Shown piece by piece: positions 1-55,727 of a DNA stretch of 55,727 bases. Source of the stretch: Aromatoleum diolicum (GTDB lineage: Bacteria > Pseudomonadota > Gammaproteobacteria > Burkholderiales > Rhodocyclaceae); NCBI RefSeq assembly GCF_012910955.1, contig NZ_WTVQ01000032.1, positions 1-55,727 on the forward strand, read 5' to 3'. Position numbers and translations under genes: made by a program. Under the pieces are notes generated by a model. It made no database searches. It was not told the DNA's origin and saw only the letters and a list, made by a program, of their open reading frames with translations. Each line of letters opens with the position of its first letter. Position 1 is the stretch's first letter.

Positions 1-409
1 CGTCGCGCAGGTCGTGGCGGCGGGCTACATCATCTCGCCGGCAGTGGGCGACGGCGCGACCTTCGTCAAGCTCTTCCGCGTCGCGATGCTGTTGCCGGTG
101 GTGGCGGTGGTGTCGGTGCTGTTCCGCAATGGCGCGCCGGCGGGCAAGAAGCCGCCGGTGCTGCCGGGCTTCCTCGTCGGCTTCGCGGTGCTGGTGGTCG
201 TGAACAGCCTGGGACTCATCCCGCAGCCGGTCACCGAGGCCGCCTCCAGCCTCTCGCGCTGGTGCCTCGTCGTGGCGATCTCGGCGCTCGGAGTCAAGAC
301 CTCGTTCCAGCAGCTGGCTGCGGTGGGCTGGCGACCGGTGGCGATGCTCGCGGCGAACACGGTGTTTCTGGCCGCGCTCATCCTCGGCGGGCTGCTGTGG
401 ATGCGCTGA
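1..409 (+). CDS. YeiH-type putative sulfate exporter family permease, C-terminal part
   Basis: The reading frame is open from the left edge of the window to TGA at 407-409, so this is the C-terminal ~135 residues of a longer protein. It contains several hydrophobic segments separated by short polar loops. The pattern [12 protein letters not shown], followed by a final helix pair around [13 protein letters not shown] and a last helix ending in WMR, resembles the end of the YeiH/UPF0324 family of inner-membrane permeases (annotated as putative sulfate exporters, function poorly known). The start lies outside the window. The next gene begins about 110 bases downstream, so linkage to the CoA-transferase is uncertain. 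Family assignment is from recalled pattern only. Confidence 0.65.
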
Positions 410-518
410 GCCGGGACGCGGCACAACCCTAGGCAATTACACGCAGACGGTGACGATTCCGGGCCCGCAAGACGGGCCGGGAGGGCTGCGCCCGTCCGCA
501 TTCAAGAGGAATAGGCAG

Positions 519-1181
519 ATGGCTTTGGACAAACAAGTGGATTGGTCCGACGTGGGGCCGCTCTTCCGTGACGGCATCAGCGTGATGTTCGGTGGCTTCA
601 TGGGGGTGGGCACGCCCGACGGCTTGGTGTCCGTGCTGCGCGAGCAGGGCACGAAGAACCTGACTCTCATCGGCAACGACACGGCTGCGCCGGAGACGGG
701 CATCGGGCCGCTGATCTCCGATGGTCATGTGAAGAAGGTCATCGTCTCGCACATCGGCACGAATCCGGTCACGGGCAAGAAGATGATCGCAGGCGAGCTG
801 GACGTCGACCTCGTTCCGCAAGGCACGCTCGCGGAGCGCATCCGCTGCGGCGGGGCCGGACTCGGTGGCGTGCTGACGCCGACCGGTGTCGGCACCGTCG
901 TGGAGGAGGGGAAGGCGAAGATGGTAGTGGATGGCAAGACCTTCCTCGTCGAGCTGCCGCTGCGGGCCGATGTCGCGATCCTGAAGGCGAAACGGGCAGA
1001 CCGCGCCGGCAACCTGGTGTACGAGCGCGCGGCGCGGAACTTCAACCCGATCATGGCGCTGGCCGCGGATCTGGTGATCGCGGAAGTCGATGAGATCGTC
1101 GACATCGGCGAGATCGACCCCGACCACGTGATGACCCCGGCGGCGCTGGTCGACAAGATCGTCCTGGCGCGGAGGCAGTAA
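519..1181 (+). CDS. 3-oxoacid CoA-transferase, subunit A (AtoD/ScoA-like)
   Basis: A 220-residue alpha subunit of a class I CoA-transferase. These enzymes move CoA between an acyl-CoA and a free acid such as acetoacetate. The glycine-rich stretch [12 protein letters not shown] near residue 24 is typical of the family, as is the length. I chose ATG 519 because AAGAGGA at 504-510 gives a good ribosome site; an in-frame start at 450 would add 23 residues of poor quality. The stop is followed after two bases by the beta subunit, as in other atoDA/scoAB pairs. Its place ahead of a fadNAE-like set suggests use or release of 3-oxoacids during fatty or dicarboxylic acid breakdown; the exact acid is unknown. 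Confidence 0.85.
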
Positions 1182-1183
1182 AC

Positions 1184-1834
1184 ATGCAGGCAAAGGAAGT
1201 GATCGCACGACGCGTCGCCCAGGAGTTCCAGGATGGCTACGTCGTTAACTTGGGCATCGGTCTGCCCACCCTGGTCCCGCGCTATCTGCCGGCGGGGATG
1301 TTCATCACCCTGCAGTCGGAAAACGGGTTCCTCGGACTCGCGCCGCTCGAAGGTGAGCCGCTGCCCGGCGTCGTCAATGCCGGTGGCCAGCCCTGCGGGC
1401 TGATGCCCGGCGCGGCGATGTTCGACAGCGCGATGTCGTTCGCACTGATCCGTGGCGGTCACGTCGACGTCACCGTGCTGGGCGGGCTGCAGGTGGATGA
1501 GGAGGGCAATCTCGCGAACTGGATGGTGCCCGGCAAGATGGTGCCGGGCATGGGCGGTGCGATGGATCTCGTCACCGGCGCGCGCAAGGTCATCGTCGCG
1601 ATGGAGCACTGCACGAAGGAAGGCGAGCCGCGCATCCTCGACCGCTGCACCCTGCCGCTGACAGCCAAGGGGCGGGTGGCGATGGTCATCACCGAACTCG
1701 CGGTGTTCCGCATTACGCACGGTGAATTCGTGCTGATCGAGCACGCGCCGGGGGCCACGGTGGAAGACGTCAGGGCGAAGACGAAGGCGCGCTTTGCGGT
1801 TTCGGACGAGCTGAAGACGATGAATCTCGGCTGA
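1184..1834 (+). CDS. 3-oxoacid CoA-transferase, subunit B (AtoA/ScoB-like)
   Basis: The 216-residue catalytic subunit partner of the preceding gene, starting two bases after its stop. The motif QSENGFLG near residue 46 carries the glutamate that, in this family, forms the acyl-glutamyl and glutamyl-CoA thioester intermediates. The N-terminal NLGIGLPTLV is also family-typical. Both subunits are complete and appear functional. About 180 bases of non-coding DNA separate it from the next gene, so the pair may be its own transcription unit or the head of the beta-oxidation operon. Confidence 0.87.
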   Translation: MQAKEVIARRVAQEFQDGYVVNLGIGLPTLVPRYLPAGMFITLQSENGFLGLAPLEGEPLPGVVNAGGQPCGLMPGAAMFDSAMSFALIRGGHVDVTVLGGLQVDEEGNLANWMVPGKMVPGMGGAMDLVTGARKVIVAMEHCTKEGEPRILDRCTLPLTAKGRVAMVITELAVFRITHGEFVLIEHAPGATVEDVRAKTKARFAVSDELKTMNLG

Positions 1835-2014
1835 TGCGTGCGGGGCCACCTTGCGCCCCAGCCAACTCATCGAGCAGCGATCGTTTTTGCGGGGGGTGTC
1901 CACAAGGCCACCTGTGCTTCTCCTCTCCCTCCTCTCCGGGATCAGGACACCTCCCTTTTTATTCGCGGCCCGTTGTGGATCGCAGCTTGAACCTTCGAAC
2001 AGGAGACCCAGGCA

Positions 2015-4393
2015 TTGAACGATTCAACTTTCCGTAAAGTCGCCGTACTCGGCGCGGGCGTGATGGGCGCGCAGATCGCCGCGCATCTGGCAAACGCCGG
2101 GGTGCCGGTGGTGGTGTTCGACCTCGCGGCGCCGTCCGGCGACCCGAACGGCATCGTCACGAAGGCGCTGAAGGGGCTGCAGAAGCTCGAACCTGCGCCC
2201 TTCGTGACGCGCGACCGCGTGAATTACATCGACGTTGCCAACTACGACCAGCACCTCGACCTGCTGCGCGAGTGCGACCTCGTGATCGAGGCGATCGCCG
2301 AGAATCTCGAGTGGAAGGAAAGCCTGTACGCCAAGATCGCACCCCACCTCGCACCGGGCGCCATCATCGCCAGCAACACCTCCGGCCTGTCGCTCGCGAA
2401 GCTCTCCGCGGTGCTGCCCGAATCCCTGCGCGCGGACTTCTGCGGCGTGCATTTCTTCAATCCGCCGCGCTACATGCCGCTCGTCGAACTGATCCCGGCT
2501 CCGGCGACGCGCCACGGCGTGCTCGACCGGCTCGAGCCGTGGCTCGTCTCGCGCCTGGGCAAGGGCGTCGTTCGTGCGAAGGACACCCCCAGCTTTGTCG
2601 CCAACCGCATCGGCGTGATGTGGCTGCTGACGGTCGCACATCACACCGAACGACTCGGCCTTGCCTTCGACGAGGTCGATGCGCTCACCGGCCCCGCGAT
2701 CGGCCTACCCAAGAGCGCCACCTACCGCCTGCTCGACGTCGTCGGCCTCGATACCTTCGGCCACGTCATCGACGGCCTGCGCAGCGCCCTGCCGGACGAC
2801 CCGTGGCAGCGCCACTACGCCGTGCCGGGTTGGATCTCGGCGCTGATCGACAAGGGCATGCTCGGTCAGAAGACAGGCGGCGGGGTGTATCGCAAGCAGG
2901 GACGCGACATCACGGTGCTCGACCCGGTCTCGGGCGAATACCGCCCGGCGGCGGGCCGCGTCGCGCCCGAGGTCGACGAGATCCTCAGGATTCGCGATGC
3001 CGGCCGGCGCCTGCAGCAACTGCGTGACTGCCCGCATCCGCAGGCACAGCTCCTGTGGTCCTGCCTGCGCGATCTCTTCCATTACTGCGCGGTGACGCTT
3101 GAAGACATCGCCGACAACGCGCGCGACGTCGATCTCGCGCTGCGCTGGGGCTACGGCTGGCGCCGGGGGCCGTTCGAGATGTGGCAGGAGGCAGGATGGG
3201 CGCAGGTCGCGCAGATGCTCCGCGAGGACATCGCGGCCGGTGAGGCGATGGGCTCGGTGGCGCTGCCGGCATGGGTCGACGGGCGCGACGGCGTGCATGC
3301 AGCCGAAGGTTCGTGGTCGGCATCCGAGCGCCGATTGAAACCGCGTTCGACGCTGCCGGTGTATCAACGCCAGCTCTTTCCGGAGCGCGTGCTCGGGGAG
3401 GCCGGGGAGCAGGGCGAGACGGTATGGGAGAACGAGGGACTGCGCGTGTGGACGCTGCCCGCGGTCGACGCTGGCATCCTCATCGCCAGCCTCAAGACGA
3501 AGATGCACGTGCTCGCGAAGCCGGTGCTGGAGGGACTCCACGAGGGACTTGCGCGCGCCGAACACGGCTACGCCGGCCTTGTGATGTGGAACGAGGCGCC
3601 GTTCGCCGCCGGGGCCAGCCTCCAGGAAGTGCTGGACCTCGCCCAAGCGGGCGATTTCGATGCCCTCGACCGTCATGTGCGCGAGTTCCAGCGCACCGCG
3701 CTCGCGCTGCGCTACAGCGCCGTGCCGACCGTCGCGGCGGTGCAGGGCATGGCGCTCGGCGGCGGCTGCGAGTTCGCGATGCACTGCACCGCACGCGTCG
3801 CCGCGGTCGAGTCATACCTGGGACTCGTGGAAGCCAGTGTCGGACTGATTCCCGCGGGCGGCGGGTGCAAGGAGCTCGCGCTGCAGGCTGCCGGCATCGC
3901 CGCGCGCCAGCAGTACGGTGAACCGAACGCCGCGCTCTATGCGTCCTTCGCACAGATCTCGAAGGCCAAGGTTTCGAAGGGCGCGCAGGAGGCGCGCGAC
4001 ATGGGCTTCCTGCAGCCTGCCGACACCATCCTCTTCAATCCGCACGAACTGCTGTACGTGGCAATCTGCAAGGCGCGCGCGCTTGCGGACGCCGGGCACT
4101 ACCCGCCGCCGCGTCCGCGCGGCGTGAAGGTCGCCGGGCGCGGCGGCATCGCAACCCTGGAAGCCGGGCTTGTGAACCTGCGCGACGGCGGCTTCATCTC
4201 GGCCCACGACTACCGCGTCGCGCGTGCGGCCGCGGTCGCCCTGTGCGGTGGCGAAGTCGATGCCGGCTCGCTGGTCGACGAGCAGTGGCTGCTCGACATC
4301 GAACGCCAGCAATTCGTCGCGCTCGCCCGCAGCGCGGAAACCCAGGCGCGCATCCGGCACATGCTGGACAGCGGCAAGCCCCTGCGCAATTGA
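2015..4393 (+). CDS. 3-hydroxyacyl-CoA dehydrogenase/enoyl-CoA hydratase fusion (FadN-like)
   Basis: A 792-residue bifunctional beta-oxidation enzyme with the dehydrogenase first. Residues ~8-40 hold the NAD site (VLGAGVMGAQIAAHLANAG). The dehydrogenase body follows to ~residue 420. The C-terminal third is a crotonase domain with the oxyanion segment GMALGGGCEFAMHC and the acid-containing GLVEASVGLIPAGGG. This order (dehydrogenase then hydratase) and length match the FadN type of fadNAE operons, opposite to classical FadB/FadJ. The start is TTG 2015, supported by AGGAG about nine bases upstream and by the immediate start of the NAD-binding fold. It is followed 16 bases later by the thiolase gene. 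Likely role: hydration and oxidation of medium/long enoyl-CoAs in the cytoplasm. Confidence 0.9.
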   Translation: MNDSTFRKVAVLGAGVMGAQIAAHLANAGVPVVVFDLAAPSGDPNGIVTKALKGLQKLEPAPFVTRDRVNYIDVANYDQHLDLLRECDLVIEAIAENLEWKESLYAKIAPHLAPGAIIASNTSGLSLAKLSAVLPESLRADFCGVHFFNPPRYMPLVELIPAPATRHGVLDRLEPWLVSRLGKGVVRAKDTPSFVANRIGVMWLLTVAHHTERLGLAFDEVDALTGPAIGLPKSATYRLLDVVGLDTFGHVIDGLRSALPDDPWQRHYAVPGWISALIDKGMLGQKTGGGVYRKQGRDITVLDPVSGEYRPAAGRVAPEVDEILRIRDAGRRLQQLRDCPHPQAQLLWSCLRDLFHYCAVTLEDIADNARDVDLALRWGYGWRRGPFEMWQEAGWAQVAQMLREDIAAGEAMGSVALPAWVDGRDGVHAAEGSWSASERRLKPRSTLPVYQRQLFPERVLGEAGEQGETVWENEGLRVWTLPAVDAGILIASLKTKMHVLAKPVLEGLHEGLARAEHGYAGLVMWNEAPFAAGASLQEVLDLAQAGDFDALDRHVREFQRTALALRYSAVPTVAAVQGMALGGGCEFAMHCTARVAAVESYLGLVEASVGLIPAGGGCKELALQAAGIAARQQYGEPNAALYASFAQISKAKVSKGAQEARDMGFLQPADTILFNPHELLYVAICKARALADAGHYPPPRPRGVKVAGRGGIATLEAGLVNLRDGGFISAHDYRVARAAAVALCGGEVDAGSLVDEQWLLDIERQQFVALARSAETQARIRHMLDSGKPLRN

Positions 4394-4409
4394 TCGGAGA
4401 CGCATCGCC

Positions 4410-5603
4410 ATGACTTTGAAACTCCAGGACGCCTATCTGGTGGCCGCCACCCGTACGCCGGTCGCCCGCCGCAACGGCATGTTCCGCAATGTCCGCCCGG
4501 ACGACCTGCTGGCCCATGTGCTGCAGGCGAGCGTTGCGCAGGTGCCGGCCCTCGATCCGCGCGAGATCGGCGACGTGTACGTCGGCTGTGCGATCCCCGA
4601 AGCCGAGCAGGGCATGAACGTGGCGCGCCTCGGTGTGCTGATGGCTGGCCTGCCCGACAGCGTGCCCGCGATCACGATCAACCGCTTCTGCTCGTCCGGG
4701 CTCAACGCCGTGGCGATGGCCGCCGACCGCATCCGTCTGGGAGAGGCCGAGGTGGCGATCGGCGCCGGCGTCGAGTCGATGAGCGTGATGCCGCAGATGT
4801 TCGGCAAGGGCTACGCCGCCAACCCGAAGTGGATGCAGGACGAGCACGTCGCACTCGCCTATGGGATGGGCCTCACCGCCGAGCGCGTGGCCGAGCGCTG
4901 GCAGGTGTCGGGCGCCGACCAGGACGCCTTCGCCGCTGCGAGCCACGCCAAGGCGCTGGCTGCGATGGCGGCGGGGCATTTCGATGCCGAGATCACGCCA
5001 TATGCCGTGACCGATCATCTGCCTGGCGCCGACGGCCTCGTGAAGCGCGTCGAGCGCCTGTGCCGCAGCGACGAAGGGCCGCGCGTCGGCACGACCCCCG
5101 AGCAACTCGGAAAGCTGCGTCCGGTGTTCGCCGCGAAGGGCTCGGTCACTGCCGGCAACGCCTCGCAGATGTCGGACGGGGCCGGGTCGGTGGTGCTGAT
5201 GAGCGAGGCGGCGCTGAAGCGCTATGACGTTCAACCACTCGCGCGCTTCGTGAGCTTCGCGGTGGCCGGCGTGCCGCCCGAGGTGATGGGCATCGGCCCG
5301 GTCGAGGCGATCCCGCGTGCGCTGAAGGCGGCCGGCCTCACGCTCGCCGACATCGACTGGTTCGAGCTCAACGAGGCCTTCGCTGCGCAGGCGCTCGCCG
5401 TGATGCGCAGCCTCGACATCGACCCGGCGAAGGTCAACCCGCAGGGCGGCGCGATCGCACTGGGCCACCCGCTGGGCGCCACCGGTGCGATCCGCACCGC
5501 CACGCTCGTGCACGGCATGCGCCGCACGGGCAAGCGCTACGGCATGGTCACGATGTGCATCGGCACCGGCATGGGCGCCGCCGGCATCTTCGAAGTGCTG
5601 TGA
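4410..5603 (+). CDS. Acetyl-CoA C-acyltransferase (3-ketoacyl-CoA thiolase, FadA-like)
   Basis: A 397-residue thiolase that cleaves 3-oxoacyl-CoA to acetyl-CoA and a shortened acyl-CoA. All three catalytic signatures are visible: the nucleophilic cysteine in NRFCSSGLNAV (~residue 90), the histidine in GGAIALGHPLGATGA, and the second cysteine in CIGTGMGAAG near the C-terminus. ATG 4410 fits the family's N-terminus (LQDAYLVAATRTPV); the frame is open further upstream but that part overlaps the preceding gene and lacks thiolase character. It sits between the FadN-like and FadE-like genes with short spacers, consistent with one beta-oxidation operon. Confidence 0.92.
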   Translation: MTLKLQDAYLVAATRTPVARRNGMFRNVRPDDLLAHVLQASVAQVPALDPREIGDVYVGCAIPEAEQGMNVARLGVLMAGLPDSVPAITINRFCSSGLNAVAMAADRIRLGEAEVAIGAGVESMSVMPQMFGKGYAANPKWMQDEHVALAYGMGLTAERVAERWQVSGADQDAFAAASHAKALAAMAAGHFDAEITPYAVTDHLPGADGLVKRVERLCRSDEGPRVGTTPEQLGKLRPVFAAKGSVTAGNASQMSDGAGSVVLMSEAALKRYDVQPLARFVSFAVAGVPPEVMGIGPVEAIPRALKAAGLTLADIDWFELNEAFAAQALAVMRSLDIDPAKVNPQGGAIALGHPLGATGAIRTATLVHGMRRTGKRYGMVTMCIGTGMGAAGIFEVL

Positions 5604-5643
5604 CCTGGCGAAATCATTACGAGACACCCCAAGGAGAATTCCC

Positions 5644-7422
5644 ATGAGCCAGTACGTCGCACCGACCCAGACAATGCGTTTCATCATCGAAGACCTCGTC
5701 GGCCTCGAAAACATCGCCGGGTTGCCCGGCTTCGAGGAGGCAACGCCGGACCTCGCCGCAGCGATCCTCGACGAGGCGGCCAAGTTTGCGCAAGAGGTGA
5801 TCGCCCCGCTGAACCGGGTGGGCGACGTCCAGGGTTGCAGCGTCGAGGACGGTGTCGTCCGCACGCCCGACGGCTGGCGCGAGGCCTACCGCGCCTTCTG
5901 CGAGGGGGGCTGGAGCACCATCGGCGCGCCGGCCGAATTCGGCGGGCAGAACATGCCCAAGCTGCTGGCGACGGCGGTCACCGAGATGGTGCAGTCGTCG
6001 AACCTTGCCTTCTCGCTGCTGCCGGTACTCACCGATGGCGCCTCGGCCGCGCTGCTGACCGCCGCGTCCGCCGAACTGAAGCAGAAGTACCTGCCGAAGA
6101 TGATTTCCGGCGAGTGGAGCGGTACGATGAACCTCACCGAGCCGCAGGCCGGTTCGGACATCGCGGCGATCCGTACGCGCGCCGAGCCGGCCGATGACGG
6201 CAGCTACCGCGTTGTCGGGCAGAAGATCTTCATCACCTACGGCGAGCACGAGCTCGCCGAGAACATCATCCACCTCGTGCTCGCCCGCCTGCCCGACGCA
6301 CCCGCGGGGGTGAAGGGCATCTCGCTCTTCGTCGTGCCGAAGTTCCTCGTCAATGATGACGGCTCGCTCGGCGAGCGCAACGACGTGCGCTGCGTGTCCC
6401 TCGAGCACAAGCTGGGCATCCACGGCAGCCCGACCTGCGTGATGGCCTTCGGCGACCAGGGCGGGGCGACCGGGTATCTCGTCGGTCTGCCGAACCGCGG
6501 TCTCGAATACATGTTCATCATGATGAACGAGGCTCGCTTCGGCGTCGGCATGCAGGGCATCGCGATCGCCGAGCGCGCCTTCCAGCAGGCGCAAGCCTAC
6601 GCCAACGAGCGCGTGCAGGGGCGCGACGCGGTGACCGGCGCGGACAACGTCCCGATCTCCGCGCACCCCGACGTTCGTCGCATGCTGCTGTTGATGCAGA
6701 CGCGCACGCAGGCCGCGCGCATGCTCGCGTATTGGGTGGCCGGCCAGTTCGACGTCGCCCATGCGCATCCCGATGCCCTGCGGCGCGAACGCGCGCGCCA
6801 GGTGGTCGACCTCCTGATCCCGATCGTGAAGGGCTGGAGCACCGAAGTCGGCAACGATTCGACGCACCTCGGCGTACAGATCCACGGCGGCATGGGCTTC
6901 ATCGAGGAAACCGGCGCAGCGCAGCACCTGCGCGATGCCCGCATCCTGACGATCTACGAAGGCACGACCGGCATCCAGGCCAACGACCTGCTGATGCGCA
7001 AGCTCATGCGCGATGGCGGGGAGCGTCTCATGCTGCTGCTGGCCGGCATGCACGACGACGTGGAGAGTCTGAAGGCCATCGACGACAAAGCCATCGCTGC
7101 CTTCGTGCCGCGCCTGGCCGCCTGCATAAGTGTCTTCGAGAATGCAGCGTGGAAGCTGATCGACCGAGCACGGAGCGATGTCGGCGCGGGTCTGTGGGTG
7201 GCCGTGCCCTTCCTGACGTTGGCCGGGGTCGCGTGCGGGGCGTGGATGTGGGGCAAGGCTGCACTCGCCGCCCATCGCAAGCTCGGGGAGGGCGAGGGCG
7301 ATGCAGCCTTCCATCGCGCGCAGATCTCGCAGGCCGCTTTCTACATGGCGCATGTCGCGACGCAGGCCGAAGGTCTGGCGGCGACGGTCGTCGAGGGTTT
7401 GACGGCCGCGACGGAACTCTGA
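5644..7422 (+). CDS. Acyl-CoA dehydrogenase, long ~590-residue type (FadE/DmdC-like)
   Basis: A 592-residue FAD-dependent acyl-CoA dehydrogenase that introduces the alpha,beta double bond. Start ATG 5644 has AAGGAGA at 5631-5637. Visible landmarks are the FAD-binding NLTEPQAGSDIAAIRT near residue 160, the mid-protein NRGLEYMFIMMNEARF, and IYEGTTGIQANDL near residue 438, which supplies the usual catalytic glutamate. About 150 extra C-terminal residues match the long subgroup that includes DmdC-like and fadNAE-encoded dehydrogenases. With the two genes before it, this completes a beta-oxidation cycle apart from the ligase. Confidence 0.9.
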   Translation: MSQYVAPTQTMRFIIEDLVGLENIAGLPGFEEATPDLAAAILDEAAKFAQEVIAPLNRVGDVQGCSVEDGVVRTPDGWREAYRAFCEGGWSTIGAPAEFGGQNMPKLLATAVTEMVQSSNLAFSLLPVLTDGASAALLTAASAELKQKYLPKMISGEWSGTMNLTEPQAGSDIAAIRTRAEPADDGSYRVVGQKIFITYGEHELAENIIHLVLARLPDAPAGVKGISLFVVPKFLVNDDGSLGERNDVRCVSLEHKLGIHGSPTCVMAFGDQGGATGYLVGLPNRGLEYMFIMMNEARFGVGMQGIAIAERAFQQAQAYANERVQGRDAVTGADNVPISAHPDVRRMLLLMQTRTQAARMLAYWVAGQFDVAHAHPDALRRERARQVVDLLIPIVKGWSTEVGNDSTHLGVQIHGGMGFIEETGAAQHLRDARILTIYEGTTGIQANDLLMRKLMRDGGERLMLLLAGMHDDVESLKAIDDKAIAAFVPRLAACISVFENAAWKLIDRARSDVGAGLWVAVPFLTLAGVACGAWMWGKAALAAHRKLGEGEGDAAFHRAQISQAAFYMAHVATQAEGLAATVVEGLTAATEL

Positions 7423-7423
7423 G

Positions 7424-7661
7424 CCTTCCCGAGTCGGCCGACGGCAGACACGACCGCCCCGTGGTGTTGATCTGCCGGGCAGGGGACCGCTCGGTGGAGG
7501 CGGGCGGAGCGCTGGAGGACGCGGGTTTCTCGAACGTCGCCACCGTCATGTACGGTTTCGAGGGAGACGTCGGGCCGAGCCTGCGACGCGGCGAAGTCAA
7601 TGGCTGGCGCTTCGACGGTCTGCCGTGGGTGGTCAGCGCATGCGGGAAATGCGGCCCCTAG
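7424..7661 (+). pseudogene. Rhodanese-like domain remnant
   Basis: In a different frame from the preceding dehydrogenase, an open stretch of ~78 codons up to TAG at 7659-7661 reads as the second half of a rhodanese domain. It has VVLICRAGDRS (the CxxGxRS active-site loop), then LEDAGFSNVATVMYGFEGD and NGWRFDGLPW. No start codon with a ribosome site precedes it, and the N-terminal half of the domain is missing. I read it as a decayed or truncated gene, perhaps left by the deletion that joined it to the beta-oxidation operon. A translationally coupled partial protein cannot be excluded. Confidence 0.6.
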
Positions 7662-7702
7662 GGCCGGATCCTTCAGAGCGCCGCCGCGGCCTTGAAATTC
7701 AT

Positions 7703-7739
7703 GGCGCGCCCCGTGATCCCGGTGATCACGGGGCGCGCC
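7703..7739. terminator. Perfect 16-bp hairpin between convergent genes
   Basis: The arms GGCGCGCCCCGTGATC (7703-7718) and its exact reverse complement (7724-7739) are separated by five bases. The hairpin lies between the plus-strand beta-oxidation operon and the minus-strand MFS gene, where a bidirectional terminator is expected. There is no T-run on either side, so it is not a canonical intrinsic terminator. A partial second copy of the CCGTGATCA/GGGGCGC words follows at about 7755-7772. Confidence 0.6.
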
Positions 7740-7841
7740 CCTGCTGTAGCGCGTGGCCCGTGATCAGGGGCGCCACCCGTCGCCCCAGGATCAGACCCGG
7801 ATGCACGTGCCCGTCAGCCACGATTTTCACGCTTCGATCGC

Positions 7842-9170
7842 TCACTGCGGGATCAGGGCATGCCGTGCGCGAATTCGCATGAGGTCGGCCCCGTAATGAC
7901 AATAACCGATTGCGAAGGCGACGGAAGCGGTTAGTGCGACCAGCGGTATCAATTGCATTGCGGCAAGCAAGCCGATGCGATCGGCGAGTACCCCTGTGAT
8001 GAACGGGCCCGGTGCCAGTCCGAGGAGGTTGTTCGCGAGGGTCAGCGTGGCAAAGGCGGTTGCATGGATCGAAGTGTGCGTGAGGTTGGCGACCATCGCA
8101 CCCGCAGGCCCCGTGGTCCCCGCCACGAAGAACATGCCGAAACCGATCACGACGAATTGCAGCGGGCCCGGTGGCAACAGGAAACCCGCGACCAACAGGA
8201 TGCAGGAGGTGATCGAATAGACAATCGCGATCAGCCATTTGCGGACAGCATAATCGCGGCTGAGGCGGTCCGTGATGATGCCGCAGCTGGTCATGCCGAC
8301 CGCGCCGATGAGGACGAAGGCCGCGGCGGCGAGCCCCGCCTTGTCCGGCGGCAGACCGTAGTAGCGATTGGCGTAGCTCGGCAGCCAGGCGATCATCGAC
8401 GCCATCGTGAAGAGCTGCAGCCCGCTGCCGACATAGGCGCAGATGACCGACACCGACGAAAACAGTGCCGAGAACAGGCTGCGCAACGATGGGGGGGCGG
8501 AGCGCCCTGCGGCCCCGGCCTTGTTCGCCGCGGTGCGCCCTGTCTTTCCGGCGGACAGGCGGGTTTCGGTGACGATGACCGCATAGAGGATGACGAGGGC
8601 GAGTCCGAACAAGGCCATTGCGCCGAAGGCCCAGCGCCAGCCCAGATGCGTCGATACCACGCCGCCCAGCGCCATGCCCATGACGGAGCCAACCGCGCCG
8701 CCTGCCATGAAGGCGCCGGTCAGCGAAGAGCGCAAATGTGGAGGAAAGACACTCAGTATCAGCGCGATGCCTACGCTGCCGTAGGCCGCTTCGCCTACCC
8801 CGACGAAGAAGCGCGCGGCGAACATCTGGCCGTACCCTTCGGCCAAGGCACAGGCCATTGTGGCAAGGCTCCACAGGCCCGCCATCAGGACGATGCTGCG
8901 AACCCGCCCCCAGCGGTCGGCCAGTACCGACAGCGGGAAGCTCAGGAGCCCGACGAGCAGGGCGACGATGCTGTTCAAGGATCCGAGCTGCGTATCGGAC
9001 AGGCCCCATTCGGCCTTGAGCACCGGAAACACGGCATTCAACACCTGCCGCGACATGTAGTCGGAAATCAAAAGGCCAAAAGTCAGTGCGAAAACAATCC
9101 ACGCGAAAGAACGCGACACGGTCTGTGTATATGGAATGTTCACGCTCGCGTCAGCGACGTGCGTTGCCAC
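7842..9170 (-). CDS. MFS transporter (spinster-like group)
   Basis: A 442-residue major-facilitator protein with about twelve hydrophobic segments. The loop 2-3 motif is visible as LADRWGRVRS, and the helix-4 region reads ARFFVGVGEAAYGS, a pattern I associate with the spinster-like MFS group. I chose GTG 9170 because GGAGGGG lies six bases upstream; an upstream in-frame start at 9212 lacks such a site. The substrate is not readable. It is the last gene of the minus-strand group here but separated from the next upstream gene by ~370 bases, so it probably has its own promoter. Uptake or export of an organic acid is a reasonable guess from the context. Confidence 0.8.
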   Translation of the reverse strand: MATHVADASVNIPYTQTVSRSFAWIVFALTFGLLISDYMSRQVLNAVFPVLKAEWGLSDTQLGSLNSIVALLVGLLSFPLSVLADRWGRVRSIVLMAGLWSLATMACALAEGYGQMFAARFFVGVGEAAYGSVGIALILSVFPPHLRSSLTGAFMAGGAVGSVMGMALGGVVSTHLGWRWAFGAMALFGLALVILYAVIVTETRLSAGKTGRTAANKAGAAGRSAPPSLRSLFSALFSSVSVICAYVGSGLQLFTMASMIAWLPSYANRYYGLPPDKAGLAAAAFVLIGAVGMTSCGIITDRLSRDYAVRKWLIAIVYSITSCILLVAGFLLPPGPLQFVVIGFGMFFVAGTTGPAGAMVANLTHTSIHATAFATLTLANNLLGLAPGPFITGVLADRIGLLAAMQLIPLVALTASVAFAIGYCHYGADLMRIRARHALIPQ

Positions 9171-9541
9171 GGTTGTCCCCTCCGGATTTGCCTGGTCGAC
9201 CGGGCTCCACAAGTGGGGAACCGGCCTCCGGCTTCCTTATAGTTGAAGGTGCGAAAGGAGATGACGACGCATCCGCCTCCGCGGTATCGGGGTGTCCGGT
9301 TGCGGGGTGTTCGCCCGCCACGTTCCGTCCCGAGACTGAGATATATCCTACGGCGGTCCGCGGCGGGATGCACCCCTCACCGGTGGGGGGCAGCTCGCCG
9401 CGCGTGGTGCCGGTACCGGCCTGTCCGGTGCCACACGGACGAGCCACGGCGCGCCGGTTGCCGCAGGGTCAGGGCGGCAATCGGCGTTAGCGCGACAGGG
9501 GAGTGGGGGTACAACCCCGGTGCTGGCTTTCGGGGGCGGAT
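9171..9541. other. Intergenic region, promoter side of the MFS gene
   Basis: About 370 bases without a convincing gene. It contains the 12-bp palindrome GCCGGTACCGGC at 9409-9420 and several GC-rich inverted words around it. I looked for cobalamin and molybdenum-cofactor riboswitch landmarks and found no convincing match. Confidence 0.4.
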
Positions 9542-9985
9542 TCAGGACGCCGTCTGCGCTTCGGCGGGGCGGGCCGGCATGCGTACGTAGATGGTGCCTA
9601 CGCCGGGAACCACCGTGCGTGTTCGGGCGTCGCGGACCGGAGAGCCGGCAGTCGATTCATTCGCCTGGGAGGCGCCCGAGCCGCAGCCGCCCGACGAGCA
9701 GCCGCCGGAACTGCCATTGGCGCTGCCGCCGGAGCTGCACGAGCCCGGTCCGCAGCCGCCGCCGGTCGGTACGCGCTGACCGTCATCGCCATCGTCCACG
9801 AAGGGCACGACCTCGACCTCGTAACCCTTGCCCTTGTACTTCGTGACCAGCTCGGAAAGCCGCGGCTCGCCGATCTGCATCATGCGCATGTAGCCGGCGC
9901 CTTCCAGTCGGTCGTGCAAGGCGTCGATGTCCTCCGGAGTGTAGGGTCGGGCTTGGCTGATGGGGATGACCTTCTTCGTCGTCAT
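9542..9985 (-). CDS. Cys/Gly/Ser-rich protein next to fdhD, function unknown
   Basis: A 147-residue protein that I do not recognise. Residues 1-70 are ordinary and probably folded (ARPYTPEDIDALHDRLEGAG, then a YEVEVVPFVDDG strand). Residues ~75-105 are a low-complexity run with four cysteines embedded in glycine and serine (CGPGSC, GGCSSGGCGSG). The last 35 residues end without a known motif. The start at 9985 has AAGGAGCC seven bases upstream. It follows the fdhD-like gene by 12 bases, so the two are almost surely co-transcribed. The spaced cysteines could bind metal or carry sulfur in the same maturation process, but this is inference. Confidence 0.7.
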   Translation of the reverse strand: MTTKKVIPISQARPYTPEDIDALHDRLEGAGYMRMMQIGEPRLSELVTKYKGKGYEVEVVPFVDDGDDGQRVPTGGGCGPGSCSSGGSANGSSGGCSSGGCGSGASQANESTAGSPVRDARTRTVVPGVGTIYVRMPARPAEAQTAS

Positions 9986-9997
9986 GACTCCGGCTCC

Positions 9998-10816
9998 TTA
10001 TTGATTGAACTCGATGCGCTCGCTGCCGCTGAAGACCAGAAAGCGGTCGTGCTTCGCGCGGCCGATCAGCGTTATGCCGCAATGGCGAGCAACGTCGAGC
10101 GCCATTTCGGTGGTCCCCGAGCGCGAGATCAGGACCGGGATGCCCATCTCGGCACCCTTGATGACCATTTCGGAAGTCAGGCGTCCGGTCGTGTAGAAAA
10201 GCTTGTCGCAGCCCTGTTCGCCCCGCATCCACATCAGGCCGGAGATCGAATCGACGGCGTTGTGGCGGCCGATGTCCTCGACGTGGTGCAGGATCTCAGC
10301 ACCGTCGGCGAGCACACAGCCATGCACCGCGCCGGAGCGCTTATAGACCGTGTCGAGCTGGCGAACGCTGGCGAGCAGTTCGAAGATGGTCGAGCGGGCC
10401 ACCTTGAAGTCGCCGCCCAGCGTCTGCAGGCGTTCGAGGGCATTGCCGAACAGCGTGCCCTGACCGCAGCCAGAGGTTACCGTGCGCCGGCGCAGCAGTT
10501 CTTCGCAGCGCTCTCCCGCATCGCCCCGGCGCGTGGTGACGGCGGCGGCGCTAACCTCCCAGCTCACCTGGATCTCCCCGATGTCGTGCAGATCGTCGAT
10601 GAGGCGCTGGTTGCGCAGGTAGCCGAGTACCAGCGCCTCGGGGTTCTGCCCCAGGGTCATCAGGGTGACGATCTCGCGTTTGTCGAGATAGATCGTCAAG
10701 GCTCGCTCGCCGGGCATTTGCGTCGGCTGTGGCTGGCCATTGTGGTCCAGCACGGTGCCTGCGACGACCGGCTCGCAATGAGCCTGGGAGAAGAACGGGC
10801 GGCGGTCCATCAACAT
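9998..10816 (-). CDS. fdhD: FdhD-type sulfurtransferase for Mo/W bis-MGD enzymes
   Basis: A 272-residue FdhD-family protein. In formate dehydrogenases, FdhD passes sulfur from a cysteine desulfurase to the molybdenum cofactor. Family landmarks are ERALTIYLDKREIVTLMTLG, the TSGCGQGTLF loop near residue 117, HHVEDIGRHNAVDSISG and TTGRLTSEMVIKGAEMGIPVLISRS. The loop that in E. coli FdhD carries two cysteines (CxxC) has only the first here (CGQG). Start ATG 10816 is supported by AGGAG seven bases upstream. No formate dehydrogenase is in the window; the only bis-MGD protein is at 36067-38208, making that a candidate client. Confidence 0.87.
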   Translation of the reverse strand: MLMDRRPFFSQAHCEPVVAGTVLDHNGQPQPTQMPGERALTIYLDKREIVTLMTLGQNPEALVLGYLRNQRLIDDLHDIGEIQVSWEVSAAAVTTRRGDAGERCEELLRRRTVTSGCGQGTLFGNALERLQTLGGDFKVARSTIFELLASVRQLDTVYKRSGAVHGCVLADGAEILHHVEDIGRHNAVDSISGLMWMRGEQGCDKLFYTTGRLTSEMVIKGAEMGIPVLISRSGTTEMALDVARHCGITLIGRAKHDRFLVFSGSERIEFNQ

Positions 10817-10918
10817 GAGAATCTCCTGAAAATCAGAATCTGGTCTTGCCACAAAGGACGCCGTGAGCGCCGCGCATGCCTGTATTGCAGTTCCCGTTCT
10901 TCCGTTCGCGCTCCCCGT

Positions 10919-12772
10919 CTATGCGCGCTCATGGGCGGGGAGATAAACCGATTTACCGGCCGTCAATGCCCTGGTCGGCAGGCCCAGAATTGCCGAAGGC
11001 AGGATCGTGATGCGTCCTTCCTTCTGGCCGGCCTTGTCCAGAATCAGATTGGTTGCCCATTTCGCCGTGACGTTGGTCTTTTCCATCCACTGACAGGTGT
11101 GCGGAACGGACACGATGTCCCCGATGAACATCAGATTGTCGATGGGCGATTGCACTGCCGGCCGCTTCGCCTCTTCGCCAACCTCGCAATTCATGTAGGT
11201 ATTCCAGCGGTTGACATACCAGCCCTTGAACTCGGGCAGATCCGGGATGAAGTGCTTGATGTCCTGGTAGCACAGGGTGGCGATGTCCTTGCTGTTGGAG
11301 GCCGACACCTTTTCCGCCCGCGGCAGATGAACCTCGATGACGGTCACGTCCTTGTCGAGGTATTCGTCGGACCATGCCCACTGCTTGCCGTCGGTGGTCC
11401 GCGCGCGCATGGAGCGGTTGATCATGACGCTGATGTTTTCGTAGCCGGTGGTGACCAGCACGGGGCTTGGACCCTGTTGCATCTTCTTGAGGGCCTTTTC
11501 CCAATACCCCTTGCCCTCGAACCACATGTTGCAGACATACACCGACTTGGATTTGATGTCGGAGGCCCTGCGGAAATACTCGTGGTTACCGAAGGCCTCG
11601 AGATTCCTGCCGAGAAAACTGTTCAAACCTGGCCCATCCAGGGCGCAGACGAAGTAATCCGCCTCGAATCTCCGCTCCGCGCGTTCGTGCTCCGCAATGC
11701 TCCGCAGCATGTCGGCATTGGCGCCGCAGTAGGGGCACTCGTGCCCGACTTCCATGCCGTCGAAGATCAGGTTGCCGCACACCGAGCAGCGCTTGATCAC
11801 CTGGCGCGATATCGGCAGTGCCTTGACCGCCGTCACCTGGCCATTCGTGACCTCGACGCCATCCACGTCGGTGAAGTAGCGGACCTCGCCGCCATGCGCC
11901 CGGATGTAATCCGCCATCGGCTTGAGAAAGCTTTCCGCCGTCGGATTGCGGTAGAAGTTCATTTTCAGGTCGTTCGGGCTGCCCACGAACAGGATCGTCT
12001 CGCGCGCCAGGGTCAGCGCGGACGCCTTGTCGATGCCCTCGTAATAGCCGAGCTCGCAGAACGAGGTGAAGAATGCGGCGATACCCGGCGAGTAGCAGTT
12101 CATCCCTTTCAGGTAGTTCTCGAAGGAGATGCCGTCGAGATAGGCCGTCTGCTTGGGATCGTTGTAGTCGTAGCTGGCGAGTTTCCCGACGACGGTCGTC
12201 AGATTCTTCTTGTCCTCGGCGGACAGCAGTCCGAATTCGGACATCGAGTGAAGAAGCTGGAGGCGGTCATAGGGGGCGGGCCAGGTCGGCATGGGGATCT
12301 TCGCCGTCCCGAGCGTCTTGTCCGTGTAGTTGTAGATGGTCCCGTCGATGGTGTCGGCCAGTTGCCAGCCGTACCGCCCGAGGAATTCGCGCAAATTATG
12401 GTAGTAGCCCCAGACGCCATGCACGGCGTGCTCGCGAATGTAGCCGGGGAATGACGGATCGTCGTCTGCAGGTCCCCAGGTCTTGTCGCGCCACGAACGC
12501 AACTTGCCGCCGGGGTTGGCGGCTTTCTCGAGCACGGTGACCTTGAATCCCCGTGCGGCGAGTTCGACACCGGCCTGCATCCCCGCCAAGCCTCCGCCCA
12601 CGACCACGACGCTCTTGCCATTCGGGGGCAGCGTGACCTGATTCTCCTTGACGTCCGGATGCGGCTTATCGAATTCGCCGCGTGCGGAAACGGGCACGGC
12701 CAGCGCGCCCGCGGCCGCCAGTCCGCCCGCGATGATCCCGCTCCTGGTAAAGAATTCACGTCTGGTTGTCAT
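10919..12772 (-). CDS. Tat-exported FAD oxidoreductase with rubredoxin-like insert
   Basis: A 617-residue flavoprotein of the amine-oxidase/phytoene-desaturase type. Residues 1-31 form a twin-arginine signal (TRREFFTRSG, a hydrophobic stretch, then VSARG), so the protein should be exported folded. Residues 54-90 are the FAD dinucleotide site (VVVVGGGLAGMQAGVELAAR and NPGGKL). A treble-type four-cysteine knuckle lies at residues 329-349 (CSVCGNL, then ECPYCG), resembling a rubredoxin or rubrerythrin iron site, inserted between flavin-fold segments. The C-terminal region (NLMFIGDIVSVPH) closes the FAD fold. GGGAGA lies eight bases before ATG 12772. Substrate unknown; the insert suggests one-electron transfer to or from the flavin. 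Confidence 0.78.
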   Translation of the reverse strand: MTTRREFFTRSGIIAGGLAAAGALAVPVSARGEFDKPHPDVKENQVTLPPNGKSVVVVGGGLAGMQAGVELAARGFKVTVLEKAANPGGKLRSWRDKTWGPADDDPSFPGYIREHAVHGVWGYYHNLREFLGRYGWQLADTIDGTIYNYTDKTLGTAKIPMPTWPAPYDRLQLLHSMSEFGLLSAEDKKNLTTVVGKLASYDYNDPKQTAYLDGISFENYLKGMNCYSPGIAAFFTSFCELGYYEGIDKASALTLARETILFVGSPNDLKMNFYRNPTAESFLKPMADYIRAHGGEVRYFTDVDGVEVTNGQVTAVKALPISRQVIKRCSVCGNLIFDGMEVGHECPYCGANADMLRSIAEHERAERRFEADYFVCALDGPGLNSFLGRNLEAFGNHEYFRRASDIKSKSVYVCNMWFEGKGYWEKALKKMQQGPSPVLVTTGYENISVMINRSMRARTTDGKQWAWSDEYLDKDVTVIEVHLPRAEKVSASNSKDIATLCYQDIKHFIPDLPEFKGWYVNRWNTYMNCEVGEEAKRPAVQSPIDNLMFIGDIVSVPHTCQWMEKTNVTAKWATNLILDKAGQKEGRITILPSAILGLPTRALTAGKSVYLPAHERA

Positions 12773-12859
12773 GCTCGGTTCTCCCGCATTTCCTGATTGG
12801 GAGGCGGTTCGTAACCGCCTGATATCGACTTCCGTACCTTCTGCCGGTGCGTGGGGCGC

Positions 12860-13708
12860 TTACTTGCCCGGGGCAAAGAGCCACATGCGCTTGTTGAACA
12901 GATAGGTAAGCAGGTTGCGGTACTTCTCGGGCATCCAGCGGGAGGCGGCCCACATGGCACGGGCGTCGGCCTGCGGCAGAGAAAAGAGCTTTCCCTTCTC
13001 CATCGAGCGAATGATGTATTGCGCGACCGATTCGGCGGTCACCTTCGTCCGCTTGATCTCTTCCATGATTCCCTTGCCGGCGACGCTGGTGCATTGCCGT
13101 ACGCGATCGTTGTTCGCGATGTTCGAGCGGAACGCCGTGGGGCAGGCGCAGGTGACGTCGATGTCGTCGGTGATCAGTTCGGTCTTGAGCGTCGCGGAAA
13201 TCGCGACGACGGCCGCCTTGGTGGCGTTGTAACTCGCCATTTCGGGCAGGCAGCCCAGGCCGGCACCCGACGCCACATTCAGGATATGACCGCCGCCGAC
13301 CTTCTTCAGGACGGGGATGAAGGTCCGGCAGCCATAGACCACGCTCCAGACGTTCACGTCCATCAGCAGGCGCCAGTTATCCAGCGTCAGTTCGCCGTCC
13401 ATGCGCCCCGCGTCCGAGACGCCGGCGTTATTGATGAGTACGTCGAGGCCGTGCCAGGCTTGTGTGACACGTTGCGCCGCCGCCTCGAAGTGCTCGCAGC
13501 GCGTCACGTCGAGGACCATTTCGAGTGCTTCGCCGCCGGCCGAGCGGACGGCCTCGGCTGTCTCCATGATTTCCGCCGCGTCGAGGCCGGTCACGGCAAT
13601 CCTCCAGCCGCGTCGGGCAAATTCAAGCGCAAAGGCCTTGCCCAATCCGCTGGTCGCGCCAGTGATCAGGATCCGTTTGTTCGGGAAACGCTGTTCAAGT
13701 GAGCTCAT
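12860..13708 (-). CDS. Short-chain dehydrogenase/reductase
   Basis: A 282-residue classical SDR. Residues 12-20 give the cofactor motif ITGATSGLG, followed by NNAGVSD, and the catalytic serine in LNVASGAG with YNATK holding the Tyr and Lys. The C-terminal ~60 residues after RSMEKGKLFSLPQ are longer than in typical 250-residue SDRs, as in SDRs acting on long acyl or lipid-like substrates. It reads in the same direction as the FAD oxidoreductase and ends about 90 bases before it. Likely an NAD(P)-dependent alcohol/ketone interconversion; the substrate is unknown. Confidence 0.85.
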   Translation of the reverse strand: MSSLEQRFPNKRILITGATSGLGKAFALEFARRGWRIAVTGLDAAEIMETAEAVRSAGGEALEMVLDVTRCEHFEAAAQRVTQAWHGLDVLINNAGVSDAGRMDGELTLDNWRLLMDVNVWSVVYGCRTFIPVLKKVGGGHILNVASGAGLGCLPEMASYNATKAAVVAISATLKTELITDDIDVTCACPTAFRSNIANNDRVRQCTSVAGKGIMEEIKRTKVTAESVAQYIIRSMEKGKLFSLPQADARAMWAASRWMPEKYRNLLTYLFNKRMWLFAPGK

Positions 13709-14302
13709 GTCGAATTCCGCCGATCGTTACAGGTGCTGTAGGTCGGAAGAATTCCCAGGCACGTGCGCCGTCCCGGTCCTAAGGCCGTTCGTGCTCATGG
13801 CGGGTCTCCTCCGTCAAATACTTACTTTTTATGTGTGATCAAGTTAAGCACTTTGCCCGGCGCGTGATTGACCAACGGGGACATCGGCTTGACATTTCGT
13901 GGTTGGCACCCGATTGCCACAGCGCGTGGAATGGGGCCAATCCGCACGCCGGCCGGCGCCGTTAGAACCCACCATCCTGGGGGGGGAGGAGCGCCGACCG
14001 AATCCCCAAAATGTGCTTCACCGGACCCGCGAAGTCGGTGCAAACCGTATAGCTGGCGGGCGAATCAGGACCGACGGAATCGAGTTGCGATCGGCTTGCC
14101 GGGGCTTTGTGCGTCGATTTTCAGCTGAGACGTAAAGTCAAGAAATTGACGCTCCCCGTCAATCTCGTGGTCTCTTGCCAAGCGCCTAATCGATTCCGCA
14201 AATCGAGGTGTGGATGGCCTGTGCATTGCGTGGCTGGCAATTCATCGGCAGTTACGGCGGTCTTCGGTTGCCTCACTACAACAACGGATATCAGGTGCTT
14301 GT
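13709..14302. promoter_or_regulatory. Divergent promoter region between the SDR gene and korA
   Basis: About 590 bases with no convincing gene, expected to hold promoters in both directions. An inverted repeat GTCAA-GAAA-TTGAC spans 14137-14150 and could be an operator for korAB. A TTGACA hexamer at 13889-13894 lacks a matching -10 box at 16-18 bases. No recognisable riboswitch or RNA gene was seen. Confidence 0.4.
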
Positions 14303-16183
14303 ATGAATACTGAAACCATGACGGTGGATGCGCCCAAGGCGAGCAGCCGGGGTATGCAAAAGAACCGGCCGATAGAGGAAATCAAAAGCGTCGTCATCCG
14401 CTTCGTTGGGGACTCCGGCGACGGCATGCAACTCACCGGCAACGAATTCTCGAAGGCGATCGCCCGTGCCGGCCACGACTTCGCCACCCACCCGGACTAC
14501 CCCTCCGAAATTCGCGCCCCGACCGGGACGCTGTTCGGTGTCTCCGGCTATCAGATCCAGTTCTCATCCGGACAGGTGTTCACCTCCGGCGACGCCCCCG
14601 ATGTGCTGGTCGCGATGAATCCGGCGGCGCTGAAGACCAATCTGTCGGACGTCAAGCACGGTGGGATGATCATCGCGAACAGCGGGGCCTTCAACAAGGT
14701 GAACCTGACGAAAGCGGGTTATCAGAGCAATCCGCTGGAAGACGGGACGCTGACCGATTTTCGTCTCTACAGCATCGATATCTCGGAGTTCACGACGCAG
14801 GCCCTGAAGGACACGGGGATTGCGAAGAAGGAAATCGGCCGCTGCAAGAATTACTACGCACTCGGTCTGATGCTGTGCCTCTACAGCCGTCCGCTGGAGT
14901 CCGAGGAAGGGAACATTCGCGCGAAATTCGCGAAGAAGCCCGAGATCGCGGAAGCGAACGTGATTGCGCTGCGCGCGGGCTACGCGTACGCCGAATCGAC
15001 CGAGATGTTTGTCAGCACCTATCAAGTGCGCGCAGCCGACATTGCGCCGGGCCGCTACCGCAGCCTCACCGGCAATCACGCCGCCGCGTTGGGGTTCGCC
15101 GCCGCTTCCGAACTGTCCAAGGTGCCCTTGTTCCTCGGTTCCTATCCGATTACGCCGGCCACGGACATCCTGCAGGAGTTGTCCGCACTCAAGCATTTCA
15201 ACATCACCACGTTCCAGGCCGAAGACGAGATCGCGGGCATCTGCTCCGCGATCGGTGCGGCCTACGGCGGCGTGCTGGGGCTGACCACCACGTCCGGCCC
15301 CGGCATGGCCTTGAAGACCGAGGCGCTCGGTCTGGCCGTGATGCTGGAACTGCCACTCGTGATCGTTAACGTGCAACGCGGTGGCCCGTCGACCGGTCTG
15401 CCGACCAAGGTCGAGCAGTCGGATCTGTTGCAGGCGGTATACGGTCGCAACGGCGAATGCCCGATTCCGGTGATCGCCTCCCGCTCGCCGGCCGACTGTT
15501 TCGACTGCGCGATCGAAGCCTTCCGCCTTGCCGTCAAGTACATGACGCCGGTGATCTTCCTGTCCGACGGCGGTATCGGCAATGCAGCCGAGCCCTGGCG
15601 GATTCCGGACCCGGCGAGCCTGCCGCGGCTCGACGTGAAGTTCCGCACCGATCCGGAGGGCTTCCAGCCCTATGCGCGCGACGAGAACCTCGCGCGCGCC
15701 TGGGTACGGCCCGGTACGCCGGGCATGGAGCATCGCGTCGGCGGTCTGGAAAAGGATTTCCTGACCGGCAACATCTCCCACAACCCGATCAACCATGAGC
15801 GCATGGTCGCCGTGCGCGCGGCCAAGGTGGCCGGTATCGCCAAGGACATTCCGGCGCTCACGGTGGAAGGGCCGGACAGCGGCGATCTGCTGATCGTCGG
15901 CTGGGGCAGCACCTACGGCTCGATCGTCCAGGCGCGCGAGCAGGCAGTACTGGCCGGCAAGTCGGTCGCGCACGTGCATCTGCGCCACCTCAACCCGCTG
16001 CCCGACGACCTCGGCGAGATCATGTCCCGCTACAAGGCCGTCCTCGTCCCCGAACTCAATCTCGGCCAGCTCTCGAAGCTGCTGCGCGAACGCTACCTGC
16101 GCGATGTGATCGTCATGTCGAAGATGCAGGGCAAGATGTTCAAAGTCTCCGAAATCCACTATCGCATCCTGGAACTGTGCTGA
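14303..16183 (+). CDS. korA: 2-oxoacid:ferredoxin oxidoreductase, alpha subunit with fused gamma domain (KorA)
   Basis: A 626-residue subunit made of a gamma domain (residues ~30-210, with VGDSGDGMQLTGNEFSKAI and THPDYPSEIRAPTG) followed by an alpha domain (from ~residue 270, with YPITPATDI, FQAEDEIAGICSAIGAAYGG and TTTSGPGMALKTEALGLAV). This arrangement is that of KorA in the two-subunit 2-oxoglutarate:ferredoxin oxidoreductases. ATG 14303 has AGGTG seven bases upstream. With KorB it oxidises a 2-oxoacid, most likely 2-oxoglutarate, and reduces ferredoxin. In Thauera aromatica this reaction is the known electron source for benzoyl-CoA reductase, which fits the ATP-dependent reductase-like genes at 31758-35952. 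Confidence 0.9.
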   Translation: MNTETMTVDAPKASSRGMQKNRPIEEIKSVVIRFVGDSGDGMQLTGNEFSKAIARAGHDFATHPDYPSEIRAPTGTLFGVSGYQIQFSSGQVFTSGDAPDVLVAMNPAALKTNLSDVKHGGMIIANSGAFNKVNLTKAGYQSNPLEDGTLTDFRLYSIDISEFTTQALKDTGIAKKEIGRCKNYYALGLMLCLYSRPLESEEGNIRAKFAKKPEIAEANVIALRAGYAYAESTEMFVSTYQVRAADIAPGRYRSLTGNHAAALGFAAASELSKVPLFLGSYPITPATDILQELSALKHFNITTFQAEDEIAGICSAIGAAYGGVLGLTTTSGPGMALKTEALGLAVMLELPLVIVNVQRGGPSTGLPTKVEQSDLLQAVYGRNGECPIPVIASRSPADCFDCAIEAFRLAVKYMTPVIFLSDGGIGNAAEPWRIPDPASLPRLDVKFRTDPEGFQPYARDENLARAWVRPGTPGMEHRVGGLEKDFLTGNISHNPINHERMVAVRAAKVAGIAKDIPALTVEGPDSGDLLIVGWGSTYGSIVQAREQAVLAGKSVAHVHLRHLNPLPDDLGEIMSRYKAVLVPELNLGQLSKLLRERYLRDVIVMSKMQGKMFKVSEIHYRILELC

Positions 16184-16193
16184 GGAACCGACC

Positions 16194-17216
16194 ATGAACC
16201 AGATGACAGAAATCAAGCCGCTGACCAGGAAGGACTTCGAGTCCGATCAGGATGTGCGCTGGTGCCCGGGCTGCGGTGACTACGCCCTGCTGGCCCAGGT
16301 CCAGAAATTGTTGCCGACGTTGGGGATCCCGCGCGAGAACTTCGCCTTCATCTCCGGCATCGGCTGTTCCAGCCGGTTTCCGTACTACATGGAAACCTAC
16401 GGGATGCACAGCATCCACGGGCGCGCGCCGGCCATCGCGAGCGGTCTGAAGCTCGCACGGCCCGACCTGTCGGTATGGGTGGTGTCGGGTGACGGCGACT
16501 CGCTCGCGATCGGCGGCAATCATTTCATCCATGCGATGCGGCGCAACATCGGTCTCAAGATGATCCTGCTGAACAACCGCATCTACGGTCTCACGAAGGG
16601 CCAGTACTCGCCGACCTCGGAATTCGGCAAGAAGACCAAGACCACGCCGCTGGGCAGTATCGATCGTCCGTTCAGCCCCGTGTCGGTGGCGCTCGGCGCC
16701 GGCGCGACCTTCGTCGCGCGCACGGTCGATAGTGACCATCCGCACCTGCTGGAGACGCTGAAGCGCGCGGCCGAACATCCCGGCACTGCCTTCGTCGAGG
16801 TGCTGCAGAACTGCGTCGTCTTCAACGACGGTGCCTACAACGCACTGAGCGACCGGGAGAGTCGTGCCGATGCACGCATCCTGCTCGAACACGGCAAACC
16901 GATGCTGTTCGGGAAGGACGGCAACAAGGGCATCCGCATGCGCGGTTTCGAGCCCGAAGTCGTGACGGTGGGCGAAAACGGCATTACCGAGGCCGATCTC
17001 ATGGTCCATGACGAGACGGCTGCGAACGGTGGCCTGGCCTTCTTCCTGTCGCAGTTCGCTGCACCGCTGCCGGTCCCGCTGGGCGTGTTCCGTGCGGTCG
17101 ACTCGCCCGTCTATGAAACGCTCAACCAGCAACTCGCCGCCGACGCGCGCGCGAACAAGGGGCAGGGTGCGCTCGAGAAACTGTTCAACAGCGGCGACAC
17201 CTGGACCATCGACTGA
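16194..17216 (+). CDS. korB: 2-oxoacid:ferredoxin oxidoreductase, beta subunit (KorB)
   Basis: The 340-residue thiamine-diphosphate subunit, ten bases after korA. The N-terminus has WCPGCGDYALLAQ and GCSSRFPYY, supplying cysteines for the [4Fe-4S] cluster. The ThDP motif begins GDGDSLAIGGNHF near residue 98 and ends in ILLNN. The segment YGLTKGQYSPTS is also typical. Length and order match KorAB of denitrifying aromatic degraders. The enzyme is cytoplasmic. Its partner ferredoxin is probably the one at 30045-30290, though another genomic ferredoxin is possible. Confidence 0.92.
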   Translation: MNQMTEIKPLTRKDFESDQDVRWCPGCGDYALLAQVQKLLPTLGIPRENFAFISGIGCSSRFPYYMETYGMHSIHGRAPAIASGLKLARPDLSVWVVSGDGDSLAIGGNHFIHAMRRNIGLKMILLNNRIYGLTKGQYSPTSEFGKKTKTTPLGSIDRPFSPVSVALGAGATFVARTVDSDHPHLLETLKRAAEHPGTAFVEVLQNCVVFNDGAYNALSDRESRADARILLEHGKPMLFGKDGNKGIRMRGFEPEVVTVGENGITEADLMVHDETAANGGLAFFLSQFAAPLPVPLGVFRAVDSPVYETLNQQLAADARANKGQGALEKLFNSGDTWTID

Positions 17217-17285
17217 TCCGGACGGCAACGTTCAGCCGACGGTCGGTGATTTCCGTGATGACAATAACCAGGGAGGCGACAAACC

Positions 17286-17342
17286 ATGAAGCATTCACTT
17301 CATCCCGTTGCGACACTTTTGCTGATTTACGCGGGCTCATGA
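17286..17342 (+). CDS. Possible 18-codon leader peptide overlapping the next gene
   Basis: ATG 17286 is preceded by GGGAGGCG and opens an 18-codon frame, MKHSLHPVATLLLIYAGS, whose TGA stop (17340-17342) overlaps the next gene's ATG (17339-17341) as ATGA. The ribosome site belongs to this mini-ORF, while the following gene has none of its own. The layout suggests translational coupling. It may instead be the ancestral start of the small membrane protein after a frameshift. No homology can be judged at this length. Confidence 0.4.
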   Translation: MKHSLHPVATLLLIYAGS

Positions 17343-17605
17343 ATACCTTGTTGAAGGGCGCTTGCCTCGTCATTTACGCAGTGGCGGCCGTCGGCCTCAT
17401 TGTCGAACTCCCGTTCCAAACGGGCACAACCGTCGCATATGCGGCGCTGCTTCTGCTGGGTGCCCATGTGCTCGAAGTCCTGTTCGCTTTCAAGAGCATC
17501 AAGCTCTACAAGGGGTCGATCATCGTAAGCGTCTTCCTCACCGTGCTTTTCGGTTTCCTGCATTGGATACCGCTCGCAAAGGAAGACGCTCGCGGGTTCA
17601 AATGA
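17339..17605 (+). CDS. Small membrane protein, DUF1145-like
   Basis: An 88-residue protein with three hydrophobic stretches (CLVIYAVAAVGLIVELPF, then VAYAALLLLGAHVLEVLFAF, then SIIVSVFLTVLFGFLHWIPL). Length and pattern resemble the DUF1145/YhhL family of inner-membrane proteins of unknown role. I place the start at ATG 17339, in the ATGA overlap; an upstream in-frame start at 17246 would add 31 non-hydrophobic residues. It follows korB by about 120 bases, so it may be read from the same transcript. Confidence 0.6.
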   Translation: MNTLLKGACLVIYAVAAVGLIVELPFQTGTTVAYAALLLLGAHVLEVLFAFKSIKLYKGSIIVSVFLTVLFGFLHWIPLAKEDARGFK

Positions 17606-17621
17606 TTTCTGGAGATTTCTA

Positions 17622-17743
17622 ATGAATTAGCTGAAGCGGCTCGTCGTCGCCGGTATGGTGGGGACGAGCATTCTCGGGACTCTTGCGGGAGGCGCTTTCG
17701 CCGCACCGCTAGTAAGCGGCCGGGAAGGGCGGTTCATCAGGAA
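17622..17743 (+). pseudogene. Signal-peptide start of a broken exported-protein gene
   Basis: GGAG at 17611-17614 precedes ATG 17622, but the third codon is TAG. Read through that stop, the frame is a near-perfect Sec signal peptide: LKRLVVAG, a hydrophobic core, then GGAFAAPL. After about 32 codons the similarity to any protein start fades and the frame runs into the antisense of the DsbA-like gene. I interpret it as the 5' stump of an exported protein gene cut off by a rearrangement, with the stop (possibly AAG to TAG) gained afterwards. The original gene cannot be named. Confidence 0.5.
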
Positions 17744-18427
17744 TCAGGAAACGACAGATTCCGCCGGTGGCACGAGCGGGACCGCCTGCAGCATCACTTC
17801 CAGCAGCGCATCCGGCGGGCGCGCGCCGGACACGGGTAAGTGACCATTGAAGATGAAGAATGGAACAGCCGGCACCTCGCGGGGATCTTCCGCGGTGAGC
17901 TCCTGGTCTCGGTCACAGTCGTCGGTCGCGGATTGGGCGGTCGCGAGCGCCGCCGAATCCAATCCACAGTCGCTACCGATGCGCAGCAAAACCCCTTGGT
18001 CGCCGATGTTCTCGCCCTCCATGAAGTAGGCGCAGAACAGACGGTCGATGAGGGCCGCTGACCGTTCTGCATAGCCCTGGCGGGACGCGAGGGCGATCAG
18101 CCTATGGGCCAGACGGGTGTTCGGCAGCAACTGAATGCGGTCGAAGGCGAAGGCGATCCCCGCGGAGCGGGCGGCTTCCTGCACCTGGGCCCGACGCGCG
18201 GCCACCGCAGCCGGGCTGCCCAGGCGGTGCAGGTAGAACGCCTGATAGGGCAGACCCTCGGGCGGCGTGTCAGGCAGCAGTTGATGGGAGCGCCAGATGA
18301 TTTCGGTCCGGATGTCTGGCCGCAGGCGGTGCAAGGCCGCCAGGGCGGTGCCCAGATGGCGCTTGCCGATCAGGCACCAGGGGCAGATCAGGTCGAAATG
18401 GACTTCGATGTGCAGGACAGGGCTCAT
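17744..18427 (-). CDS. DsbA-family oxidoreductase, FrnE-like
   Basis: A 227-residue thioredoxin-fold protein of the DsbA/FrnE type. HFDLICPWCLIGKRHL near residue 9 contains the CPWC redox pair, VPFFIFNG holds the cis-Pro region near the end, and the central part is the helical insertion. There is no signal peptide, so it should act in the cytoplasm, as FrnE-like isomerases do. Its ATG overlaps the stop of the upstream MFS gene by four bases (ATGA), so the two are co-translated. Roles in thiol stress or polyketide-like chemistry are known for relatives; none is shown here. Confidence 0.85.
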   Translation of the reverse strand: MSPVLHIEVHFDLICPWCLIGKRHLGTALAALHRLRPDIRTEIIWRSHQLLPDTPPEGLPYQAFYLHRLGSPAAVAARRAQVQEAARSAGIAFAFDRIQLLPNTRLAHRLIALASRQGYAERSAALIDRLFCAYFMEGENIGDQGVLLRIGSDCGLDSAALATAQSATDDCDRDQELTAEDPREVPAVPFFIFNGHLPVSGARPPDALLEVMLQAVPLVPPAESVVS

Positions 18428-19671
18428 GATGTTTCCGAACAGGGTCTGGATTCAGGAATCGGTCGGCGCTTTGCCCGTCCTTCCAGGAGCACGGCGAGAC
18501 CGCCTATCAGCGTCAGGACCCCGATCCCGAGCGCCAGGGAAAACAGGGAGTCCCACAACAGGGGGGCGAGCAGCCCGGCCGCCACGGCGGTCATGCCGTA
18601 CTGCAGGAAGGTCTGGCACGAGGCGGCCACGCCGGCGCTCTGGCGCAGCGGCTCCATGGCGCCGCTGATCAGGATGGGCAGGGCGACGGCCAGGCCGAAG
18701 GAGTAGGTGAAGAGGGGCACCAAATGGATGAAACCGGCGGGCCATGCCCAGGCCGCCGCCAGGTTCAGGACCGTGGAGGTGCCCAGGATGAGATAGGCCG
18801 CCGCCAGCGTGCCGCCCGCCTGCCAGTGGCGGAGCAGACGGGGGAATAGCCAGAAGCCGGCCGTCAGGCCGAGGGTGATCGGCCCGTAGACCATGTAGAT
18901 GTCGGTTCCGTTTCGTCCCAGCAGCCCGACGACGATGGCTGGTGCTGAAACGACATACAGGGCCATGCTGGTCCAGTTCGCGACGTGGGCCAGGGACAGA
19001 CGGATGAAGCGTGGGGTCCGCAGTACCGCCAGATAGACCCGCCCCAGTGTAGCCGGCTTCAGGCTCAGGCGCCTGGCCCGTGGCAGCGTTTCCGGCAGCC
19101 AGCGCCAGTAGGCCGTGGCAAGGATCAGGACGATGGCGGCCAAGGCAGCGAACACCATGCGCCAGCCGTAGTGCGCGCTCAGCCAGGCGCCCAGGGAAGG
19201 CGTCACCAAGAGGCTCGCGGTCTGGATCAGGGTGATTCGGCTGAGAAGGCGCTGGGCGTCGGGGCCCTGGTGCAGATCATGAAGGATGGAACGGCTGAGG
19301 ACCAGGCCCGCCCCGGCGGCCAGTCCCTGGAGGATGCGCAGGCCCCAGAGTTGTTCGATGCCGGTGGCAAAGACGCAGGCGGCTGCCGCCACGCCGAGCA
19401 GGAACAGCGAGGCGAAAAGGGTCGGCCGCCGCCCCCAGGCGTCGGCGATGGCGCCGTACCAGAGGGACGCGAAGGCGCAGGCCACGAAGAACAGCGATAT
19501 CGTCTGCTGAGTCTGCCAACTGCTGATGCCGAGATCGGTGCTCATCGCCGGCAAGGCCGGAATGAGCATGTCCGTGCTAAAGGAATTCAGCAGCGTCATG
19601 AAAGCCAGCAGCAGGACGAGCGCTGCGGGCGATGGCAGGTTTTCGTCGGCATTCCGATTCTGCATGGCCAT
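18424..19671 (-). CDS. MFS drug-resistance transporter (Bcr/CflA-like)
   Basis: A 415-residue major-facilitator exporter with about twelve membrane segments. The early segment LNSFSTDMLIPALPAMSTDLG and YGAIADAWGRRPTLFAS (loop 2-3 motif) are typical of Bcr/CflA efflux proteins. ATG 19671 has AGGAAG just upstream; a GTG at 19677 overlaps the end of the truncated RND gene and is an alternative. It is coupled to the DsbA-like gene by a four-base overlap. The substrate is unknown. Together with its neighbours it looks like a small accessory cassette. Confidence 0.82.
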   Translation of the reverse strand: MAMQNRNADENLPSPAALVLLLAFMTLLNSFSTDMLIPALPAMSTDLGISSWQTQQTISLFFVACAFASLWYGAIADAWGRRPTLFASLFLLGVAAAACVFATGIEQLWGLRILQGLAAGAGLVLSRSILHDLHQGPDAQRLLSRITLIQTASLLVTPSLGAWLSAHYGWRMVFAALAAIVLILATAYWRWLPETLPRARRLSLKPATLGRVYLAVLRTPRFIRLSLAHVANWTSMALYVVSAPAIVVGLLGRNGTDIYMVYGPITLGLTAGFWLFPRLLRHWQAGGTLAAAYLILGTSTVLNLAAAWAWPAGFIHLVPLFTYSFGLAVALPILISGAMEPLRQSAGVAASCQTFLQYGMTAVAAGLLAPLLWDSLFSLALGIGVLTLIGGLAVLLEGRAKRRPIPESRPCSETS

Positions 19672-19673
19672 GC

Positions 19674-19976
19674 TCACTTCCTCGTCCCGGCCTGCGGTTC
19701 GCGGATCAGGAACGCGGCCAGGGCCGGTAGCAGCAGGATCGCGCCAAAGACGTTCACGAGGAACATGAAGGCCAGCAGGATACCCATGTCGGCCTGGAAC
19801 TTGAGTGGGGAGAAGGCCCAGGTCGCGATCGATGCCGTCATCGTCACGGCGGTGAACACCGAGGCGGTTCCGCGCTGCTTCAGCGCCTCGACGAAGGACT
19901 CCCGCAGCGGGCTGCCGGCTTGCATCTCGTGCTTCATCCGTTCGAAGAGAGGTTTCAGCAAAGGCAGGGTAGTCAT
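19674..19976 (-). pseudogene. C-terminal stump of an RND/MMPL-family exporter
   Basis: About 100 codons match only the last part of a bacterial RND/MMPL exporter: FERMKHEMQAGSPLRESF, then GTASVFTAVTMTASIATWAF, then LKFQADMGILLAFMFLVN and the LLLPALAAFLI end helix. Intact members have some 750 more residues upstream, which are absent; instead the sequence abuts a terminator and a different gene. A ribosome-like GGGAGCGAG precedes ATG 19976, so a ~100-residue peptide could still be made, but a functional transporter could not. The stump ends where the MFS gene begins. Confidence 0.75.
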
Positions 19977-19993
19977 CTCGCTCCCGGAACCAT

Positions 19994-20021
19994 AAAAAAA
20001 AGGACCGTCATGCTGACGGCC
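19994..20021 (-). terminator. Canonical Rho-independent terminator
   Basis: On the minus strand the stem CCGTCA-GCA-TGACGG, extended by two further pairs around a bulge, is followed after TCC by eight T residues. This is the clearest intrinsic terminator in the window. It lies ~70 bases after the stop of the small secreted-protein gene (20090-20320) and just before the RND stump, so it should insulate the stump/MFS/DsbA cassette from upstream transcription. Confidence 0.85.
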
Positions 20022-20089
20022 TGGTGAATTCACCACAAGGAGAGTCCGGGTAAGGTCAGGGGCAAGACCCGTGACACACTCCGCCAAAG

Positions 20090-20320
20090 TCAGCGCAGAT
20101 GGTTCGCGATTAATTCGAGACCGGACTGGGAAACCGGAAAGGCCTCAGGGGAGTAATGCGGAACGGCCAAATCCGGGGCGGTTCGCGTCGTGTCGCGGGC
20201 ATCGCCATACGCGAGGGTGAGCGTACCCTGGGTCGGGATCCCGGCGAGCGATGTAGCCAGCAGGGCTAGCGCAAGCGCCAGCGGGACGATATGCCGTGAG
20301 CGGTTGTTCCGTTTGAACAT
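20090..20320 (-). CDS. Small secreted protein of unknown function
   Basis: A 76-residue protein beginning at ATG 20320, preceded by AGGAGGAGA at good spacing. Residues 1-24 form a plausible Sec signal (FKRNNRSRHIVPLALALALL, then small residues near SLAG). The mature ~50 residues, rich in Thr/Ala/Asp, have no motif I recognise. It is followed by a strong terminator. The protein could be complete, or the 5' end of a gene cut by the same event that left the RND stump. Confidence 0.5.
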   Translation of the reverse strand: MFKRNNRSRHIVPLALALALLATSLAGIPTQGTLTLAYGDARDTTRTAPDLAVPHYSPEAFPVSQSGLELIANHLR

Positions 20321-20471
20321 GATCGTCTCCTCCTGGATGGCTTGCACAGGGTCAAGTTACGCCAGCGCAGCAAGACTTTCGCCCCCCAAAGAGGGGAGGG
20401 TGCGGGGAGGGAGGGCCAGTGAATCGGGCATCAGCCTGGCGGCCTGATATTCGATGGCGGAGCGCGAACGC

Positions 20472-21200
20472 TCAACGGGAAATGTCGCGCGCCTGCTTTG
20501 TTGCAGTGATGTTCGCCGCAGCGACGAAGTGCTGTATTGCCCGGCCGGGAGCCCAGGAATCGATGACGGAGCGGCCGTGTTGTGCAATGGCGATTTCCGC
20601 GGATGCGAAGCCGGCTTCGCGAAGCATCGCGGCGAGCCCCTCCAATGCGGTCGCGCCGGCAACACAGCCGGTGTGGAGCGCCAGCTCTCCGTGCAACTCG
20701 ACCGGTAGCAGCGCCACGGCGACAATGTCTGCCACCGCAAGACGCCCCCCCGGTTTCAGCACCCGCCAGGCCTCCGCGAAGATGCGTTGCTTGTCGGCGC
20801 AGAGATTGATGACGCAGTTCGACATCACGACATCGAAGCTGGCATCGGGAAAGGGGAGGGATTCGATCTCGGCCTGGACGAAGCTCACGGTCGGGACGTC
20901 CGCATCGCGCGCGTGCCGGGAGGCCAGGCGGACCATCTCGGGCGTCATGTCGACGCCGACCACGCGTCCGCGACGGCCGACCTCGACGGCCGCAGCGAGG
21001 CAGTCGAAGCCGGCGCCACACCCGAGGTCGAGGACCCAGTCGCCCGGCGTAAGGCCGGCAATCGTGGTGGGACTGCCGCAGCCGAGGCCGCTGTGTGGGG
21101 TGCAGGCCAGTGGCCTTTTGCCGGGAACCACCGCAGCCGCCTTGGTCGCGGCATCCGCGTAGGCCTTGCGCACCAGCGGACGCAGGGCATCGGTCGCCAT
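20472..21200 (-). CDS. ArsM-like SAM-dependent methyltransferase
   Basis: A 242-residue class I methyltransferase. The SAM motif is VLDLGCGAGFDCLAAA (residues 56-71), followed by VGVDMTPEMV. Three cysteine positions match those used for arsenite binding in ArsM: LGCGSP (Cys41), SNCVINL (Cys129) and TGCVAGA (Cys179). The C-terminus is shorter than in many ArsM proteins. ATG 21200 lies eight bases after the radical SAM gene; a GTG at 21212 overlapping its stop is an alternative start. It is the last gene of the minus-strand run that also encodes acyl-CoA enzymes. Arsenic methylation is the first guess, but methylation of a product of the adjacent radical enzyme is equally possible. Confidence 0.75.
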   Translation of the reverse strand: MATDALRPLVRKAYADAATKAAAVVPGKRPLACTPHSGLGCGSPTTIAGLTPGDWVLDLGCGAGFDCLAAAVEVGRRGRVVGVDMTPEMVRLASRHARDADVPTVSFVQAEIESLPFPDASFDVVMSNCVINLCADKQRIFAEAWRVLKPGGRLAVADIVAVALLPVELHGELALHTGCVAGATALEGLAAMLREAGFASAEIAIAQHGRSVIDSWAPGRAIQHFVAAANITATKQARDISR

Positions 21201-21208
21201 GGCGCCGC

Positions 21209-22630
21209 TCACGAGTCCCTGGCGCAGTCGGCCGATTGGCCTTCCGCGCGCCGATACTTGATGTTGTAGAGGCAGAAGGGCATCAGCTTGCCCTCTGCGG
21301 TGAGCTTGTGCACGCAGCAGCGGCGCGCGCGTTCCTGGTCGAAGCAGTGCGCGTCCATCATGCCGTGAAAGCCCACCGCGAAGAAGTCGGCGCCCTCGAG
21401 CGCTTCGGCGAGCCGTTGGCGGGCATCGCCGCTGCCGTCGCCGCATCCGCAGCCGGCGCTGTCGCAACCGAGTTGCCGCAGCAGGGTATCCCAGTCGCTG
21501 AAATCCGCCACGTGCTGGCGCAGACGCTCGTCGCCGACCAGTCGGCTGAGCGGCAGAAGTTGCCCGTCCTTGTCGATGACGACATAGGCGAGTAAGCCGC
21601 AGCGCGGGTCGGGACAGGACATCGGCAGGAGGTCGCCAGCGCGCAATCGGCCTTCGCTCTGCGTTTCGATCGCATGCAGGAAGTGGGTGGCGGTAAAGCG
21701 TCGGTGGCTCTGCGCGAGTTCGCGGGGATAGCGGCCGGACAGCACCACCGACTGGAAATTGATGCCGGTGAGGCGTTGTTCGGCGGCGAACCGTATCAGG
21801 GGCCACAGCGCCTGGTCGTTGATGCCGGGTACCACGGTCACGGCGAGCACCACTTGCAGGCCTGCGGCGCGGCAGTGCTCGATGGCTTGCAGCTTTTCGG
21901 CGCGCAGGTCGCGACCGCGGATGAATTCGCTTTCGCCCGCCTCGAGGCCGTCGAACTGCAGGTACACGCCCGTGAGTCCCGCAGCGCGCAACTCGACTGC
22001 CAGGCCCGGATTACGGGCGAGTACCAGCCCGTTGCTGTCGATTTCCATTTTCGTGAAGCCCAGGGCGTGGGCGCCACGGACGATTTCCACCAGATCGGGA
22101 TGGACAGTGGGCTCGCCGCCGGCAAACTGCAGGGGAACCGGTTGGCCCTCGGTGTCGAGCAGGCTCTGCAGCGCGCCGAGGACCTGCTCGCGGCTCAACT
22201 CGGCACCCTTTGCCTTGGCATCGGCCAGGCACACGGGGCAGGGGAGGTTGCAGCGCTGCGTGATCTCGACGATCGCCAGGCAGGTGTGCTGGTCGTGCGC
22301 GGGACACAGGCCGCAATCGTCCGGGCAGCCCTTCGCTTCGGGCATGCTCACGCGTGCCGGGCGTTTGACGAAACGCGGCGAACGGCGCATGCGTTCGTAG
22401 CTGGCGATATCGGTCGCGATGAGGCTCTCGAACGCGCCGTGCTCGGGGCAGGTCTTGCGCATGACGACGCCGGCCGGGCTCGACGACACCCTGCCCGGGA
22501 TGCTTGTCAGGCATTCGGGGCACATGCTCATGACGTCATGGCCGAAGCGCAGCCCACCGCGGATGTCGATACGGGTGCTTGCGCCTGGCGCGGCCGGGTC
22601 GGACGGAGGCTGGCAGGACCGGTCGTTCAT
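21209..22630 (-). CDS. Radical SAM enzyme of the Tes/MJ0619-like (COG1964-type) group
   Basis: A 473-residue radical SAM protein with many iron-sulfur or zinc cysteines. Residues 37-61 hold a CPEC plus CPEHG knuckle, residues 102-109 a CPDDCGLC cluster, and residues 127-134 the SAM-cluster motif CNLPCPVC (CxxxCxxC). FAGGEPTVHPDLVEI follows as the GGE motif. The C-terminal ~100 residues carry more cysteines (CGCG, RCCVHK). This architecture resembles the archaeal tetraether lipid synthase Tes and the MJ0619 methylase family, recalled from memory. Its ATG overlaps the stop of the 88-residue gene, and the ArsM-like gene follows directly. C-C bond formation or methylation on an unreactive carbon is plausible. 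Confidence 0.8.
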   Translation of the reverse strand: MNDRSCQPPSDPAAPGASTRIDIRGGLRFGHDVMSMCPECLTSIPGRVSSSPAGVVMRKTCPEHGAFESLIATDIASYERMRRSPRFVKRPARVSMPEAKGCPDDCGLCPAHDQHTCLAIVEITQRCNLPCPVCLADAKAKGAELSREQVLGALQSLLDTEGQPVPLQFAGGEPTVHPDLVEIVRGAHALGFTKMEIDSNGLVLARNPGLAVELRAAGLTGVYLQFDGLEAGESEFIRGRDLRAEKLQAIEHCRAAGLQVVLAVTVVPGINDQALWPLIRFAAEQRLTGINFQSVVLSGRYPRELAQSHRRFTATHFLHAIETQSEGRLRAGDLLPMSCPDPRCGLLAYVVIDKDGQLLPLSRLVGDERLRQHVADFSDWDTLLRQLGCDSAGCGCGDGSGDARQRLAEALEGADFFAVGFHGMMDAHCFDQERARRCCVHKLTAEGKLMPFCLYNIKYRRAEGQSADCARDS

Positions 22631-22893
22631 TCGAGTTCGACCATGATGCAGGCGAAGACCAGATTGCGCTTGAATCCGGGAAGGTCGGACGTGGTGAGCG
22701 TGAAGCTGCGCGTCGGCCAGTCCGGTTGTCCGATTTCATCGTTTGCACCAAGGATGTCCGCGATGTCCTCCTCGACTGTCTCGAGGAACTCCGCCTCGGA
22801 CGCCATTTCGCTGACGAAGACGACACGGTAGCCTTGGTCTGCCAACACCTCGATTCTCACTTTCTTCCACGGTTTGGAGGGCAGTGCGAGCAT
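22627..22893 (-). CDS. Conserved-looking 88-residue protein, function unknown
   Basis: A small acidic protein preceded by AAGGAGG at nine bases and overlapping the radical SAM start by four bases (ATGA), so it is clearly translated with it. It begins with a basic WKKVRIEVLADQGYRVVF strand, has an acidic helix around EAEFLETVEEDIADILG, and ends in FKRNLVFACIMVELE. No signal peptide, membrane helix or known motif is visible. The tight coupling suggests a partner or substrate-handling subunit for the radical SAM enzyme, but this is inference only. Confidence 0.65.
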   Translation of the reverse strand: MLALPSKPWKKVRIEVLADQGYRVVFVSEMASEAEFLETVEEDIADILGANDEIGQPDWPTRSFTLTTSDLPGFKRNLVFACIMVELE

Positions 22894-22960
22894 GGTTTAG
22901 GCGCCTCCTTACACGCGTCGAAGTCGATCTGGATTGCGCATCTGAACCCCTCGGCGTTCG

Positions 22961-23437
22961 TCAGGTTCCATCCTTGGCCAGCAAGGTGGCGGCGATCTCT
23001 GCCGCCCGGGAAGTGTAACGCGCACAGCGACGGTGCAATTGGCGATCGCGGAAAACGGCCTGGCCTTCGGGGGTGCCGATATCGCAACCGAGCAGCTGGT
23101 CGCAATTGCGTGCGCCGAACTCCGCTTCGAACGCGCGGACAAGCTCCCGGGTTGCCGAATAGGCGGCATCCGCGGTTTGTTCCGCACTGCTGCGACCCAG
23201 CGACAGACCGAGGCCCATGATGGCACCGGTGAGGGCCCCGCAAGGCCCGCAGGTGCGCGACATGCCGCCGCAGAAGGCGGTCGCCATCTTCGGGATCAGT
23301 TCCGATTCGAGGCCTTGGGCTTTGGCCAGCGCGGTCAGCACCGCTTCGGCACAATACAGTCCCGACGCCGAAGCTTCCTCCGCCAGACGGCGGACGTCGT
23401 CGGCCGAGAGCGGTGCCATCGATGCGTCGGTGTTCAT
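22961..23437 (-). CDS. C_GCAxxG_C_C family putative redox/metal protein
   Basis: A 158-residue protein with the spaced-cysteine pattern of the C_GCAxxG_C_C family: LYCAEAVLTAL near residue 28, AFCGGMSRTCGPCGALTGAI in the middle, then NCDQLLGCD. Family members are often encoded beside redox enzymes and may bind a metal or cluster; their function is not established. ATG 23437 has GAGGAG seven bases upstream. It lies between the SDR gene and the 88-residue gene in an unbroken minus-strand run, linking the acyl-CoA half of the operon to the radical SAM half. Confidence 0.78.
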   Translation of the reverse strand: MNTDASMAPLSADDVRRLAEEASASGLYCAEAVLTALAKAQGLESELIPKMATAFCGGMSRTCGPCGALTGAIMGLGLSLGRSSAEQTADAAYSATRELVRAFEAEFGARNCDQLLGCDIGTPEGQAVFRDRQLHRRCARYTSRAAEIAATLLAKDGT

Positions 23438-23461
23438 CGCGCGGCTCCTCGGCAAGGTAAA

Positions 23462-24238
23462 TCAGCAGGCGATGCCGGCTCCGCCGTCGACCACGACGTA
23501 TTGCCCGGTGATGTGGCGCGAGGCCTCGGTGGCGAGGAACAGCGCGGTTCCCTGGATGTCCTCTTCGGCCCCGAGGCGGTGCAGGGGCGTGCTGGCGATG
23601 AGCGCTTCGCCGATCTTTTCGAGATGGCGCGCGGACATCTTGGTCGGGAAGTAGCCCGGGCAGATGGCATTCACGTTGATGTTGTACTTGCCCCATTCGG
23701 AGGCGAGCGCCCGCGTGAAATTGACCACCGCTCCCTTGCTGGTGTTGTAGGCGATCGTGGTGGTGCCGACCGGACCGCCCGCCAGTCCGGTGACGGACGC
23801 GATGTTGACGACCTTGCCCGATTTGCGGGGAATCATGCAGCGTCGGCCGACTTCCTGCGTGAGGAAGAACAGGCCATTGATGTTGAGATTCATGACCTTG
23901 TTCCACGCGTCCGCCGTGTAGTCCTCGGCCGGCGCGCCCCAGGTGGCGCCGGCATTGTTCACGAGGATGTCGATGGTGCCGAAGCGGTCGATCACCTGAT
24001 CCACCATGTTGGGGATCAGCTCGAACTTCGACAGGTCGTTGGAAATCGTCATGACCTCGATGCCCAGGGTCTTCAGATGGACCTCGGCTTCCTTCAGTTC
24101 GTCGGCCTTGCGTGCCGTGATCGCAACCTTTGCGCCCATCTCGCCCAGAGCCTCGGCCATGCGCAAGCCGAGTCCGCGCGAGCCGCCGGTGATCAGGGCA
24201 ACCTTGCCGGTGAGGTCAAACAGATTCTTTACGCTCAT
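23462..24238 (-). CDS. Short-chain dehydrogenase/reductase, 3-oxoacyl reductase-like
   Basis: A 258-residue classical SDR, with ITGGSRGLG near residue 13, NNAGATWG, VNIASVTGLAGG (catalytic Ser), YNTSKGAV (Tyr and Lys), and the C-terminal GQYVVVDGGAG typical of FabG-like enzymes. ATG 24238 has AAAGGA upstream. In this operon, with ligase, acyl-CoA dehydrogenase and SCP-x-type thiolase, it is a good candidate for a 3-hydroxyacyl-CoA dehydrogenase step or for oxidising a ring alcohol. Cofactor preference is not obvious. Confidence 0.87.
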   Translation of the reverse strand: MSVKNLFDLTGKVALITGGSRGLGLRMAEALGEMGAKVAITARKADELKEAEVHLKTLGIEVMTISNDLSKFELIPNMVDQVIDRFGTIDILVNNAGATWGAPAEDYTADAWNKVMNLNINGLFFLTQEVGRRCMIPRKSGKVVNIASVTGLAGGPVGTTTIAYNTSKGAVVNFTRALASEWGKYNINVNAICPGYFPTKMSARHLEKIGEALIASTPLHRLGAEEDIQGTALFLATEASRHITGQYVVVDGGAGIAC

Positions 24239-24316
24239 GGTCCTTTCTTCCTCTATCGATGTCTTTTCGAAGTGCAGGGCGCCCGCAGGCGCGTAGCTCA
24301 TGACAGGGTCCGACTG

Positions 24317-25873
24317 TCAGATTTGCCGCGTCGCGCCCTGCCAGTACTTGTCGCGCAGATCGCGCTTCTGCACCTTGCCGTTGGCGCTGCGCGGCAGTCG
24401 ATCGATGAAGTCCACCGATTTCGGCGTCTTCACGCTGCCGAGTTTGCCTTTGCACAGCGCGATGATTTCCTCTGCGCTGGCCTGCTTGCCCGGACTGAGC
24501 TCGACCACCGCCTTGACGGCTTCGCCCCACTTGTCGTCGGGGATGCCCACCACGGCGCAGTCCTGCACCGCCGGCAGACTGTTGATCACGCCTTCGACTT
24601 CGGACGAGTACACGTTGAAGCCGCCGGTGATGATCATGTCCTTCTTGCGATCGGTGATGTGCAGGAAGCCTTCCGTGTCCAGGTAGCCCACGTCGCCGGT
24701 ATGCAGCCAGCCGCCAATGACGGTTTCGGCTGTCTTCGCCGCGTCCTGGTAATAACCCTCCATCACGTTGTCGCCGGCGACGCAGATCTCGCCGACCTGA
24801 CCGTCGGGTAGTGCCTTGTTGTCGTCGTCACGGATGGTGACGCGCAGGAAGGGGAAGGGACGCCCGCAGGACGACAGCCGTGCTTCGGGCGCGATGTCGC
24901 CGTTGACGAAATGCTCTTCGGGACGCAGGCAGCTGATGCTGGCGGCCGCCTCGGTCTGGCCGAAGGCCTGGATCATCACCGGGCCGAAGGTCTTCAGCGC
25001 CCGGCGCAGCTTCTCCGGGGACATTGGCGCCGCGCCATAGAGGAAGTAGCGCAGCGAGGAGAAGTCGCGCTCGGCGATGCCCGGCAGGTCGAGCAGCACG
25101 TAGATCACCGTCGGCGGCAGGAAGAATTCGGTGACGCGGTGCTTTTCGATGGCATCGAGGAGCAGGGTCGGTTCGGGCCTTGGCAGTATCACGACCTTGC
25201 CGCCGCGCAGCGTCGCCATCAGCGAGAACACGCCGGCGGTGTGGGTGAGCGGGGCCGCGGCCAGGTTGACGGGCTTCTCGTCCGCGGGATAGTTGAGCGC
25301 CGACAGGTAGTTGGCCACCATGGTCTGCAGCGCACGGTGGGTCGTCATGACGCCCTTGGGTTTGCCGGTGGTGCCCCCGGTGCTCATCAGCGCGCAGACG
25401 TCGTCGTTGTCGGACTGCACATCGGGGCACGCTTCCGACTGCGCCGCGGCCCATTTGGGCAGGGACAGCGCGTCGGGTGCGTCGCCGTCGATGCAGATGA
25501 AGTGGCGCACCTTCGTCAGCTGCGGACGCAGCGCGACCACCTGGGCGGCAAAGGCCGACTGGAAGAACAACACCTCGCAGTCGAAGGTGTCCAGCACGTA
25601 GGCATTTTCCTCCGCGCCGTTGCGCGGGTTGATCGGCATCCAGGCCATGCCGGCGCGCCAGATCGCCAGCGTACACAGCCAGCCCGTCGGATCGTTGGCG
25701 GACCAAACCGCGGCCTTGGCCTCCTTGCGGCAGCCCAGGCCCAGCAGCCCGTTGGCGACACGATTGGTGAAGAGCCGGGCTTCGCCGTAGGTTGTACGCT
25801 GCTCGCCGAAGATCAGGTAGTCGGCGTCCGGGTCGATGCTGCAGCCGCGATCGAAGAAGTCGATGATTGCCAT
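24317..25873 (-). CDS. AMP-forming acyl-CoA ligase
   Basis: A 518-residue ANL-superfamily ligase. The P-loop is MSTGGTTGKPKGVM near residue 165, the adenine region is YGAAPMS, then GWLHTGDVGYLDTEGFLHI and DRKKDMI (hinge), and the catalytic lysine is in SANGKVQKRDL near the C-terminus. The enzyme activates a carboxylic acid to its CoA thioester in the cytoplasm. It overlaps closely with the saccharopine-dehydrogenase-like gene just upstream, whose stop falls in its ribosome site, so the genes are coupled. It is the likely entry enzyme of the pathway encoded by this minus-strand run. The acid cannot be deduced; aromatic, alicyclic and fatty acids all use such ligases. Confidence 0.9.
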   Translation of the reverse strand: MAIIDFFDRGCSIDPDADYLIFGEQRTTYGEARLFTNRVANGLLGLGCRKEAKAAVWSANDPTGWLCTLAIWRAGMAWMPINPRNGAEENAYVLDTFDCEVLFFQSAFAAQVVALRPQLTKVRHFICIDGDAPDALSLPKWAAAQSEACPDVQSDNDDVCALMSTGGTTGKPKGVMTTHRALQTMVANYLSALNYPADEKPVNLAAAPLTHTAGVFSLMATLRGGKVVILPRPEPTLLLDAIEKHRVTEFFLPPTVIYVLLDLPGIAERDFSSLRYFLYGAAPMSPEKLRRALKTFGPVMIQAFGQTEAAASISCLRPEEHFVNGDIAPEARLSSCGRPFPFLRVTIRDDDNKALPDGQVGEICVAGDNVMEGYYQDAAKTAETVIGGWLHTGDVGYLDTEGFLHITDRKKDMIITGGFNVYSSEVEGVINSLPAVQDCAVVGIPDDKWGEAVKAVVELSPGKQASAEEIIALCKGKLGSVKTPKSVDFIDRLPRSANGKVQKRDLRDKYWQGATRQI

Positions 25874-25876
25874 GGC

Positions 25877-26986
25877 TTAAATTTCCTTCACCATCTTCGC
25901 GTAGCCGAAGCGCTCCAGCGTGGCCAGCACGTTCTTGTAGCCGAAGGCCTGCGACGGGCTGTGGAAACCGACGGGGGGCGTCGTCATGCGCAGCAGGCAA
26001 CTGGCGACGAAGGCCTGCAGCAGGCCGGTCTGCTGGTAGCCGCTGTGGCTGTAGATCGTGTATTGGACGCGCCCGGTGAGACCGGTGCCGGTGGCGGTGT
26101 CCCAGTTGCGCGCGGTCAGCGGGTTCTCGCGCGGCGGCATGCCGCTCTGCACACCGTCGGCGATCTTGGCCAGCGCCTTGATCTGCTCTTCTTCCGGCAG
26201 GTTCTTAAGCTCGTTGTGGTACAGCTTGTTGATGCCGATGATCTGCTCGGCCAGTTGGCGGTTGCCGAAGGCGCACAGGGCCTTGAGGTTGCGGATGCGC
26301 GGGTGGCTGGTGAACCACAGCGGGGGCGCCAGCCCGGCACCGGGGATGCCGAGCACGGTGCGGGTGGTGAAGGGCGCGGTCATCTCGGCGCTGTAGGCCG
26401 GCGGCCACGCGGTCAGCTGGCCGTTCTCCAGGAAGTATTCCTTCGCGCGCGCCATCTGCACCAGGGTGTGGGCCGAGCCGACCGTCGGCGTGACGGCCGG
26501 AATCGTGACGGCCTCGATGGTGTCGATGTCCTCATGCTCGGCGCAGGCGTGGCAGGCGATGTCCATCACCGCGTTCTGGTAGGCGGTGCAGGGACCGAAA
26601 TAGAGGCCGCGCTTGGCGAACCCGGCGCTGTACTTGTCGCGCATGTCCAGCATGAAGGCCTGTTCGCCGGTCGTGTCGAGATAGTGGCAACCAGCTTCGA
26701 GGGCAGCCTGGACGACGGTTTCGCCGTACAGCAGGAAGGGGCCGACGACGTTGCACACGACCTTGGCGCCCGAAAACAGCTTGGTCAGCGCGGCGACGTC
26801 GTGCTCGACGACCGCCAGTTCATAGTCGGCGGTCTCGATCCCCGGCACGCGCTTCATCGCTTCCTCCAGTCGCTCGCGGTTGCGACCCGCGGCGATGAAG
26901 GGAATCTGGTAGTGGCGCAGGAATTCGCAGGTCAGTTGGCCGGTGTAGCCGCTGGCGCCGTAGACGACGACGGGTTTCTTGCTCAT
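25877..26986 (-). CDS. Saccharopine-dehydrogenase-like NAD(P) oxidoreductase
   Basis: A 369-residue protein with an N-terminal Rossmann motif VVVYGASGYTGQL, followed by VGPFLLYGETVVQAALEAG and HYLDTTGE, as in the saccharopine dehydrogenase/trans-acting enoyl reductase family. Those features indicate NAD(P) binding, but most family members outside lysine metabolism lack a known reaction. The C-terminal half is unlike lysine enzymes. I start it at ATG 26986, directly at the fold. Its position between ligase and SCP-x-type thiolase suggests a reduction of an enoyl- or oxo-intermediate on the CoA pathway. Substrate unknown. Confidence 0.75.
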   Translation of the reverse strand: MSKKPVVVYGASGYTGQLTCEFLRHYQIPFIAAGRNRERLEEAMKRVPGIETADYELAVVEHDVAALTKLFSGAKVVCNVVGPFLLYGETVVQAALEAGCHYLDTTGEQAFMLDMRDKYSAGFAKRGLYFGPCTAYQNAVMDIACHACAEHEDIDTIEAVTIPAVTPTVGSAHTLVQMARAKEYFLENGQLTAWPPAYSAEMTAPFTTRTVLGIPGAGLAPPLWFTSHPRIRNLKALCAFGNRQLAEQIIGINKLYHNELKNLPEEEQIKALAKIADGVQSGMPPRENPLTARNWDTATGTGLTGRVQYTIYSHSGYQQTGLLQAFVASCLLRMTTPPVGFHSPSQAFGYKNVLATLERFGYAKMVKEI

Positions 26987-27017
26987 GGAGGTCTCCAACT
27001 CAGGTGTGAATCCGTTG

Positions 27018-28208
27018 TTATTGCTTCTGGAAGATGTGCACAAAGCCCGCGCTGCCGAGCCCGCCGTTGTGCTGCAGCGCGGTGCGCGCACCTTCCACTT
27101 GGCGGGCGCCGGCTTCGCCGCGCAACTGCCAGACGAGCTCGGTGATCTGCGCGAGGCCGGTGGCGCCGAGCGGGTGTCCCTTGGAGAGCAGGCCGCCGGA
27201 GGGATTGACGACGTAGCGCCCGCCGTAGGTGTTCTGGTCGTCCATCACAAAAGACTGCATGTCTTCGTCCCTGCACAGGCCGAGCGCGGCGTAGGTGATG
27301 ATTTCGTTGCTGGTGAAGCAGTCGTGCAGTTCGACGACGTCGATATCTTCCGGTCCCACACCGGCGCTTTCGTAGGCCAGTTGGGCGGTCTCCCGGCTCA
27401 CGCCGCGGAAGATCACGTCGAGCGGATTGTCGCTGTCGAAGTATTCCTGCCGGTCGCTGCGCCAGCCCTGACCCACGAGACGTATATCGCTGCGGATGCC
27501 GTGCTTTTTGGCGAAGGCCTCGCTGCAGACGATGACCGCCGCGGCGCCGCAGCTGGGCGGGCAGGCGTAGAGCTTGCGCAGGCCGCGGTAGATCTGCGGC
27601 GATTCGAGTACGTCGGCTTCCGTCAACGGATCACGGAAGATGGCAAACGGGCTGGCGGCGGCATGCCGGCGCGCCTTGACCGCCACGCGGGCCAGCGCCC
27701 GGTCGGTCACGCCATAGCGTTCCTTGATGGCATCCACCTGGGCACCGAAAAGCTGGATGGCCGGCGGCAACTTGCGCTCTTCGTCGGTGTAGTGCATCAG
27801 ATTGGCGACCGCACCGTTGTGCCGATGGATCGGGTTGATGCGATCGGGGAAGATGAAATCGAGGGCGCCGGGCACCATCTGCTCGAAGCCGACGGCCAGT
27901 GCGCAATCGACCTGGCCGCCCTTGACGGCCTGCGACGCCAGCGCGAAGGCCGTCGAGCCGCTCGAGCAGTTGTTGTTGACGTTGACGATGGGCACGCCGT
28001 TGATGCCCACGTTGTAGAGCGCCGCCTGTCCGGAGCAGGAATCGCCATAGACGTAGCTGGCATAGGCCTGCTGCACCTGGTCGTAGACGATGCCTGCGTC
28101 CTTGAGCGCCCCGCGCGCCGCTTGAGCGCCCATGACATCGTAGGATTCGCTCTTCCCGGGCTTCTTGAACGGAATCATGCCGACGCCGGCAATCACGACT
28201 TGGGTCAT
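27018..28208 (-). CDS. SCP-x/lipid-transfer-type thiolase
   Basis: A 396-residue thiolase-fold protein of the SCP-x (non-specific lipid transfer) type. It has the cysteine motif NNNCSSGSTAF near residue 80, ELHDCFTSNE in place of the usual NEAFA, and the histidine in SKGHPLGATGLAQ. These thiolases often act on branched, steroid-like or ring-derived 3-oxoacyl-CoAs. Family members near acyl-CoA dehydrogenases may cleave bulky side chains or perform retro-aldol steps. It sits between the acyl-CoA dehydrogenase and the saccharopine-dehydrogenase-like gene with short spacers, in the same operon. Confidence 0.85.
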   Translation of the reverse strand: MTQVVIAGVGMIPFKKPGKSESYDVMGAQAARGALKDAGIVYDQVQQAYASYVYGDSCSGQAALYNVGINGVPIVNVNNNCSSGSTAFALASQAVKGGQVDCALAVGFEQMVPGALDFIFPDRINPIHRHNGAVANLMHYTDEERKLPPAIQLFGAQVDAIKERYGVTDRALARVAVKARRHAAASPFAIFRDPLTEADVLESPQIYRGLRKLYACPPSCGAAAVIVCSEAFAKKHGIRSDIRLVGQGWRSDRQEYFDSDNPLDVIFRGVSRETAQLAYESAGVGPEDIDVVELHDCFTSNEIITYAALGLCRDEDMQSFVMDDQNTYGGRYVVNPSGGLLSKGHPLGATGLAQITELVWQLRGEAGARQVEGARTALQHNGGLGSAGFVHIFQKQ

Positions 28209-28244
28209 TCCCTGTTTCCTTTTCGAATTGGTTGATCGGCGCGC

Positions 28245-29519
28245 TTACAGTCCGTGCTGCTGCTTGTACCAAGTGCTGAGCCAGCTGCCGCCGACGAGGC
28301 TGAGCAGGTTGTTCTCGCCATCCTCGATCAGCGCCGCGCGGGCATCGCGGAAGATCTTCTCCACCGGGTATTCCTTCGTCAGGCCGTTGCCGCCGAACAT
28401 CTGCAGCGCCTCGCTGGCGACTTCGAAGGCGGCCTGGGTGACGTAGGTCTTGCTGGTGATGGAGCCGAGGACGTGGGGGCCGTTGGGGCCGTAGTTGTAG
28501 TTGACGACGCGGTGGGCCATGGCGCGCGCGCTCTCCACCTTGCGCCACATGTCGAACAGGCGGGCGCGCACGCTTTGATGGTTGATGATCTGCGTGCCGC
28601 CCTGCTTGCGCTCGTGGGCATAGGCCAGGGCGTGCTCGAAGGCGGCCCGTGCCACGCCGGTGAAAGTGAGCGCCATTTCCATGTTGGCGAAGGTGAGGGC
28701 GCCGAAGAACGCGCCGTGCGCGGTGTCCTTGCCCGCGATCACGTATTTCTTCGGGATCACCACGTCGTTGAAGTAGATCTCGCCCTGGGGCAGGGGGCGC
28801 TGGCCGATCTTGTCCAGCGGCTTGCCCTTGGTGACGCCCTTGTCGAAGGGCACCAGCGCGGCGATGTAGTTGAGACCGCCCTGGTCGTTCCACAGGCCGT
28901 CGCCATAGTCGCACTGGCAGAAGACGAAGCCGGTGTCGGCCACCGGGGCGCCGCTGACCCACGCGGAACATTGACCGGTGATCACGACCTCGTCGCCGAC
29001 GACCTTGGCGAACAGGTTGCCGCGACCCTGTTTGGTGCCCGGATGGACCTGGGTGGCCTGGATGTCGCCCAAGTCGCTGCCGCGGTCGGGTTGCGTGCCG
29101 ACCCAGCAACCGATGCCGTTGCCGAAACGGTCGATGAGTTCGGCGTCGCCCGACATGTAGGCGGCGAAGGCCGGGAAGGCCGTGGCGAGCGAGAAGATTG
29201 CGAGACCCGGGTCGCCCCAGCCCAGTTCCTCGAAGATCAGCGGCAGCATGCGCGCCTTCTGCTCCGAGCTCATCGCGCCGACCGCCTGCAGGTCGAGCAG
29301 GCCGATCTCCTTCATCTGCCTGACGTAATCCCACAGCGGGGAACCGGCCGCCACGACCTCGTCCGGTGTCATGTGGTCGAGCTTGCGGCCGATCGGGCGC
29401 ATCACCTCTTCGGCAAAACGGTGTGCGACCTCCTGGATGGCGCGCTCTTCCTCGGAGAGTTGGGCTTCGAGGCCGGCCATGCCGAGCGTGGGGTTCGGGA
29501 TTCTGTCAAATGCAAACAT
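28245..29519 (-). CDS. Acyl-CoA dehydrogenase with an altered catalytic-base motif
   Basis: A 424-residue acyl-CoA dehydrogenase, first gene of the nine-gene minus-strand run. Family landmarks are QLSEEERAIQEVAHRFAEE, GQCSAWVSGAPVADTG, and the C-terminal QMFGGNGLTKEYPVEKIFRDARA. Where most relatives read IYEGT with a catalytic glutamate, this protein reads IEDGEN, so the usual base may be an aspartate or shifted. Such changes are known in alicyclic and unusual dehydrogenases, so a non-fatty-acid substrate is possible. Start is ATG 29519; a GTG three codons earlier (29528) is an alternative, as neither has a strong ribosome site. Confidence 0.85.
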   Translation of the reverse strand: MFAFDRIPNPTLGMAGLEAQLSEEERAIQEVAHRFAEEVMRPIGRKLDHMTPDEVVAAGSPLWDYVRQMKEIGLLDLQAVGAMSSEQKARMLPLIFEELGWGDPGLAIFSLATAFPAFAAYMSGDAELIDRFGNGIGCWVGTQPDRGSDLGDIQATQVHPGTKQGRGNLFAKVVGDEVVITGQCSAWVSGAPVADTGFVFCQCDYGDGLWNDQGGLNYIAALVPFDKGVTKGKPLDKIGQRPLPQGEIYFNDVVIPKKYVIAGKDTAHGAFFGALTFANMEMALTFTGVARAAFEHALAYAHERKQGGTQIINHQSVRARLFDMWRKVESARAMAHRVVNYNYGPNGPHVLGSITSKTYVTQAAFEVASEALQMFGGNGLTKEYPVEKIFRDARAALIEDGENNLLSLVGGSWLSTWYKQQHGL

Positions 29520-29769
29520 ATATATCACCGCGCTGGATTAGAAAATTGGTCCTGCCAATGTCTATGGCGATAAAGGCGAAATCGCGATCAATTGGAATTG
29601 AATTCGGTCTTTGCCTTCCCCAACACATCGAAGCCCTGCTTATTTGCCAATGGAACAATTAACTTGGCTGGGTCCTGAATTGGATTTCGCTCTTTTCCGA
29701 TTCTTAAGTTGCGACCTAAATATCAGGCATCCGATTTGATTGGTCACCCCCCCAGGTGAGGTGGGCTGA
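29520..29769 (-). promoter_or_regulatory. AT-rich leader/promoter region of the minus-strand acyl-CoA operon
   Basis: This 250-base gap is clearly less GC-rich than its surroundings, as expected for a promoter. A sequence at 29578-29591 (GAAAT-CGCG-ATCAA) matches the FNR/Anr consensus TTGAT-N4-ATCAA at seven of ten positions, with one perfect half-site, about 60-70 bases before the first gene. It may mark oxygen control, but the match is imperfect. No clear -35/-10 pair was seen. Confidence 0.4.
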
Positions 29770-29907
29770 TTAGAGTCCCAGGGCGGAGCGATAAACGACC
29801 GTCCAGACGGCCACCCAGCCAGCGCAACCGAGGGCCGTCAGGAGCAGCCGGATTGCCGCACACGTGATGCCGCAATCCGGGTCTTTCCGAGAGATATCGA
29901 TTTGCAT
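29770..29907 (-). CDS. 45-residue single-helix membrane protein
   Basis: A short gene preceded by AGGAGG ten bases before ATG 29907. It starts MQIDISRKDPDCGITCA and continues as one hydrophobic helix from ~residue 18 (IRLLLTALGCAGWVAVWTVV) ending in SALGL. It lies ~140 bases downstream of the ferredoxin gene on the same strand and could be its co-transcribed partner. A longer frame over the same bases lacks a ribosome site and reads as arginine-rich noise. No family is recognised. Confidence 0.5.
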   Translation of the reverse strand: MQIDISRKDPDCGITCAAIRLLLTALGCAGWVAVWTVVYRSALGL

Positions 29908-30044
29908 GGACAAGAAACCTCCTGTCCATCGTGACGCTGAGATCACGACGGTTCGGCGAGTTTGACGATGTCGGTTACCCCGCTTCTTACGTCCTTCCCG
30001 CGGAGTCGCGGCGGTGCGCTCGGGGTAGCGCAGGGCGCTTGGGC

Positions 30045-30290
30045 CTAGGCGGCCAATCGGACGGACTTTTCCTGCAATTGATCTTTGCTTTCGCGATGGT
30101 TCGGGTCAGGAAAAATACAGTCCGAAAGGCAGACTTCCATGCATTGCGACTTCGCGAAATGTCCGACGCACTCCGTGCATTTGGTCGGATCGATCACGAA
30201 AATGTCTTCGCCCGGAGCGATTGCCTCGTTCGGGCACTCCATTTCGCACATGCCGCAATTGATGCAGTCAGAATTGATCAGTAGTGCCAT
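30045..30290 (-). CDS. 2[4Fe-4S] ferredoxin of the benzoyl-CoA-reductase type
   Basis: An 81-residue ferredoxin. The first cluster motif is CINCGMCEMECP (residues 9-20). The second is CTECVGHFAKSQCMEVCLSDC, with an eight-residue insertion between its second and third cysteines. This enlarged loop and a C-terminal tail are typical of the low-potential ferredoxins that serve benzoyl-CoA reductases and KorAB in Thauera-like bacteria. AGGAGGAAG precedes the start. It lies between the minus-strand acyl-CoA operon and the AraC gene, and probably carries electrons from KorAB to the ATP-dependent system at 31758-35952. Confidence 0.92.
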   Translation of the reverse strand: MALLINSDCINCGMCEMECPNEAIAPGEDIFVIDPTKCTECVGHFAKSQCMEVCLSDCIFPDPNHRESKDQLQEKSVRLAA

Positions 30291-30522
30291 GTCTTCCTCC
30301 TCGTGTGTCCCCGATGCCTCGTGGCCGCGGTGAGACGTTTTCGGCTTGATGCTCGTGAGCGGTATTTAGCGCGTGGGCGTCTCAAGAGCGTTTGACGCTC
30401 AAGGTCATCGACTTGACAATCCGTGACAGCGGGGGGCAGGCGCCTGAGCGCCGACCGCTACGAGATCGGCTTGCCGCGAGTCGTTGGTTCGACGGCTGGC
30501 GGTGAGCAACAGCAGTGAGGGG

Positions 30523-30541
30523 CGCCGGCCGAACGCCGGCG
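30523..30541 (-). terminator. Short GC-rich hairpin after the AraC gene
   Basis: CGCCGGC at 30523-30529 and GCCGGCG at 30535-30541 pair around five bases, ~32 bases past the AraC stop. It lacks a T-run, so termination is only suggested by position. Confidence 0.35.
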
Positions 30542-30572
30542 TACTGAATGCTATTGGTGCGTCTGCCGAAAG

Positions 30573-31598
30573 CTAGATCGCTTCAGGTCTGTCGCTCAGG
30601 TGCGTTTGGCGCCAGATCGTGGCGGTGCAGCCGAAGCGGCTGGAAAACCATCTCGAGAAGGCCGACGGCTCCGAGAATCCCAGCAATTCCGCCAGATCCT
30701 TGAGCGGGCGCTGGGAGTTGCTCAAGTATTTGACGGCCAGATCGCGCCGCGCACCGTCGAGGATTTCGGAGAAGGTTTGTCCACTTCTTTGCAGATGACG
30801 ATGCAGCGTGCGGCGATCGAGCCCGAGGTGCTGGGAGACCACTTCGACCGAGCATCGACCCGTCGGCAGCAGCAGCCACACAAGTTGCCGCACGTTTTCC
30901 GCGGGTGACTGCGCCGGTTCCGTGTTGATGACCTCGAGCAACTTCTGCATGTAGCGCGCCGTTTCCGGATCGTAGGTCGGCAGTGGATCATCGAGAATCG
31001 CCGCGCGGCAGATTATTCCGTCGATATTGCTGTTGAACTGGACCCGCGTATCAAACACACGGTGATGCACGCGCAGGTCGCTCGGCGCGGAATGGCGAAA
31101 ACACACGGCATTCGGATGCCATTCGTTGCCCAGCAAGACGCGCAGTGTTCGGTACAGCACGCCAAGCGATAGTTCGGTTGCCTGGCGAATTGGTTCCGGT
31201 CGATCCGGCATCAACTCTTCGCGGATGATCAGAACACCGTCGGCCTCCTCGAACAGGAACATCGCCGCCTCGGCTTGCAGGTGGCAGTAGTTGCGTATCG
31301 CCTCGAGCGCCTTGCGCATCGTCGGTTGGCTCTTCAGGACGATGCCCAGCGGCCCGAGATTCGAGAGCTGGCGCCCCTCCGCCAGGCGCAGACCAAAATT
31401 CTCCACCCCGGCTGCCGTCGCCGAGTTTTCCAGCAACTGTACATAGGCAGAAAACGGAATCTTCGTGTCGGGGTTCGACAGGCATGCCGGGCTGATATTG
31501 ACCCGGCGCAATTCCTCCAGCGGCGAAATATTCAGCGATTGCGCCAGCTCGACGTAATTGGTCAGGCCCGCACTGCGATGAAGCTTTTTCATGGCCAT
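30573..31598 (-). CDS. AraC-family transcriptional regulator
   Basis: A 341-residue regulator. The C-terminal ~100 residues are the double helix-turn-helix AraC domain (CSVEVVSQHLGLDRRTLHRH, then LKDLAELLGFSEPSAFSRWF). The N-terminal ~190 residues resemble the Arabinose_bd-type sensor domain common in regulators of acid catabolism (FGLRLAEGRQLSNLGPLGIV). It is transcribed divergently from the ATPase/HgdB-like operon with a 160-base shared region, the usual position of a pathway-specific activator. The inducer is likely a CoA ester or the free acid of that pathway, but this is inference. Confidence 0.88.
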   Translation of the reverse strand: MAMKKLHRSAGLTNYVELAQSLNISPLEELRRVNISPACLSNPDTKIPFSAYVQLLENSATAAGVENFGLRLAEGRQLSNLGPLGIVLKSQPTMRKALEAIRNYCHLQAEAAMFLFEEADGVLIIREELMPDRPEPIRQATELSLGVLYRTLRVLLGNEWHPNAVCFRHSAPSDLRVHHRVFDTRVQFNSNIDGIICRAAILDDPLPTYDPETARYMQKLLEVINTEPAQSPAENVRQLVWLLLPTGRCSVEVVSQHLGLDRRTLHRHLQRSGQTFSEILDGARRDLAVKYLSNSQRPLKDLAELLGFSEPSAFSRWFSSRFGCTATIWRQTHLSDRPEAI

Positions 31599-31624
31599 TA
31601 CTGAATTCGCCCGCGAAAGGAATA

Positions 31625-31663
31625 ACGCAGATTTAACTCTATCTGCGTGTCACCAAATGTCAA
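31625..31663 (-). promoter_or_regulatory. Promoter of the AraC gene with an overlapping inverted-repeat operator
   Basis: On the minus strand, TTGACA (31663-31658) and TAGAGT (31641-31636) are 16 bases apart, a plausible sigma-70 promoter 38 bases before the AraC start. A perfect inverted repeat, ACGCAGAT-N8-ATCTGCGT (31625-31648), covers the -10 box. This arrangement suggests autoregulation of the AraC gene and perhaps control of the divergent operon. The binding protein is not known from sequence. Confidence 0.55.
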
Positions 31664-31757
31664 GTTGCTGTCTTTGCAGGTCAATCCCGCGGGGCCCGAA
31701 GTCCTTAATGTGGCACCACGCAGACCAAATCAAAAATTTTTGTTGGAGGAGCGAATT

Positions 31758-32657
31758 ATGAGCGAGAGCAGCTTCAGGATCGCCGACGTAATTGACCCGA
31801 GGAAAATACCCGAGGTGCAGCCGGTGACCACCGTCGGCATCGACATCGGTTCCCGGCAATCCAAGGCGGTGATGATTAGCGGCGACTATATTCATACCGC
31901 CATTACCGCCAGCGGCGTCCATCCCGCGGAGACGGCGAAGCGCCTGGTCGACAAGCTGCTCAAGGCGTCGGGGCGGGAGCGCAGCGACATCGCCATGATC
32001 ACCGGCACCGGCTATGGCCGGATCGCCCTGCAGTTCGAGGGCATCCCCGCCGAAGTGATCACCGAGATCACCTGTCACGCGATGGGGGCCCACTATCTCA
32101 ACGCCGACACCCGCACCATCATCGACATCGGCGGCCAGGACTGCAAGGCCATCAAGCTCGACACCAGCAACGGCCGCGTCACCGAGTTCGCCATGAACGA
32201 CAAGTGCGCCGCCGGTTCCGGCCGCTTCCTGGAGAAGACCGCCGAGATGCTTGGCTATCAGCTGCACGAGCTCGGCACTCGCGCCATGGCCTCCACCAAG
32301 GAGATCCAGATGAGCAGCCAGTGTGTCGTCTTTGCCGAGTCGGAAATCGTTTCCCTCAAGGCCAAGAACGAGAAGGGCGAGGACATCGCGGCCGGCGTCC
32401 ATTTCGCCATTGCCCGCCGGGTCTGCAACCTGGTCAACCGGATCGGCCTCGACCCGGAGCTAGCCTTCTCCGGCGGGGTCGCCAACAACATCGGCGTCAA
32501 GCATGCGCTTGAAAGCCTCTTGAATCGCCCCTTCGTCACGCCGCGGCTCAATGCCGTGTTCGCCGGATGCCTGGGGGCGGCCGTGATCGCCCAGCAAAAG
32601 ATTTGCGGCACGGCCCAGTTCGATACAACCCCGCAGGAAATGGAGGTGGAGGCATGA
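31758..32657 (+). CDS. BcrD/HgdC-type ATPase (electron activator)
   Basis: A 299-residue ASKHA-fold ATPase of the BadF/BadG/BcrA/BcrD/HgdC family. Visible are TVGIDIGSRQSKAVMI (phosphate 1), IIDIGGQDCKAI, and the two cysteines, in NDKCAAGSGRFLE and SSQCVVFAESE, that bind the [4Fe-4S] cluster between two activator subunits. An N-terminal extension with ADVIDP precedes the ATPase fold and is shared with the next gene, suggesting tandem duplication. GGAGGAG lies six bases before ATG 31758. It should couple ATP hydrolysis to electron delivery onto the HgdB-like subunits. Confidence 0.9.
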   Translation: MSESSFRIADVIDPRKIPEVQPVTTVGIDIGSRQSKAVMISGDYIHTAITASGVHPAETAKRLVDKLLKASGRERSDIAMITGTGYGRIALQFEGIPAEVITEITCHAMGAHYLNADTRTIIDIGGQDCKAIKLDTSNGRVTEFAMNDKCAAGSGRFLEKTAEMLGYQLHELGTRAMASTKEIQMSSQCVVFAESEIVSLKAKNEKGEDIAAGVHFAIARRVCNLVNRIGLDPELAFSGGVANNIGVKHALESLLNRPFVTPRLNAVFAGCLGAAVIAQQKICGTAQFDTTPQEMEVEA

Positions 32658-34714
32658 GCACGCTTCACGAAAACGTTTCGGCAGAGCGCAGCCTGGCCTT
32701 TGCCGACATCATCGACCCGAAGCTGGTTCATGAGCTGACCGGGGTCACCTCGATGGGCATCGACATCGGGTCGCGCAACTCGAAGGCGGTGCTGCTGCAC
32801 GAGGGCCGCCTCTACACCGCCCTGCTGCCCACCGGCCTCGACATGCAGGATACGGCCAAGGAACTGCTGGAAGAGCTGTACGAAAACGCCAATATCACGA
32901 TGGAAGACATCGATTTCATCGTCGGCACGGGCTACGGCCGGATCGCGCTGAAATTCGACACGGTGCCCAGCGAGATCCTCACCGAGATCTCCTGCCACGC
33001 CATGGGCGCCCACTACCTGAACGCCGGCACCCGCACCATCATCGACATCGGCGGCCAGGACGCCAAGGCCATCCAGGTGGATCCGGAAACCGGCAAGGTG
33101 GTCAAGTTCCGCATGAACGACAAGTGCGCGGCGGGCACCGGGCGCTTCCTCGAAAAGGCAGCGACCCTGCTGGACCTCACGATGTTCGACGTGGGGCCCG
33201 AGTCCATGAAGTACACCAAGGACCTGGAAGTCAGCGCCCAGTGCGTCGTCTTCGCCGAATCCGAGGTGATTTCCCACCGCGCCAAGGGCGAGACGTCGGC
33301 CGACATTTCCGCCGGGGTGCACCTGGCCTCCGCCAAGCGCGTCGTCGGCCTGTTGCGCGCCATTCCGCTGGAGTCCGACATTGTCTTCACCGGCGGGGTG
33401 TCCAACAACGTCGGCATGAAGCACGCCCTGGAGCGTCTGCTGGGCCAGAAGATCGTGCAGCCCAAGCTCGACATGGTCTTCGCCGGCTGCCTGGGCGCCG
33501 CGGTGTATGCCCAGCGCCTAGCCATCGAGAAACGCGGGGCAAAAGTGGCCATGGTGGCCGAGAAGTTCGACGTGTCGGACCTGACCCGCCGCATCGAGGA
33601 TGCCGAGGTCTCCCTGATCGAGCGCAAGGACGTCAAGAAGGTCGGCTACCTTTGCACCTACACGCCGCCCGAGCTCTTGACCGCCGCCGGCGTCGCCTAC
33701 GGGCGCATCGACAAGTGCGGCACGCCCTCGGTGGTGGCCGAAGGCGAAGTGATCGTCAAGAGCGTGTTCTGTGACATGGCCAAGAGCGTCATCGGCCACT
33801 TCCGCACCAAGGACCCCTTCCACGACGCCCTCGACCAGGTGGTCACCTTCTACACCTGCGACACGATGCGCGCGACTTCCAACGCGATCAACCATTACTT
33901 CAAGCCGTCCTACGGCTACGTGGTGCCGCGGACGGGTGACAAGCCCAGCGCACGGGACTTTTTCCGGGGCGAAATGATCGCCTTCAAGAACGATCTGGAG
34001 AAGCTGACCGGCAAGCCGGTCGAAGAAGCCAAGATCCGCGAGGCGATCCAGCTGCACCGGAAACTGCGCCAGACCATCCACAAGATCTCGGATCTGCGCA
34101 AGCGCAACCGTCCGCCGCTTTCAGGCAGCGATTTCCTGGAAATCACCCGCGCCTACCGCAGTCTTCCGGCCCAAGAGCAGCTGCCGATCCTCGAGGATCT
34201 GCACAACCGCCTGGCGGACGTTCCCGACGACGACACGCCCCGTCTGCGCATCATGATCTGCGGCGGCATCATGGCCGACGGCGACCGGCGGCTGATGGAC
34301 CTGCTGGAAAAGGACATCGGCGTCAATGTGGTGGTCGAGGATCACTGCACCGGCCTCTCCCCGTTCTACTACGACATCGAGGAAACCGACGATCCCTACC
34401 GCGACCTCGCCAACGCCTACCTGGATCAGGCCCCCTGCGCCCGCCAGTCGCCGCTCACCAAGCGCATCGACTTCGCCGGCAACCTGGCCCAGGAATACAA
34501 GGTGGACGCGGTCATTTACTACACCCTCAAGTTCTGCCCGTCCTTCTCCCAGACCAAGGGCCTCTTCATGCGCCGCTTCCACGAGATCGGACTACCTGCT
34601 CTGGAGCTGGACACCGACTATTCGCAAGGCGACACCGGCCAGATCAAGACCCGCCTCGAGGCCTTCGTCGAAGTTCTCAAAGAAGCTAAAGGAGAGCAAG
34701 CATGCAAGCAGTAA
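32654..34714 (+). CDS. Fusion of BcrA/HgdC-type ATPase with HgdB/BcrB-like reductase/dehydratase subunit
   Basis: A 686-residue fusion. Residues ~1-300 repeat the ATPase fold of the previous gene (ADIIDP extension, MGIDIGSRNSKAVLL, NDKCAAGTGRFLE, SAQCVVFAESE). From ~residue 325 it becomes an HgdB/BcrB/BcrC-like domain beginning KKVGYLCTYTPPELLTAAG (Cys334), with further cysteines in VFCDMAK, YTCDTMR, APCARQS and KFCPSFSQTKG, enough for a [4Fe-4S] or double-cubane cluster. In known benzoyl-CoA reductases and 2-hydroxyacyl-CoA dehydratases these are separate proteins. Its start overlaps the preceding stop (ATGA), and its end overlaps the next gene by 13 bases. The frame is uninterrupted across the junction. 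Confidence 0.88.
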   Translation: MSTLHENVSAERSLAFADIIDPKLVHELTGVTSMGIDIGSRNSKAVLLHEGRLYTALLPTGLDMQDTAKELLEELYENANITMEDIDFIVGTGYGRIALKFDTVPSEILTEISCHAMGAHYLNAGTRTIIDIGGQDAKAIQVDPETGKVVKFRMNDKCAAGTGRFLEKAATLLDLTMFDVGPESMKYTKDLEVSAQCVVFAESEVISHRAKGETSADISAGVHLASAKRVVGLLRAIPLESDIVFTGGVSNNVGMKHALERLLGQKIVQPKLDMVFAGCLGAAVYAQRLAIEKRGAKVAMVAEKFDVSDLTRRIEDAEVSLIERKDVKKVGYLCTYTPPELLTAAGVAYGRIDKCGTPSVVAEGEVIVKSVFCDMAKSVIGHFRTKDPFHDALDQVVTFYTCDTMRATSNAINHYFKPSYGYVVPRTGDKPSARDFFRGEMIAFKNDLEKLTGKPVEEAKIREAIQLHRKLRQTIHKISDLRKRNRPPLSGSDFLEITRAYRSLPAQEQLPILEDLHNRLADVPDDDTPRLRIMICGGIMADGDRRLMDLLEKDIGVNVVVEDHCTGLSPFYYDIEETDDPYRDLANAYLDQAPCARQSPLTKRIDFAGNLAQEYKVDAVIYYTLKFCPSFSQTKGLFMRRFHEIGLPALELDTDYSQGDTGQIKTRLEAFVEVLKEAKGEQACKQ

Positions 34715-35952
34715 TGGAAAAGGCTTCCGCGATGGAAAAAGCCCCCAGCGTCCCCAACGAACCGCGCAACCAGCTTGAGTACATCGAGCAGAGCCGGCAG
34801 GCCCACGGCTATTCCAAGGGCATCCAGAAGCTCTACGATCTGGCGCTCTCCTATATGCCGGACGCCGAAAAGGGCAACCAGGAAGGCAAGCCGGCCGTAT
34901 GGTCCACCGGCCTGATGGAAGCCCCCCTGCTGTACGCCTGCGACACGATTCCGGTGGCGGTGTACGACCTCGGGCGCCTCTCCGCGGCGGAGGGTGCGGC
35001 GGAAAGGGCGGAGGAACTCTTCGACATGCCCAAGGAAACTTGTTCCATGGTTTCCGCACTGCTTGGCGAGTGGTACCTGCGCAAGGACAACTCGATGAAG
35101 AAGGTGGTGGCCCTGTCCACGGTCTGCGAGCCCCTCAACATGGGCTACGAGATGATCAAGGAGTTCGGCTTCGACATACACCGCGTCGAGCAGGTGATCC
35201 GGCCGGTCCATGGCGGGGACGAGCGCCTGGAGCAGATGGTCAAGTTCCTCGCCAGCGAACTGGAAGACGTGGCGGTCTTCCTGACCGGCAAGCCGGTGGA
35301 TGAGGAGAAGATGCGCTTCGAGATCAAGCGTCTCAACCGCCTGATGGCCAAATTCCGCGAGATCATCCAGCTGCGTGTCAGCAACCCGCTCTACATCAAG
35401 AGCCTGCCCGTGCTCTTCCTGCTGATGGGGTCGGCCCACTACTTCGGCAAGCCGGACGAGTACGAGGCCATGCTCGATCAGCTGATCGAGGAACTCAAGA
35501 CCGCCCCCTACGTCGAGTCTCCCCTCGGAAAAATCGTGCCGCTCACCTGGGTCGGCGCCCGGGGTCTGGAATTCGGGGTCTTCAAGGCGGTGGACGACAT
35601 GGGCGGCGCGCTGCTCAGCTGGTTCACCCCGAACCCCTACGACCGCGTGTGGAACGAGGAGATTCCGCCCCTCGAGTCCATGGCCCGCTTCATCCTCGAC
35701 TACTTCGTCACCGGATCGCCGGTGAACCAGATCAAGTACATCGAGAAGATGATCGAGGAGACCGGTTCGAAGGGGATGTTGTTCTACACCTACATCGGCT
35801 GCCCGTATGGCGGCATGCACGTCGAACTGTTCCGCAACCATTTCCACCAGAAGGGTGTGCCGAGCTCCTTCCTGGAAGGCAGCTGGCAGGTGGGGGCGCC
35901 GTCCGGGCAGTTGCTGACCCGCGTCCGGGCCTTCGTCGAGATGCTGTCGTGA
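34702..35952 (+). CDS. Second HgdB/BcrC-like subunit
   Basis: A 416-residue protein of the 2-hydroxyglutaryl-CoA dehydratase D-component family. Cysteines typical of the cluster site lie in LLYACDTIPV (~residue 80), KETCSMVS, STVCEPLN and YIGCPYGGMH. FLLMGSAHYFGKPDEYE is in the central part. With the HgdB-like half of the preceding fusion it should form the catalytic heterodimer that receives electrons from the ATPase dimer. The closest described systems are class I benzoyl-CoA reductases and 2-hydroxyacyl-CoA dehydratases. Which reaction applies (ring reduction, dehydration or another two-electron reduction) cannot be decided from sequence. Confidence 0.87.
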   Translation: MQAVMEKASAMEKAPSVPNEPRNQLEYIEQSRQAHGYSKGIQKLYDLALSYMPDAEKGNQEGKPAVWSTGLMEAPLLYACDTIPVAVYDLGRLSAAEGAAERAEELFDMPKETCSMVSALLGEWYLRKDNSMKKVVALSTVCEPLNMGYEMIKEFGFDIHRVEQVIRPVHGGDERLEQMVKFLASELEDVAVFLTGKPVDEEKMRFEIKRLNRLMAKFREIIQLRVSNPLYIKSLPVLFLLMGSAHYFGKPDEYEAMLDQLIEELKTAPYVESPLGKIVPLTWVGARGLEFGVFKAVDDMGGALLSWFTPNPYDRVWNEEIPPLESMARFILDYFVTGSPVNQIKYIEKMIEETGSKGMLFYTYIGCPYGGMHVELFRNHFHQKGVPSSFLEGSWQVGAPSGQLLTRVRAFVEMLS

Positions 35953-35987
35953 GGGACATGAGCCCAAGCGGCGTGCGTTGAGGCATG

Positions 35988-36024
35988 GATCGGGGTTGGA
36001 CGGCGGTGCCGCTCAATCCCGATC
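35988..36024 (+). other. Stable hairpin between the HgdB-like gene and the Mo/W enzyme gene
   Basis: GATCGGGGTTG (35988-35998) pairs with CAATCCCGATC (36014-36024), eleven pairs including one G-U. The loop holds a small inner stem, CGGC-GGT-GCCG. No T-run follows. It may stabilise the upstream message or attenuate reading into the next gene. Confidence 0.5.
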
Positions 36025-36066
36025 GTGCATGAACAGTTCCATCAAATGTTCCAGAGGACGACGGTC

Positions 36067-38208
36067 ATGGAGACAAAGAAAGACATTTATTGCTTCGTTT
36101 GCCCCAGTCACTGTGCGCTAAAAGCCACTTTCGACGAAAACGGCAAGATGATAAAGGTCGTTGCCGACGCGGGTAGCGGACAGCATGTCGACATCTGCGA
36201 CTGCCGGAAGGGGCCTATCACCATTCCCGAAGCGCATAGCCACGGCAAGCGCCTGCAGTTCCCCATGAAGCGGGCGGGTGAGCGCGGCGAAAACAGGTGG
36301 ATCCGGATCACCTGGGACGAGGCGCTCGACACCATCGCCGAGAAGATGAAGCACTACAAGGCGACCTACGGCCCCGAGAGCATCGCCATGGTCCTGGGTG
36401 AACCCAAGAGCATGGACTACGCGTTCGCGCAGCGCTTCGCGACCTTCCTGGAAACCCCCAACGTCATCACGCCGGGCAACTATTGCGGCGTGCAGACCGG
36501 CCACGCCGATCAGTTCTCCATCGGCACGATGCACGTCCTCGGGGACACCGGGTATGACCCGAAATGCATCATCATCTGGGGCTCCAACCCGCAGAACACC
36601 GGCAGCAACTTCCGTTGCTTCACCCAGAAGGATGTGGCGCGGGCGATGAAGAACGGCGCCAAGCTGATCATGATGGAGCCGGGCAAGAACCGCTATTGCG
36701 AGAAGGCCGATCACTGGCTGCGTCTCAAGCCCGGTTCCGATGGATCGCTGGCCATGGGCATGGCCAAGGTGATCATCGACGAAGATCTGTACGACAAGGA
36801 TTACGTCGCCAACTACACGGTCGGCTTCGAGGAACTGAAGAAAGAGGTCGCGAACTTCACGTTGCAGGACGTGGCCGATGAGACCTGGATCGACATCGAG
36901 ACGATCCGCACGGTCGCGCGTACCTACGCCACCGCCAAGCCCGGCCTGATCATGTGGGGCAACGCGCTGGAGAACTCGATCGCGGCGCTGCAGATCTGCC
37001 GCGCCGTCAGCATGCTGCGCGGCCTGACGGGCAACGTCGGGGTCGAAGGCGGCGAGCTGATCAACACGCCGGCGAAATTCGGCCGCCCGGGCCGCTTCTA
37101 TTTCGACCGCAGTCATCCCCGTCCGACCCACAAGTCGATCGGCAAGGAATTCCCCATCGCGATGGGCGCGGCCTACGTGCCGACGCAGTCGCTGGTGCAG
37201 ACGATCCTTTCCGAGGATCCCTACCCGGTGAAGATGGCGATGTGCCACGTCACCAATCCGCTGCTGACCTATCCGGATTCGGTGGCCACCTACGAAGCCT
37301 TCATGAAGGTGCCGTTCCTCGTCGTCGCCGAGATCTTCCCGACCTCGACCACTGCGATCGCCGACATCGTGCTGCCGGCGGCCTTGCCGCTGGAGCACAA
37401 CTCGCTCGCCTACTGGCCGGCCTGGCTGGGCCACATCCGTGCCCAGCCCAAAGCCGTCGAGCCGCCCGGAGAAGCCTGGCCGGACGCCAAGATGATCAAC
37501 GAACTGGCCAAACGCATGGGCATGCGCGAACACTTCTTCGAAGACTGGGAAGAGTGCCTCGACATCATGATGGCCGACTCGGGCATGACCTTCAAAGAGT
37601 TCTGCGCGCCCGACAAACGCGTCATCCATCCGACCAAGCATTACCTCAAGGACAACCCGGACGGCTACTTCAAGACGCCGTCGCGCAAGTTCGAGTTCTA
37701 TTCGCAGCAGATGACCCAACTGGGCATCAGCCCCTTGCCCACGTTCAAGGAAGTCTCGGCGCAGCGCTTCAGCAAGGAGCAGTGGGAGCGCTATCCGCTG
37801 CACCTGACCAACGGCAAGGAAGGGGCGTATTTCTCCTCCGGCTACCGGCACATCGAGGGCATGAAGAAGTACAGCGCCGAGGCGATCTGCGAGTTGAATC
37901 CGCGGACCGCGTCCCGGTACGGGCTCAAGGAAGGCGAGATGATCTGGATCGAATCGCGCAAGGGGCGCATCCAGCAGCGCCTGAAGATCTCCGAGCACGT
38001 GCACCCTAACGTCATCGTTGCTGCTTTCGGGTGGTGGGATACCGAGGCGGAAAACAACGAATACGACTGGCGCAAATACAACATCAACATCCTCACCGAA
38101 GGCGATGGGGCCAACTGTCCGGCGACCGGTTCGGTGCAGTTGCGCGGCATTCCCGTTCGCGTCTATTCCGAAGAACAGTCGTGGGGAAATCCACCCGCTG
38201 ACGCGTAG
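36067..38208 (+). CDS. Mo/W bis-MGD oxidoreductase-fold enzyme, distantly acetylene-hydratase-like
   Basis: A 713-residue cytoplasmic protein of the DMSO-reductase superfamily, with no Tat signal and no adjacent electron-transfer subunit. ATG 36067 has AGAGGA nine bases upstream. The N-terminal [4Fe-4S] cysteines are at 9, 12, 16 and 46 (CFVCPSHC, then CDCRKG), the positions I recall for Pelobacter acetylene hydratase. The likely metal ligand is Cys140 in PGNYCGVQTG (acetylene hydratase uses Cys141). The catalytic Asp13 of that enzyme is Pro here, so true acetylene hydration is unlikely. Cofactor regions follow at IIIWGSNPQNTGSN, LIMMEPGKNRYCEKADHWL and the C-terminal TNGKEGAYFSSGYRH domain. 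Its place after the HgdB-like genes suggests a hydration, hydroxylation or redox step on the same CoA pathway. Confidence 0.88.
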   Translation: METKKDIYCFVCPSHCALKATFDENGKMIKVVADAGSGQHVDICDCRKGPITIPEAHSHGKRLQFPMKRAGERGENRWIRITWDEALDTIAEKMKHYKATYGPESIAMVLGEPKSMDYAFAQRFATFLETPNVITPGNYCGVQTGHADQFSIGTMHVLGDTGYDPKCIIIWGSNPQNTGSNFRCFTQKDVARAMKNGAKLIMMEPGKNRYCEKADHWLRLKPGSDGSLAMGMAKVIIDEDLYDKDYVANYTVGFEELKKEVANFTLQDVADETWIDIETIRTVARTYATAKPGLIMWGNALENSIAALQICRAVSMLRGLTGNVGVEGGELINTPAKFGRPGRFYFDRSHPRPTHKSIGKEFPIAMGAAYVPTQSLVQTILSEDPYPVKMAMCHVTNPLLTYPDSVATYEAFMKVPFLVVAEIFPTSTTAIADIVLPAALPLEHNSLAYWPAWLGHIRAQPKAVEPPGEAWPDAKMINELAKRMGMREHFFEDWEECLDIMMADSGMTFKEFCAPDKRVIHPTKHYLKDNPDGYFKTPSRKFEFYSQQMTQLGISPLPTFKEVSAQRFSKEQWERYPLHLTNGKEGAYFSSGYRHIEGMKKYSAEAICELNPRTASRYGLKEGEMIWIESRKGRIQQRLKISEHVHPNVIVAAFGWWDTEAENNEYDWRKYNINILTEGDGANCPATGSVQLRGIPVRVYSEEQSWGNPPADA

Positions 38209-38218
38209 TTTCAAGGCC

Positions 38219-38257
38219 GCGGCGGGGAGGGGGCGCAACAGGGCCCCCGGCCGCCGC
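38219..38257 (+). other. GC-rich hairpin before the hydratase/dehydrogenase gene
   Basis: GCGGCGG (38219-38225) pairs with CCGCCGC (38251-38257), and inside it GGGGGC (38229-38234) pairs with GCCCCC (38243-38248) around eight bases. It lies in the gap between the Mo/W enzyme and the next gene. With no T-run it may act in RNA processing or partial termination. Confidence 0.5.
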
Positions 38258-38292
38258 GCATTCCGGTTCGATCGATTGAAAGAGGGAATCTT

Positions 38293-40401
38293 ATGGATTC
38301 ACCCGTTGTTACCTTGACCAGGAACGGCGCCATCGCCGTCGTCACCATCGACCGCCCGCCGGTCAACGCGCTCTCTGCCGATGTGCGCCGCGGTTTGCTG
38401 AACGCCTTCGAGGAACTCGCCGGCGACCCGAGCGTTGCGGGCGCGGTTCTCGCCTGTGCCGGACGCACTTTCGTCGCGGGGGCTGAGATCTCCGAGTTCG
38501 GCACCGACGCCTTTTCCGAGGCGGATCCGAACGACGTCCATGCTGCCATTGAAAACCTGAATATTCCGGTCGTTTGTGCACTGCACGGCACGACGCTCGG
38601 CGGTGGCATGGAACTCGCTCTCGCCTGTCATTACCGCGTCGCCACGCCGACCGCCAAACTGGGTTTGCCGGAAGTCACGCTCGGTCTGTTGCCGGGCGGG
38701 GGCGGGACTCAGCGTTTGCCCCGTCTGATCGGCGCTGCCGATGCGTTGGACATGATGCTCTCCGGCGCTCCGGTGTCGGCCCAGACCGCACTCGACAAGG
38801 ATCTCATCGACGTGATCGTCGAAGGCAACCTGCTCGAAGCCGCGCAGCGTTTCGTGGGGGAACTGATCGCCACGCGCGCACCGCTTCGTCTGGCGAGTGA
38901 GGGGGAGGTCGATCGGGCCAGTGTCTCGCCGACACTGTTTGCCGATACGCGAGCCGCGCTGGCGAAGAAGGCCCGAGGCGCCATCGCGCCGGCACGGATC
39001 GTGGACTGCGTCGAGGCTGCGATAACCATGCCTTTCGCCGACGGACTCAAGTACGAGCGCGACCTCTTCGTGGAGTGCATGAACTCGCCGCAATCGGCCG
39101 CACTGCGTCATGCGTTCTTCGCCGAGCGCGATGCTAGCAAGATTCCCGGCATCGCCAAGGATGTGCCGCTGCGGCCGATCAGGAAGGTCGGGATCGTCGG
39201 TGCCGGGACGATGGGCGGCGGCATCGCCATGAATTTCCTCAATGCCGGTATTCCCGTCATCCTGCTGGAAGTGAAGCCCGATGCGCTGGAGCGCGGCCTG
39301 GGCATCGTTCGCAAGAACTACGAGGCGACAGCGAACAAGGGTCGAATGACGCTCGAACAGGTCGAGCAGCGCATGGCGCTGTGCAGCGGTTCGCTCGACT
39401 ATGTGGACCTGCACGACTGCGATCTCGTCATCGAGGCCGTGTTCGAGAGCATGGACGTCAAGAAGGCCGTGATGGCCCGCCTGGGCGAGGTCTGCAAGCC
39501 CGGCGCGATCATCGCCACCAACACCTCGACGCTCGACGTTGACGTGCTGGCCGCAGCCAGTGGCCGCGCGGCGGATGTGGTCGGCATGCACTTCTTCAGC
39601 CCTGCCAATGTGATGCGCCTGCTCGAGGTGGTGCGCGGTCGCGACACGGATCCCGCGGTGCTGGCGACGGTGATGACCTTGGCCCGGAAGATCAAGAAGG
39701 TGGCCGTCGTTTCAGGCGTCTGTTTCGGCTTCATCGGCAACCGCATGCTCGAACCTTACCTGCGCGAATGCGAGGCTCTGCTGCTGGAAGGTGCAACGCC
39801 GACGCAGATCGATCGCGCCATCGAGGCCTTCGGGATGGCGATGGGGCCGTGCCGCATGATCGACATGGCGGGCGTCGATGTGGCCGCCAAAGTCGTGCTC
39901 GAACGCCGCAAGGATGGGGCGCTTCCGGCCGATCCGGGCTATCGGGTTGCATGTCAGATGTTGTTCGAACTCGGTCGCCATGGCCAGAAGACCGGTGCCG
40001 GATATTACCGGTACGAGGGGCGCACGCCCGTGCATGACGCCGAGGTCGATCGGATCATGGAGGGGCTCGCCAAGCAATACGGCATCGCCCGCCGCAACGA
40101 CGTCAGCGACGAGGAAATCGTGGAGCGTTGTCTGTACCCGCTGATCAACGAAGGGGCAAAGATCCTCGAGGAAGGGATCGCCTACCGTGCGGGCGACATC
40201 GACATCGTGTGGCTCAACGGTTACGGCTTCCCGGCGCTGAAGGGCGGGCCCATGCATGCCGCCAATGTCATCGGCCTCGAGCAGATCGTGGCATGCCTCG
40301 AACACTATGCCGGCCAGCGCGGCAACGCCTACGGCTACTGGACCGTGGCCGGGCTCGTGGGGGATCTGGCGGTCGCCGAGCGAGAGTTCGGTGACGCTTG
40401 A
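38293..40401 (+). CDS. Enoyl-CoA hydratase/3-hydroxyacyl-CoA dehydrogenase fusion (FadJ-like)
   Basis: A 702-residue bifunctional enzyme with the crotonase domain first. Residues 1-190 include RPPVNALSADVRR, FVAGAEISEF and GTTLGGGMELALACHYRVA with the acidic LPEVTLGLLPGGGGTQRLP. From ~residue 297 the dehydrogenase domain begins (VGIVGAGTMGGGIAMNFLNAG) and continues to the C-terminus, with GMHFFSPANVMRLLEVV and the C-terminal 6-phosphogluconate-like repeats. AAAGAGGG precedes the start. The domain order is the reverse of the fusion at 2015-4393, so they are not recent duplicates. In this operon it probably hydrates and oxidises the product of the ATP-dependent system. Confidence 0.92.
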   Translation: MDSPVVTLTRNGAIAVVTIDRPPVNALSADVRRGLLNAFEELAGDPSVAGAVLACAGRTFVAGAEISEFGTDAFSEADPNDVHAAIENLNIPVVCALHGTTLGGGMELALACHYRVATPTAKLGLPEVTLGLLPGGGGTQRLPRLIGAADALDMMLSGAPVSAQTALDKDLIDVIVEGNLLEAAQRFVGELIATRAPLRLASEGEVDRASVSPTLFADTRAALAKKARGAIAPARIVDCVEAAITMPFADGLKYERDLFVECMNSPQSAALRHAFFAERDASKIPGIAKDVPLRPIRKVGIVGAGTMGGGIAMNFLNAGIPVILLEVKPDALERGLGIVRKNYEATANKGRMTLEQVEQRMALCSGSLDYVDLHDCDLVIEAVFESMDVKKAVMARLGEVCKPGAIIATNTSTLDVDVLAAASGRAADVVGMHFFSPANVMRLLEVVRGRDTDPAVLATVMTLARKIKKVAVVSGVCFGFIGNRMLEPYLRECEALLLEGATPTQIDRAIEAFGMAMGPCRMIDMAGVDVAAKVVLERRKDGALPADPGYRVACQMLFELGRHGQKTGAGYYRYEGRTPVHDAEVDRIMEGLAKQYGIARRNDVSDEEIVERCLYPLINEGAKILEEGIAYRAGDIDIVWLNGYGFPALKGGPMHAANVIGLEQIVACLEHYAGQRGNAYGYWTVAGLVGDLAVAEREFGDA

Positions 40402-40534
40402 GGCGCGGGATCGTCGGGGTGCCGAGGAGGCGACAGCGCTGGAACGGCTCCCGCGGCACGGTCGACTCCCCGGCGAGGGGCGGCCGCGGACAAGGGGTCG
40501 CAGGCCCCGGAAAACAAGTGGGAGGAAAGTAGCC

Positions 40535-40981
40535 ATGACCATGCCGCAAAGAGAGCCAATGACGGAGCTGCCCGCAGGGCGGGAGCCGACGCTGCGGGTG
40601 ATGCCCTCGCCGGCGGATGTCAATTACACCGGGGACATATTCGGCGGCTGGATCATGTCGCAGGTCGATATCGCCGGCGGCATCCTCGCCATCCGCCGTG
40701 CCGGCGGGCGCGCCGCGACCGTGGCGGTGAATTCCTTCGCCTTCAAGCAACCGGTGTTCGTGGGCGATATCGTCAGCCTGTACGCGCAGATCGTGCGGGT
40801 GGGGCATACGTCGGTGACGGTCGAGGTGGAGGTGTACGCGCAGCGTTACTTCTCCGAGAACGTGATCGTGAAGGTGACGGAGGCCACGCTCACCTATGTG
40901 GCCGTGGACGACGAGCGCCGGCCGCGCCCGTTGCCGCCCCTGTCGAGTGAGTCCATGCCCCGGGCGTCCGTGCCGGCGTGA
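40535..40981 (+). CDS. Hotdog-fold acyl-CoA thioesterase (YciA-like)
   Basis: A 148-residue protein of the YciA/acyl-CoA hydrolase type. PSPADVNYTGDIFGGWIMSQVDIAGG contains the family's NxxGxxFGGW-like active segment, with VNSFAFKQPVFVGDIV and SVTVEVEVYAQR following. ATG 40535 has GGAGGAAAG upstream; the frame extends further left without a ribosome site. Such enzymes hydrolyse a range of acyl-CoAs and can release trapped CoA during catabolism. It lies between the FadJ-like and thiolase genes, so it is probably part of this operon. Confidence 0.87.
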   Translation: MTMPQREPMTELPAGREPTLRVMPSPADVNYTGDIFGGWIMSQVDIAGGILAIRRAGGRAATVAVNSFAFKQPVFVGDIVSLYAQIVRVGHTSVTVEVEVYAQRYFSENVIVKVTEATLTYVAVDDERRPRPLPPLSSESMPRASVPA

Positions 40982-41034
40982 CCCGCCCGGCGTATCGAAT
41001 GAATCATCCAACAACCTGTTCTGGGATCTGAATC

Positions 41035-42219
41035 ATGAAAGAAGCTGTCATCGTTTCCACTGCGCGGACCCCGATCGGCCGGGCCTTCCGCGGTGCCTTC
41101 AACAACACCAAGTCGCCGACGCTGATGGGCCACGCCCTGAATCATGCGGTGCAGCGTGCCGGCATCGACGCGGCCGAGATCGAAGACGTGATCGTCGGCA
41201 CGGTCCTGGCGGCCGGTACTGCCGGCATGAACATCGCGCGCAATGCGGCGCTTGCCGCAGGAATTCCGGTCACGGCCGGGGCACAGACCGTCGATCGTCA
41301 GTGCTCTTCCGGTTTGATGGCGATCGGCATGGCCGCCAAGCAGATCATCGTCGACGGCATGGAAGTCGTGGCGGCGGGGGGGCAGGACAATATCTCGGCG
41401 GTCCAGGCGGGCTATTTCGAATGGGCGGCCAAGGACAAGGATCCGAACGTCGAAAAGTTCGCGCCCCATGCCTACATGCCGATGCTTCTGACCGCCGAGA
41501 ACGTCGCGAAGAAATTCGGCATCTCCCGCGAGGTGCAGGACCTGTACGCCCTGTCATCGCAGCAGCGCACGGCCGCCGCCCAGGAGGCGGGCCGTTTCGA
41601 CCAGGAAATCGTGCCGCTGACGACCATGATGGCAGTGGTGAACAAGGAGACGAAGGAAGTCTCGTACAAGGAAGCGACGCTCGCCAGGGACGAGGGCAAT
41701 CGCGCCGACACCACCCTGGAAGGGCTTGCCAGCCTGAAACCCGTGGTCGAGGGCGGGTGCATCACGGGCGGCAATGCGAGCCAGCTGTCTGACGGCGCCT
41801 CGGCCTGCATCGTCATGGAGCGCAAGCTCGCCGAACGCCGCGGCCTGACCCCGCTGGGCATCTACCGGGGTATCGCGGTGGCCGGCAACGCCCCGGAGGA
41901 AATGGGCATCGGTCCGATCTACGCCATCCCCAAACTGCTCAAGCAGCACGGTCTGAAGGTGGGCGATATCGGCCTGTGGGAGCTCAACGAGGCCTTCGCG
42001 TGCCAGGCCCTGTATTGCCGGGACCATCTCGACATCGATCCGGCGAAATACAACGTCAACGGCGGCGGGATCTCCGTTGGCCACCCCTATGGCATGACCG
42101 GCTCACGTCTGGTCGGCCATGCGCTGATAGAAGGCAAGCGACGCGGTGTGAATTACGTTGTTGTCACGATGTGCGTCGGCGGCGGCATGGGGGCTGCGGG
42201 GCTGTTCGAGGTTTGCTGA
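41035..42219 (+). CDS. Acetyl-CoA acyltransferase (thiolase)
   Basis: A 394-residue thiolase. The nucleophilic cysteine is in [11 protein letters not shown] near residue 88, the NEAFA box is [11 protein letters not shown], the histidine lies in [16 protein letters not shown] (a variation on the usual GHPLGATG), and the second cysteine is in [10 protein letters not shown]. It closes the plus-strand pathway started at 31758 by releasing acetyl-CoA from a 3-oxoacyl-CoA. The GHPYGMTG variant is seen in a subgroup of bacterial thiolases; its meaning for chain or ring substrates is not known to me. Confidence 0.91.
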
Positions 42220-42244
42220 CCCGGGACGGGTAGCGCGCAGGGAC

Positions 42245-42288
42245 CGGGACCGGAGCATCAACTCCCGTGCGCCGCGTCACCGGTCCCG
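42245..42288 (+). other. Inverted repeat after the thiolase gene
   Basis: CGGGACCGG (42245-42253) and CCGGTCCCG (42280-42288) form a nine-pair stem with a 26-base loop, right after the end of the operon. It could terminate or protect the message; there is no T-run. Confidence 0.4.
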
Positions 42289-42378
42289 TGCCGCGAATGT
42301 ACGTGTGATTCCGTTTCGTCACCGACTGCGATAGTCTCTACCACACCTGTCCGAAGAGCCTCTGCGCGTACCTGCGGA

Positions 42379-45042
42379 ATGACAACCGAAACGGCGAATC
42401 CCGAATTCGTACTCAAGAGCACGCCGCCGCGCGTGCCCAAGGACCAACTGCTGCGAGGCCGTCTCAGCTGGGACGGCGAGGATCTCCGGCACAAGACGAT
42501 CATCGAAGTCATCGCCCCGGCTGGCTTCGGCAAGACATCGCTTCTCGGCCAGTGGCGACGCGAGGCACTGAATCTCGGTGCGCTCGTCGCGTGGCTGACG
42601 CTCGACGACCGGGACGACGTTGCCCGCTTTACCGGCGGGCTCGCGTATTCGATGAGGGTGGCGAGCGGACGGCCGACGTTCGAGCGGGCCGTCGCACAGC
42701 TGATCCGCCAGGGCAGCAGCGACTTCGAAGGCCTGACCGCGTGGCTTGCCGAAGTCGCGAATCTCGGCGCCGAGACGGTACTGATCCTCGACGAGGCGCA
42801 GGCAGCTTCGGATGCCGTTCAGCAATCGCTGCTCTATCTGATCCTCAACGCGCCGCCGAATCTCCGCGTCGTCCTCGCTTCCCGCAAGGCGCTGCGGCTG
42901 CCGCTTTCGGGTTTCCTGGCGCGGGGCCTGTATGCCTCCGTCGGTGCGGACCGGCTGCGCTTCACTCGCCAGGAAACGGTCGAGATCCTGAAGGCGCGAT
43001 TCAAGGATCGGATCGACGCCGAATCCTGCATGCGCCTGCACGAAAAGGCGGCCGGCTGGCCGCTGGGGCTCCAGCTGGCGATGGTGGTCATTGAACGCCA
43101 AGCCGATCTGAACGCGGCGATCGCGACGATGGATGCCGCGACGGGTGATCTCGAACGCTATTTCCTCGAGGGCCTGCTGCGCGATCTGGAGCCGCGCATC
43201 GTCGAATTCCTCGTCCGCATCTCGCTCCTCGACGCCTTGCAGGTCGATCTGTGCGCATTTGTCTCCGGCTACGAGGATGCTCCCGAAGTGCTGGCGCGCG
43301 TGCGTGATTCGCTGCCGATCTTCGCCGACGGGCTCACGACGGACTGGATCCGGTTTCACCCCATGGTGCGCGAGTTTCTCTTCGGGCAGCTGCGCAAGCG
43401 TCCCGACGGCGAGCGGCAGGCGCTGCACGGGCGAGCGGCGCGCTGGTTGGCCGACCATGGCATGCGCGAGGCGGCGGCGGACCAGGCTCTCGCGGCGGGC
43501 GAGGATGCACTGGCATACGGCCTGATCAGTGAATGCATATACGGTGCCGCACTCGAAGGCGACCATGTCCGTCTGATGTACTGGCTGGAGCGCATGCCGC
43601 CCGAAGAGCTCGAGCGCCATCCACGCACGCTGCTCGGTGCCGCCTGGGTGCTTGCCTTGAGCGAGCGGCACCACGAGGCGACCCGGCTGATCGAGAAGGT
43701 GCGCGGAATTTCCGCTGCTCCGGTGGAAGAACGTTTCGAGAGCGCTTTGATCAGTGGCGCGGCGGCCTATTTCGCCGACCGGATCGACGCGATGGAGAAT
43801 ATTCTCGCCCCATGGAAGGGGCACGAGGGTTCGTCGCCGCCGACCCTCAAGGCGATCTACGCCAATTGCACGGCGGTTGCCCAGATCTACCGCGGCAATC
43901 CAGAGCGTGCGAGACATCTGATCCGGGCGGCGTACGTCGACGTGCCCGCCGGACTGCATGCGGTGCGCGGCTGGGCCGAGTGGGGGATCGGCTTCAGTTA
44001 TATGTGGGAGGGGCAGGTGCAGCTCGCGCAGGAGTGGCTCGCCGAACCTTCGCGGCGCGCGGACGACGCGATCGGCCGCCGCAATGGCGTGAGCGCGATG
44101 CTGGCCTCGGCATTGGCGATGGCCCACTGGGAGCTCGGCGACACGGATGCGGCGGAAGACGTGCTGGTGGGACGGCTGGACGTGCTGGAGCACGTCTCGG
44201 CGCCTGAAGCGATCGTCATGGGATACCAGGTTGCCGCCCGGCTTGCGCGAATGAAGGGGCAGCATCGACGTGCGCTCGATCTGCTGGACAATCTCTTCGC
44301 CCTCGGCGAAGTCCGCAATATGCCGCGTTACTGCGTCGCGAGCCTGTTCGAACAGGCGCGCATGCACATGATGCAGGGACGCGCGCGATCCTGTCTCGAG
44401 GCATGTGAGCGCCTCGAAGAGATGGCGCCCGAATTGGAGACGAACACCCTCCTTGGGCGCCTGCTGCTGCTGCGCATGGGCCTGGCCCGCGGTTACGGTG
44501 CGATCGCGAGCGGCGATTGGGAAAAGGCCCTGGCGATCCTCGAACCCCTGCACGACGAAACGGAAAAGCTGCGTCGCGGGCGGGAAGGCGTGGAGACCAA
44601 ATTCCTCATCGCGCTTGCGTGCAGGCATCGTGGCCTGGAATGGAAGACCCGGCTGGACGAGGCAGTTGGCCTCGCCGATATCTTCGGGATGCGGCGCGCG
44701 CTCAACTATCTGAAGCCGTTGGTCGGCGAGTGGGAGAGCGGGGAAGTGGCCGGCGACGAACTCGTGCCGGAACGTCCGCCTGTTCCGCAGCGGCGGACAG
44801 CGGTTCCCCCCTCCTATGCGACGGTCGTCAGGACGGGCGGGCTACTGACCGCGAAGGAAGAAGAGATTCTTCAGTTGCTCGGGCGCAATCTGTCGAACAA
44901 GCAGATCGCGAGCGCCTTGAGCATCAGCGACGAGACCGTCAAGTGGCACGTCAAGAATCTGTTCGTCAAATTCAATGCGGGCTCGCGACGGCACGTGGTC
45001 GACCGCGCGCGGATGCTGGGTATCCTCAACGATCCGTACTGA
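42379..45042 (+). CDS. MalT-like LuxR-family transcriptional regulator
   Basis: An 887-residue STAND-type regulator. The N-terminal NTPase has the P-loop APAGFGKTSLLGQWR (~residue 47), the aspartate-rich TVLILDEAQAA (~residue 136) and a sensor around LRVVLASR. A long helical-repeat region follows. The C-terminal LuxR helix-turn-helix is LLTAKEEEILQLLGRNLSNKQIASALSISDETVKWHVKN-like (residues ~823-860). MalT-type proteins bind ATP and a small inducer before activating. It lies after the acyl-CoA operon and convergent to a ligase gene, so it may control either. The ribosome site is weak. Confidence 0.9.
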   Translation: MTTETANPEFVLKSTPPRVPKDQLLRGRLSWDGEDLRHKTIIEVIAPAGFGKTSLLGQWRREALNLGALVAWLTLDDRDDVARFTGGLAYSMRVASGRPTFERAVAQLIRQGSSDFEGLTAWLAEVANLGAETVLILDEAQAASDAVQQSLLYLILNAPPNLRVVLASRKALRLPLSGFLARGLYASVGADRLRFTRQETVEILKARFKDRIDAESCMRLHEKAAGWPLGLQLAMVVIERQADLNAAIATMDAATGDLERYFLEGLLRDLEPRIVEFLVRISLLDALQVDLCAFVSGYEDAPEVLARVRDSLPIFADGLTTDWIRFHPMVREFLFGQLRKRPDGERQALHGRAARWLADHGMREAAADQALAAGEDALAYGLISECIYGAALEGDHVRLMYWLERMPPEELERHPRTLLGAAWVLALSERHHEATRLIEKVRGISAAPVEERFESALISGAAAYFADRIDAMENILAPWKGHEGSSPPTLKAIYANCTAVAQIYRGNPERARHLIRAAYVDVPAGLHAVRGWAEWGIGFSYMWEGQVQLAQEWLAEPSRRADDAIGRRNGVSAMLASALAMAHWELGDTDAAEDVLVGRLDVLEHVSAPEAIVMGYQVAARLARMKGQHRRALDLLDNLFALGEVRNMPRYCVASLFEQARMHMMQGRARSCLEACERLEEMAPELETNTLLGRLLLLRMGLARGYGAIASGDWEKALAILEPLHDETEKLRRGREGVETKFLIALACRHRGLEWKTRLDEAVGLADIFGMRRALNYLKPLVGEWESGEVAGDELVPERPPVPQRRTAVPPSYATVVRTGGLLTAKEEEILQLLGRNLSNKQIASALSISDETVKWHVKNLFVKFNAGSRRHVVDRARMLGILNDPY

Positions 45043-45050
45043 GCGGCCGA

Positions 45051-46709
45051 TCAGACGACGGGAGCGGCGGCCTCCGCCGGCCAGGGGTGCGCGGCGAACA
45101 TTTCCCGTAACTGCCCCTTGCGCACCTTTCCGGTGGCGGTATGCGGAATGTGCTCGACAAACGCCACGTCGTCCGGCAACCAGCGCTGGTCCAGTCTTTG
45201 TACGAGGTAGTCGAGCAGTTCCTCCCGGCTCACCTCGCAGCTGTTGCGCCTCAAGACGACCAGGAGCCGGCGGGCGCGCGATTGTGTGCCGGGAAGCGCG
45301 ATCAGTGCAGCTTCGAAAACGCCGGGGTGACCGACTGCGACTGCTTCGAGTTCGCCCGAGGACTTCCATTCCCCACCACTCTTGATCGCGTCCGCCGCCC
45401 GGTCGGTGACCCGTAGCCAACCCTTCCCGTCGATCGTCGCGATATCCCCGGTTGCGAAGAATCCGTCCGCGTCGAGCGGCGATGCCCCCGTCGCTTTGAA
45501 ATAGGCGGCGGCGACCCAGGGGCCGCGCAGGCGCAGGTGCCCGCGCGTATGTCCGTCGTGCGGCACGCGCCGGCCGGCGTCGTCGACGAGGCGCAATTCG
45601 ACCCCGAACGGCGCACGGCCCTGTCTGGCCCCCGGCGCCGTCGTCGACCCGTCCTCCACTTCGCCGTGCCCGGAAAGGGGAACGCCCACCGCGCCGATCG
45701 GCGAACTCTCCGTCATCCCCCAGACCTGCGTGACGGTGGCCCCGAACTGCGAGGCGAACCGTTCGGTGAGCTTGCCGCCCGGCACGGCTCCGCCGATGAC
45801 CACGCGGCGCAGACGGAGATCCTTCCGGGGATTGCGATGCGTGGCTTCCGCATGGGTGAATATCGGTGCCCAGACGTTGGGTCCGCCGAGCGCGAGCGTG
45901 ACCCGTTCATCGCGCATCAGCTCGTACAGGCTCCTGCCGTCGTTGGCCGGCCCGGGCAGCACGAGTTTCATGCCGCACATCGCCGCGGCGTAGGGCACGC
46001 CCCAGGCATTGACGTGAAACATCGGCGCTGCCAGCAGCGCGGCCTCGTTCGCTGAAAGCGCCATGCTGTCGGCTGCGCATATCGCGAACGTGTGCAACAC
46101 GGTCGAGCGGTGCGAGTACAGGACGCCTTTGGGCGTTCCCGTCGTGCCTGCCGTGTAGCACAACGACGAAGCCGTGGTTTCATCGAAGGCCGGCCAGGTG
46201 AAGTCTTCGTCGGTCCCGGCGATCAGGTCTTCATAGCACAGCAGATTCGGAATGTCGCTCAGCGGAAGGTTCCTGCGGTCCGTCATGGCCACGAAGTGCT
46301 TCACCGTCCGGAGCATCGGCGCCAGGCGTTCGACCAGCGGTGCAAAGGTGACGTCGAAGAATAGATGCTGGTCTTCGGCGTCATTGATGACGTATTCGAG
46401 CTGCTCGGGAAACTGTCGCGGGTGGATGGTGTGGAGAACGGCGCCGATGCCGGAAACGCCGTAGTACATCTCCATGTGGCGATAGCCGTTCCAGGCCAGC
46501 GTGCCGATTCGTTCGCCGGGCTTCACCCCGAGGGCGAGCAGCGCCCTGGCCAGTCCCTTCGAGCGTCGCGCGATGTCCCGATAGGTGCTGCGATTGATCG
46601 TCCCCTCCGCCGTGCGGGAGACGACTTCCGCCTCGGGGTGGCACCTCGCCGCATGTTCGATCAGAGAAGAAACGAGCAGGGGGACGTCCTGCATGAGTCC
46701 CTTGAGCAT
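45051..46709 (-). CDS. AMP-forming acyl-CoA ligase (medium/long-chain type)
   Basis: A 552-residue ANL-family ligase. The P-loop is CYTAGTTGTPKGVLYSH near residue 175, the central motif is VWGMTESSP, the hinge region DGFFATGDIATID, then TDRAADAIKSGGEW, and the catalytic lysine in TATGKVRKGQLR. AGGAGG six bases before ATG 46707-46709 fixes the start at MLKGLMQD. The N-terminus and size resemble AlkK-like medium-chain fatty-acid ligases. It converges on the MalT-like regulator. It provides a second route of acid activation in the window; substrate unknown. Confidence 0.88.
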   Translation of the reverse strand: MLKGLMQDVPLLVSSLIEHAARCHPEAEVVSRTAEGTINRSTYRDIARRSKGLARALLALGVKPGERIGTLAWNGYRHMEMYYGVSGIGAVLHTIHPRQFPEQLEYVINDAEDQHLFFDVTFAPLVERLAPMLRTVKHFVAMTDRRNLPLSDIPNLLCYEDLIAGTDEDFTWPAFDETTASSLCYTAGTTGTPKGVLYSHRSTVLHTFAICAADSMALSANEAALLAAPMFHVNAWGVPYAAAMCGMKLVLPGPANDGRSLYELMRDERVTLALGGPNVWAPIFTHAEATHRNPRKDLRLRRVVIGGAVPGGKLTERFASQFGATVTQVWGMTESSPIGAVGVPLSGHGEVEDGSTTAPGARQGRAPFGVELRLVDDAGRRVPHDGHTRGHLRLRGPWVAAAYFKATGASPLDADGFFATGDIATIDGKGWLRVTDRAADAIKSGGEWKSSGELEAVAVGHPGVFEAALIALPGTQSRARRLLVVLRRNSCEVSREELLDYLVQRLDQRWLPDDVAFVEHIPHTATGKVRKGQLREMFAAHPWPAEAAAPVV

Positions 46710-47090
46710 GGGCTGCCTCCTAAGCATGTCCGGGTTTGCCGACATAGGAAGAGGTTAACGTGTAGTCGTCGGAATCGGACACCACCTAGCGAGAGGGGGG
46801 CTATCGCTGGCTGCGATTCGGAACAGGCGAGGCTGCGGTCACGCAGACGGGTCGCATGCAATTTCTGCGGCTCCGTCGGTCGATGCATTTCAGGACGACC
46901 AACGCTCGGGCGCCGCGTAGCCTCACGGCAGGCAGCACGTTCGTGACACTTCGCCCGAGGAAATCCGGCTAGACAGATGGACGTCGGCACCACCCCAAAC
47001 AGCGGACGTTTGCAAGAGCACATGGAGTGCTACGGTGCTGCCTCACGAACGATGCCGGCGGCACGACGTGGGCAATGACCTGCCGCCCTG
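46710..47090. other. Intergenic region between kup and the ligase gene
   Basis: About 380 bases upstream of the ligase and downstream of kup (both minus strand). It should contain the ligase promoter. I see no convincing gene or RNA here; arginine-rich open frames over this stretch look like GC-driven noise. Confidence 0.4.
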
Positions 47091-48968
47091 CTATAGCAAG
47101 ACCTGAGTCCCCAGTTCGACCACCTGATTCGCGGGTAGGCGGAAATAGGTCGCCGCGCCCTCCGCCTGCCGGGTCATCCACGAAAACAGCGCGCAGCGCC
47201 AGCGAGGCAGCGAGCCGGGACCATCGACGATCACCGAGCGCGCTACGAAGTAGGTCGTCAACATCGGATCGAACGTGAGGCCGAATCTGACGACCCCTTC
47301 CAGCGCCTTCGGCAGATCCGGCTCCTCGCGGAAACCGAAATGCACGTCGAGCTGATAGGTGTCGGGCGCGAGCGGGGTCAGCCGCAGGTGATCGACATCG
47401 GACACGTAGGGAATCTCCTCATTGATGACATGCAGGAACACCGTCTGCTCGTGCATGACTTTGTAGTGCTTGAGGTTGTGGAACAGCGCGCTGGGGACGA
47501 TGGTGGTGTCCGAGGTGAGGTAGACCGCGGTACCGGCCACTCGCGGCACATCCGGATGCGGGCCGTGGAGGAATCCGTCCATCGGCACGTCGATCTTCCG
47601 CCGCTGCTCGGCAACCAGATGGCTGCCTTCCTTCCAACTGGTGAGGGCGATGAAGATGAGCGCGCCGAGCAGCATCGGAAACCAGCCGCCGGCGGCGATC
47701 TTGGTCAGATTCGAGCCGAAGAAGGCGCACTCCAGCAGCGCGAATAGTCCCAGGCCGGCCACGATCGGCAGCCGGAAGCGAGCGGCGGCGGCGAGCGTGA
47801 CGAAGATCGTGAGCACGGTGGTGATGATCATCGTGCCGGAGACCGCGATACCGTAGGCGGCCGCCAGCGCGGTCGACGACCGGAACTCCAGCACCAGCAG
47901 GACCACCGACAGCAGCATCAGCCAATTGACGCTGGGGATGTAGATCTGGCCGCGTTCGCGGTCGGAGGTATGCAGAATTCGCACGCGCGGCAGGTAACCG
48001 AGGCGCGAGGCCTGCAGGGTCATCGAGTACGCGCCGGAGATCGTTGCCTGCGAGGCGATCACCGTCGCCGCGGTCGCGAGGCCGATGAGCGGGAAGACGA
48101 ACCAGTCCGGCGCAAGCAGGTAGAACGGATTTTCGGCCGCGGTCGGGTCGCGCAGTACCAGCGCCCCTTGGCCGAAGTAATTGATCAGCAGCGCCGGGCA
48201 CACCAGCCCGTACCACGCAACGCGCACCGCCCTCGCGCCGAAGTGGCCCATGTCGGCATACAGCGCCTCGCCCCCGGTGAGCGCCAGGAATACCGCCGAC
48301 AGCAGCAGGAAGGCCGCGTGCGGATGGTCCAGCGCGAAGCTCACCGCGTGGCGGGGGTCGATCGCCGCGAGCACCTGCGGCGTCTGGATGATCGATTGCA
48401 GCCCCAACACGGCAAGCGTCGCGAACCAGATCAGCGTGACGGGTCCGAAGAGCGTGCCGACCCGGCTCGTGCCGTGCTTCTGGATCAAGAACAGGGGGAC
48501 CAGAATTCCGATCGTGATCGGCACGATCAATTGTTCGAACTGTGGCGCGGCGACCGCGAGGCCTTCCACCGCCGAGAGTACCGAGATTGCCGGAGTGATG
48601 ATCGCATCGCCGTAGAACAACGCGGCGGCGAAGACGCCGGCCCCGATCACCAGCGTCGCGAGCCGCGGCGCGTGCGACGCGGTGCGATGGGCCAGCGCGG
48701 TCAGTGCCAGCACGCCGCCCTCGCCGTCGTTGTCGTATCTCAGAACGATCCAGACGTACTTGAGCGAGATGATCAGCATCATTGCCCAGAAGAAGGCGGA
48801 AAGCGCCGCCAGCACGTTGGTCTCGCTGACGGCCAGCGCGTGCGAGCCGTGAAATGCCTCCTTGAACGCATACAGCGGGCTGGTTCCGATATCGCCATAA
48901 ACGATGCCGAGCGCCGCGAGCGCGAGCCCGCCCAGACTGCTGTGCGAACGATCCTGTGTTGCAGACAT
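47091..48968 (-). CDS. kup: Kup-type potassium uptake permease
   Basis: A 625-residue K+ transporter of the KUP/HAK family, an inner-membrane H+/K+ symporter. The N-terminus has LGIVYGDIGTSPLYAFKEAF, then about twelve membrane segments with ALFYGDAIITPAISVLSAVEG. The C-terminal ~150 residues are the cytoplasmic domain (HVINEEIPYVSDVD). AGGAAT precedes ATG 48968. It ends the minus-strand gene group after kdpE and kdpD. Kdp regulators next to Kup rather than the KdpFABC pump is noteworthy. Confidence 0.94.
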   Translation of the reverse strand: MSATQDRSHSSLGGLALAALGIVYGDIGTSPLYAFKEAFHGSHALAVSETNVLAALSAFFWAMMLIISLKYVWIVLRYDNDGEGGVLALTALAHRTASHAPRLATLVIGAGVFAAALFYGDAIITPAISVLSAVEGLAVAAPQFEQLIVPITIGILVPLFLIQKHGTSRVGTLFGPVTLIWFATLAVLGLQSIIQTPQVLAAIDPRHAVSFALDHPHAAFLLLSAVFLALTGGEALYADMGHFGARAVRVAWYGLVCPALLINYFGQGALVLRDPTAAENPFYLLAPDWFVFPLIGLATAATVIASQATISGAYSMTLQASRLGYLPRVRILHTSDRERGQIYIPSVNWLMLLSVVLLVLEFRSSTALAAAYGIAVSGTMIITTVLTIFVTLAAAARFRLPIVAGLGLFALLECAFFGSNLTKIAAGGWFPMLLGALIFIALTSWKEGSHLVAEQRRKIDVPMDGFLHGPHPDVPRVAGTAVYLTSDTTIVPSALFHNLKHYKVMHEQTVFLHVINEEIPYVSDVDHLRLTPLAPDTYQLDVHFGFREEPDLPKALEGVVRFGLTFDPMLTTYFVARSVIVDGPGSLPRWRCALFSWMTRQAEGAATYFRLPANQVVELGTQVLL

Positions 48969-49004
48969 GGTGATTCCTCGAAAAAGGGCGAGCCGAAGCG
49001 GTCG

Positions 49005-49697
49005 TCAGGCCTTAAAGCGATAGCCGACACCGATTTCGGTGCGCAGATGCGCCGGTTGCGTTGGGTCCGCCTCCAGCTTTTGCCGCAGATGACCGACGTA
49101 GATGCGCAGATAGTGGGTGCTGTCCACGTAGGCCGGCCCCCAGACTTCGCGCAGCAGATGGCGGTGGGTCAGGACTTTGCCGGCATTGGCGAGCAGGACG
49201 ACGAGCAGGCGATACTCGCGGGCGGTGAGGTGCACATGCTCCCCGGCGCGCGTTACCGTGCGGTGGGCGAGATCGACCTCGACGTCACCGAAACGCACGA
49301 GCGCCTCGCCCGCCTCGTTGCCGCCGTCGGCTCGTCGGAGCAGTGCCCGCACGCGGGCGAGCAATTCGCCGACCGAGAAGGGTTTGGTGAGGTAGTCGTC
49401 GGCGCCCGCATCGAGCGCCGTGATCTTGTCCGCCTCGTCGGAGCGCGCCGAAAGAATCAGTACCGGCACCCGCGACCAGTCGCGCAGGGCGTGCACGAAC
49501 TGCGCGCCGTCGCCGTCGGGCAGACCCAGGTCGAGGATCACCAGGTCGGGCTTGCCCGAGGCGGCGTCGGCGAGCGCCTGCTCGACCGTCCCGGCCTCGA
49601 ATACCCGATAGGCGGTGCGCTCCAGCGTCTGCCGGATGAAGCGGCGAATCTGCAGTTCGTCCTCGACGACAAGGATGCTGGTTCGAAGCTCGGTCAT
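49005..49697 (-). CDS. kdpE: KdpE-like OmpR-family response regulator
   Basis: A 230-residue regulator. The receiver has the acidic pair in VVEDELQIRRF, the phospho-acceptor Asp in LVILDLGLPDGDG (~residue 55), and KPFSVGELLARV. The OmpR-type winged helix ends with LRIYVGHLRQKLE and TEIGVGYRFKA, as in KdpE. Its ATG overlaps the kdpD stop (ATGA). A longer in-frame start would run into the kdpD region and is not favoured. It probably responds to the sensor beside it and may activate kup, 36 bases downstream. Confidence 0.9.
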   Translation of the reverse strand: MTELRTSILVVEDELQIRRFIRQTLERTAYRVFEAGTVEQALADAASGKPDLVILDLGLPDGDGAQFVHALRDWSRVPVLILSARSDEADKITALDAGADDYLTKPFSVGELLARVRALLRRADGGNEAGEALVRFGDVEVDLAHRTVTRAGEHVHLTAREYRLLVVLLANAGKVLTHRHLLREVWGPAYVDSTHYLRIYVGHLRQKLEADPTQPAHLRTEIGVGYRFKA

Positions 49698-51247
49698 GAC
49701 CCGACTCCGGCCGGGTCGGCAAGCTCCGGCTCGACGCGCGGCGGCTCGCCGTCCGACGGCAGCGTGAAGCGGACGCAGGCGCCGCCGTCGCCGTCGCCGT
49801 CGCCCGCGTTCGAAGCGCCGATCTGCCCGCCGTGCGCTTCGACGATCGCCCGGCAGATCGCCAGCCCCAGGCCGACGCCGACGATTGCCGACTCCGCAGC
49901 GCCCCGCTCGAACGGCTCGAAGAGGCGCGGCAGACTCCCCGGCGGAAAGCCGGGGCCGCGGTCGCACACCTCGATGACCAGCCCGCCGGCATCGCCTGCG
50001 ACGTTTACTGCGATCGCCGCGCCGGCCGGCGAATACTTCGCCGCATTCTCGATCAGGTTGCAGAAGACGCGCTCCATCAGCACGGCGTCGACGGCGACGA
50101 GCGGCAGGTCCGGCGCCAGCGTGACCTTCACCGGATGCTCACGCAGCGCGTCGTCGAGCAACTGAATGCTGGCGCCGATCACCTCGTCGATTGCTTGCCA
50201 TTCCTTGCGCAGGTGCACTTGCCCGGCCTGCAGCCGTGCCATGTCGAGAAGCTTCTCCACCATCTGGTTCAGGCGGCCGGCCTGGTCTCGAATCGCCCGG
50301 ACGGCATCGCGCTCTTCCTCGGTCACGTTACCGCCGGTGAGCGTCAGCGAATCGGCCTGCCCGAACAGCACCGTGAGGGGCGTCCGGATGTCGTGGGAAA
50401 TCGACGACAGGATCGAGCTTCGCAATCGCTCAGCTTCGGTCTCGAGCCGGCTCGCCTCCGCAATCTCGACAAAGTGCAGGCGTTCGAGTGCGATGGCGGT
50501 CAGCGACGCGACGCCCTCGAGCATCGGCCGCAGCAGATCGGGCTGATCGCCGGCATCCGCCCGGACAAACAGGACTCCGTGCCGGTGCGTCGCGCCGGCG
50601 AGCGGAAACATCATGTCCAATCCATTCGGGCTGGCGATGCAGCAGGACCCGTCCCCGCTGGCGCTCTGGAATACCGCCCGGACCGCGATCGACTCATCCA
50701 GTCCGAGCGGCACTCCGGGGTGCGGAAACTCGTGCAGCGCCTGCGCCGCATCGGTCAGGAAGAAGCGGGCGTCGCCGTCGGCCTGCTCACGCACGAAGGC
50801 GCCCACCCGCTCCACGACCTGCTCGATGCTCATTGCCCCGGCCAGGGCCTTGGCAAGCGCATAAAGGGCGTGCGAGCGTCGTTCGCGCGCCAGGGCTTCG
50901 CGCACGCTCGCCTGCAGCCTGGTCGTGAGGTGGCTGGTGATCAACGACACTGCCAGCATCACGGCGAACGTGACGAGATACTGCACGTCGCTGACGAGGA
51001 ACGAGAGGTGGGGCGGGACGAAAAAGAAGTCGAACGCCGCGACGCTGACGAAACTGGCGAGGATGGCCTGCGACCGTCCAAGCATCGCCGCGATGAAGAC
51101 GACTGTCACCAACAGCAGCATCGCAATGTTGGTTAGCTCCAGCACGTCGCGTAACGGCAGACAGATCGCCACTGCAAGGCCGCAGGCGGCAAGCGCGAGC
51201 AGATGGCTTGTGATCGGCGGCAGACGCTTCCTCTCGTCGTTTTGCAT
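49694..51247 (-). CDS. Short KdpD-like sensor histidine kinase without the N-terminal KdpD domain
   Basis: A 517-residue kinase corresponding to the second half of KdpD. Residues ~10-110 are four membrane segments (DUF4118: LELTNIAMLLLVTVVFIA, AFDFFFVPPHLSF). A GAF-like region follows, then SSISHDIRTPLTVLFGQADSL with the phospho-accepting His, and the ATPase boxes NLIENAAKYSP and GVGLGLAICRAIVEAHGG. Full KdpD has ~350-400 more N-terminal residues (KdpD and Usp-like domains), missing here. ATG 51247 is chosen at a hydrophilic start just before the membrane region. It is followed by kdpE with a four-base overlap. Confidence 0.88.
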   Translation of the reverse strand: MQNDERKRLPPITSHLLALAACGLAVAICLPLRDVLELTNIAMLLLVTVVFIAAMLGRSQAILASFVSVAAFDFFFVPPHLSFLVSDVQYLVTFAVMLAVSLITSHLTTRLQASVREALARERRSHALYALAKALAGAMSIEQVVERVGAFVREQADGDARFFLTDAAQALHEFPHPGVPLGLDESIAVRAVFQSASGDGSCCIASPNGLDMMFPLAGATHRHGVLFVRADAGDQPDLLRPMLEGVASLTAIALERLHFVEIAEASRLETEAERLRSSILSSISHDIRTPLTVLFGQADSLTLTGGNVTEEERDAVRAIRDQAGRLNQMVEKLLDMARLQAGQVHLRKEWQAIDEVIGASIQLLDDALREHPVKVTLAPDLPLVAVDAVLMERVFCNLIENAAKYSPAGAAIAVNVAGDAGGLVIEVCDRGPGFPPGSLPRLFEPFERGAAESAIVGVGLGLAICRAIVEAHGGQIGASNAGDGDGDGGACVRFTLPSDGEPPRVEPELADPAGVGS

Positions 51248-51624
51248 GTTCGGCCTTTGAATCCTCGCCCGCAGGTGACGGGGCACTCGTCACGACGGGT
51301 TGGAGGCCGGGGTTGGTGGCCGAGTTAATTGTGCTGCGGCGCCAATAAAAACGGTGTAAACGAGCGAGAAACGTTTGCGGCGGCGATCGCCGAGAGCATT
51401 GCGATGCCCACGTGGGGCGTCTTGCGTGAATATCGACGTAAGGCCGGGTTGTTGCCCCAGCAGGACAGAGTCACCGTTGGCAGCTTCGCCGCCGTACGCG
51501 GTCATTCTGCATGCTTTCGGGTGATCGTCTCTTGTGGGTCGTTATGCCGCTCTCTCGGTCATGTTGCCGGACTGACCGATCGAGAAGAATCGGATTCGGT
51601 GATCAAGTCCATTGGAACGGGTGG
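51248..51624. other. Intergenic region upstream of the short kdpD
   Basis: About 380 bases. It should contain the kdpD promoter and the 3' end of the Usp-hemerythrin message. A 12-bp palindrome, CGGCGATCGCCG, lies at 51381-51392. No gene or clear terminator is visible. Confidence 0.4.
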
Positions 51625-52650
51625 TCACGAGTATCTGGAATCTGCAGCGAGATTCACGATGCGCGAGAAGATGCGACGGAATTCGGTCTTGCTGTTGTGG
51701 CTGAAACGCGGATCGCCGTCTTCGGAGAACGCCGCGTTGATCCAGTCCCAGTCCTCGGGGGTCAGATGGCACTGCGCTGCGGGGAGAATGACACGCTCGA
51801 CGCGTTCCATGTGTTCCCGTACGGATCGTTCGCAGCGGCTGGCCGCGTCCCTCATCGCCGCAAGATCGCCCTTGCCGCCGAGATAGCGTTCGATGGACGC
51901 CGCGAGTTCTTCGACGAGGCCGTCATTCTCCCGGTAGCGCCGGCACAGTTCGGCGAGTTCCGCGTCGTAACGCGACGACCGCTCGTGCAGCCGGGGCAGC
52001 AGGTATTCCTCTTCCTTCGGCCGATGATGGGTTGCCGAAAACGTCGTGACGTAGTGGATCATCGTGCGCAGGAGTTCGGCGTGTGGGGGCTCGCGCAATT
52101 CCCGTCCGCTGTCGAGCAGGTTCAGCAGCGCATGGAGGGTGGCTGCGAGCGAGCGGTGATCGTCGCGAATGGCGTCCGTCGCCTGCGACAGTGCGGGTGG
52201 GTTGGTCGTGGTGGCGACGAGCACCGGCATGCCGGCATTGACCAGGACCTTCAGGGTCTGTGATCCCAGCATCATGCCGATGTTGCTTCGCCGGCCGTGC
52301 GAGGCCATGTAGATGAGATCGCAGTCGGCCTCCCGCGCCGCGGCGATGATCGCACGTGCCGGCGAATCGCTGACCGCCGTCGCCGAGCCGCAGGGAATAC
52401 CGAATGCGCGTGCGGCGGCTTCGGCTTTCGCGAGGAGTTCGCGCACGCGACCCTCGAAGGCATAAGCGAACTTCGCCGGGGACGTGAGGCGAACGATTTC
52501 GGCCTCGCCGTCCAGCGCTGCCGCGTAGTCCGGTTGCGCGTGAAAAAAGGTGATGCGTGCGCCGAGGGTGCGGGCGAATTCAACCGCGTTGCTGCAGATT
52601 TCTGTCGAGAGGTCGGTTCCGTCGATGGGCACGAGCAGGTGGCGATACAT
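51625..52650 (-). CDS. UspA-hemerythrin (HHE) fusion protein
   Basis: A 341-residue two-domain protein. Residues 1-147 are a universal stress protein: HLLVPIDGTDLS at the start and the nucleotide-binding MASHGRRSNIGMMLGSQTLKVL. Residues ~160-310 are a hemerythrin-like bundle with DDHRSLAATLHALLN, THHRPKEEEYLLP and VREHMERVERVILP, giving the histidine/glutamate ligands for a di-iron site. Such fusions may sense oxygen, nitric oxide or redox state, fitting a denitrifier. AGGAG precedes the start. It is upstream of the KdpDE-Kup group on the same strand but ~380 bases away. Confidence 0.88.
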   Translation of the reverse strand: MYRHLLVPIDGTDLSTEICSNAVEFARTLGARITFFHAQPDYAAALDGEAEIVRLTSPAKFAYAFEGRVRELLAKAEAAARAFGIPCGSATAVSDSPARAIIAAAREADCDLIYMASHGRRSNIGMMLGSQTLKVLVNAGMPVLVATTTNPPALSQATDAIRDDHRSLAATLHALLNLLDSGRELREPPHAELLRTMIHYVTTFSATHHRPKEEEYLLPRLHERSSRYDAELAELCRRYRENDGLVEELAASIERYLGGKGDLAAMRDAASRCERSVREHMERVERVILPAAQCHLTPEDWDWINAAFSEDGDPRFSHNSKTEFRRIFSRIVNLAADSRYS

Positions 52651-52872
52651 GGTGGCTCCTGGAAGCTGGGCGAATCGGGCTCTTGTGGCGTACCCGTTTC
52701 AGACGAGCTTGGGTGCGCCGTCTGCTATCCGGGAACGCATCCAGCCCTTTATCGACGGGAGAGGATTCGCAGCCGATTCTAATCCCGTCGGAATGCCCCG
52801 CCACCCCCTCCGCGAAGGGGGGTGGGCGGCGACCGCAAGTACGGGACCGGCCACCGATCAAGCCTTCCGGGC

Positions 52873-54804
52873 TTAGATTTGCGGATGCCAGCAGGAGTGT
52901 TTTTCCCATTCCGGGAACTCTCCTGCAGGAATCGGCCTGCTGATGAAATAGCCTTGTGCCGAATCGCAGCCGAGAACCGCGAGACGCTCCCACACGGCCT
53001 TGCTCTCGACCCCTTCCGCGACGACCTTGAGGCCCAGGTTATGCCCCAACTCGATCGTCGAGCGCACGATGATTTCCGAGTCATCGTTGGCAAGCATGTT
53101 TCCGACGAAGGACTGGTCGATCTTCAGGGTGTCGACGGGAAGCTGCTGCAGATAGGTGAGACTGGAGTAGCCGGTTCCGTAGTCGTCGATCAGCAGTTCG
53201 ACGCCCAGGTCCTTGAGCCGGGTGAGGATTTCCAGCGCGCCAATGGGCTCCTCCATCAGCGCGCTTTCGGTGAGTTCGAACTGGATCAGTTCCGGCTTGG
53301 TTCCCCAGGTGTCGAACAGCCCCTTGATGCGATCGAGCAGGCGCGGGTCGCGCAAATCGTGCGCGGACAGATTCACCGACATCGGCAGATCCATGCCGGC
53401 CTCGGCCCACGCGTAGCTTTGCCGGAACGCCGCTTCCAGCACCCATTGGGTGAGCGGGGTGATCAGTCCGGCATGCTCCGCAATCTTGATGAACTCGCCG
53501 GTCGACAGCATGCCTTGCTTGGGATGCTGCCAGCGCACCAGCGCTTCGGCCCCGCAGACACGCTCGGATCCGAGGTGGACCTTGGGCTGGCAGTATAGAA
53601 GCAGTTGATTGTTCGCGATGGCGTGTCGCAATTCGCCCATCAGCGACAGCCGCCGCGTGAATTCACGGTCGGGACTGCCCCGATAAAGCGCGTGACCCGA
53701 GGCGGTGTGCCGTGCCTGGCCAGCCGCGACGGTCGCGCGGCGGAGCAGGTCGTCGGCATCGGTGCCGTGGCCGGGAAACAGCGCAATACCGATGCTGGCG
53801 CGCGAATCCACCGCGAATTCCGTCAGTTCGACCGGCTCGCGAAGGGTCTTCAGCAGGCTTTGCGCGGCCAGGGTGGCGTGTTCCGAGCCCGCATCGGTGA
53901 GCAATACGGCGAACTCGTCTTCACCCACGCGGGCCACCATCTTCGCTTGGTCGGCAAAGGGAAGCAGACGGGTGTGAATTGTCCGGAGGAAGCGCTCGCC
54001 CTCGCGGTAGCCGAGGGTTTCGTTGATTTCCTGCAACTGGCCCATCTTCAGCACAAGCAGGGCGAGCGGATTGAATTCCTGTCTCGCGCCTTCGAGGGCC
54101 TGGCTCAGCTGGGCGCAGAGCGAGAGCCGGTTGGGCAGTCCGGTCAGCGGGTCGCAGTAGGCCATGCGCTCGATGGTCTTCTCGGCCTCGCGGTGCTTGA
54201 CGCGGGTGCGCAGATTCGAAATCCCGTAGGCAAGATCGTCAGCCAACTCGCAGAGCAGCCGCATCTCGGCCTCGTCGAAGGCGTCGGGGTCCGCGGCCAG
54301 CATGCTCAACGCACCGATGATCTCGCCGTCGATACGAAGGGGTAAGGCGGTGGCAGCGGCATAGCCGGCCTTCTGCGCGTAATCGCGAATCGAGGCGTAG
54401 GCGGGTTCGGTGAGAAGGTGTCTTCCGACCGACGGTTCGCCGGTGCGGATTGCGGTGGCAACCGCCCATTCACCGAATCCGCTGTCGGCCCAGGTGAGGG
54501 GCAAGCGTTCGAGATGCGCGCGGTCGATGCCGACGCAGGCCATCAGGCGGATGGTTTTCTGTTCGTCGTGTTCGGCGTAGCACACGGTTGCAACCCGGTA
54601 GCCGCCATCTTCGACGATCACCCTGCACATTTCGTGCAGGAGTTCCGCCTCGTCGTTCGCGCGCAGCAGTGTCCGGTTTCCGGCGCTCAAGGTCCGCAGC
54701 GCGCGGACGGTTCGCGCGAGCATGGGGGAGCAGGCGTCGGCCGACGGGGGGATTGGTGCGGGGTGGGAACGGTTCAGGCGCCGGGGTGTTGCCCGAGGTT
54801 TCAT
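52873..54804 (-). CDS. GAF-GGDEF-EAL cyclic-di-GMP protein
   Basis: A 643-residue signalling protein. Residues ~40-190 are a GAF domain (SAGNRTLLRANDEAELLHEM, ALPLRIDGEIIGALS). The GGDEF domain follows (AYCDPLTGLPNRLSL), but its signature reads GEDEF. The EAL domain is complete: EALVRWQHP, FELTESALME, DDYGTGYSSL and KIDQSFV. So phosphodiesterase activity is likely, while cyclase activity is doubtful. I use ATG 54804 (KPRATPRRLNRSH); an in-frame start at 55020 would add ~70 poor residues. No membrane segment is seen, so it is probably cytosolic. Confidence 0.87.
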   Translation of the reverse strand: MKPRATPRRLNRSHPAPIPPSADACSPMLARTVRALRTLSAGNRTLLRANDEAELLHEMCRVIVEDGGYRVATVCYAEHDEQKTIRLMACVGIDRAHLERLPLTWADSGFGEWAVATAIRTGEPSVGRHLLTEPAYASIRDYAQKAGYAAATALPLRIDGEIIGALSMLAADPDAFDEAEMRLLCELADDLAYGISNLRTRVKHREAEKTIERMAYCDPLTGLPNRLSLCAQLSQALEGARQEFNPLALLVLKMGQLQEINETLGYREGERFLRTIHTRLLPFADQAKMVARVGEDEFAVLLTDAGSEHATLAAQSLLKTLREPVELTEFAVDSRASIGIALFPGHGTDADDLLRRATVAAGQARHTASGHALYRGSPDREFTRRLSLMGELRHAIANNQLLLYCQPKVHLGSERVCGAEALVRWQHPKQGMLSTGEFIKIAEHAGLITPLTQWVLEAAFRQSYAWAEAGMDLPMSVNLSAHDLRDPRLLDRIKGLFDTWGTKPELIQFELTESALMEEPIGALEILTRLKDLGVELLIDDYGTGYSSLTYLQQLPVDTLKIDQSFVGNMLANDDSEIIVRSTIELGHNLGLKVVAEGVESKAVWERLAVLGCDSAQGYFISRPIPAGEFPEWEKHSCWHPQI

Positions 54805-55210
54805 GATTGTTTGGCCCACGATCTGGTGCAGGTCCTTTCGATCCGTCCGCGCAATGCAGTAATCTGGCGGTGCCTTGGCGCGTAGTGCGAATCCCGTGGA
54901 TTGGACATCGTCCCGCAACGCCGATTCGTACCTGCGACTATAACCAAAGACTAGTCCCTTCACTCCAAGAATAAAGATTGCGCGTGCCCGACGGTGAATG
55001 CGTCGGGCCCGGTGCATCAATCCCCCTCAGCGGCTTCACAGATCAAAAAGAGGCGGCCGCGAAAGCGTGTGACCTCTGTTGGCGCTTTTCACCACTCCTC
55101 GCAGGGGGGTGAAAGTGCAGCCCTCAATGCGCAGAATGAATTGCGTCCGGTGTGCAGGTGCCGAACGAGCGGAATTGATCAAGCCAACCAAAAAAGAGGG
55201 GCTGAAGACG
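54805..55210. promoter_or_regulatory. Divergent promoter region between the EAL gene and the DUF1302 gene
   Basis: About 400 bases between divergent genes, partly lower in GC, expected to hold both promoters. AGAGGGG at about 55195-55201 serves as the ribosome site of the DUF1302 gene. I see no other clear motif. Confidence 0.4.
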
Positions 55211-55727
55211 ATGGAGACGAGGAGACAAGGGGGCGTATTCGCACGCAGGCAGACGGCGGTGGCGGTGGCGGTGGCGTTGCTGTCGCTGAGCAGCGGCGTG
55301 CAGGCGTTCGAGATTGACACCGGCAACGCCGACCTGCAGGTGCGCTGGGACAACACGGTGCGCTACAACCTTGCGACGCGGGTGGAGAGCCGCGACCGCA
55401 AGATCGGCAACTCGGCGCTCACCGACGAGGGCACGTACAGCTTCGACCGGGGCGATCTGGTCGCCAACCGCCTCGACCTGCTGTCCGAGCTCGACGTGGT
55501 GTACAAAGGCACGACCGGCTTTCGCGTGAGCGGCGCGGCGTGGTACGACGCGGCCTACGGCGACAACAGCGAGTCCAACCCGAATGCGCCGTTCGCGGCG
55601 ATCCCGAGCTACACGGATCACGAATACAGCCGCTACACCAAGCGCTACTACGCCGGCCCCTCGGGGGAAGTGCTCGACGCCTTCGTGTTCGCCAACTTCG
55701 ACGCCGCGAGCGTGCCGGTGCGCCTGA
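55211..55727 (+). CDS. DUF1302 outer-membrane-type protein, N-terminal part
   Basis: The first 172 codons of a gene that continues past the right edge. Residues 1-32 are a Sec signal peptide (RRQTAVAVAVALLSLSSGVQA), followed by FEIDTGNADLQVRWDNTVRYN and RGDLVANRLDLLSELDVVYKG, the recognisable start of the DUF1302 family. These proteins are thought to form outer-membrane channels for hydrophobic compounds, and often occur with DUF1329 and RND exporter genes in aromatic- or steroid-degrading bacteria. ATG 55211 is chosen because it is the first in frame with the signal. Confidence 0.87.
   Translation, partial: METRRQGGVFARRQTAVAVAVALLSLSSGVQAFEIDTGNADLQVRWDNTVRYNLATRVESRDRKIGNSALTDEGTYSFDRGDLVANRLDLLSELDVVYKGTTGFRVSGAAWYDAAYGDNSESNPNAPFAAIPSYTDHEYSRYTKRYYAGPSGEVLDAFVFANFDAASVPVRL

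Follow-up and report, generated by a model that had tools for sequence, protein, structure and literature searches.

An ATPase-HgdB fusion marks a candidate new lineage of ATP-dependent CoA-ester reductases with a tethered activator

Which enzyme is encoded when an activator-type ATPase is fused to an HgdB-type domain is the question raised by three overlapping plus-strand genes of a denitrifying, Aromatoleum-like bacterium, located in an analysed stretch of 55,727 nucleotides (the window). P1 (31758..32657, 299 aa) is a free ATPase subunit of the BcrAD_BadFG family (Pfam E-value 1.4e-58). P2 (32654..34714, 686 aa) joins an ATPase (32756-33511; BcrAD_BadFG, 1.1e-52, residues 35-286) to an N-type HGD-D domain (33653-34678; HGD-D, 1.1e-84, residues 334-675), and P3 (34702..35952, 416 aa) is an HGD-D protein (9.3e-36). 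The overlap is 4 bp (ATGA) between P1 and P2 and 13 bp between P2 and P3, and each of the three starts is preceded by a GGAG-like site. The P2 start was set at the ATG at 32654, in agreement with the RefSeq annotation of the Azoarcus sp. KH32C orthologue; a mechanical list of open reading frames puts it at 32567. The reading frames and Pfam matches agree with an earlier note on this DNA, which had described an ATPase, an in-frame ATPase-HgdB fusion and a second HgdB-type protein in overlapping genes. Its statement that P1 and P2 contain the same ATPase is wrong, since the two are 54% identical.

We consider it probable, at roughly 0.6, that P1-P3 form a new branch of the BCR I/HAD family, an ATP-dependent CoA-ester reductase whose activator is tethered. 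The earlier note had named a sequencing error as an origin that would invalidate the fusion. The P2 fusion was also found in at least six further betaproteobacterial genomes, including plasmid pAZKH of KH32C, and dN/dS values of 0.088-0.228 indicate purifying selection. A recurrent fusion under such selection is therefore not a sequencing error, and an assembly artefact is ruled out on the same grounds. No description of this fused reductase was found among the literature matches listed, from a search with most subscription journals outside its coverage; in the accessible part of PMC13416013 the word "fused" concerns other things.

Family models place the three proteins in the BCR I/HAD radical enzyme superfamily: P1 and P2 score above cut-off with Pfam and NCBIfam CoA_E_activ, and P2 and P3 with HGD-D. 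Scores with narrower models fall below their cut-offs. For the benzoyl-CoA reductase (BCR) equivalogs, P2 reaches 202.5 of 380.2 bits with bzdQ and 101 of 453.8 with bzdN, P1 reaches 174.1 of 380.2 with bzdQ, and the model matches of P3 include no bzdO or BCR model. The HadC model (cut-off 700) gives 73.9 bits for P2 and 30.1 for P3, and the double-cubane family model NF040772 (cut-off 350) gives 219.4 and 48 bits, respectively; the latter is the highest-scoring model for the HgdB half of P2.

Phylogenetic analysis showed that the P1 and P2 ATPases are sisters (support 100/99), apart from BzdP/BzdQ, BcrA/BcrD and YjiL. Groupings of the P2 ATPase with BzdQ or with YjiL were rejected (p 0.003 and 0.0004), as was the grouping of both ATPases with BzdQ (p 0.003). 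These trees were computed without the L034-L042 ATPase rows and most orthologues, one of them also without act_Acetoanaerobium, and the tree program warned of long-branch attraction in the ATPase and HGD-D trees, including BzdQ beside the P1/P2 group. Given this sisterhood away from the known pairs, the activator pair is, within the references used, the product of a separate duplication. Gene conversion could in principle also produce such sisterhood. C150/C189 of P1 and C158/C197 of P2 are candidate ligands of a bridging [4Fe-4S] cluster; the P2 pair aligns with the HgdC cysteines, and we take both pairs, by analogy with HgdC, to be of the bridging-cluster type.

In the HgdB half of P2, the alignment identifies six double-cubane positions (C334, C373, C402, C565, C595 and C628) that match the cysteines holding the [8Fe-9S] double cubane of BzdN, the fifth lying one column off BzdN C293, as in most rows of double-cubane cluster proteins (DCCPs). 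The pattern is present in BzdN and DCCP/YjiM rows and absent from HadC, MbdN and BcrC rows; with two of the six cysteines missing in BCR- and MBR-type rows, a reductase need not have a double cubane. P2 thus carries the six cysteines of a DCCP while scoring below the DCCP family model. The roles of the double-cubane and active-site residues are those assigned from the BzdNO structure in the accessible part of PMC11971306. The P2 HgdB half forms a deep branch of unsettled position, outside the DCCP clade in the best tree, and its grouping with BzdN (p 0.11) or with DCCPs (p 0.15) was not rejected.

This half of P2 invites a different explanation, a reductase of double-cubane type whose substrate would be small or not a CoA compound, with P3 as a structural partner that has no CoA-ester site. 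The top score of 219 bits and the unrejected DCCP grouping favour it, and the two P2 halves together align with E. coli YjiL and YjiM (about 34% over 89%), so that P2 resembles a DCCP and its activator (PDB 7yyl, 6eno) joined in one chain. DCCPs reduce acetylene, hydrazine and azide according to the accessible part of PMC11971306, and an acetylene-hydratase-like Mo/W enzyme is a neighbour in the window and at three other loci. However, the best tree leaves P2 outside the DCCP clade, the genes around it encode CoA ligases and beta-oxidation enzymes, and the Mo/W enzyme was not found in several relatives. Activator and DCCP are separate genes in the database records examined, and a DCCP is a homodimer (PMC11971306, same part), whereas here a second ATPase and the three-cysteine partner P3 are present. 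We regard this explanation as improbable.

P3 contains three active-site-type cysteines as in BzdO (C114, C142 and C367, invariant in 6/6 aligned rows) and an additional C80. The remark in the earlier note that all cluster-type cysteines are present therefore holds, with two in P1, two plus six in P2 and three plus C80 in P3. The equivalents of BzdO Glu65 and His131 are Tyr88 and Leu145; in the low-identity alignment the Glu65 column holds Tyr in 10/10 P3 rows, while among 15 O-type rows 13 have Glu and two have Val; His131 is missing from BCR and MBR rows as well. Residue equivalences for P2 and P3 rest on this low-identity alignment because structure predictions from six-row alignments (mean pLDDT 37.1 for P3 and 40.4 for P2) were unusable. 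Without Glu65, the Birch-type chemistry of BzdO is not simply transferable to P3. In the trees, P3 is not part of the clade formed by the known active-site subunits (BzdO, BcrB and HadB rows; 100/99), yet adjoins the O-type clade. Its grouping with BzdO was rejected (p 0.017), that with DCCPs or with N-type subunits was not (p about 0.29), and that with the O-type was not rejected either, the two already standing together on the same side of a split (82/62 and 85/72). The branch leading to P3 is very long, at about 3 changes per column.

These placements refer to the following sampling. Rows L079/L092 (a two-domain chain with odd cysteines), a Rhodococcus O-type row (split match, too short) and matches below 300 aa (partial BcrB rows) were dropped before counts and trees. 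The O-type rows L029/L030 were included in the first HGD-D tree and omitted from the later two, near-identical orthologues were omitted (4 in the first HGD-D tree, 12 in the second), and the last HGD-D tree, used for P3 placement, was computed without P2 rows and seven long rows. MbdO itself lies outside the tree sampling. In the best trees all P1-P3 domains lie outside the characterised BCR, HAD and double-cubane clades, which bears out the expectation that the domains are distinct; for the P2 HgdB half this separation is confined to the best trees, given the unrejected BzdN and DCCP groupings.

The same residues and trees bear on whether P1-P3 are simply an isoform of genuine class I reductase for benzoyl-CoA (or methylbenzoyl-CoA) whose genes have been rearranged. 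Like BzdNOPQ (BZD-type class I, PDB 8s02), they comprise two non-identical ATPases, a six-cysteine N-type module and a three-cysteine active-site-type subunit; this four-module composition, the electron donors described below and the unrejected BzdN grouping argue for an isoform. Nevertheless, none of the class I marks (an equivalog score above cut-off, placement in the clade, Glu65) was found. P3 with BzdO and the P1 and P2 ATPases with BzdQ were rejected, and neither Glu65 nor His131 (the latter missing from BCR and MBR rows too) is kept in P3. One ATPase is fused to the N-type module, unlike in BzdNOPQ, and the ATPase pair stems from its own duplication. The ring-opening genes are absent from the window and adjoin a bzd cluster on contig C56, elsewhere in the genome. 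MbdONQP, the 3-methylbenzoyl-CoA reductase (PDB 9gai), and BcrCBAD also combine a heteromeric ATPase with two HGD-D subunits, but are encoded by four separate genes, lack two of the six cysteines in their MbdN and BcrC rows, and have their sampled rows in clades apart from P1-P3. We consider an isoform very unlikely.

Genes for a low-potential electron supply lie nearby. A YfhL/AlvinFdx-type 2[4Fe-4S] ferredoxin (30045..30290, minus strand; NF033683, 117.7 bits, cut-off 86) is a candidate electron donor and stands beside the reductase in seven of the eight mapped stretches reaching that flank (L001, L003, L004, G526, G674, G579 and G505), L005/G570 being the one in which it was not seen. The alpha and beta subunits of a 2-oxoacid:ferredoxin oxidoreductase (14210..17216, plus strand; TIGR03710, 652 bits), one of three above cut-off genome-wide, are a candidate source of reduced ferredoxin; copies 90-93% identical occur in three of the eight mapped stretches, several of which are short (G526, G674 and G579 have them), and are absent from those of G505, G570 and L001-L005. 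This pairing resembles the electron chain of Thauera aromatica, in which ferredoxin and 2-oxoacid:ferredoxin oxidoreductase feed benzoyl-CoA reductase (accessible part of PMC2984482). Regulators are also linked to the core: an AraC-family regulator (Arabinose_bd and HTH_18; 30573..31598, minus strand) divergent from P1 is found in 8/8 mapped stretches reaching it, and a MalT-like LuxR regulator (42379..45042, plus strand) recurs near the core in L001, L004, G526, G674 and G579, and in G505 at 44% identity.

The donor genes help to weigh a 2-hydroxyacyl-CoA dehydratase-like activity, in which P1 and P2 would inject one recycled electron and P3 would eliminate water from a 2-hydroxyacyl-CoA. The dehydratases (HgdABC, HadBCI; PDB 3o3m, 1hux) share the activator and catalytic fold families and a three-cysteine cluster site, the WST segment of HadB and its three cysteines recur in P3, RefSeq calls the P2 orthologue of KH32C '2-hydroxyacyl-CoA dehydratase' and the P3 orthologue '2-hydroxyacyl-CoA dehydratase family protein', and the beta-oxidation genes could process the resulting enoyl-CoA. 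However, HadC lacks two double-cubane cysteines that P2 has, HadB retains the Glu missing in P3, and P3 lies outside the HadB-containing clade (100/99). HgdC-type activators are homodimers, unfused and of one kind, whereas two different ATPases are encoded here. The ferredoxin and oxidoreductase genes suggest a steady electron demand; with the double-cubane cysteines, they are the reason why a reductase is favoured over a dehydratase, which we hold to be unlikely, though the least so of the three alternatives.

For the favoured reductase, CoA ligases and beta-oxidation genes around P1-P3 provide supporting context. They comprise an enoyl-CoA hydratase/3-hydroxyacyl-CoA dehydrogenase fusion (FadJ-like; 38293..40401, plus strand), an acetyl-CoA C-acyltransferase (41035..42219, plus strand), a second AMP-dependent CoA ligase (45051..46745, minus strand) and a catabolic module of acyl-CoA dehydrogenase, SCP-x-type thiolase, DUF5938 protein, AMP-dependent CoA ligase and SDR (23462..29528, minus strand). 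In KH32C and three other genomes, the reductase is found together with paralogues of this module (34-61% identity). No mention of DUF5938 was found in the literature search. A tblastn search of the window with Oah-type, dehydrogenase and hydratase proteins encoded beside the bzd cluster on contig C56 returned only crotonase-type similarity of 25-33%, inside 38293-40401, confirming the view that benzoyl-CoA ring-opening genes are absent nearby. Together with the missing Glu65 and the presence of two BZD-type reductase clusters in other parts of the genome, this supports the earlier caution that benzoyl-CoA is not the default substrate.

Several substrate clues were discarded. The Mo/W-bis-MGD enzyme (36025..38208, plus strand), whose nearest solved relative is acetylene hydratase 2e7z, is an optional cluster part, present in L002, L004 and L005, a remnant in G526 and not found in the mapped stretches of L001, G674, G579 and G505. 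In the alignment it has Pro in place of the 2e7z Asp after the second cysteine of the first cluster motif, an Asp that we take to be catalytic; it was set aside as a clue on both counts. A cyclic monoterpene route was considered because KH32C proteins appear in the accessible part of PMC4109377 as relatives of monoterpene enzymes from Castellaniella, and was rejected since the proteins named there belong to different types (hydratases, dehydrogenases, a hydrolase and CtmG). For 3-hydroxybenzoate (hbd), which was also considered, neither the literature search nor the accessible part of PMC9765128 held anything usable.

P1, P2 and P3 would thus constitute a four-module BCR I/HAD radical-family enzyme in three polypeptides. 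By homology, the 2-oxoacid:ferredoxin oxidoreductase would reduce ferredoxin, which would pass electrons to a [4Fe-4S] cluster shared by P1 and the P2 ATPase half. ATP hydrolysis would lower the potential of this cluster and drive electrons into a putative [8Fe-9S] double cubane of the P2 HgdB half, where they would be stored, and from there to a three-cysteine [4Fe-4S] cluster in P3, at which the CoA thioester would be reduced. From sequence comparison, P3 is likely the catalytic subunit and the P2 HgdB half the electron-storing, BzdN-like N-type. The earlier picture of two non-identical ATPases, one joined to a cluster-bearing subunit, stands in this form, except that the ATPase is tethered to the N-type partner while the catalytic subunit is likely P3. 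The substrate may be an aromatic or conjugated alicyclic/enoyl CoA thioester, probably not benzoyl-CoA. The covalent tether would hold the activator at its target, which fits an enzyme needing new ATP-energised electrons at each turnover.

According to a proposal in the accessible part of PMC11971306 (2025), duplication and sub-cluster loss turned homodimeric double-cubane proteins into the BCR and HAD enzymes. A distinct lineage in which the ATPases duplicated independently, and which has a double-cubane-type half and a three-cysteine half, offers a natural test of that proposal. More speculatively, P1-P3 might be a second ATP-driven low-potential reductase that was assembled independently, starting from a double-cubane ancestor. 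It would have evolved its own hetero-ATPase by duplication with one copy fused to the storage subunit, gained the mono-cluster P3 with hydrogen and proton donors unlike Glu65/His131, and would act on a class of CoA thioester outside the range of the known class I, II and III enzymes. The tether sets the ratio of one ATPase to its target and is useful for structural study of the electron-transfer complex. If active, the enzyme would bring an ATP-dependent reduction of CoA esters to the catabolism of denitrifiers and to Birch-type biocatalysis.

The window is one contig (C72) of a 5.15-Mb genome in 146 contigs. Three overlapping open frames on its forward strand (31758-35952) encode, by Pfam matches, an ATPase of 299 residues (P1, 31758-32657), a 686-residue protein whose ATPase domain is joined in frame to a downstream HGD-D domain (P2, 32654-34714), and a 416-residue HGD-D protein (P3, 34702-35952), the layout that the earlier note had described. 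In P2 the gap from the ATPase match to the first cluster cysteine is just 47 residues, leaving little space for an extra linker. Both P2 domains share one open frame in all ten stretches reaching P2 (the window and related loci L001-L004 and L055-L059; L059 corresponds to the L005 contig, and L056 sits on a plasmid of Azoarcus sp. KH32C); since some of these may represent the same or near strains, the fusion is counted in at least seven distinct genomes, this one included. It is therefore genuine and not the sequencing error considered as its possible source. The dN/dS values against four orthologues were 0.088-0.228 across P1, P2 and P3. The P1 copy of L003 is split between frames.

When P3 was used to scan contigs of 84,980 species, a search that detects close relatives only, five loci emerged with 78-86% identity, all betaproteobacterial; the named records carrying the copies most similar to this locus belong to Aromatoleum and Azoarcus. 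P3 was present in 6 of 297 same-family genomes, the A. diolicum genome counted, which also gave the single match to the P3 profile among 369 genomes of the class. Of 399 genomes of the order, 19 matched P2 with an E value of at most 1e-40, the match being full length only in A. diolicum. An HGD-D match at 1e-20 was found in 8 of 398 genomes of the phylum, A. diolicum included; in the other seven, no open frame inspected near the match joined an ATPase to HGD-D. Four plasmid records contained a P3 match, most of P3 being present in one, Azoarcus sp. KH32C pAZKH, whose copies carry the RefSeq product names activase, 2-hydroxyacyl-CoA dehydratase and dehydratase family protein. Another kind of fusion within this superfamily is an 853-residue open frame with two tandem HGD-D domains (L092:3117-5675; HGD-D matches at G1007:C1 119326-121617), the first lacking most cluster cysteines. 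The genome of another relative (G526, 243500-303499) harbors two short P2-like DNA pieces (joined-stretch positions 14692-15162 and 28598-29011), one 99% identical to the window core over 294 bp and the other 92% identical over 182 bp, both higher than the 85% reached by the intact G526 copy. It also contains a Mo/W enzyme gene remnant; these are signs of cluster exchange and decay.

P1 and the P2 ATPase were sisters with support of 100/99 in both ATPase trees, of 39 and 40 rows; in these trees and in those of HGD-D, references were few and mostly from Pseudomonadota. Groupings were tested individually with BzdQ and YjiL and were rejected for the P2 ATPase with BzdQ (p 0.0029) and YjiL (p 0.0004) and for P1 with BzdQ (p 0.003). 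Within these references, the activator pair thus appears to have arisen by its own duplication, separate from that behind BzdP/Q or BcrA/D. In the HGD-D tree (46 rows), all 13 rows of the BzdO-like active-site subunit (O-type) fell on one side of a branch excluding P3 (100/99), and the P2 HGD-D half formed a separate deep branch between the double-cubane cluster proteins (DCCP) and the BzdN-like (N-type) group. Without P2 and seven long rows, P3 was again excluded from the O-type (100/99), yet took no firm place. The phylogeny proposed in the earlier note separates P3 from BzdO (AU test, p 0.017) and the ATPases from BzdQ, but does not reject the P2 HGD-D half with BzdN (p 0.11) or DCCP (p 0.15), nor P3 with P2 (p 0.065).

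According to the published BzdNO structure (PMC11971306), the [8Fe-9S] cluster of BzdN is held by six cysteines (36/73/100/263/293/327) and the active-site [4Fe-4S] cluster of BzdO by three (95/128/380), with a bound water flanked by Glu65 and His131. When 61 HGD-D rows were aligned, five of the six double-cubane columns contained cysteine in all ten P2 rows; the remaining cysteine, C595, was displaced by one column, a shift shared with most double-cubane rows. P2 has both the first and the fourth of these cysteines, whereas rows of the HadC, MbdN and BcrC types, and likewise the N-type row from contig C75 of the same genome, have neither. Some reference rows were labelled via NCBIfam; the L085 pair, which is under the BCR cut-offs, is termed MBR-type because it groups with MbdN. 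The ten P3 rows retain all three BzdO-type cysteines, with Tyr at the Glu65 position and Leu at that of His131. Of 15 O-type rows, 13 retain Glu65 (the exceptions, L029 and L030, are atypical), and His131 is confined to the two BZD-type rows, so that Glu65 alone is informative.

Candidate electron-donor genes lie nearby: a YfhL-type ferredoxin gene (one of four above cut-off in the genome), one gene from P1 past an AraC-type regulator, and a 2-oxoacid:ferredoxin oxidoreductase (14210-17216; one of three). In Thauera aromatica, as described in PMC2984482, a same-family ferredoxin shuttles electrons from 2-oxoglutarate:ferredoxin oxidoreductase to benzoyl-CoA reductase. Among relatives, the ferredoxin gene is near the reductase in L001, L003, L004, G526, G674, G579 (KH32C) and G505 and was not seen in the L005 and G570 stretches; oxidoreductase genes were seen in those of G526, G674 and G579 only. 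That the three proteins form a dehydratase is less likely than a reductase, given the double-cubane cysteines of P2, the two different ATPases and these donor genes. Benzoyl-CoA is an unlikely substrate, because the same genome carries a bzd cluster with ring-opening genes (contig C56) and, on C60, four further reductase genes that form a BZD-type set, and ring-opening genes were not found in the window; the earlier note's view that benzoyl-CoA is not the default substrate is supported.

The AraC regulator and three-gene core remain linked and the surrounding catabolic genes vary. Genes common to the window, L004 and L005 encode an acyl-CoA dehydrogenase, a thiolase, a Mo/W enzyme and a FadJ-like protein, the last aligning over 410 of 702 residues in L005. 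In L004 these are joined by SCP-x thiolase, DUF5938 and ligase genes, a region that the L005 contig stops short of. The acyl-CoA dehydrogenase, DUF5938, ligase, thiolase and SDR genes have paralogues in G526, G674, G579 and G505; in KH32C, genes for a second acyl-CoA dehydrogenase, a histidine phosphatase and an APH-type phosphotransferase are found alongside them. Near the KH32C locus are DUF1302/DUF1329/YCF48/MMPL cassettes, a type associated with hydrophobic-compound uptake. The nearest solved relative of the Mo/W enzyme adjoining the reductase (36025-38208) is acetylene hydratase (287 bits); there, the second cysteine in the first cluster motif is followed by Asp, in the window protein by Pro. 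A small protein (9542-9985) shows 44% identity, across 68 residues, to an ORF that neighbours the bzd cluster of this genome (L021:7551-7877); it has relatives in the G526, G674, G579, G505 and G570 stretches and is possibly a shared accessory protein. Also near the cluster are a C_GCAxxG_C_C redox protein (22961-23455; also in L005) and a radical SAM protein with an HMPTM-type zinc ribbon (21209-22630; also in L003). Related HGD-D pairs with one activase occur in Rhodococcus ruber pmega_1 (L069:5923-9428), an actinobacterium generally regarded as aerobic, and on contig C75 (L023:10188-13792), near CoA-transferase, SDR and acyl-CoA dehydrogenase genes (by annotation in L069, by similarity in L023).

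P1, P2 and P3 would assemble into one enzyme, in which ATP may drive electrons from the P1/P2 cluster through the P2 double cubane to P3, where a CoA thioester would be reduced. The conserved fusion and the trees sustain the earlier inference of a distinct architecture with two non-identical ATPase modules, one tethered to an HgdB-like subunit, and P1-P2-P3 is a new lineage inside a known superfamily.
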